Assembly: GCA_003241815.1 (NCBI GenBank)
Contig: QBLV01000030.1
Coordinates: forward strand, 1 to 33,383
Reading direction: 5' to 3'
Origin: Hyphomicrobiales bacterium
GTDB lineage: Bacteria > Pseudomonadota > Alphaproteobacteria > Rhizobiales > Beijerinckiaceae
DNA: 33,383 nucleotides
Position 1 is the first letter of the stretch; each line of letters begins with the position of its first letter. The notes under the pieces were generated by a model, which was not told the DNA's origin, made no database searches, and was given only the letters and a program-made list of their open reading frames with translations. A program made the position numbers and the translations under genes. Of this stretch, positions 1 to 33,383 are shown one piece after another.

Positions 1-1239
1 AAGTCCGCCCCGGTCAAAGCCGACAGCGTTGGGCCGCCATCCGAGCCGACCCAAACTGACTTCAACCCCGACCATCCAGCGCAAACAGCCGGTTTTTCCT
101 CAGCCTGCAAGATGCTGTTCGCGCTCGGCAAGAACAACTCGCCCTGCACCTTCATCATGCCCGAACGCATCGCCAAGACCGATCCCTTCACCCAGATTAC
201 CGAGTATATCGGCTCGGGTCCGATGAAGTTCATGCGCAACGAGTGGGTGCCGGGCGCCAAGGCGGTGTTCGAGAAGTTCGCCGACTACGTCCCGCGCGAC
301 GAGCCCCCCTCCTGGCTGTCCGGCGGCAAGAAGATGCTGCTCGACCGGATCGAATGGGTCATCATGCCCGATGCGGCGACGGCGGCCGCCGCGCTTCAGA
401 ACGGTGAGGTCGACTGGTGGGAGACTGCGCTCACCGACCTCGTGCCGATCCTCAAGAAGAACGCCAACATCAGCGTCGACATCGGCGACCCGCTGGGCAA
501 TATCGGCGCCTTCCGCATGAACCATCTCCACCCGCCCTTCAACAACGTGAAGGTGCGCCAGGCGGTGATGACGGCGCTGAATCAGGAAGACTACATGCGC
601 TCGATCATCGGCGACGATGACAAGCTCTGGAAGGAAATGGGCGGGTTCTTCACGCCCGGCACACCGCTCTACACGGAGGAGGGCGGCGCGATGATGAAGG
701 CCAAGAACGTCGCCGCTGCGAAAAAACTCCTGGCCGAGTCCGGCTACAAGGACGAGCCGGTCGTGTGCGTCGTCGCGCAGGACATGGCAGCCACCAAGTC
801 GATGGGCGACGTCACGGCCGAACTGCTCAAGAGCATCGGCCTGAAGGTCGATTTCGTTGCGACCGACTGGGGCACGACCGGTGCTCGCCGTGCCCAAAAG
901 ACGCCTCCGAGCCAGGGCGGCTGGAGCATGTTCCACACCTGGCATGCCGGCGCCGACTGCGTGAACCCGGCCTCCTATACCGCCGTGCGCGCCAATGGCG
1001 ACAAGGCCTGGTTCGGCTGGCCGGATGTGCCCGCCGTGGAGACGGAAGTGACCAACTGGTTCGCCGCCAAGAATGCCGAGGAGGAAAAGGCTGCGATGGG
1101 CCGGCTCAACAAGGCAGCTGTCGAAAATGTCGTCTACTGCCCGACCGGCTTCTATCTCGGCTACCAGGCTTGGCGGAAGAACGTCTCCGGCGTGACGAGC
1201 GGGCCCTTCCCGGTTCTGTGGGGCGTGTCCAAGGCCTGA
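1..1239 (+). CDS. ABC transporter substrate-binding protein, SBP family 5 (peptide type); 5'-partial, reading frame disrupted in the first ~110 nt
   Basis: Intact frame from about 112 (MLFALGKNNSPCTFIMPERIAKTDPFTQITEYIGSGPMKF...) is typical of DppA/OppA-like SBPs. It is followed by two DppB/DppC permeases. Sequence before 112 only resembles an SBP if the frame is changed. Confidence 0.88.
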   Translation, partial: KSAPVKADSVGPPSEPTQTDFNPDHPAQTAGFSSACKMLFALGKNNSPCTFIMPERIAKTDPFTQITEYIGSGPMKFMRNEWVPGAKAVFEKFADYVPRDEPPSWLSGGKKMLLDRIEWVIMPDAATAAAALQNGEVDWWETALTDLVPILKKNANISVDIGDPLGNIGAFRMNHLHPPFNNVKVRQAVMTALNQEDYMRSIIGDDDKLWKEMGGFFTPGTPLYTEEGGAMMKAKNVAAAKKLLAESGYKDEPVVCVVAQDMAATKSMGDVTAELLKSIGLKVDFVATDWGTTGARRAQKTPPSQGGWSMFHTWHAGADCVNPASYTAVRANGDKAWFGWPDVPAVETEVTNWFAAKNAEEEKAAMGRLNKAAVENVVYCPTGFYLGYQAWRKNVSGVTSGPFPVLWGVSKA

Positions 1240-1245
1240 CATCCC

Positions 1246-1310
1246 GTCATGGCGGTGGCGTCGCCGCCGCCATGACCTTCCGGGATCGGCGCGTCGGACG
1301 TGCCGATCCC
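1246..1310. repeat. Two consecutive hairpins (1246-1276 and 1282-1310) between SBP and permease genes
   Basis: gtcatggcggtggcg-t-cgccgccgccatgac, and gggatcggcgcg-tcgga-cgtgccgatccc; each arm pair has a single G-T type mismatch. Confidence 0.7.
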
Positions 1311-1388
1311 CACTCTTCGCCTCGCTGCGCCGATGACGGCTGCGGCGCAGTCTGCACCGGATCGAATGCAAAGGGCGTGTGAGCCGCA

Positions 1389-2330
1389 ATGCTAGCCTTC
1401 ATCGTCAGACGGATTATCACGACCATCCCTGTGATGGCCTTCGTGGCCCTGTTCGTCTTTTCACTGCTCTACATTGCGCCTGGTGATCCCGCCGCGGTCA
1501 TCGCCGGCGACCAGGCATCGCCGGCCGATGTCGAAAAGATCCGCGCCAGCCTCGGTCTGGACCGGCCTTATCTCGTGCGCTTCGCCGAATGGGCCTTCCG
1601 CGTGCTGCAGGGCGATCTGGGAACCTCGATCTTCACCTCGCTGCCAGTGACACAGCTCATCGCCCAGCGCATCGAGCCGACGCTCTCGCTGATGGTGCTG
1701 ACGCTGATCTTCGCGGTAACGATCGCGGTGCCGATGGGCGTCATCGCCGCCTGGAAGGCCGGAAGCTGGATTGACCGCGGCGCCATGGCCTTTGCGGTCT
1801 TCGGCTTCTCGGTGCCGGTGTTCGTCGTCGGCTACCTGCTGGCCTATATCTTCGCGCTGCAGCTCGATTGGGTTCCGGTGCAGGGCTACACGCCACTCTC
1901 GCAAGGTCTCTGGCCCTGGTTCAGGAACCTGATCCTGCCCTCGGTCACGCTCGGTCTGGTCTACATCGCCCTGATCGCGCGCATCACCAGGGCGACCATG
2001 CTTGAGGTGCTGCAGCAGGACTATGTCCGTACTGCGCAGGCCAAGGGCGTGGCGCCGCGCGAGACACTTTTCCTCCACGCGCTCAAGAACGCCGCCGTGC
2101 CGATCGTCACGATCATCGGCATCGGTATCGCGCTGTTGATCGGTGGCGCGGTCGTCACCGAAAGCGTCTTTGCCATTCCCGGTCTCGGCCGGCTCACCGT
2201 CGATGCGATCCTGCGGCGCGACTATCCCGTCATCCAGGGCGTCGTGCTGATGTTCAGCTTGGTTTACGTTCTGGTGAACCTGCTCATCGACCTCACCTAT
2301 ACGATCGTCGATCCGAGGATCCGCTATTGA
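1389..2330 (+). CDS. ABC transporter permease, DppB-like
   Basis: 313 aa, N-terminal MLAFIVRRIITTIPVMAFVALFVFSLLYIAPGDPAAVIAGD and EAA-type motif (QDYVRTAQAKGVAPRETLFLHALKNA). Confidence 0.93.
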   Translation: MLAFIVRRIITTIPVMAFVALFVFSLLYIAPGDPAAVIAGDQASPADVEKIRASLGLDRPYLVRFAEWAFRVLQGDLGTSIFTSLPVTQLIAQRIEPTLSLMVLTLIFAVTIAVPMGVIAAWKAGSWIDRGAMAFAVFGFSVPVFVVGYLLAYIFALQLDWVPVQGYTPLSQGLWPWFRNLILPSVTLGLVYIALIARITRATMLEVLQQDYVRTAQAKGVAPRETLFLHALKNAAVPIVTIIGIGIALLIGGAVVTESVFAIPGLGRLTVDAILRRDYPVIQGVVLMFSLVYVLVNLLIDLTYTIVDPRIRY

Positions 2331-3241
2331 CGATGCAAAGCTCCCTTTCCGTACCCTCCGCCCTGGCTGCTTCGCCTGAACCGGGCATCGCTCCGCTGCC
2401 TGGCCGCGGGGCCCGCTTCCGCCGTTATCTGCGCCGGCATCCGGCCGTGTCGATCGGCGGTGCGCTGCTCGTGTTGATGGCGTTGATCGCCATCTTCGCG
2501 CCGCTGCTCTTCACGGTGGACCCGACCGCGATCGCGACCTCGCGGCGCACGCGGGTGCCCTCCGAACTCTACTGGTTCGGCACCGATATGCTCGGCCGCG
2601 ACATCTATTCGCGCGTCGTCTATGGCGCACGCGTCTCGCTGGTCGTCGGCTTCAGCGTGGCCATCCTCTCTTCGGTGATTGGCCTCTCCATCGGGCTTTT
2701 CGCCGGCTTCGTGCGCTGGGCCGACGGCATCGTCATGCGCATCATCGACGGCATGATGTCGATCCCGCCGATCCTGCTCGCCATCGCGCTGATGGCGCTG
2801 ACGCGCGGCTCGATCCAGAACGTCATCATCGCGATTACCGTGGCCGAGATCCCGCGTGTGGCGCGCCTGGTGCGCGGCGTCGTTTTGTCCCTTCGCGAGC
2901 AGCCCTATGTCGAGGCGGCGATCGCCAACGGTGCGCGCACGCCGCGCATCATCTTCCGCCATATCCTGCCCAACACCTTCGCGCCGATGAGCGTTCAGGC
3001 GACCTATATCTGCGCCAGCGCCATGATCATTGAGGCGATCCTGTCGTTCATCGGCGCGGGCATCCCGCCGGCGACGCCCTCCTGGGGCAACATCATGGCC
3101 GAGGGACGCGCGCTCTGGCAGGTCAAGCCGCACATCATCCTCTTCCCGGCGATCTTCCTCTCGATCACGGTGCTTGCGGTGAACCTGCTGGGCGACGGCC
3201 TGCGCGACTCGCTCGATCCGAGGCTTGCCAAGGCTTTGTGA
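2327..3241 (+). CDS. ABC transporter permease, DppC-like
   Basis: 304 aa; RRHPAVSIGGALLVLMALIAIFAPL, SELYWFGTDMLGRDIYSRVVYGARVSL and ANGARTPRIIFRHILPNTFAP are DppC-type motifs. Start TTG 2327 overlaps the previous stop, or ATG 2333. Confidence 0.93.
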   Translation: MTMQSSLSVPSALAASPEPGIAPLPGRGARFRRYLRRHPAVSIGGALLVLMALIAIFAPLLFTVDPTAIATSRRTRVPSELYWFGTDMLGRDIYSRVVYGARVSLVVGFSVAILSSVIGLSIGLFAGFVRWADGIVMRIIDGMMSIPPILLAIALMALTRGSIQNVIIAITVAEIPRVARLVRGVVLSLREQPYVEAAIANGARTPRIIFRHILPNTFAPMSVQATYICASAMIIEAILSFIGAGIPPATPSWGNIMAEGRALWQVKPHIILFPAIFLSITVLAVNLLGDGLRDSLDPRLAKAL

Positions 3242-3253
3242 GGCGCCTTGAAT

Positions 3254-3289
3254 GACGGCGCCCTGGCGGGCGCCGTCCGGAAGATTTTT
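3254..3289 (+). terminator. Putative intrinsic terminator after the DppC-like gene
   Basis: Perfect 10-bp stem gacggcgccc-tggc-gggcgccgtc (3254-3277), then cggaagattttt (T run 3285-3289); T run is offset from the stem. Confidence 0.6.
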
Positions 3290-3442
3290 CGGGGCGCTTG
3301 TCCGCGCCCGGAACAGGCCATTCACGCGACCGCCGGTGCAGGCGCGCCGCATCCACGCAGCCGAGCATTCGCCCATGCCTGACAGTTCGATCGCTCCGGC
3401 GCCGGGTCCGCGCAAGGCGCCCGCCATGGGGGGGACCCTTCA

Positions 3443-4378
3443 GTGAGCCGCATCCTGACCATCGCCGCAGCCCAGCTCGGCCCGATCCAGCGCGACGAGA
3501 GCCGAGCCTCGGCCGTCGCCCGGATGATCGAGCTGATGCGCCAGGCCAAGAGCCACGGCGCCGATCTCGTGGTCTATCCGGAAGCCGCCCTGACCGCCTT
3601 CTTTCCGCATTGGTGGATCGACGACGACGACGAGATCGACAGCCATTTCGAGAGCGCGATGCCGTCCAACGAGACCGCACCCCTGTTCGAGGAGGCCAAG
3701 CGACTCGGTGTCGGCTTCCACCTCGGCTATTGCGAACTCGCCTTCGAGGAGGGCCGCAAGCGTCGCTTCAACACCGCGATCCTGGTCGATAAGTCGGGTA
3801 CTATCGTCGGCAAGTACCGCAAAATCCACCTGCCCGGCCATCCCGAGCACCGCCCCGAGGCGCCGTTCCAGAACCTCGAGAAGCGCTATTTCGAGACCGG
3901 CAATCTCGGCTGGCCGGTGTGGCGGACGATGGACGCCCATATCGGCATGATGATCTGCAACGACCGGCGCTGGCCCGAGAGCTATCGTTCCATGGGCCTT
4001 CAGGATGTCGAGTTGATTGTGCTCGGCTACAACACGCCCAAGCATAATCCGCCGGCCCCGGACCATGACCGCCTCGGCAACTTCCACAACCAGCTCGTGA
4101 TGCAGGCGGGCGCCTACCAGAACGCGGCCTGGGTCGTCGGCGTCGCCAAGGCGGGGCTGGAAGCCGGCGTCGATCAGATCGGAGGCAGCTGCATCATCGC
4201 GCCGACCGGCGAGGTCGTGGCGCAGGCGGTGACCGAGGGCGACGAACTGGTCGTCGCGCGCTGCGACATGGATCTGGGCAAGAGCTACAAGGCCTCCACC
4301 TTCAACTTCGCCAGGCACCGCGAGCCGCAGGCCTATGGCCTGCTCGTCGAGCGCAAGGGCGCGGTGGGGCCGGTGTGA
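3443..4378 (+). CDS. Carbon-nitrogen hydrolase, N-carbamoyl-D-amino acid hydrolase-like
   Basis: 311 aa; catalytic triad contexts PEAALT (Glu), KYRKIHLPGH (Lys), MMICNDRRWPE (Cys). Close resemblance to remembered Agrobacterium DCase motifs (FFPHWW, RRFNTAILVDKSG, GYNTPKHNPP, FNFARHREPQAYGL). GTG start. Confidence 0.88.
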   Translation: MSRILTIAAAQLGPIQRDESRASAVARMIELMRQAKSHGADLVVYPEAALTAFFPHWWIDDDDEIDSHFESAMPSNETAPLFEEAKRLGVGFHLGYCELAFEEGRKRRFNTAILVDKSGTIVGKYRKIHLPGHPEHRPEAPFQNLEKRYFETGNLGWPVWRTMDAHIGMMICNDRRWPESYRSMGLQDVELIVLGYNTPKHNPPAPDHDRLGNFHNQLVMQAGAYQNAAWVVGVAKAGLEAGVDQIGGSCIIAPTGEVVAQAVTEGDELVVARCDMDLGKSYKASTFNFARHREPQAYGLLVERKGAVGPV

Positions 4379-4395
4379 ACGTTCGACCTCTTGCT

Positions 4396-4502
4396 CCGTC
4401 ATTCCGGACAAGCGGCGTATCTCGCCGATCCGGAATCCACCGAAGGGCGCCAAGCCTCCAGGATGGATTTCAGGTCTCCGCTTCGCTGCGCCGAAATGAC
4501 GG
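4396..4502. repeat. REP-like intergenic inverted-repeat element
   Basis: Termini ccgtcattccgg ... ccgaaatgacgg are inverted (11/12). Contains the GCTTCGCTGCGCC motif shared with other intergenic elements in this window. Confidence 0.6.
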
Positions 4503-4541
4503 TGTCTTGTTCTGAAATCGAAATTGAAGGCGAGAAACTCA

Positions 4542-5705
4542 ATGACCCACGATCTCATCCTCAAGGGCGGTCGCGTCATCGACCCGTCGCAGAAGCATGA
4601 CGGCGTCCTCGACGTCGCCTTCACCGACGGCAAGGTCTCGGGCTTCGGCAAGGATTTGAAGGGCGCCAAGGAAATCCGCGACGTCTCCGGCTACATCGTC
4701 ACGCCCGGCCTGATCGACCTGCACACCCATGTCTACTGGGGCGGCACCTCGCTGGGCATCGATGCCGACGAATTCTGCCGGGCGTCGGGCGTCACGACCT
4801 CGGTCGATACCGGCTCGGCCGGCCCCGGCAACTGGCCGGGCTTCCGCAAGCACGTCATCGAGAAGAGCCAAGCCCGCATCCTCGCCTATCTCCATGTCAG
4901 CCACGCCGGCATTTACGGCTTCGACCATCGCGTCATGGTCGGCGAGAGCCGCGACATGGCGATGATGAACCCGATCGACTGCGCCGAGGTCGCCGACAAG
5001 AACCGCGACCTGATCGTCGGCATCAAGGTCCGCGTCGGGCTGCATGCCTCGGGCGATCAGGGCACCGCACCGCTCAACATCGCGCTGCAGGTCGCAAACG
5101 AGGTCGGCATGCCTTTGATGTGCCATATCGACCATCCGCCGCCATCCTATGAGGAGGTGGTGAACATGCTCCGGCCGGGCGACGTCCTGACCCACGCCTT
5201 CCGTCCCTTCCCGAACGCGCCCTGCACCGCGCAGGGCACGGTCAAGCCCGAGGTGCTGGCTGCCCGCAAGCGCGGCGTGATCTTCGACATCGGCCATGGC
5301 AAGGGCTCGTTCTCGTTCAAGACGACGCGCGCCATGCTCGCCAACGGCTTCCAGCCGGATGTCATCTCGTCGGATGTCCACAAGCTCTGCATCGACGGCC
5401 CGGCCTACGATCAGGTCACGACGATGTCGAAATTCCTGCTGATGGGAATGAGCCTGAACGACGTCATCGCCGCCTCGACCGTGAATGCGGCGATGGCCCT
5501 GAAGCGTCCGGAATACGGTTCGCTCAGGGTCGGCTCGCTTGGCGACGCCACGATCCTGACGGTGAAGGAAGGCAAGTTCGACTATGCCGACGTCACCGGC
5601 GAGCACATGACGGGCGACAGGAAGATCGTCTCCGAAGGCGTCGTGCTCAAGGGCGCCTGGTGGCATCCGAGGCGCAGCAACAAGTTCAGGAAAGTGGCGG
5701 CCTGA
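4542..5705 (+). CDS. Amidohydrolase/deacetylase-family metallohydrolase (COG3964, dihydroorotase-like)
   Basis: MTHDLILKGGRVIDPSQKHDGVLDVAFTDGKV; VTPGLIDLHTHVYWGG metal site; MCHIDHPPP; HGKGSFSF; SSDVHKLCIDGP. ATG 4542 preferred over 4524. Confidence 0.88.
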   Translation: MTHDLILKGGRVIDPSQKHDGVLDVAFTDGKVSGFGKDLKGAKEIRDVSGYIVTPGLIDLHTHVYWGGTSLGIDADEFCRASGVTTSVDTGSAGPGNWPGFRKHVIEKSQARILAYLHVSHAGIYGFDHRVMVGESRDMAMMNPIDCAEVADKNRDLIVGIKVRVGLHASGDQGTAPLNIALQVANEVGMPLMCHIDHPPPSYEEVVNMLRPGDVLTHAFRPFPNAPCTAQGTVKPEVLAARKRGVIFDIGHGKGSFSFKTTRAMLANGFQPDVISSDVHKLCIDGPAYDQVTTMSKFLLMGMSLNDVIAASTVNAAMALKRPEYGSLRVGSLGDATILTVKEGKFDYADVTGEHMTGDRKIVSEGVVLKGAWWHPRRSNKFRKVAA

Positions 5706-5753
5706 GCCGGCCGGCAGCTTCGAGTTCCGTCGCAATCGCGGATTGGCATCGCC

Positions 5754-6263
5754 ATGCCGGTTCCTCTCCCGACGTGGCGCCCCATGACCGCGACCGACCT
5801 GCCGGCCGTAATGGCGATCGCCGCTGTCGTCCATCCTGATTATCCGGAAGACGAGGCCGTTTTCGCCGAGCGTCTGCGCCTCTTCCCGGAAGGTTGCCTC
5901 GTGCTGGAGGGTGGAGGCCATCTGCACGGTTATGTGGTCAGCCACCCCTGGTCTCGGGCTGCGCCGCCCGCCCTGAACAGCTTGCTGGACGAATTGCCGG
6001 GGCACGCCACCTGCTTCTACATCCACGATCTCGCGCTGTTGCCGGCGGCGCGTGGCAGCGGGGCAGGGCGCGCGATCGTCGCGAGGCTGGCGGAGATTGC
6101 GGCGCGGTGCGGTCTGCCATGCCTTGCGCTCGTCGCGATCGACGGCTCGCCCGGCTTCTGGCAGCGCCATGGCTTTCGCGTGCTGCATGACGGCGCCCTT
6201 GCGGCCAAGCTCGCGAGCTATGACGATGCCGCCCGCTACATGGAGCGCAAGCTCGATTCCTGA
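5754..6263 (+). CDS. GNAT-family N-acetyltransferase
   Basis: 169 aa; IHDLALLPAARGSGAGRAIVARLAEIAARCG acetyl-CoA binding motif and GFWQRHGFRVL C-terminal motif. Confidence 0.87.
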   Translation: MPVPLPTWRPMTATDLPAVMAIAAVVHPDYPEDEAVFAERLRLFPEGCLVLEGGGHLHGYVVSHPWSRAAPPALNSLLDELPGHATCFYIHDLALLPAARGSGAGRAIVARLAEIAARCGLPCLALVAIDGSPGFWQRHGFRVLHDGALAAKLASYDDAARYMERKLDS

Positions 6264-6304
6264 CGCCATGCGCGTCATCACGCCAAGACGACGAGGAAAC
6301 GCCG

Positions 6305-6763
6305 ATGAGCGCCGAACAGAAGCTGAAGGACCTCGGGCTGAGTCTGCCGGAAATGGCCGCGCCCATGGCGAATTATGTCCGCTTTAAGAAGGCTGGAGAC
6401 CTCGTTTTCCTCTCGGGGCAGGGGCCGCGCAATCCCGATGGCTCGATACCCGCCGGCAAGGTCGGCCAGGAGTTCACCACCGAACAGGCCTATGAATTCG
6501 CGAAGATCACGGGCTTAGGTCTCCTCGCAGCGATGAAGGAGGCGGCGGGCTCACTCGACAAGGTCGAAATCATCAAGCTGCTCGGCATGGTCAATGGCGT
6601 GCCGGAGTTCGGCGATCAGCCCAAGGTCATCAATGGCTGCTCGGACCTGCTCGTCGCGGTGCTCGGCGAGAACGGTCGCCACGCCCGCTCGGCGGTCGGC
6701 ATGGGGTCGCTGCCCGGCAACATGCCGGTCGAGATCGAAGTGATCATCAAGGTGTTGCCGTGA
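6305..6763 (+). CDS. RidA/YjgF family protein (enamine/imine deaminase type)
   Basis: 152 aa; LGLSLPEMAAPMANYVRFKKAGDLVFLSGQGPRNPDGSIPAGKVGQEFTTEQAYEFAKITGL... YjgF-like with C-terminal MPVEIEVIIKVLP. Confidence 0.9.
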   Translation: MSAEQKLKDLGLSLPEMAAPMANYVRFKKAGDLVFLSGQGPRNPDGSIPAGKVGQEFTTEQAYEFAKITGLGLLAAMKEAAGSLDKVEIIKLLGMVNGVPEFGDQPKVINGCSDLLVAVLGENGRHARSAVGMGSLPGNMPVEIEVIIKVLP

Positions 6764-7851
6764 CCGTGTCCACACAGGAAGCGCTTAAGGCGGAGATCGC
6801 GCGGGTCTACGGCACCCCGGCCGTCGTGATCGATCTCGACAAGGTCGAGGCCAATATCGCCCGGCTCCAGGCCGCCTGCGATGCGGCCGGCGTCGCCAAC
6901 CGCCCCCATATCAAGACGCATAAATCGCCCGAGCTGGCCCGCCTCCAGATCCAGGCCGGCGCGCGCGGCATCACCTGCCAGAAGCTCGGCGAGGCCGAGG
7001 TGATGGCCGATGGCGGCATCGACGACATCCTGATCAGCTACAACATCCTCGGCGAGCAGAAGCTCGGCCGGCTCGGCCATCTCCAGCGTCGGGTCCGAAT
7101 GATCGTCGCCGCCGACAACCCCGTCACGATCGGCGGCCTGCCCCAGGCGGCGGAGATCGCCGGGCGCGATCTCGAAGTGGTCGTCGAATGCGATACCGGG
7201 CGTCAGCGCGCCGGCGTCGAGACGCCGGCTGAGGCCGTCGAACTGGCGAAGCTGATCGCTGCCTCGAAGGGCCTGCGCTTCGCCGGCTTCCTGATGTACC
7301 CGCCGGAAGACGGCTGGGAGCGGACGCAGGTGTTCCTCGATACCGCCAATGCAGGCCTGCGCGACGCGGGGCTCGAAGCCGGCATCGTCTCGACCGGTGG
7401 CTCGCCGAACATCCCCCACATCGGCAAGCTCAGGGGCGCGACCGAGCACCGCGCCGGCACCTCGATCTTCAACGACCGCATGCAGGTCGCGGCCGGGGTG
7501 GCGACGCTCGATGATTGCGCGCTGAGCGTCTACGCCACTGTGGTGAGCCGCGCCGGCCCCGAGCGCGGCATCCTCGATTCAGGCTCCAAGACGCTGACCA
7601 GCGACACCGGCGGCCTCGAAGGGCACGGCTACATCCTCGAATATCCTGCCGCCCGAATCGCCCGTTTTGCCGAGGAGCACGGCTTCCTCGACCTGTCTGC
7701 CAGCAATGGCCGGCCCAAGGTCGGCGAGGTCGTGCGCGTGGTGCCCAATCATGTCTGCGTCGTCGTCAACATGGTCGATCGGTTGGTCACGGTGCGCGGT
7801 GACACGCTGGTGGGAGAACTACCGGTCGCGGCGCGCGGCAAACTCGTCTAA
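6760..7851 (+). CDS. D-threonine aldolase / D-serine dehydratase family PLP-dependent enzyme (fold type III)
   Basis: 363 aa; TPAVVIDLDKVEANIARLQ, RPHIKTHKSPELARLQ (PLP Lys region), C-terminal VVPNHVCVVVN metal motif. 4-bp overlap with ridA-like gene. Confidence 0.9.
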   Translation: MTVSTQEALKAEIARVYGTPAVVIDLDKVEANIARLQAACDAAGVANRPHIKTHKSPELARLQIQAGARGITCQKLGEAEVMADGGIDDILISYNILGEQKLGRLGHLQRRVRMIVAADNPVTIGGLPQAAEIAGRDLEVVVECDTGRQRAGVETPAEAVELAKLIAASKGLRFAGFLMYPPEDGWERTQVFLDTANAGLRDAGLEAGIVSTGGSPNIPHIGKLRGATEHRAGTSIFNDRMQVAAGVATLDDCALSVYATVVSRAGPERGILDSGSKTLTSDTGGLEGHGYILEYPAARIARFAEEHGFLDLSASNGRPKVGEVVRVVPNHVCVVVNMVDRLVTVRGDTLVGELPVAARGKLV

Positions 7852-7875
7852 CGGGCTGCAGACCGTTCGCAATCC

Positions 7876-7897
7876 GCGCCGCGCCAAGTCGCGGCGC
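7876..7897. repeat. Perfect hairpin just upstream of the MFS gene
   Basis: gcgccgcg-ccaagt-cgcggcgc, 8-bp perfect GC stem, 6-nt loop, ending 10 nt before the MFS ATG. Confidence 0.6.
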
Positions 7898-7907
7898 ATC
7901 CGAAGGA

Positions 7908-9197
7908 ATGGCCGTGGCCTCTGAGCAGGACGTCGAGGGCAAGGAGTCGATCCGTCCCGAAGCTGGCAGGCCGGGGGGATCGATAGCGACGCTGGGCGCC
8001 ATCGTCGCCGGCGCGCTGGTTCTGCAGATCGCCGGCACGCTGATCAACACGCTTGTGCCGCTGAGCCTTGCGCTGGCGAAGCAAAGTCCGCTGCTGATCG
8101 GTGTCGTCGGTTCCGCCTATTCGGTTGGCTTTCTCTGGGGCTGCTTCAAGCTCCCGCCCCTGATCCGCCGGATCGGTCATATCCGCGCTTTCGCGGTCTT
8201 CGCGTCGCTGCAGACGATGGCGACGATCTCGATCGCTCTGCTGCCGGCGGAGACATGGGTTTTGCCAAGGTTGGTGATGGGCCTGGCCGCAGCGGGACAT
8301 GGCGTCTGCATTGAAAGCTGGATCAGCGGGCAGGCTCATCCGAGCCAGCGCGGCCGGATTTTCGGCCTTTACCAGATCCTCAACCGCGTCGCCTTGATCG
8401 CGTCGCAGCTTGCCGTCGGCTATGCCGCCGTCGCGATGGAGAGCATGCTGCTGCTGGCGGCGATGGCGTTCTCATCGGCCCTGATACCGGTTTGCCTGAC
8501 GCGAGCGCGCGGTCCGGAATCCTCCGATACGGGGACGCTCAAGCTCGGGCTGCTCTGGGCGCAGGCGCCGGCGGCGGTGATCGGCTGCCTCTATGTCGGC
8601 CTGATGAGCGGCCCCCTGGTCAACGTCGCGCCGGCCTATGGCATCCTGATCGGGCTCGATCAGAGGGCCGCGATCCTGCTGACCGCTTCCGTCCAGATCG
8701 GCGCCCTCATGCTGCAATGGCCGATCGGCCACGTGGCCGACCGCTACGACAGCCGCATCATCATGCTGGCGTCGGCTGCGACCGTCGTCGCGGCTTTGGG
8801 CGGCCTTGGCATCGGCCTCGTTGCCGGTCCCATGCCTGCACTCTGGTTGCTCGGGTTGTTCGGCATCGTCGGAGCCGGCAGCATTCCGCTCTACACCGTC
8901 GCGGTGACGCATGCCTTTGCGCGCCTCAAGGACGAACAGCCGGTGGGTCTGTCCGCCGGGCTTTTGTTTTTGTGGGGTATCGGCTCGACGATCGGCCCGC
9001 TGGCAGCGTCCGCTTCCATGCAGACGGTCGGGCCGCAGGGCCTGCCGCTCTATTTTGCAGTCCTCTCGATCGGTCTGTGCGTGTTTCTCGCCATCCGCCT
9101 CGTCCGGAAGCCGGCGCCGGGAGCTCTGGAGACCCGCCATGAGGCGACGCCGATGTCCGTGCCGGGAATGGGGTCGAGGCTGACGCCGCTCAAATGA
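7908..9197 (+). CDS. MFS transporter (YcaD-like)
   Basis: 429 aa, about 12 hydrophobic segments; VVGSAYSVGFLWGCFKLPPLIRRIGHIRAFA and RGRIFGLYQILNRVALIASQLAVGYA. Confidence 0.87.
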   Translation: MAVASEQDVEGKESIRPEAGRPGGSIATLGAIVAGALVLQIAGTLINTLVPLSLALAKQSPLLIGVVGSAYSVGFLWGCFKLPPLIRRIGHIRAFAVFASLQTMATISIALLPAETWVLPRLVMGLAAAGHGVCIESWISGQAHPSQRGRIFGLYQILNRVALIASQLAVGYAAVAMESMLLLAAMAFSSALIPVCLTRARGPESSDTGTLKLGLLWAQAPAAVIGCLYVGLMSGPLVNVAPAYGILIGLDQRAAILLTASVQIGALMLQWPIGHVADRYDSRIIMLASAATVVAALGGLGIGLVAGPMPALWLLGLFGIVGAGSIPLYTVAVTHAFARLKDEQPVGLSAGLLFLWGIGSTIGPLAASASMQTVGPQGLPLYFAVLSIGLCVFLAIRLVRKPAPGALETRHEATPMSVPGMGSRLTPLK

Positions 9198-9239
9198 GCG
9201 AGACTTGGCGTGAGCCATCGTACCCGCAGCCCAACAGTC

Positions 9240-9779
9240 TCAGTTCTGCCTGATCTTCGAGCCCTTGATCACCACGTCGGCGGACGCCTTGACGTTGATT
9301 TTGCTGCTCGCCTTCAGGCTGACGTCGCGCCCTTCGAGATCGACGGTGCCGTCCTTTTTCATCTCCAGCGACGCGCCGCCCGTCTTGATGGCAACGGCAT
9401 CGGCAGCCTCGATCGTCAACTTCTTGCCGGTCTGGATCGTCAGATCCTTCAGCGCTTTGACGGCAAATGACTGGTCGCTGTTGAGGCTCAAAGCGACTGT
9501 CGCCGAGAGGTTGCACTGGCGGCTGTCGAGCGCGATCTCTTGCCCGCCTGTCAGCCTGATCCTGGTCCCGGCGGTGACCGAGGCGATGCTCCCGGCCGTG
9601 GCGTTGAGTTGGCTGCCCGCGACCAGAGCCAGTGTCCCCCCGGCCGCGATCGTGATGCCTCCCGGTGCCATGATCGACAATGTGCCCGACGGCGTGGCGG
9701 AGATCAGCGCCGTCAGCGAGGCAAGTTGACTCTCCAGCTTGGCGATACGGCGTTCGAGCGCGTCGCTATCGGCTGCCAT
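9240..9779 (-). CDS. Stand-alone beta-solenoid protein resembling the VgrG/phage-spike C-terminal (DUF2345-like) region, with N-terminal coiled coil
   Basis: 179 aa; N-terminal heptad-like ALERRIAKLESQLASLTALIS, then alternating hydrophobic repeats ending DGTVDLEGRDVSLKASSKINVKASADVVIKGSKIRQN, resembling VgrG tails (...VTIKGSKI.LN). No VgrG N-terminal domains present. Confidence 0.7.
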   Translation of the reverse strand: MAADSDALERRIAKLESQLASLTALISATPSGTLSIMAPGGITIAAGGTLALVAGSQLNATAGSIASVTAGTRIRLTGGQEIALDSRQCNLSATVALSLNSDQSFAVKALKDLTIQTGKKLTIEAADAVAIKTGGASLEMKKDGTVDLEGRDVSLKASSKINVKASADVVIKGSKIRQN

Positions 9780-9867
9780 GATGCCACCTCCCGCCGTCCG
9801 GACAGACCGAACGCAACGTCAGGTGTAGCGGCTTTCGCTGGAAATCAGGAGTCCCCTGCAGAACAGC

Positions 9868-10593
9868 TCACTCCGGATGCCGGGCGTTCCACGTCTGCGC
9901 ATAGGTGGTGCAGAGCCGGTCGAGTTCGTCGCGGTCGGTGACGCCGGCCGGCCGGCCGCGCGAGGGCGACGCCTGCTGGAACGGGACATAGCGCTGATGG
10001 GCCAGGCGCCAGAGCCGACGCAGTTCGGCCAGCGGAGCGGCATGGTCGTCGACGCGAATGTCGAAGCTCGGCACGGGCTCCCCCGCCCAGATCCGGATCG
10101 CGGCCGATTGCCGGCCGCGCTTGTCGCCGCCCGCTTTCTCGCCGGCTTCGAGCGCGACCAGCAGCCGTTCGTCGAAATCGAGTGCCGAGCCTGCGATATA
10201 GGCCTTCAATGTCTGCTGGATCACCTCCGGACCACTGAGCATGTTGCCGGCGACTGAGACCTGCGGCCCGTCGACGGCCCCGCACCAGTCGATGCAAGAC
10301 GCCCCTGTAAAAGCGGCGATCTTGCCCTCGCGGTCGATGACATGGAGCTGGCGGTGGGCCCGGCCTTCATCGGCAGCGGTCAGCGTCGCGATGATCTCGA
10401 CGGCCGAGCGGCCCTCCTGGAGCAGGCGCATACCGTCGACGCCGTAGAGCGGATTGACGAAGGCCTGCGTCGCGATCGCGCCGATGCGGCCGCCGCCATA
10501 GGGCACCCGCGAGCCCACTGCGAAGGCGCAGGTCGAGACGGCGACGCCAAAAGCGCCGGTGGCGGCGTCGCGGGCGACGATGGACCAGGTCAT
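9868..10593 (-). CDS. DUF1028 domain protein (putative Ntn-hydrolase-like)
   Basis: MTWSIVARDAATGAFGVAVSTCAFAVGSRVPYGGGRIGAIATQAFVNPLYGVDGMRLL is a classic DUF1028 N terminus. Start set at 10593, 11 nt after the upstream GGT stop. Confidence 0.9.
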   Translation of the reverse strand: MTWSIVARDAATGAFGVAVSTCAFAVGSRVPYGGGRIGAIATQAFVNPLYGVDGMRLLQEGRSAVEIIATLTAADEGRAHRQLHVIDREGKIAAFTGASCIDWCGAVDGPQVSVAGNMLSGPEVIQQTLKAYIAGSALDFDERLLVALEAGEKAGGDKRGRQSAAIRIWAGEPVPSFDIRVDDHAAPLAELRRLWRLAHQRYVPFQQASPSRGRPAGVTDRDELDRLCTTYAQTWNARHPE

Positions 10594-10604
10594 GGGTTGT
10601 TTCC

Positions 10605-12404
10605 TCAGCGGCCGGCGGCGTAGGCCTGCATCAGACGCGGCGTCGCGGCTGCGCGCAAGAGGCCGTCCGCGCCCTTCTCGGCCGCCGTCAGCCGCCCGAT
10701 CGTCCAGGCGGGTGCGCGCTCCAGCCTGTGGCCGCGCGCAACGAGATCGGCCAGCACCCGTTCGCCGAGGCTTTCCTCGACCGCCAGATGTCCCGGATTG
10801 GCTTCTCGGGGATAGAAGGTCGACGGGAAGTGCTGGGTGTGGAACAGCGGCAGGTCGATCGCCTCCTGAAGATTGAGGCCGTGATGGACGCGGCGCAGGA
10901 ACATGCCGAGCTGCCACTGCTCCTGCTGGTCGCCGCCCGGCGTTCCGAAGACGAGGCGTGGCTCGCCGTTCTCGAAGGCGAGCGAGGGTGTCAGCGTCGT
11001 GCGCGGGCGTTTGAACGGGGCGAGCGAGGAGGGCAGCCCTTCGTCCAGGAAGAAGGCCTGGGCGCGGGCATTCAGCGGGAAGCCGAGCGACGGGATCACC
11101 GGCGAAGACTGGAACCAGCCGCCCGATGGGGTCGCGGCGATCATGTTGCCCCATTTGTCGATGACGTCGATATGCACGGTGTCGCCGCGCCGGCCGGCCG
11201 CGACCATCGAGGCAGTGGTCGGTTCGCCGACCGTCGCGTCACTTTTGCCGGATTGGCCGACATAGCGGACGCTGGCCATGGCGCGCGCGACCTGCTCCTC
11301 GAAGCCGGCGACCATGCCCGGCCGCAATTCCTGTGAGGCCGTGTCTGTGATGAGGTTGCGGCGTCCCCGCGCATAGTCCTCGGAGAGCAGCGTGGCCAGC
11401 GGCACCTTCACGAAATCCGGGTCGCCGTAATAGGCCTCGCGATCGGCGAAGGCGAGTTTCATGGCCTCCGCGACATGATGAATGAAGGCCGCGCTGTCGG
11501 GCCCCATGCCGGCGATGTCGATGCCTTCCAGGATTTTCAGTGTCTGCAGGAAGACCGGGCCCTGGCCCCAGGGGCCGATCTTGAAGACCTCCCAGCCGTG
11601 ATAGGTCACGCTGGTCGGCGTCTCATAGGTCGGCTGCCAGCGCGCCATGTCGTCGGCGGTGAGCAGGCCCTTGTGGCGGCGGCCCGAGGAATCGATCGCC
11701 TCGGTCGTGCGGCAGAAGGCGTCCATCGCCTCGGCGACGAAGCCCGTGTACCAGGCGTCGTAAGCCGCCTGGATCTGCTTTTCGCGGCTGCCGCCGGCTG
11801 CCTCCGACTCGCTGAGGATGCGCTTGTAGGTGTCGGCTGCGGCCTGGTTTCGAAACAGCGCCTTGGCTTTGGGCACCTGCCCGCCCGGCAGATAAACAGC
11901 GCCCGAGGTCGGCCATTCCTGCGTGAACAGGTCGGTCAGCCCGGCGATGGTGTCGCTGACGCGCGGCAGCATCGGATGGCCGTTCTCGAAATAACCGATG
12001 GCAGGCTCCAGCACCTCGCGTAGGGGCAGCAGGCCGTGATCCCGCAGCAGCGTCATCCAGGCGCCGAAAGCGCCTGGCACGACCGCTGCGAGCAGGCCCG
12101 AGCCGGGCACGAGATCCAGGCCCAGTGCCTTGAAGGCTTCGATGGACGCGGCTTGGGGCGCCGTGCCTTGTCCGCAGATCACCTCGACCTTCTTCGACTG
12201 CGCCGAATAGAACACGGCCGGCATCTCGCCGGCGGGTCCGACGAGATGGGGCTCGACGACCTGCAGCACGAAGGCCGCGGCCGCGCAGGCGTCGAAGGCA
12301 TTGCCGCCCTTCTCCAGCATCGCCATGCCCGTCGCTGTGGCGAGCCAATGCGTCGAGGTGCAGACACCGAAGGTGCCGAGGATTTCCGGGCGGGTGGTGA
12401 ACAT
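10605..12404 (-). CDS. Gamma-glutamyltransferase-family protein (no signal peptide apparent)
   Basis: 599 aa; ATATGMAMLEKGGNAFDACAAAAFVLQVVEPHLVGPAGE, GDTVHIDVIDKWGNMIAATPSGGWFQSSP (nucleophilic Thr context), FGTPGGDQQEQW. Confidence 0.9.
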   Translation of the reverse strand: MFTTRPEILGTFGVCTSTHWLATATGMAMLEKGGNAFDACAAAAFVLQVVEPHLVGPAGEMPAVFYSAQSKKVEVICGQGTAPQAASIEAFKALGLDLVPGSGLLAAVVPGAFGAWMTLLRDHGLLPLREVLEPAIGYFENGHPMLPRVSDTIAGLTDLFTQEWPTSGAVYLPGGQVPKAKALFRNQAAADTYKRILSESEAAGGSREKQIQAAYDAWYTGFVAEAMDAFCRTTEAIDSSGRRHKGLLTADDMARWQPTYETPTSVTYHGWEVFKIGPWGQGPVFLQTLKILEGIDIAGMGPDSAAFIHHVAEAMKLAFADREAYYGDPDFVKVPLATLLSEDYARGRRNLITDTASQELRPGMVAGFEEQVARAMASVRYVGQSGKSDATVGEPTTASMVAAGRRGDTVHIDVIDKWGNMIAATPSGGWFQSSPVIPSLGFPLNARAQAFFLDEGLPSSLAPFKRPRTTLTPSLAFENGEPRLVFGTPGGDQQEQWQLGMFLRRVHHGLNLQEAIDLPLFHTQHFPSTFYPREANPGHLAVEESLGERVLADLVARGHRLERAPAWTIGRLTAAEKGADGLLRAAATPRLMQAYAAGR

Positions 12405-12419
12405 GCGTGGTCCTTAGGC

Positions 12420-13304
12420 TCAGTTTTCTTTGGGATCGAGGACGTCGCGCAGGCCGTCACCCAGCAGGTTGAAGCCCAGAACGGCGAGGAAGATGCAGAT
12501 GCCGGGCGCCACCGACATCCAGGGCGCTTGCTCCATGAAATTCTTGGCGACGTTGAGCATCTGGCCCCAGGAGGGTGCAGGCGGCTGCTGGCCCAGCCCG
12601 AGGAAGGAGAGGGCTGCTTCAAGAATGATGGCCTGCGCCATGAACAGCGTCGACTGCACGACAATAGGCGACAGAATGTTGGGCAGGATGTGACGGACCA
12701 CGATCCGCAGATCCCGCGCGCCCACGGCCCGCGCGCCTTCGACGAAATCCTCCGCCTTGACGCTCATGACCTGAGCCCGCACCAGCCGCACGAAGATCGG
12801 CACGGCCGAAAGCCCGATCGCGATCATCGCATTGGTCAAAGACGGGCCGAGCACGGCGGCGAACGCGATCGCCAGGATGAGAAAGGGACAGGCCAGCATG
12901 GCCTCGGTGACGCGGGAAATCGCGGCGTCGACCCAGCCGCCATACCAGCCGGCAAGCAGCCCGAACGGCACGCCGATGGCGAGCGCGATCAGCACCGAGA
13001 TGATGCCCGCCAGCAGCGAGGCTTGCGCGCCGAAGAACAGCCGAGAGACCAGGTCGCGCCCGAGTTCGTCAGTCCCGAACCAATACAGCTCCGAGGGCGG
13101 CTTGCGGATGGCAAGGAAATTCGACTTCAGTGGGTCGGCGAGCGGCAACAGCGGCGCCAGGACTGCCATCAGCACGAAGGCGAGCACGACGGCCCCGCCG
13201 ATCAGCGCCGAGCGGTTGCGGAAGAGCCTGGCCAGCACGCTCGGCCGGGGACGCAAGATGGGCTCGGCCGGTCCGGTCAAGGCCACTGTTTCGGTCACCG
13301 CCAT
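12420..13304 (-). CDS. ABC transporter permease, DppC-like
   Basis: MAVTETVALTGPAEPILRPRPSVLARLFRNRSALIGGAVVLAFVLMAVLAPLLP; SELYWFGTDELGRDLVSRLFFGAQASL; DGLRDVLDPKEN C-terminus. Longer 631-aa ORF start rejected. Confidence 0.92.
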   Translation of the reverse strand: MAVTETVALTGPAEPILRPRPSVLARLFRNRSALIGGAVVLAFVLMAVLAPLLPLADPLKSNFLAIRKPPSELYWFGTDELGRDLVSRLFFGAQASLLAGIISVLIALAIGVPFGLLAGWYGGWVDAAISRVTEAMLACPFLILAIAFAAVLGPSLTNAMIAIGLSAVPIFVRLVRAQVMSVKAEDFVEGARAVGARDLRIVVRHILPNILSPIVVQSTLFMAQAIILEAALSFLGLGQQPPAPSWGQMLNVAKNFMEQAPWMSVAPGICIFLAVLGFNLLGDGLRDVLDPKEN

Positions 13305-14248
13305 CACTGTTGCCTCAGCCGAGGATTGACGAGGATATACAGCACGTCGGCCAGCAGGTTCATCACGATGAAACCGATCGCCGTACATAAGACCACGCCT
13401 TGCACCACGCCGTAGTCGCGGTTGAACACCGCATCGACGATTAGCTTGCCGAAGCCAGGAATCGTGAAAACCTGCTCGGTCAGGATGGCTCCACCCAGCA
13501 ATTCGCCGAACAGGATGGTCGTCAGCGTAATGATCGGCACCAGCGCGTTGCGCAGGGCATGTCGGTTCACCACCGCATCCTCGTCGAGCCCCTTGGCACG
13601 CGCCGTGCGGACATAGTCGGAGCGCAGCACTTCGAGCATGGCGGAGCGGGTGTGGCGCATCAGGAAGGCGGCGAGACCCGAGCCGAGCACGAAGGCCGGC
13701 ATGATCAGCCGCTCGATCGCCCCGATCGGATCGCTGAAGAACGGCTCGTAGCCCGACGCGGGGAGCCATTTCAGTTCGACCGAGACGACGAGGATCAGCA
13801 TGATCCCGAGCCAGAAATTCGGGATCGACAGACCCGAGAGGGCCAATGCGCTGGTCGAGTAATCCACGACCGTATCCTTGCGTCGGGCCGCGAGGATGCC
13901 GGCGGGAATGCCGATGCCGATGGCGACGATGATCGAGGCGATGGCGAGCTGCAGCGTCACCGGCAGCTTCTGCAGGATCAGCCCTAGCACCGGCTCGCCG
14001 GTGCGCAGCGAGCGGCCAAAATCGCCCTGCACCACCTGCCCGAGCCATGCGAAGAACTGGACGACGATGGGGTCGTCCAGGCGGTAGAGCGCGCGCAGCC
14101 GCGCGATCACCTCGGGATCGCGTTCCTCCCCTGCGATCACCAGAAACGGGTCGCCCGGCAGGGCACGCTGCAGGGCAAACACGAACAGCGACACCAGAAA
14201 CAGCGTCGGCAGCGCGATGAGAATGCGGCGGCCGATCAGGGCGAGCAT
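13304..14248 (-). CDS. ABC transporter permease, DppB-like
   Basis: 314 aa; MLALIGRRILIALPTLFLVSLFVFALQRALPGDPFLVIAGEERDPEVIARLRALYRLDDP. Overlaps the DppC-like start. Confidence 0.92.
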   Translation of the reverse strand: MLALIGRRILIALPTLFLVSLFVFALQRALPGDPFLVIAGEERDPEVIARLRALYRLDDPIVVQFFAWLGQVVQGDFGRSLRTGEPVLGLILQKLPVTLQLAIASIIVAIGIGIPAGILAARRKDTVVDYSTSALALSGLSIPNFWLGIMLILVVSVELKWLPASGYEPFFSDPIGAIERLIMPAFVLGSGLAAFLMRHTRSAMLEVLRSDYVRTARAKGLDEDAVVNRHALRNALVPIITLTTILFGELLGGAILTEQVFTIPGFGKLIVDAVFNRDYGVVQGVVLCTAIGFIVMNLLADVLYILVNPRLRQQ

Positions 14249-14266
14249 GACGCGCTCTGATCCGCC

Positions 14267-14376
14267 CCGTCATCCTGGACAAGCCGCGCAGCGGCGCAGC
14301 TCCGGGATCCATCATAGGGCATCGGTTCTGCTCGATGATGGATCCCGGGACGACCTTCGGTCGCCCAGGATGACGG
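14267..14376. repeat. REP-like compound inverted repeat between SBP and permease genes
   Basis: Perfect 12-bp termini ccgtcatcctgg ... ccaggatgacgg, and internal gggatccatcat ... atgatggatccc perfect 12-bp arms. Confidence 0.8.
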
Positions 14377-14405
14377 TGCCTTTGCCGCCATGGGGTGGCC
14401 GAGCC

Positions 14406-15911
14406 TCAAGACCGCTTCATTCCCGCCAGCCGGATCATGCCGTCGGGGCTGATCACGAAGCCGCTGATATTGGAGCGCATCGCGAAGAACACCGTCTGGT
14501 TGTAGAGGTAGACGATCGGCAGTTCGTCCTGCAGGAACTTCTGAGCGGCGTCGTAGCGCTTCTTGCGCTCGGAGACGTCATAGATCGTACGGGCTTCATC
14601 CAGCAGCTTGTCGACCTCGGCATTCGAGTAGCGCCCGTCGTTCTGGTTGCCCTTCGACGTCACGAACTGGTGGAGGTTTCCGTCCGGGTCGATGCGGCCG
14701 GACCAGCCGATGCGGCTCATCTGGAACTTGCCCTGCTGCTGGTCCCGCAGCTGGCTGGCGAATTCCGTCGAGCGGATCTGGATGTCGATACCCGCTTCCG
14801 CCGCCATCGCCTGGATGACCTGGCCGAGCTGAGCGTCAACGGGGTTGTTCGTGACGAACAGCTCGACCGAGACCTTGGTCAGGCCGGCCTCCTTCAGCAG
14901 CGCCTTGGCCTTCGCAACGTCGCGCGCCGGCACCGGGAAATCGGCGTTGACATAGGGGTTGCCGGGATTGAAGGGCTGAATAATCGGTGCATAGAGCCCT
15001 TCGAACACGACCTGGCTCAGAACCTTGCGGTCGATCGAGAGCGACAGCGCCTGACGCACGCGCTTGTCCTGGCCCATCGGCTGCTTGGCGGCTTCACCAT
15101 GGGCGGTGTTGATGGTGATGCCCTGATAGCCGAGATTGGCGACGCTCGCGACCTGGAGCGCCTTGTCGCCCTGTGCCGACTTCACGTCGGTCGGAGCGAG
15201 CCGCTCCAGCATGTCGAGCTCGCCGGCGCGCAGATTGGCGAGGCGCACCGTGGTGTCGGGGATCGCACGGTAGAGCACGCGGTCGAAATGGTAATTCTGC
15301 GCCTCCCAATGCTCCTTGAAGCGCTCCAGCACGATGCGGTCGTTCTGCACGCGTTCGACGAATTTGTAAGGGCCCGAGCAGACCGGTTTGGCGCCGACAT
15401 CACCCGACAGGCTCTTGGGCGCCAGCATCATGCCGGCGCGATCGGTGAGCTGCGCCAGCAGCGTCGCATCGGGGCGCTTGAGCTTGAGCGCGATCGTGGT
15501 CGGGTCGACGACCGTGATGCTGTCCACGGAAGCAAGCTCGGATTTGCGCAGCGAGTCGGGCAGGGTCCGGGCGCGCTCGAGATTGGCCTTGGCGGCCTCG
15601 GCGTTGAAAGCCTCGCCGTCATGGAACCTGGCATCGCTGCGAAGTTTCATCGTCAGCGTCAGGCCGTCGGGCGAGAACGACCATTCGGTCGCCAGGCGCG
15701 GGATGATCTTGAGGTCCGGCGTGATGTCGAGCAGCTTGTCGCAGAGCCCCTTGAAGACGATACGGCCAACGAAGGTGCGGGCCTTGTGCGGGTCGAGGAC
15801 GTCGGGGTCTTCCTGCAGCCCGATGCGCAGGGTCGATGGCGCCTGCGCGAGTGCAGGCAAGGCCGAGAACGTCAGCACCGTGGCGGACGCAAGGGCGGCA
15901 AGCAGCTTCAT
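14406..15911 (-). CDS. ABC transporter substrate-binding protein, SBP family 5 (peptide type)
   Basis: MKLLAALASATVLTFSALPALAQAPSTLRIGLQEDPDVLDPHKARTFVGRIVFKGLCDKLLDITPDLKIIPRLATEWSFSPDGLTLTMKL; signal peptide; internal start 15911 preferred to 16028. Confidence 0.92.
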   Translation of the reverse strand: MKLLAALASATVLTFSALPALAQAPSTLRIGLQEDPDVLDPHKARTFVGRIVFKGLCDKLLDITPDLKIIPRLATEWSFSPDGLTLTMKLRSDARFHDGEAFNAEAAKANLERARTLPDSLRKSELASVDSITVVDPTTIALKLKRPDATLLAQLTDRAGMMLAPKSLSGDVGAKPVCSGPYKFVERVQNDRIVLERFKEHWEAQNYHFDRVLYRAIPDTTVRLANLRAGELDMLERLAPTDVKSAQGDKALQVASVANLGYQGITINTAHGEAAKQPMGQDKRVRQALSLSIDRKVLSQVVFEGLYAPIIQPFNPGNPYVNADFPVPARDVAKAKALLKEAGLTKVSVELFVTNNPVDAQLGQVIQAMAAEAGIDIQIRSTEFASQLRDQQQGKFQMSRIGWSGRIDPDGNLHQFVTSKGNQNDGRYSNAEVDKLLDEARTIYDVSERKKRYDAAQKFLQDELPIVYLYNQTVFFAMRSNISGFVISPDGMIRLAGMKRS

Positions 15912-16186
15912 CGGATATCCCCTCTTGTTTGATCTGTGGTCTTCGCCACCGAATGTCGTCCCAGTCGGTACCAACCTGATGCAAAATCGCGCTGGCGTCG
16001 ATGCGTCATCCGCGGATGGATTCTGCATGCTTTTTCATTGCCGGGCTGCATGCAATTTGACTGCCAGCCACATGGCTCGCAACGAGAACTCCTATGCAAC
16101 GGCCACTGTCGCCTTCGCCGTGATCGCTGGCTACAAGACATCGATGACAAGCGCTTGCGCAAGGCGCGGTTTCTGGAGGGAAGACC

Positions 16187-17452
16187 ATGCTGCTGGGTGT
16201 GATCGCTGACGACATGACGGGCGCGACCGATGTCGCGCTGATGCTGAACCGCAGCGGCATGCGCACGGTCCAGCTCATCGGCGCGCCGCGCTCAGGGCAG
16301 GCGCTGCCGGAGGCAGATGCTGTCGTCGTCGCGCTGAAATCGCGCACCAGCCCGGTCGTCGAGGCCGTGGCCGATTCGCTGGCAGCCTGCGAGGCATTGC
16401 TGGCCGCCGGGGCGCGGCAGATCCTGTTTAAATACTGCTCGACCTTCGATTCGACGCCCGCCGGCAATATCGGCCCGGTCGCGGATGCGCTGGCGCAGCG
16501 GCTCGGCGCGGAGATCGCCATCGTCTGCCCGGCCTTCCCGGCCAATGGCCGCTCGATCTATCAGGGCTATCTCTTCGTCGGCGCGGTGCCGCTCCATGAA
16601 AGCTCGATGAAGGACCACCCGCTGACGCCGATGCGCGATTCGAGCCTGGTGCGGCTGATGGGTGCCCAGACGCAGGCGCCCGTCGGGCTGGTCGATTACC
16701 AGACGGTTCTGGCCGGCACTGAGGCGGTCAAGGCCCGTTTCGCCAGCCTGACCGGGGAGGGCGTTCGCTACGTCGTCACCGATGCCCTGACCAATGCCGA
16801 CCTTATGGTGCTGGGCGAGGCGGTATCCGACCATGTGCTTTTGACAGGCGGTTCCGGCATCGCGATGGGCCTGGCCCCGAATTTCCGCAAGGCGGGTCTG
16901 CTGCCGCAGCGCGAGATCGCAGCCAGCCTGAGTGCCCCGGCCGGCCGTGCCGGCATCATCTCCGGCAGTTGCTCGACCGCGACGCGCGGTCAGATCAAAA
17001 TCGCGATCGAGGCCGGCTATCCGGCGCTCAAGGTCGATCCGATGGAGTTGATCTCCGGCGGGCAGGATGCGGGAAAGCTCGCCGAATGGGCGCTGGCGCA
17101 GTCTCCCGACACGCCGTTCCTGCTTTATTCCAGCGACGACCCGAAGGAGGTCTCCGCGATCCAGGACAGGCTCGGCCGCGAAAAGGCGGGCGAGACGGTC
17201 GAGCATGCCTTCGCCGAAACGGCAGCGTTGTTGGCGAAGGGCGGCGTTTCCCGGCTGCTGGTCGCCGGCGGCGAGACCTCGGGCGCCGTCGTGCAGGGGC
17301 TCGGAATCGGGATGCTCGAAATTGGTCCTGAGATCGACCCGGGCGTGCCCTGGACACGCGCTGCGGACGGGCAGGATATGGTGATTGCCCTCAAATCGGG
17401 CAATTTCGGTGCTCCGGACTTCTTCGTGAAGGCGTGGAGCCTGCTGCGCTGA
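16187..17452 (+). CDS. otnK: Four-carbon acid sugar kinase family protein, 3-oxo-tetronate kinase-like
   Basis: 421 aa; MLLGVIADDMTGATDVALMLNRSGM, KYCSTFDSTPAGNIGPVADAL, CPAFPANGRSIYQGYLFVG, LLVAGGETSGAVVQGLG, KSGNFGAPDFFVKA. Confidence 0.9.
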   Translation: MLLGVIADDMTGATDVALMLNRSGMRTVQLIGAPRSGQALPEADAVVVALKSRTSPVVEAVADSLAACEALLAAGARQILFKYCSTFDSTPAGNIGPVADALAQRLGAEIAIVCPAFPANGRSIYQGYLFVGAVPLHESSMKDHPLTPMRDSSLVRLMGAQTQAPVGLVDYQTVLAGTEAVKARFASLTGEGVRYVVTDALTNADLMVLGEAVSDHVLLTGGSGIAMGLAPNFRKAGLLPQREIAASLSAPAGRAGIISGSCSTATRGQIKIAIEAGYPALKVDPMELISGGQDAGKLAEWALAQSPDTPFLLYSSDDPKEVSAIQDRLGREKAGETVEHAFAETAALLAKGGVSRLLVAGGETSGAVVQGLGIGMLEIGPEIDPGVPWTRAADGQDMVIALKSGNFGAPDFFVKAWSLLR

Positions 17453-17499
17453 AGCCTCGTGCGACCAAGGCCTGACTTGTGTAGGATGTCGGGCAGGGC

Positions 17500-18858
17500 A
17501 TGATGCAGCTCTTGGGGGCCCGGATGGACATGGCGTTTCTCGGCGATCTGTTGACTAATGTGGCTGGTCGGGGCCGGGCCCTGATTGGCTTCGAGCGCTT
17601 CGCCGGTCAGCGCAATCGGCCGATCGATCGGCTCTGCGAGGACCTGCTCTCGGGCCGTGGCGAGGCCTCGGGCATGGCGCTGGCGCAGGGCGTTCTCGAT
17701 GCCTGGGAGCGCCTCGACCGGCCCGGCCGCCAGGCCTTCTTTGCCATGCTGCTGGAGCGCTTCGGGCCCGATCACGACCGGCTCGCCAAGGCGGTCGACG
17801 GCTACCGCAAGGGGCCGGGCGCGGCCGCCACCGCAGCCCTGCATCTCGCCTCCGAGCCGCGCCGGCAGGAATTGATGCGCCGCCTCAACCTCGCGCCCGG
17901 AGGGACGCATGTCCTTGTGCGGATGCGCGAGGCGCTGTTCGAGGCGATGGAGACCGACCGCGACCTGCTCGCCGTCGATTCCGATTTCCGCCATCTGTTC
18001 GGCTCCTGGTTCAACCGCGGCTTTCTCGTGCTACGCCGCATCGACTGGCGATCGCCCGCCAATGTGCTGGAGAAGATCATCCGCTACGAGGCGGTTCACG
18101 AGATCCAGGGCTGGGATGATCTGCGCCGACGTCTGGAGCCGGCGGACCGGCGCTGCTTTGCCTTCTTCCATCCCCAACTCGTCGACGAGCCGCTGATCTT
18201 CGTCGAGGTCGCGCTGACCGGTGCCATCCCGCGCAGCATCGGCGAGCTTCTCAGCGGCGAACGCGAGGGGCTGCCCGCCACATCTGCGACGACGGCGGTG
18301 TTCTATTCGATCTCGAACTGCCAGGAGGGCCTGCGCGGCATCTCCTTCGGCAATTTCCTGATCAAACAGGTCGCCGAGGATCTGAAGCGCGAGCTGCCCG
18401 GGCTCGACACCTTCGTCACGCTCTCGCCCGTGCCCGGGTTCGCGCGCTGGCTCGATGGCATTGTCGCCGATCCCGGCGAATTTGCCCTCACCAACGAAGA
18501 GCGTTCCGAACTCGCTCGTCCGGCGGTCGAGACGATCTCGCTGGATGAGCCGACCAAAGCGCGCCGCGACAAGCTTCTCGGCCAGATGACGGCACAGTAT
18601 CTCCTGCGCGCCCGTACGGCATCGGGCCGCGTCATCGACCCCGTCGCCCGCTTCCACCTCGGCAACGGTGCCCGGCTGGAGCGGATCAATGTCGGCGGAA
18701 ACCTCTCGGCGCGAGGCGTGCGCGAGGCCCATGGCGTCATGGTCAATTACCGTTACGACCTCGACGACATCGAGACCAACCACGAAGCTTTCGCCACCCG
18801 CAACACGGTGGTCGCCTCCTCGGGCGTGCGCAAGCTGCTGCGGCCGGCCGCCTCCTGA
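17500..18858 (+). CDS. Malonyl-CoA decarboxylase
   Basis: 452 aa; SWFNRGFLVLRRIDWRSPANVLEKIIRYEAVHEIQGWDDLRRRLEPADRRCFAFFHPQLVDEPLIFVEVALT; REAHGVMVNYRYDLDDIETNHE. Start may be 17524. Confidence 0.92.
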   Translation: MMQLLGARMDMAFLGDLLTNVAGRGRALIGFERFAGQRNRPIDRLCEDLLSGRGEASGMALAQGVLDAWERLDRPGRQAFFAMLLERFGPDHDRLAKAVDGYRKGPGAAATAALHLASEPRRQELMRRLNLAPGGTHVLVRMREALFEAMETDRDLLAVDSDFRHLFGSWFNRGFLVLRRIDWRSPANVLEKIIRYEAVHEIQGWDDLRRRLEPADRRCFAFFHPQLVDEPLIFVEVALTGAIPRSIGELLSGEREGLPATSATTAVFYSISNCQEGLRGISFGNFLIKQVAEDLKRELPGLDTFVTLSPVPGFARWLDGIVADPGEFALTNEERSELARPAVETISLDEPTKARRDKLLGQMTAQYLLRARTASGRVIDPVARFHLGNGARLERINVGGNLSARGVREAHGVMVNYRYDLDDIETNHEAFATRNTVVASSGVRKLLRPAAS

Positions 18859-18864
18859 TCAAGC

Positions 18865-18903
18865 GAATGGCGAGTGGGTAGGCCATCGCCCACCACGCCA
18901 TTC
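18865..18903. repeat. Hairpin between malonyl-CoA decarboxylase and synthetase genes
   Basis: gaatggcg-a-gtggg ... cccac-ca-cgccattc; 8-bp perfect outer arms and 5-bp inner arms. Confidence 0.55.
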
Positions 18904-18943
18904 ACCCTCCACTTATTCGCCTCCCCCAGAAGGACCCGAAATC

Positions 18944-20491
18944 ATGGGCAACCACCTCTTCGACCTCATGCGAGCACGCATGCCCGCGCCAAGCGCCCGC
19001 TTCGCGCTGCTCGATGATGGCAGGCACTATTCCTATGCCGACATGGTCGATGTCTCGGCCCGTTTCGCCAACGCGCTGGTGTCGCTGGGCGTGAAGCCGG
19101 GAGACCGCGTTGCTGTCCAGGTCGAGAAGTCGGTCGAGGCGCTGATGCTCTATCTCGGCGCGGTCCGTGCCGGTGCGATCTTCCTCCCGCTGAACACCGC
19201 CTACACGCCAGCTGAGATCGAGTATTTTCTCGGCGACGCGGAGCCGGCCGTATTCGTCTGCGATCCCGCCAGGGCCGAGGCCCTGAGGCCTTATGCCGAC
19301 AAGGCCGGGGCGAAACTGGAGACGCTCGGCGTCTGGCGTTCGCCCGAGGTCTCCGCCGGTACCCTCTCCGACAAGGGTCTGGCCGCCTCGACTGATTTCG
19401 CCGATGTCCAGCGCGGGCCGGACGACCTCGCCGCCATCCTCTATACCTCGGGCACGACGGGGCGCTCCAAGGGCGCGATGCTCAGCCACGACAACCTCGC
19501 CTCGAACGCGCTGGCGCTGGTTGATTACTGGCGCTTCACCAAGGACGACGTACTGCTGCACGCGCTGCCGATCTTCCACACCCACGGTCTCTTCGTCGCG
19601 ACGAACTGCGTGCTGTTCTCCGGCGCCTCGATGATCCTGCTGCCGAAGTTCGATCCGGAGCAGGTATTCCGGTATCTGCCCCAGGCGACCAGCATGATGG
19701 GTGTTCCGACGTTCTATGTCCGGCTGCTGCAAGATGCGCGGCTGACGAAGGAGGCGACGAAGCATATGCGCCTGTTCGTCTCCGGCTCGGCACCGCTGCT
19801 CGCCGACACGCATCGCGACTGGCGCGAGCGAACCGGCCACGCCATTCTCGAGCGTTACGGCATGACCGAAACCAACATGAACACCTCGAACCCCTATGAG
19901 GGGGACCGGGTTGCGGGCACGGTCGGCTTCCCGCTGCCGGGCGTCAGGGCCCGCGTCGTGGATCCGGAGACGGGCAGGGGGCTTGCCGCCGACGAGATCG
20001 GCATGATCGAGGTGAAGGGCCCCAACGTCTTCAAGGGCTACTGGCGCAACCCCGAGAAGACGGCCGCCGAGTTCAAGGCTGACGGCTTCTTCATCACCGG
20101 CGATCTCGGCAAGATCGATCCCGCCGGCTACGTCCATATCGTCGGGCGCGGCAAGGACCTGATCATCACCGGCGGCTACAACGTCTATCCCAAGGAGGTC
20201 GAGACCGAGATCGACGAGATGCCGGGCGTGGTCGAAAGCGCCGTCATCGGCTGCCCGCATCCTGATTTCGGCGAGGGCGTCACCGCCGTCGTGGTGGTCA
20301 AGCCAGGCGCGACGATCACCGCCGCCTCGATCGCCAGTGCCCTCGAACAGCGCCTGGCGAAGTTCAAGCAGCCCAAGCAGGTCTTCGTCGTCGCTGACCT
20401 GCCACGCAACACCATGGGCAAGGTCCAGAAGAACCTGCTGCGCGAGCAGTACAAGGATATTTACGCCCGGCAGATGAAGGCCGGAGAGTAG
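18944..20491 (+). CDS. matB: Malonyl-CoA synthetase (AMP-dependent ligase)
   Basis: MGNHLFDLMRARMPAPSARFALLDDGRHYSYADM; ILYTSGTTGRSKGAMLSHDNL; ERYGMTETNMNTSNPYEGDRVAGTVGFPLPGV; adjacent to malonyl-CoA decarboxylase. Confidence 0.92.
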   Translation: MGNHLFDLMRARMPAPSARFALLDDGRHYSYADMVDVSARFANALVSLGVKPGDRVAVQVEKSVEALMLYLGAVRAGAIFLPLNTAYTPAEIEYFLGDAEPAVFVCDPARAEALRPYADKAGAKLETLGVWRSPEVSAGTLSDKGLAASTDFADVQRGPDDLAAILYTSGTTGRSKGAMLSHDNLASNALALVDYWRFTKDDVLLHALPIFHTHGLFVATNCVLFSGASMILLPKFDPEQVFRYLPQATSMMGVPTFYVRLLQDARLTKEATKHMRLFVSGSAPLLADTHRDWRERTGHAILERYGMTETNMNTSNPYEGDRVAGTVGFPLPGVRARVVDPETGRGLAADEIGMIEVKGPNVFKGYWRNPEKTAAEFKADGFFITGDLGKIDPAGYVHIVGRGKDLIITGGYNVYPKEVETEIDEMPGVVESAVIGCPHPDFGEGVTAVVVVKPGATITAASIASALEQRLAKFKQPKQVFVVADLPRNTMGKVQKNLLREQYKDIYARQMKAGE

Positions 20492-20597
20492 AACGCCCGG
20501 CACTATCCTCCAGACAGAGGACGCAGCGAGCACGCGAAGCAAGGATGATCGGGATACTGGCCTCCGCCATCCCGCTCGTCATGTGAAAGGTGCCGCT

Positions 20598-20996
20598 ATG
20601 TCCCGTCCTGTCAGCCTGCTTTTCGCCGCCGGAATGATCTGTGCGGCAGGTCCGTCGCTTGCCGCCATCGATTGCGTTGGAACCCTGACCGGCGAATGGG
20701 CCACGAAGGGTGAATTCGACATGGGCTTCGTCAAGGTCAAGGTCGAAAACCACGACAGCTTCAACCCGGACGGTTCATTCAAGGCCGTCAGGCGGTTCGT
20801 CAATCAGGAGGGAAAATGGGAGCAGCAGGACTCGTCAGGCAAGTGGTCGGCGAAGCCTGGCGCGCGCCAGACTGAATGCGTCGTCGAAATGGCGAGTTCC
20901 AGCGAGTTCGGAACGGCGTCATCAAGGACGACCGTCACGGTCCTCAACAAGGACCGGTTTCGATGGATGGGAATGGATGTGAAGCGGGTCAAATAG
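20598..20996 (+). CDS. Small secreted hypothetical protein (paralogue A)
   Basis: Signal peptide MSRPVSLLFAAGMICAAGPSLA; mature GTLTGEWATKGEFDMGF...GKWEQQDSSGKWSAKP...VKRVK; two conserved Cys. Confidence 0.72.
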   Translation: MSRPVSLLFAAGMICAAGPSLAAIDCVGTLTGEWATKGEFDMGFVKVKVENHDSFNPDGSFKAVRRFVNQEGKWEQQDSSGKWSAKPGARQTECVVEMASSSEFGTASSRTTVTVLNKDRFRWMGMDVKRVK

Positions 20997-21066
20997 CGAA
21001 GCGCTGATCGCTTTGGCAGCTTAGCCACCATCATCTAATCCCGGTACCCATCGGAGGGTTTTTGCC

Positions 21067-21474
21067 ATGATCCGCGCTCTGTTGGCGTTCTTCGCTTTGA
21101 CCTGCCTTTGCCCTCCTGGAGCGTCCGCTGCCTCATCCGGCTGCGCGACCATGTTGCCCGGAAAATGGGCGATCAAAGGCGAATATGACGATTTCGGCCA
21201 GAAGATCAGCATCGACCGTCGCTACGTCTTCAAGGCGAATTCGTTGCTGACGACCGTGTTCAGGACGCTCGGCGCCGATGGCACCTGGCAAGAGCAGGCC
21301 AGCACGGGCAAGTGGTCGGTGAAGCAAAGCCGGCGTCGCGACACTTGCGTTCTGACGATGTCGGGCAGTGGCGGCGGTGAGACCTGGGGCTGGTTCCAGA
21401 CGATCACGATCGAGAAGAACAGCCGCTTCAAAGTCCATACTTATCGTGGATTATACATGCGGCGCGTGAAGTAG
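21067..21474 (+). CDS. Small secreted hypothetical protein (paralogue B)
   Basis: Signal peptide MIRALLAFFALTCLCPPGASA; mature MLPGKWAIKGEYDDFGQK...GTWQEQASTGKWSVKQ...MRRVK aligns with paralogue A. Confidence 0.75.
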   Translation: MIRALLAFFALTCLCPPGASAASSGCATMLPGKWAIKGEYDDFGQKISIDRRYVFKANSLLTTVFRTLGADGTWQEQASTGKWSVKQSRRRDTCVLTMSGSGGGETWGWFQTITIEKNSRFKVHTYRGLYMRRVK

Positions 21475-21558
21475 CGGTGCCCGGATCGGCTTCGCGGTCA
21501 CCGCAGACTCCGCCATGTCAGCGACGTCCCGCTGAGTTTGCTCACAGTTTCGATCAGC

Positions 21559-22356
21559 TCAGGAAACGTGCAGCCGCTCCAGCGGGAACCGCGCCACATC
21601 GGCCAGCAACTCGACGAAGCCCTTGGCTTGCAGTGCGGCCGTCGCCTTGCCCTTCTCTGGCGTCGCCAGACTCGCATCGCCCGCCGCGCCTGATGCGTGA
21701 ACATCCTGCGCCATCCAGGCCATTGCGTGCAGTCCCGTCGGGCGCAGCCAGGTGTAGCCCTCTGCCGCCATCTCGACGGTCAGCGGGTTAAACGCCGCAG
21801 CCTGGCTCATATCGACGAGATCGGGCCGGAAGTGCAGCATCAGCGAGGTCTCGATATCGCCCGCATGAATGCCGTGCTGCGCGTCGAGTTCGGCGAAGAC
21901 GCCGGCCGGCAGGCCGAAGGCGCGCCACGCCGTCGTCACCGCCAGCATGCCGTGGCGCACCCGCAACTCACGGGCGACCACTTTCATCGGGTCGATGTTG
22001 CCGCCATGCGAGGTCACGATCACGAGCTTGCGCAGGCCGGCGCGCTTCACGCTCTCGCCGATCTCGATCCAACTCTGGGTCGCAGTTTCCCAGGATAGCG
22101 TCAGCGTACCGGGCGAATGCAGGTGTTCGTTGGACTTGCAGACCGACAGCGTCGGCAGCACCAGCACCTCCAGTTCGGCCGGCACCAGCTGCATGGCCTC
22201 GGCCAGCATGGCGTTCATGATCGTGGTGTCGACGGAGACCGGCAGATGCGGCCCATGTTGCTCGATCGCCGCCAGCGGCAGCACCGCGAGCGTGTTCTCC
22301 ACCGACAGCCCGGCGAAATCCGTCGTCTTCAGATCGCCCCAGAAGCGCGCGCTCAT
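21559..22356 (-). CDS. Creatininase family protein
   Basis: 265 aa; LPLAAIEQHGPHLPVSVDTTI, VTSHGGNIDPMKVVARELR, HAGDIETSLMLHFRPDLVDM. Confidence 0.9.
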   Translation of the reverse strand: MSARFWGDLKTTDFAGLSVENTLAVLPLAAIEQHGPHLPVSVDTTIMNAMLAEAMQLVPAELEVLVLPTLSVCKSNEHLHSPGTLTLSWETATQSWIEIGESVKRAGLRKLVIVTSHGGNIDPMKVVARELRVRHGMLAVTTAWRAFGLPAGVFAELDAQHGIHAGDIETSLMLHFRPDLVDMSQAAAFNPLTVEMAAEGYTWLRPTGLHAMAWMAQDVHASGAAGDASLATPEKGKATAALQAKGFVELLADVARFPLERLHVS

Positions 22357-22554
22357 CGTCTCTTGATCCCTGTATCGTGAGGTTGCCAGCCTAGATCATC
22401 TGCGGCGAAAGTGCTGGACTCGATCGCGTGCGGAAAAAGATGATCGGCGTCGTGACGCAGTGTCGCGGTTCCTGCTTTTGGGCAGCCCATGGCATATTAG
22501 TTGCTGGCGCGCGGTCAAGGCGATGGCCGACAATTCTCAGGGGAGGTCACAACG

Positions 22555-23579
22555 ATGACGATGACGAAGTATCGCCTGACACGCCGCAGCGCGCTCGGAC
22601 TGCTCGGCGGCTCGGCGCTGGTCGCCGTTCCCGGTGCCCGCGTCAGCGCGCAGACGCTCGACAAGGTCTCCTACCAAACGAATTGGCGCGCGCAGGCGGA
22701 GCACGGCGGCTTCTATCTCGCCGCCGCCAACGGCATCTACAAGAAGTACGGCATCGACGCCGAGATCAGGTCGGGTGGCCCGCAGCAGAATCCGTCGCAG
22801 CTCCTGCTCGGCGGCCGCGTCGACATGATCATGTCGAACTCCTTCGAGGCGATCCGCTACGCGCAGGAGAACATCCCCTTCCTTGCGTCGCCTCGATCTT
22901 CCAGAACGACCCGCAGGTTCTGATCTCGCATCCCGGTCAGGGCAACGACACGCTTGCCGCGCTCAAGGGCAAGCCGATCCTGGTCGGTGCCGCCGGGCGC
23001 AACAGCTACTGGCCTTTCCTGAAGGCGAAGTTCGGCTACACCGACGAGCAGATCAGGCCCTACACCTTCAACATGGCGCCATTCCTGGCCGACAAGACGA
23101 TCTCGCAGCAGGGTTTCCTGTCGTCGGAGCCTTTCGCCATCCAGAAGCAGGGTGGCGTCACGCCTGTCGTTCATCTGATCGCCGATGCCGGCTTCGAGAA
23201 CTACAACACGACCATCAACATTTCGCAGAAGATGGTCGCGGAGAAGAAGGACCTCGTGCAGCGCTTCGTTACGGCCTCGCTCGAGGGCTGGGCCGAGTAC
23301 ATGAAGGGCGGGCCGGCTGTGGCCGCAGCCAATGCCCAGATCCTGAAGGATAATCCCGACATGGATCAGGAGAAGATCGACTACGCCGTCAAGGTGATGA
23401 ACGAGAAGGGCATCGTGCTCTCGGGCGACGCGCTGACGCTCGGCATCGGCGCCATGACGGACGCGCGCTGGGGATCTTTCTACAAGACGATGACGGAGGC
23501 GGGCGTCTTCCCCGCTGGTATCGACTTGAAGAAGGCCTATAGCCTGGAATTCATCAACAAGGGCGTCGGCAAGGCGTGA
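22555..23579 (+). pseudogene. ABC transporter substrate-binding protein (NMT1/SsuA-like) split by a 1-nt frameshift near 22886
   Basis: Frame 1: MTMTKYRLTRRSALGLLGGSALV...SFEAIRYAQENIPFLA. Frame 3 continues VASIFQNDPQVLISHPGQGNDTLAALKGKPILVGAAGRNSYWPFLKAKFG...INKGVGKA. Could be a sequencing error instead of a true pseudogene. Confidence 0.85.
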
Positions 23580-23584
23580 TGACC

Positions 23585-23659
23585 CGTCATGCTCGGGTCG
23601 GCCCGGACATCTCCTGATCCAGATTCTCGGGGCTGCGCTTCGCTCGCCAGAGAATGACG
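23585..23659. repeat. REP-like element between SBP and ATPase genes
   Basis: Inverted termini cgtcat ... atgacg; contains TGCGCTTCGCTCGCC motif; overlaps annotated ATPase start codon. Confidence 0.5.
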
Positions 23660-24505
23660 CCTCACATCGCAGAAGCGGATCATTGGGCTTTGGACACAGC
23701 CTCCCTGAGCACCCCCCATGCCGTGCGCCCCGAGGGCCGGAAGCCTCTGGTCTGCGTGCGGCATGTTTCCAAGCAGTTCGGCAACGGCACACTCGCCGTC
23801 CGCGACGTCAATCTGAGCCTCGGCACGGGTGAATTCGTCAGCCTGCTCGGCCCCTCGGGCTGTGGAAAATCGACACTTCTCCGGATGATCGCCGGACTTG
23901 GCGCGCCGTCCACGGGAACGATCGAATGGCCGACCACCAGCCATGACGCCGCAGGCAAGCCGCAGCGCGATCTCGGCTTCGTCTTCCAGGACCCGACCCT
24001 GATGCCATGGGCGAGCGCGCTCGCCAATGTGATGATGCCGCTGACGCTGAAGGGCATCCGCAAGAGCGAAGCGCGCGAGCGGGCGGCGGCGATGCTGGCG
24101 CTGGTAGGCCTGGCCGGCTTCGAGAACTCCTATCCGCGCGAGCTTTCCGGCGGCATGAAAATGCGCGTTTCGATCGCCCGGGGGTTGGTGCTGCGGCCGA
24201 AGATATTGCTGATGGACGAGCCCTTCGCCGCGCTCGACGAGATCACCCGCCACCGCCTCAACGACGACCTGCTCGAGCTCTGGTGGAAGGAGAAGTTCAC
24301 CGCCGTCTTCGTCACCCATTCGGTGTTCGAGTCGGTCTATCTCTCGAAGCGGATCGTGGTGATGGCGGCAAGGCCCGGCCGCGTCATGGCCGATCTCGAC
24401 GTCGATGCGCCCTATCCGCGCGACGAGCTGTTCCGGACCTCGCCGGAATACGCCCATCTCTGCCGCGTCGTCTCTGGCAAGCTCAAGGAGGCCATTGGAT
24501 CGTGA
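23654..24505 (+). CDS. ABC transporter ATP-binding protein (nitrate/sulfonate/taurine type)
   Basis: LLGPSGCGKSTLLRMIAGL (Walker A), LSGGMKMRVSIARGL signature, ILLMDEPFAALDEITR (Walker B), FVTHSVFESVYLSKRIVVM. Confidence 0.94.
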   Translation: MTPHIAEADHWALDTASLSTPHAVRPEGRKPLVCVRHVSKQFGNGTLAVRDVNLSLGTGEFVSLLGPSGCGKSTLLRMIAGLGAPSTGTIEWPTTSHDAAGKPQRDLGFVFQDPTLMPWASALANVMMPLTLKGIRKSEARERAAAMLALVGLAGFENSYPRELSGGMKMRVSIARGLVLRPKILLMDEPFAALDEITRHRLNDDLLELWWKEKFTAVFVTHSVFESVYLSKRIVVMAARPGRVMADLDVDAPYPRDELFRTSPEYAHLCRVVSGKLKEAIGS

Positions 24506-24524
24506 CGCCAATGCATTGCCTCCC

Positions 24525-24646
24525 CACAGCCCTCATCCTGAGGAGCCGCGCAGCGGCGTCTCGAAGGATGCTCCAGATGACTCCGGTATCTCCTGGAGCA
24601 TCCTTCGAGACGCGAGCTTCGCTCGCTCCACAGGATGAGGGCTGTG
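24525..24646. repeat. Large near-perfect inverted repeat (arms ~52-54 nt, 16-nt loop)
   Basis: cacagccctcatcctgaggagc...gtctcgaaggatgctccag / ctggagcatccttcgagac...gctccacaggatgagggctgtg. Confidence 0.9.
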
Positions 24647-24662
24647 AGATGAGAGGCGGAGC

Positions 24663-25541
24663 ATGACGCCTCCCATATCGCCGACCGCAGATCATAACGG
24701 CACCGATGCCGAAGCCCGCCCGGTTTTGGTGACCGAGCCGCGCATCCTCGGCCTTCCCGCCAGCGCCTGGCCGCGCATCCTCGCTCCGATCGTGATCGGG
24801 GTCGTCACGCTGGCTGCCTGGGAATTCGCCGTCCGCTGGAACGCCATCCCGGCCTATATCCTGCCTGGACCGGTCCTGATCGGCCAGACGCTCGTGTCCG
24901 ACTGGGGCACGCTCTCGGGCTCGCTCTGGATCACGCTGAAGATCACCTTCCTGGCGCTTGCCGCGGCGGTCATTGTCGGCGTGTCGCTCGCCGTGCTCTT
25001 CACCCAGTCGAAATGGCTGGAGATGTCGCTTTTGCCCTATGCCGTGATCCTGCAGGTGACGCCGATCGTGGCGATCGCGCCGCTGATCATCATCTGGGCT
25101 GGCGACGTCAATCTCGCGCTGCTGATCTGCGCCTGGATCGTCGCCTTCTTCCCGATCCTGTCCAACACCATCCTCGGGCTGAACTCGGCCGACCACAACC
25201 TGGTTAACCTGTTCCAGCTCTATGGCGCGACCCGCTGGCAGACCATGCGCCATCTCAAGCTGCCCGCTGCCTTGCCCTATTTCCTGGCGGGGCTGAAGAT
25301 TTCGGGCGGTCTTGCCCTGATTGGCGCCGTCGTGGCGGAGTTCGTCGCCGGCACCGGCGGCAGCGCTTCGGGGCTGGCCTATCGCATTCTTGAGGCGGGC
25401 TACCAGCTCAAGATTCCCCGTGTCTTTGCGGCTTTGCTGATGATCTCGCTGTCTGGAATCGCGATCTTTCTGGCGACAAGCTGGGTCTCGCATATGCTGC
25501 TGCGGCGCTGGCACGAAAGCGCCCTGAAGCGGGAGAATTGA
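24663..25541 (+). CDS. ABC transporter permease (SsuC/TauC-like)
   Basis: 292 aa; LPGPVLIGQTLVSDWGTLSGSLWITLKITFLALAAAVIVGVSLAVLF; NLFQLYGATRWQTMRHLKLPAALPYFLAGLKISGGLALIGAVVAEF. Confidence 0.93.
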   Translation: MTPPISPTADHNGTDAEARPVLVTEPRILGLPASAWPRILAPIVIGVVTLAAWEFAVRWNAIPAYILPGPVLIGQTLVSDWGTLSGSLWITLKITFLALAAAVIVGVSLAVLFTQSKWLEMSLLPYAVILQVTPIVAIAPLIIIWAGDVNLALLICAWIVAFFPILSNTILGLNSADHNLVNLFQLYGATRWQTMRHLKLPAALPYFLAGLKISGGLALIGAVVAEFVAGTGGSASGLAYRILEAGYQLKIPRVFAALLMISLSGIAIFLATSWVSHMLLRRWHESALKREN

Positions 25542-25542
25542 G

Positions 25543-26934
25543 ATGAGCGCCCTGCCGGAACGCAAGTCGAAGATTGCGCAGCCCTCGCGTTACGATATCG
25601 CCGCGCTGAAGGACGATCTCGACGGCATCGCGCTGATCGACGAGGCCCAAATCGTGCGCAAGCGCTCGCGCGATTTCTTCTGGTATTCGCCGATCCTGAA
25701 CCAGCTCCTCGCCGACAAATCGGCCGACATCATCGCGACGCCGCGCGACGAGGCCGAGGTGATCCGCATCGCCGCAGCCTGTGCCAGGCGGCGCATCCCG
25801 CTCACCGTCCGCGCCGCCGGCACGGGCAATTACGGCCAGGCGGTCCCGCTCGAAGGTGGCGTGCTGCTCGACATCACCGGCCTGACCGGCATCGAATGGC
25901 AGAAGACCGGCGTGGTCCGTACCGCAGCCGGCTCCCGCATGATCGACGTCGACATCGCGATGCGCGACTTGGGTTACGAGCAGCGCATGCATCCCTCGAC
26001 CAAGCGCAGTGCGACGGTCGGCGGCTTCGTCGCCGGCGGCTCCGGCGGTGTCGGCTCCGTCACCTATGGCGGCTTGCGCGAACCCGGCAACATCCTCGCC
26101 GCGCGCATCGTCACGGTCGAGGAGGAGCCGCGGATCATCGAGCTGCGTGACGATGCCGCCCAGAAGGTCAACCGCGCCTATGGCACCACCGGCATCATCA
26201 CGGCGCTGGAAATGCCGCTTGCGCCGGCCTGGCCGTGGATCGACGTCGTCGTCGCCTTCGACCACTACATGGAGGCCTTTCAGGCCGGCTACGAGGTCGC
26301 GCTCGCCGATGGCATCGTCAAGAAACTGGTGACGCCGATCTCGTCGCAGATCACGCCCCGCTTCGGCGCGTTGAAGGCGCAGTGCCCGGATGGCAAGAGC
26401 ATCCTGATCTGCATGATCGCCGAGGGCTCGCTGGGCCCGTTCAGGGCGATCGTCGGCAAGAGGGGCACGATTACCCACGAGGCCCCTTCGGAAGAGGGGC
26501 CTGGCACCGTCCCGCTCTACGAATACACCTGGAACCACACCACGCTGCAATGGCTGAAGAGCGACCGCTCGATCACGTATCTACAGTGCCTGTTCCCGCA
26601 TGACCGTCTCGTCGCGAGCGCCCGCGAGACGATAGCCGCCTTTGGGGACGAGTTGCTGCCACATCACGAATTCATCCGCTTCGGCGGCAGGGTGACGGCA
26701 AGTGCACTTCCGATCCTGCGCTATTCAACGCCCGAACGCCTCAACGAGATCATCGCCCAGCATGAGGCAGCGGGCGTCTTCATCGCCAACCCCCATGTCG
26801 TCTCGCTGGAGGAGGGCAGCCGCCACAAACGCGCGGACGCCGACCAGCTCGGCTTCAAGCGCGAGGTCGATCCGCGCGGCCTGCTCAACCCGGGCAAGAT
26901 GACGAGCTTCGTCGCGGATGTTCAGGCGAAATAG
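25543..26934 (+). CDS. FAD-binding (PCMH-type) oxidoreductase
   Basis: 463 aa; LTVRAAGTGNYGQAVPLEGGVLLDITGL, HPSTKRSATVGGFVAGGSGGVGSVTYGGLREPGNILAARIVT; C-terminal DPRGLLNPGKM. Confidence 0.9.
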   Translation: MSALPERKSKIAQPSRYDIAALKDDLDGIALIDEAQIVRKRSRDFFWYSPILNQLLADKSADIIATPRDEAEVIRIAAACARRRIPLTVRAAGTGNYGQAVPLEGGVLLDITGLTGIEWQKTGVVRTAAGSRMIDVDIAMRDLGYEQRMHPSTKRSATVGGFVAGGSGGVGSVTYGGLREPGNILAARIVTVEEEPRIIELRDDAAQKVNRAYGTTGIITALEMPLAPAWPWIDVVVAFDHYMEAFQAGYEVALADGIVKKLVTPISSQITPRFGALKAQCPDGKSILICMIAEGSLGPFRAIVGKRGTITHEAPSEEGPGTVPLYEYTWNHTTLQWLKSDRSITYLQCLFPHDRLVASARETIAAFGDELLPHHEFIRFGGRVTASALPILRYSTPERLNEIIAQHEAAGVFIANPHVVSLEEGSRHKRADADQLGFKREVDPRGLLNPGKMTSFVADVQAK

Positions 26935-27869
26935 GCGAGCTTCTTGTCGGCAGACAATGCATCGAGTTCGCGCAGGCCTGCCTCGGAACCGGACACGGGC
27001 AACGGGGCCATGGTCGGATACTCGTCGGCGAGACGCTGTTGGATGGCGGCGAGCGGCGAAGGCCGTTCCACCAGGCTGACTGCAGCCTCGTCGGGCGCTT
27101 CCTCGAAGACGATGTCATCGTCGAACGACTGGATCGAGCCGATCCTTGGCTCGACATCCCCCAGCATATCCGTCGTCAGGCGCCTGCCGGCGCGCTGCGA
27201 AGGTGCGAGGTCGTCGATCTCAATGATCTCGATGTCGTCATAGCTGCTCAGCGGATCGGCCCTGCGCGGGGTGAACTCCAGATTCCGCTGTGTTGCCGGG
27301 GCGTAGGGCTCGGCGGCGATCCCTGCGTCCGGGGAAAGACCCGAAACGGCGCGCAGGCTGCTGTCGAGCATCGCGATGGTATCGGCGATCTTGTCGATCT
27401 GTTGCACCGTGCCGTCGACAATGACAGTCGCGGCCGAGATCTCGGCTGCGCGCTGGTCGAGCATGTCACACAGTGCCTCGTTCGCGCCGGCTTCGCGCAG
27501 GCTCCAGGCGGCCTCCTGCATGCTTTCCGTGGCCCGGACGATCGTGCCCGCCGCCGTTGCGATCCGCGCCGCCAGACCCGACGCGCGCTCCTCGGCCTTG
27601 CCGCTGATCCGTTCGAGGTCGATGCGCAGGTCGGTGATCAGGGCGGCTGCTTCGCTCATATCGGGCTCGGCTGCCGGCTGAGGCAGGCCAATGCCGACCA
27701 CGCGTTCGATCCGGCCGATCGCGCTCAGAAGCTGCATCGTGTCGGCCTGCCGGTTACGCTTGGCGAATTCGGCCATGAACCAGCGGCCGCGAGCCGTCTC
27801 CATGACTGCAGTCTCGATCGCCTCGTAGTCCGTTTCGCTCAGCGGTGTCAGTGACCGCGCTTCGCTCAT
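26922..27869 (-). CDS. Hypothetical protein, possible divergent CheZ-like protein
   Basis: 315 aa, helical; SETDYEAIETAVMETARGRWFMAEFAKRNRQADTMQLLSAIGRIERVV resembles alphaproteobacterial CheZ-like proteins; VIVDGTVQQIDKIAD in the position of the FQDITGQRxxK motif. Confidence 0.6.
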   Translation of the reverse strand: MSEARSLTPLSETDYEAIETAVMETARGRWFMAEFAKRNRQADTMQLLSAIGRIERVVGIGLPQPAAEPDMSEAAALITDLRIDLERISGKAEERASGLAARIATAAGTIVRATESMQEAAWSLREAGANEALCDMLDQRAAEISAATVIVDGTVQQIDKIADTIAMLDSSLRAVSGLSPDAGIAAEPYAPATQRNLEFTPRRADPLSSYDDIEIIEIDDLAPSQRAGRRLTTDMLGDVEPRIGSIQSFDDDIVFEEAPDEAAVSLVERPSPLAAIQQRLADEYPTMAPLPVSGSEAGLRELDALSADKKLAYFA

Positions 27870-28161
27870 GACTAAGCCTGTTCTCCAAGGACTGGCCGAA
27901 TCGGGTTCGTCAGTCGTGATGCACCGTTGAAAAGCCTGGCATCGGAGTGCTTAACGAAGCGTTCCCAAACGGCAGGCGCGATACCGGCGGTTTGGCTGCG
28001 TACCGGTCAGAAACCACGCAGTTCGCCGCTGTTGCATCGCTGCCCTTGCCAAGCGCAATAGGCACGGCGATACAGGCCAAAGGGGTGGAGTCACGCTTGG
28101 AATCGAGCGTTACGAGGCGTTGCAGCACCGTCGAGCGCGGGCAAGGGACATCACGCAGACC

Positions 28162-29307
28162 ATGGCGAGCCCCGATACCGCCGAACCGCAAGCCATCTTT
28201 CGTGACGACGACGGCACGCTTGCCGTGGTGCTCGCCGGCTCCTGGAGCGCCGATCGCGCGCCCCGCGTCGAGAGCCTCGCCACCGAAATTGCGGAGCGCG
28301 TCGCGCAGGCTTCGCGGGCCCGGCTCGACCTGTCGGCCGTGGTCAGGCTCGATACGCTCGGTGCCTATGTCCTCAACCGCATCAAGCACCAGCAGGAGGC
28401 GGCCGGGGCGGCCGTCGAAATCGTCAGCAAACGGCCCGAGCATGGCGTCATGCTGGCCGAGGTGGGCGTTCATGACCACCACCTGTCGACGCCGCACAAA
28501 CAGTTCCGTGTCGCCGACGTCCTGGTGAACATCGGCGCGGCAGTGGTGAGCTTCGGACGCGACATGGTCGCAGGCTCGATGTTTCTCGGGGAGATCGTCA
28601 GCGGATCTGCCAGTGTCGTGCTCGGCCCGCGCAAGTTTCGCGGTCCTGCTTTGGTCAACCAGATCGAGCTGATCGCCTTCAACGGCGCGCCGATCATCAT
28701 GCTGATCTCGTTCCTGGTGGGCTGCATCGTCGCGCAGCAGGGCATTTTTCAGCTCCAGCAGTTCGGCGCCACCGTTTTCGTGGTGAATCTCACCGGTATC
28801 CTCATCCTGCGCGAACTCGCTGTGCTGCTGACCTCGATCATGATCGCCGGTCGCTCCGGTTCGGCGATCACGGCCGAGATCGGTTCGATGAAGATGCGCG
28901 AGGAGATCGATGCACTGCGCGTCATGGGCCTCGACCCGATCGAGGTGCTGATCATTCCGCGCATTCTGGCCCTGGTGATTTCCCTGCCGATCCTGACCTT
29001 CATCTCTGCGATGTCGGGGCTGACGGGGGCCGCGCTGGTGTCCTGGCTCTATGGCGGTATCGGGATGGATACCTTCCTGGCGCGGCTGCAATCCGTCATC
29101 ACCTGGAAGCACTTTGCCGTGGGCCTCGTGAAAGCCCCATTCATGGCGTTCGTCATCGGGCTGATCGCCTCCATGGAGGGGCTGGCGGTCAAGGGCTCTT
29201 CGGAGTCGCTCGGCCGCCAGGTCACGGCCTCGGTCGTGAAGGCGATCTTCATGGTGATCGTGGTCGACGCACTGTTCGCCATGTTCTTCTCGTCGATCGA
29301 ATTCTGA
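28162..29307 (+). CDS. mlaE: MlaE-family ABC permease with N-terminal STAS-like domain
   Basis: C-terminal permease ILRELAVLLTSIMIAGRSGSAITAEIGSMKMREEIDALRVMGLDPIEVLIIPRI; N-terminal ~110 aa STAS-like (RLDLSAVVRLDTLGAYVLNRIKHQ). Alternative upstream start 28120. Confidence 0.92.
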   Translation: MASPDTAEPQAIFRDDDGTLAVVLAGSWSADRAPRVESLATEIAERVAQASRARLDLSAVVRLDTLGAYVLNRIKHQQEAAGAAVEIVSKRPEHGVMLAEVGVHDHHLSTPHKQFRVADVLVNIGAAVVSFGRDMVAGSMFLGEIVSGSASVVLGPRKFRGPALVNQIELIAFNGAPIIMLISFLVGCIVAQQGIFQLQQFGATVFVVNLTGILILRELAVLLTSIMIAGRSGSAITAEIGSMKMREEIDALRVMGLDPIEVLIIPRILALVISLPILTFISAMSGLTGAALVSWLYGGIGMDTFLARLQSVITWKHFAVGLVKAPFMAFVIGLIASMEGLAVKGSSESLGRQVTASVVKAIFMVIVVDALFAMFFSSIEF

Positions 29308-29320
29308 GGGCGCGGCGCAG

Positions 29321-30214
29321 ATGAGCGAACAGGGACTTCGCGACGCGCCGCATCAAGCTGCGTCTGCAGGCTCCGTCGGCCCAGAGGGCGTCGTGCCGGA
29401 TCAGGTGCAGCGCGCGCCGGGCGAGGCGACGGAATCCGACGTCGTGATCCGCGTGCGCGACCTGAAGGTCGCCTTCGGCCCCAAGGTCATCATGCAAGGG
29501 CTCGACCTTGACGTCATGCGGGGCGAGATCCTGGGCTTCGTCGGCGGCTCCGGCCAGGGTAAGTCGGTGCTAACGCGCACCATCCTTGGTCTAGTTCAAA
29601 AGTCCGGTGGCACGATCGAGGTCTTCGGCGAGGACGTCGATGACATGACGACGCTTCAGCGGCGCGCGGTGGAGCGCCGTTTCGGCGTCATGTTCCAGCA
29701 GGGAGCACTGTTTTCGGCGCTCTCCGTGAAGCAGAACATTCAGGTGCCGATGCGCGAATATCTCAAGCTGTCGCCTGGGCTGCTCGACGAACTGGCCATG
29801 GTGAAGCTCGACCTCGTGGGCCTGCCGGCCGATGCTGCCGACAAGTCGCCCTCCGAGCTGTCGGGCGGCATGATCAAGCGTGCCGCGCTGGCCCGCGCCC
29901 TGGCGCTCGATCCCGACATCGTCTTTCTCGACGAGCCGACATCGGGCCTGGATCCGATCGGCGCCGCGGAATTCGACCAGCTTATCATGACCCTCAAGCA
30001 GACTTTGGGGCTGACCGTGTTCATGGTAACGCACGACCTCGACAGTCTTTATTCCGCCTGTGACCGGATCGCCGCATTGGCGGACAAGAAGGTCATAGCG
30101 GTCGGTCCGCTGGCCACGATGCTGGCGTCCGACCATCCTTGGCTCAAGGCCTATTTCGGCGGGGAGCGGGCGCAGGCCCGGCTGCCGTCAAGCGAACGGG
30201 AAGAAACAGCCTAG
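29321..30214 (+). CDS. mlaF: ABC transporter ATP-binding protein, MlaF-like
   Basis: GFVGGSGQGKSVLTRTILGL, LSGGMIKRAALARALALDPDIVFLDEPTSGLDPIGAAEFDQLI. Confidence 0.93.
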   Translation: MSEQGLRDAPHQAASAGSVGPEGVVPDQVQRAPGEATESDVVIRVRDLKVAFGPKVIMQGLDLDVMRGEILGFVGGSGQGKSVLTRTILGLVQKSGGTIEVFGEDVDDMTTLQRRAVERRFGVMFQQGALFSALSVKQNIQVPMREYLKLSPGLLDELAMVKLDLVGLPADAADKSPSELSGGMIKRAALARALALDPDIVFLDEPTSGLDPIGAAEFDQLIMTLKQTLGLTVFMVTHDLDSLYSACDRIAALADKKVIAVGPLATMLASDHPWLKAYFGGERAQARLPSSEREETA

Positions 30215-30217
30215 ACC

Positions 30218-31360
30218 ATGGAATCGCGAGCAAATTATGCGCTGGTCGGACTGTTCACCCTCGCCATCCTGGCGGCGCTGTTCGGCTTCGTATTTTGGTT
30301 CAACAGCGGCGGCGCAGGCAAAAGAACCGATGTCCGCGTCATCTTCAGCGGCACGGTGACGGGGCTTGGTCGCGGGTCCAGCGTCCTCTTCAACGGCCTT
30401 CGCGTCGGCGAGGTCACGCGAATCGAATTGCAGCCCGACGATCCGCGCCGCATTTACGCGGTGATCCAGATCGATACCTCGACGCCGCTGCGGGTCGATA
30501 CCCGCGCCCGCATTGAGGCGCAGGGGCTGGCCGGTGTCGTCGCAGTGCAGCTTCTCGGCGGCGATCCCAATTCGCCGGTCCTGACCGCCGAGCCCGGCCA
30601 ATCGATGCCGACGATCATTGCCGAGCGTTCCGAATTCCAGGACATCCTTGAAACCGTGAGGACGATCGCAAAGCGCGCCGACGAGGTGCTCGGCAGCGTC
30701 GAGGGGCTTGTCAAGGACAATGCCGGCTCGATCAGCAACACCGTCAGGAACGTCGAGAAATTCTCGGCTGCATTGGGTAACAATTCCGATGGCATCGACA
30801 AGCTGATGCAGAGCTTCGGCACGATTGCCGACACCATAGCGCCGCTCTCGCAGAAATTGGGCGTGCTGAGCGAAGAACTGACGCAGATCGTACGCTCGGT
30901 CGACAGGAATAAGGTCTCCGAGATCATCGGCAACGTCGACAGGTTCACAGCCGCGCTCGGCGGCTCCAGCGACGACGTTGGCAAGGCCGTCAAGGACGTG
31001 GCCGCGATCACCGGAAAGCTCAACGCGGCGGCCGATCAGGTCGAGGGGGTGATGAAGAGCGCGCAGGCCTTCCTGAACACGGCAGCCGGCAAGGACGGCC
31101 GCAGCGCCTTCTCCGAGGTCAGCGACGCTGCGAAGTCGATCCGCGTGCTCGCCGACAATCTCGACAAGCGCACGGCGGAGATCACCGCCGGCATCAGCCG
31201 CTTCACCGGTCCCGGCCTGCGCGACATCGAGACGCTGGCAAGCGAGGGACGTCGCACGCTGACGGACCTAAACCGCACCCTGCGGAGTTTGGAACGTAAC
31301 CCGCAGCAGTTCATCTTCGGCGGCAAGCCCCCGCTTCCTCAATATGGTGGATCCCGCTAG
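30218..31360 (+). CDS. mlaD: MCE-family protein, MlaD-like
   Basis: MESRANYALVGLFTLAILAALFGFVFWF; VIFSGTVTGLGRGSSVLFNGLRVGEVTRIELQPDDPRRIYAVIQID MCE domain; long helical C-terminal region. Confidence 0.93.
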   Translation: MESRANYALVGLFTLAILAALFGFVFWFNSGGAGKRTDVRVIFSGTVTGLGRGSSVLFNGLRVGEVTRIELQPDDPRRIYAVIQIDTSTPLRVDTRARIEAQGLAGVVAVQLLGGDPNSPVLTAEPGQSMPTIIAERSEFQDILETVRTIAKRADEVLGSVEGLVKDNAGSISNTVRNVEKFSAALGNNSDGIDKLMQSFGTIADTIAPLSQKLGVLSEELTQIVRSVDRNKVSEIIGNVDRFTAALGGSSDDVGKAVKDVAAITGKLNAAADQVEGVMKSAQAFLNTAAGKDGRSAFSEVSDAAKSIRVLADNLDKRTAEITAGISRFTGPGLRDIETLASEGRRTLTDLNRTLRSLERNPQQFIFGGKPPLPQYGGSR

Positions 31361-31364
31361 ACCG

Positions 31365-31976
31365 ATGATCACGATCAAGGCCCCACTCGCGCCCCGAACC
31401 CCACTCCGCAAACCCGCCACCCTCGCGCTCGCGCTAACGGCCGCTCTGCTGCTGGCCGGATGCGGCGGGGGCAGCGCGCCGACCACCTATGATCTGTCCG
31501 CCCCGCGCGATTTCGGGCGTCTCGCCAGTTCGCGCACGACACTCGTCGTGGCCGAGCCCACGACGGTTCAGGCGCTCGATTCCGACCGGGTCATCGTCAA
31601 GGACTCGACCGGCGCACTCTCCTTCCTCGGCGGCGCCCAATGGGCCGACCGTGTGCCGAAGCTGGTGCAGGTCCGGTTGATCCAGACCTTCGAGAACGGC
31701 AGCCGGCTGGGTGCCGTGGCGCGTCCGGGCGATCGCATCACGCCCGAGGTGCAACTCGTCACCGACATCCGCAGCTTCAATATGGATGCCGCGAGTGGCA
31801 TGGCCGTGGTCGAGATCACCGCCAAGCTGGTCGGGGACCGCACCGGCGATATCCGGCGTGCGCGGATGTTCTCCGCCCGCGTTCCGGCCGGTGGCGTCGA
31901 TGGTGCGGGCGCGACCCAGGCCCTCGACCGTGCCTTGTCGCAGGTCCTGATCGAGATCGTGCGCTGGGCGCGTTGA
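31365..31976 (+). CDS. ABC-type transport auxiliary lipoprotein (PqiC/DUF330-like)
   Basis: Lipobox LLLAGCGGG; TTYDLSAPRDF; VQVRLIQTFENGSRLGAVARPGDRITPEVQLVTDIRSF. Directly after mlaD (alternative start 31344 overlaps it). Confidence 0.85.
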   Translation: MITIKAPLAPRTPLRKPATLALALTAALLLAGCGGGSAPTTYDLSAPRDFGRLASSRTTLVVAEPTTVQALDSDRVIVKDSTGALSFLGGAQWADRVPKLVQVRLIQTFENGSRLGAVARPGDRITPEVQLVTDIRSFNMDAASGMAVVEITAKLVGDRTGDIRRARMFSARVPAGGVDGAGATQALDRALSQVLIEIVRWAR

Positions 31977-32012
31977 TAGCGCCGACTGTTCATCGAGGCC
32001 GTTTTCTCCGGG

Positions 32013-32044
32013 CTTGACTTCGAGTGCGCTCGAAGCGGTACCTG
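32013..32044 (+). promoter_or_regulatory. Putative MerR-type operator/promoter
   Basis: TTGACT (32014-32019), 19-nt spacer, TACCTG (32039-32044); perfect dyad TTCGAG-tgcg-CTCGAA at 32019-32034 in the spacer. Confidence 0.72.
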
Positions 32045-32073
32045 TTCTGGCGTCGAGAACGGAAGAGGCCGTC

Positions 32074-32502
32074 ATGAAGATCGGCGAACTGGCCAGACGA
32101 TGCGGCATGACTGCCCATACCATCCGCTACTACGAGCGGATCGGGCTTCTGCCCTATGCGCATCGGGACGGCGGGCAGCAGCGTGAGTACGATGCCTCCA
32201 TCCTTGTCTGGATCGAATTCCTCGATCGTCTGAAAACGACGGGAATGCCGATCCGCGACATGCTGCGCTACGCAAAGCTGCGGGGTACGGGCGACGCGAC
32301 CAATCGCGAACGTCGCCTGTTGCTGGAGGAGCATCGCGCGGCTGTCGCCGCCCGCATCACCAGTCTTCGCGAATCTCTCTCCGCCCTCGATGCCAAGATC
32401 GCCGGCTATGGCGAAGCGGAACGAAGGCTTTCCTCTCATGCTCCATCCAACCCATCCGAAACCGGACGACCGTTACGTGCGCGGACAGCGCGCGCTCGCT
32501 GA
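32074..32502 (+). CDS. MerR family transcriptional regulator
   Basis: MKIGELARRCGMTAHTIRYYERIGLLPYAHRDGGQQREYDASILVWIEFLDRLKTTGMPIRDMLRYAKL. Confidence 0.93.
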   Translation: MKIGELARRCGMTAHTIRYYERIGLLPYAHRDGGQQREYDASILVWIEFLDRLKTTGMPIRDMLRYAKLRGTGDATNRERRLLLEEHRAAVAARITSLRESLSALDAKIAGYGEAERRLSSHAPSNPSETGRPLRARTARAR

Positions 32503-32836
32503 CATCGACGGGGCAGCCGGTCAGGCCGTCATTGATGCACTGGCCGACATCGCGCCCGACTTTGCGCGTTATGTGATCGAGTTCCCCTTCGGGGATATCT
32601 ATTCACGACCGGGGCTTGATCTGCGCAGCCGCGAGGTCGCGACCATCGCCGCGCTGGCCGCGTTGGGCCATGCCGCCCCGCAGCTCAAGGTGCACATCCG
32701 CGCCGGGCTGAATGTCGGCCTCACGCAGGCGGAGATCGTCGAAATCCTGATGCAGATGGCCGTCTATGCCGGCTTTCCCGCCGCCCTGAACGGCCTTTTT
32801 GCTGCGCGGGAGGTGTTCGCGAGCGAGCCTGCCTGA
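32438..32836 (+). CDS. Carboxymuconolactone decarboxylase (CMD) family protein
   Basis: MLHPTHPKPDDRYVRGQRALADIDG...RSREVATIAALAALGHAAPQLKVHIRAGLNVGLTQAEIVEILMQMAVYAGFPAALNGL; no AhpD CxxC. Confidence 0.87.
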   Translation: MLHPTHPKPDDRYVRGQRALADIDGAAGQAVIDALADIAPDFARYVIEFPFGDIYSRPGLDLRSREVATIAALAALGHAAPQLKVHIRAGLNVGLTQAEIVEILMQMAVYAGFPAALNGLFAAREVFASEPA

Positions 32837-32855
32837 CATCGGGCCTGCCCGAAAG

Positions 32856-32887
32856 CAGAAGGGCCGCCCGGTCGGGCGGCCCTTCTG
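32856..32887. terminator. Bidirectional terminator-like hairpin between convergent genes
   Basis: cagaagggccgcccg-gt-cgggcggcccttctg, about 13-bp effective GC-rich stem with A/T-containing base. Confidence 0.8.
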
Positions 32888-32914
32888 TCGTCGGATTGCG
32901 TCGGCGCTGGTCGT

Positions 32915-33383
32915 CTATTCGAACCGGCCGCTCGCATGGGCCAGCATGGTGTAGACCTTGCCCGTCTCCGAGGTCAGGTAGGTCTTGGCGACCATTGAGT
33001 CGCGGTCGTCCTTGGCGGCCTCGGCCAGCAGGCGCTCGAATTCGTCGATATAGCGATCGACCGTCTCCTTGAACTCCGCGTCGCGACGATATTTCCGCCG
33101 GATCTCGTCGAAGGTCTGCTGGCCCTGCAGCGTGTAGAGGCGACGCGTGAAGACGTTGCGCTCGCCACGCTTGTAGCGGTCCCACAGTTCCACGGCCGCG
33201 TCATGGTCGATCATCCGGGCGATGTCGACCGAGAGGGAATCCAGCCGCTCGATCGAGTGCGCCGTCGGCTTGGGGGCTTCCGGAGCCTTCTCCTCGCGCG
33301 AGGCGCGGTTGAGCAGGTCCGAGAGCCAGCCGACCTTGGCCGGCGGCTGGGCCTCCGGCGTGGGCTGGCGGCGCGGAAGATCC
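32915..33383 (-). CDS. Hypothetical protein, C-terminal part (runs off the right edge)
   Basis: Open frame continues to the window end: ...PPAKVGWLSDLLNRASREEKAPEAPKPTAHSIERLDSLSVDIARMIDHDAAVELWDRYKRGERNVFTRRLYTLQGQQTFDEIRRKY...SGRFE. Confidence 0.7.
   Translation of the reverse strand, partial: DLPRRQPTPEAQPPAKVGWLSDLLNRASREEKAPEAPKPTAHSIERLDSLSVDIARMIDHDAAVELWDRYKRGERNVFTRRLYTLQGQQTFDEIRRKYRRDAEFKETVDRYIDEFERLLAEAAKDDRDSMVAKTYLTSETGKVYTMLAHASGRFE

Follow-up and report, generated by a model that had tools for sequence, protein, structure and literature searches.

Which compound is degraded by a locus that places a COG3964 amidohydrolase beside a peptide-type importer, a D-carbamoylase, a PLP enzyme, and RidA? 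COG3964 amidohydrolases carry mistaken annotations, as dihydroorotases or as adenine deaminases; to our knowledge no physiological role has been established for them. We analysed a 33,383-nt stretch of DNA (the window) from a Bosea-type soil bacterium. As the initial annotation had described, the six named genes share one strand next to a peptide-type ABC importer. This importer is of the Opp type and the six genes follow it; all were found to be intact, on the + strand, and strongly matched to their families (Table 1). The window starts at a contig end, and the remainder of the operon was found on another contig of this genome, C98, which carries an M20 hydantoinase/carbamoylase-family enzyme, an amidase, and the start of the importer's binding protein; in the binding protein of locus L039, residues 1-134 align with C98 and residues 134-509 with the window, starting at base 109. 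The block of binding protein, OppB, and OppC (1-3241) precedes the enzyme genes, and no OppD or OppF accompanies the importer genes inside the window. A weak terminator-like hairpin 3' of OppC may separate the importer genes from the enzyme genes, and the RidA stop and the PLP-gene start overlap by 4 bases (GTGA). A second Opp/gamma-glutamyltransferase cluster adjoins the locus.

Table 1. Genes of the importer block and the adjoining enzyme cluster in the window.
Product	Coordinates	Strand	Evidence and remarks
Extracellular solute-binding protein family 5 (Opp/Dpp type), residues 134-end	109..1239	+	PF00496, E 1.8e-43; 5' part on C98
OppB-type permease	1389..2330	+	PF00528, E 1.6e-43; order conserved in Bosea and relatives
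OppC-type permease	2327..3241	+	PF00528 and PF12911
Predicted N-carbamoyl-D-amino-acid hydrolase (D-carbamoylase, nitrilase superfamily)	3443..4378	+	PF00795; PDB matches
COG3964 amidohydrolase/deacetylase	4542..5705	+	NF006689; PDB 2ogj; ATG start, ORF opens at TTG 4524
GNAT acetyltransferase	5754..6263	+	PF00583
RidA/YjgF-family protein (PF14588 type)	6305..6763	+	PF14588, PF01042; PDB 3d01, 9bk9
Fold-type III PLP enzyme, D-serine-dehydratase-like	6760..7851	+	PF14031 and PF01168 above cut-off; His-x-Cys metal site
MFS transporter	7908..9197	+	PF07690

The amidohydrolase scored 449.9 bits against NF006689 (curated cut-off, 371) and, when aligned to 2ogj, retained the metal-site motifs DLHTH, GIKVR, MCHID, THAF, and SSDVH. 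A single-sequence structure model (pLDDT 34.6) was discarded in favour of one built from an alignment (pLDDT 81.5), for which Foldseek returned 8wzy, 8je0, 2ics, and 2ogj as the nearest folds. For characterised COG3964 enzymes (Atu3266), acetyl-(R)-mandelate esters are better substrates than N-acetyl-D-serine. The window enzyme lacks the motif of an Atu3266-type acetyl-hydroxyacid deacetylase: the THCFNG of 2ogj that follows the metal-ligand histidine is replaced by TH[AC]FRPFPN in the window enzyme and most of its relatives, the window enzyme itself belonging to the THAFRPFPN sub-group. We infer that this difference may set the specificity of the enzyme.

The PLP enzyme had been placed in the D-threonine-aldolase/D-serine-dehydratase family, and the dehydratase half of that placement is the one favoured by its motifs. 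The protein carries the PLP lysine motif RPHIKTHK and the metal site PNHVC (His-x-Cys), the features of a Zn-dependent fold III D-serine dehydratase, which is its predicted activity. D-serine dehydratase holds Zn through His and Cys, whereas D-Thr aldolase holds Mn with His and Asp and uses His193 as the base (PMC4401734). In the alignment, PNHVC stands opposite the PSHVD of D-threonine aldolase and a Trp occupies the His193 column. The D-threonine aldolase route was rejected on the presence of His-x-Cys in place of His-x-Asp and on the absence of His193, a pattern that nearly all amidohydrolase-linked homologues share; for the same reason, D-Thr cleavage is disfavoured and a D-Ser-like beta-elimination to 2-aminoacrylate is the favoured prediction. 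PNHxC was found in all near-full-length homologues at amidohydrolase loci but two (L164, and L152 with 24% identity), and RPHIKTHK in nearly all of them; the same genome's paralogue elsewhere (L172) has PGHCDPT instead. This corrects the annotation of a group of proteins whose scores point to D-threonine aldolase although their metal site is that of a dehydratase. 2-Aminoacrylate is the classical substrate of RidA, and the RidA of the cluster retains the active-site Arg, with ARSAV opposite the ARSCV of MMF1 (motif ARS(A/C)V). Some relatives add a diaminopropionate ammonia-lyase, another producer of 2-aminoacrylate (PMC9239102), or have it in place of the dehydratase; none was detected in this genome (90% complete) at E<=1e-50. 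The recurrent gene context also hints that this Rid protein may be reserved for a 2-aminoacrylate-producing pathway.

The initial annotation had proposed a gene-neighbourhood search for co-occurrence of five enzyme families. We found a core of Opp importer, COG3964 amidohydrolase, RidA, and PLP enzyme, often with the D-carbamoylase, recurring across Alphaproteobacteria in several gene orders. Within 8 kb of the amidohydrolase, at 81 non-Bosea loci compared with 40 control regions (phylogeny being ignored), we detected OppB at 37/81 loci versus 2/40 controls, RidA at 29/81 versus 0/40, the dehydratase at 18/81 versus 1/40, the D-carbamoylase at 14/81 versus 0/40, and diaminopropionate ammonia-lyase at 13/81 versus 0/40. 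Locus counts were based on tblastn because a simple gene caller took the wrong strand at some loci (for example, L044, L047, and L078). The amidohydrolase and the dehydratase lay within 10 kb of each other in six of the ten sampled genomes having both (chance ~2e-12 under random placement), and on the amidohydrolase tree the presence of the dehydratase and that of RidA changed together, with 5-6 independent pairs in agreement and 0-1 in disagreement. Co-conservation of the cluster genes exceeds chance. Two further families behaved differently: GNAT was found near the amidohydrolase at 34/38 Bosea loci and MFS at 3/38, and each at 0/96 others. GNAT and MFS were rejected as core parts, neither being kept outside Bosea; GNAT is a Bosea-specific accessory, and MFS is an accessory that is not conserved with the cluster. 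Many amidohydrolase loci, including those of Bradyrhizobium, lack both the dehydratase and RidA, evidence that this enzyme also works with different partners or serves different ends.

The place of the D-carbamoylase bears on what the amidohydrolase does. The product of 3443..4378 matched PDB entries 8i99, 6lcg, 1erz, and 1fo6 with E values of 1e-111 to 1e-122 (best, 7e-122 over residues 1-306) and retained the Glu-Lys-Cys triad motifs (YPEAALT, KYRKIHLPG, and MMICNDRRW), so that by similarity and triad it fits the N-carbamoyl-D-amino-acid hydrolase family, its predicted activity. Genome co-occurrence of the amidohydrolase and the D-carbamoylase was 28/31 versus 29/306 for class-level genomes and 22/24 versus 18/74 for genomes bearing the D-threonine-aldolase family, phylogeny and genome size being ignored except in the latter sub-sample. 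This large excess over expectation would agree with a non-canonical hydantoin/ureide pathway, in which the COG3964 enzyme would be a ring-opening, hydantoinase-like cyclic amidase feeding the D-carbamoylase, the M20 carbamoylase would serve the L-form, and products with a beta-leaving group would then be eliminated; the operon does hold D- and L-type carbamoylases, and creatininase-family cyclic amidases are present in related clusters. We consider such a pathway unlikely, however. The limits of the co-occurrence counts weigh against it, as does the Foldseek comparison, in which COG3964 structures matched the amidohydrolase with E ~1e-35 and hydantoinases with just ~1e-14. An obligatory hydantoinase role is further weakened by eight amidohydrolase-bearing genomes (G141, G051, G010, G098, G081, G030, G121, and G069) that have no D-carbamoylase match genome-wide. 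In the six of these whose loci were read, RidA and the dehydratase are kept beside the amidohydrolase. Because some genomes have these three genes without the D-carbamoylase, the latter is optional in the pathway, and because RidA and the dehydratase adjoin the amidohydrolase there, the amidohydrolase itself probably frees the amino acid. At one D-carbamoylase/Opp locus (L186), a D-aminoacylase-like protein, identified by eye, stands in the amidohydrolase's stead. The D-carbamoylase could serve a separate pathway.

Two further readings concern the product of deblocking and the unity of the locus. The His-x-Cys site is also that of D-threo-3-hydroxyaspartate dehydratase (3wqc), which scores as close to the PLP enzyme as D-serine dehydratase (3anu) does, and the cluster might therefore degrade D-3-hydroxyaspartate or another D-beta-hydroxy amino acid instead of D-Ser, with RidA hydrolysing the resulting imine. 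We regard this as very doubtful, given that the cluster shows no aspartate-side partner and that the linked diaminopropionate ammonia-lyases use a three-carbon substrate. It is also quite improbable that the enzymes are loosely associated hydrolases acting on unrelated substrates in a general nitrogen-scavenging island. The lineage-specific GNAT and MFS, the absence of partners from many amidohydrolase loci, and the adjoining second Opp cluster would all fit an island of this kind, but one limited group of families turns up repeatedly in differing gene arrangements, and across the tree the presence of the dehydratase tracks that of RidA.

Directly observed were the gene content, order, conservation, and active-site signatures; the substrates, stereochemistry, and pathway roles we infer from them. 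With moderate confidence, we favour a catabolic cluster for N-blocked D-2-amino-3-X-propionates, with D-serine derivatives the likeliest substrates in this strain. Against this reading weigh the many amidohydrolase loci that have neither dehydratase nor RidA, a possible separate role of the D-carbamoylase, the substrate preference of Atu3266, the hairpin 3' of OppC, and the importer's lack of ATPase genes nearby. In the favoured scheme, the blocked compound, or a peptide containing it, would enter through the Opp-type importer. Acyl (or similar) groups would be taken off by the COG3964 amidohydrolase and N-carbamoyl groups by the D-carbamoylase; with the upstream M20 carbamoylase and amidase, L- and amide forms might be handled as well. 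The metal- and PLP-dependent D-serine-dehydratase-like enzyme would convert the freed D-amino acid to 2-aminoacrylate by beta-elimination, and the co-translated RidA would dispose of this toxic intermediate as pyruvate and ammonia. The order of uptake, N-deblocking, PLP enzyme, and RidA in the initial annotation thus gains support from recurrent clustering, its substrate remaining a prediction. The recurrent context of importer, D-carbamoylase, 2-aminoacrylate-forming lyase, and RidA yields a specific, cheap hypothesis, namely blocked D-serine-like compounds, through which the physiological role of COG3964 amidohydrolases becomes testable. A far more speculative proposal, in which we place little confidence, is that the TH[AC]FRPFPN sub-group represents a new hydrolase specificity and stands at the start of a route, supplied by the Opp importer, for D-serine or D-diaminopropionate carrying a ureido or acyl block. 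Such a route would parallel, in aerobic form, the lower half of the reductive uric-acid pathway; PLP lyases that differ in fold but all yield 2-aminoacrylate could replace one another in it, and it would have a RidA of its own. The open-access literature searched yielded nothing on Atu3266, N-carbamoyl-D-serine, or the combination of carbamoylase and RidA, and a prior report may exist.

Compared with known systems, the amidohydrolase shares family, fold, and metal-site motifs with the COG3964 enzymes (Atu3266/2ogj; 8wzy, 8je0, 2ics) but differs from Atu3266/2ogj in having THAFRPFPN for THCFNG. The PLP enzyme has the fold-type III PLP domain, His-x-Cys, and RPHxKT in common with 3anu and 3wqc, although in overall sequence score it is nearer to the D-threonine aldolases 4v15 and 7dib than to these dehydratases. 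In the reductive uric-acid pathway, the lower half comprises HyuA, UacY/YgeW, YgeY, and YgeX (PMC12507026); an amidohydrolase, removal of a ureido group, and, in the cluster's relatives, diaminopropionate ammonia-lyase are common to both, but the hydrolase families of the cluster differ and the cluster has an Opp importer. That pathway itself was rejected, the SsnA marker being above cut-off in 0/60 family genomes and no YgeX match being found at E<=1e-50 in this 90% complete genome. Our analysis agrees with the earlier view that this is not a standard hydantoin operon, the nearest structures of the amidohydrolase being those of COG3964: reading and scanning the window genes gave no hydantoinase or hydantoin racemase, and none was seen by eye among the neighbours of the genome's second D-carbamoylase (C223). 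The cluster shares with hydantoin-utilisation (D-hydantoinase/D-carbamoylase) operons the D-carbamoylase family (PDB E 1e-122) and an upstream M20 hydantoinase/carbamoylase-family enzyme, but in place of hydantoinase and racemase it has a COG3964 amidohydrolase, a dehydratase-type PLP enzyme, and RidA, and would represent a variant of known acyl/carbamoyl-D-amino-acid catabolism.

The gene list of the initial annotation proved correct, all of the named genes being found on the plus strand of the window. The amidohydrolase (AH) was 97-98% identical to those of Bosea contigs, and the RidA and PLP genes overlapped by the sequence GTGA. The operon extends beyond the window. An M20 carbamoylase and an amidase lie upstream of the solute-binding protein (SBP) gene in Bosea relatives; C98, another contig of the same genome, carries an M20 carbamoylase, an amidase and SBP residues 1-134, and residues 134 onward are encoded in the window from base 109. 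We infer the joining of C98 to the window from relatives. Bases 1-108 had no match to SBP, and this contig end resembles assembly junk. OppD and OppF were absent from the local importer and present in many relatives and in a few Bosea importer copies (L041, L060), whereas most Bosea copies lack them, which may reflect either loss of the ATPase genes or borrowing from another importer.

Features of the window in and around the cluster
Feature	Position	Strand	Remark
SBP		+	5' end cut; importer component at window start
OppB, then OppC		+	importer permeases after SBP
N-carbamoyl-D-amino-acid hydrolase (DCase)	3443-4378	+	
COG3964 amidohydrolase (AH)	4542-5705	+	
GNAT	5754-6263	+	
RidA	6305-6763	+	
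Fold-III PLP enzyme	6760-7851	+	
MFS transporter	7908-9197	+	
DUF2345 protein	9240-9779	-	stand-alone; VgrG-like beta-helix
DUF1028-like protein, putative gamma-glutamyltransferase-like protein, OppC, OppB, SBP	9868-15911	-	convergent
Creatininase-family gene, SsuABC importer, FAD-linked oxidase	21559-26934		
SsuA-type binding protein	22639-23576		frameshift near 22875-22890

The AH partners occurred in several distinct arrangements among the loci read in relatives (L numbers). When 81 non-Bosea AH loci were compared with 40 control regions, each 17.5 kb long and taken from related genomes, OppB, RidA, the dehydratase-type PLP enzyme (DSD), DCase, diaminopropionate ammonia-lyase (DpaL) and amidase were enriched (one-sided Fisher p 1e-6 to 0.01, the loci being related and not independent); enrichment of the creatininase family (CRN) was weak (p 0.036, again with related loci), and M20 showed none (p 0.3). 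When 88 amidohydrolases were placed on a quick tree, DSD and RidA shifted together in 5-6 independent pairs and oppositely in 0-1; DSD showed no tie to Opp, DCase or DpaL on this tree. GNAT was restricted to Bosea (34/38 loci, 0/96 others), and MFS was found at 3/38 Bosea loci and 0/96 others. We conclude that the cluster is real and recurrent, and probably functional.

Arrangements of AH partners
Gene order	Loci
M20-Amd (amidase)-SBP-OppBC-(DF)-(DpaL)-DCase-AH-(GNAT)-RidA-DSD	Bosea; other Beijerinckiaceae (GNAT missing)
CRN-M20-DpaL-DCase-AH	L100, L108, L110, L163
Opp/RpiR divergent from AH-RidA-DSD	L118, L119, L121, L167
Opp/RpiR divergent from AH, DSD-RidA on Opp side	L117, L122
Opp-Amd-DSD-AH	L146, L148, L154
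AH-DSD	L155, L156
RidA-CRN-AH with Opp	L136, L138, L144
DpaL-AH-RidA	L086

The DUF2345 protein was near AH at 18/38 Bosea loci (37-88% identity) and 0/96 others. The convergent cluster is kept beside the main one in most Bosea; its DUF1028-like protein, named by eye, had no family match in an NCBIfam scan. Since creatininase, SsuABC and FAD-linked oxidase families also flank AH in L083, and SsuABC and the oxidase in L087/L161, the second cluster may be functionally linked to the main one. Its split SsuA-type gene, whose homologue in L083 is intact, is either a pseudogene or an assembly error.

By score, the PLP protein would be assigned as a D-threonine aldolase: the best-scoring structures were 4v15 and 7dib (E 3e-46), followed by BhcC, D-threo-3-hydroxyaspartate dehydratase and D-serine dehydratase. 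The residues contradict this assignment. The D-threonine aldolase AxDTA has His347 and Asp349 as metal ligands and His193 as the proposed base, whereas zinc D-serine dehydratase has His and Cys at the metal and lacks such a base (PMC4401734). In the window protein, PNHVC aligns with PSHVD of AxDTA, and Trp occupies the His193 column. PNHxC was present in all near-full-length homologues of AH loci except L164 (38% identity, PGHCDPT, ≤8 kb from AH) and L152 (24% identity, motif not found, unconvincing as an orthologue), and RPHIKTHK in nearly all homologues (pattern unmatched in L092 and L153). PNHVC also occurred in L157, fetched for its PLP gene and not known to hold AH, and PGHCDPT in the paralogues L172 (contig C215 of the window's own genome) and L173. 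Judged from these motifs, the separation of AH-linked homologues from paralogues is strong, if imperfect, and retro-aldol cleavage of D-Thr is therefore disfavoured, as it is by the missing His193. A SelA-like PLP protein (PF03841), possibly another D-amino-acid lyase, adjoins more distant amidohydrolases at L128, L168, L150 and L123.

An AlphaFold model of AH built from 21 orthologues (pLDDT 81.5) was closest to the COG3964 members 8wzy, 8je0, 2ics and 2ogj, which ranked far above hydantoinases, allantoinases and N-acyl-D-glutamate deacylase. The window AH sub-group has TH[AC]FRPFPN where 2ogj (Atu3266) has THCFNG. The modelled fold and the motif would be compatible with either acyl or cyclic substrates. 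Among 337 genomes of the class, DCase was present in 28/31 with strong AH versus 29/306 without, and, in the sub-sample with any D-threonine-aldolase-family gene, in 22/24 versus 18/74. No DCase match was found in eight AH-bearing genomes of the family (G141, G051, G010, G098, G081, G030, G121, G069), and the AH locus held RidA and dehydratase in the first six, the ones whose loci were read. DCase is therefore optional in the cluster, and AH itself probably frees the amino acid. At other loci, DCase lies beside DpaL at L182, L183 and L192; it is beside M20 at L184, L187 and L189, and M20 is two genes off at L188. At L186 (G176:C1), an Opp importer, DCase and a D-aminoacylase-like protein, identified by eye, occur together, and no COG3964 enzyme was seen.

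The initially proposed route of uptake, N-deblocking, PLP-dependent cleavage or deamination and RidA action holds in its overall sequence, but the metal site and the Trp in the His193 column point to a dehydratase, not an aldolase, at the PLP step. A blocked compound would be imported and deblocked by AH and/or DCase; beta-elimination by the dehydratase would give 2-aminoacrylate, which RidA would hydrolyse to pyruvate and ammonia, all of these substrates being putative. DpaL, present in some relatives of the cluster, likewise produces 2-aminoacrylate (PMC9239102), with equal activity reported on L- and D-diaminopropionate (PMC12507026), and serine is a very poor substrate (PMC6393727). DpaL-bearing clusters therefore probably handle diaminopropionate derivatives and dehydratase-bearing clusters D-Ser-like ones; those with both (L076-L080) perhaps handle both types. 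DpaL was not found in the window's own genome (90% complete) at E≤1e-50. SsnA, the marker of the reductive uric-acid pathway, was over the cut-off in none of 60 family genomes; the lower half of that pathway is a close functional parallel to the cluster.
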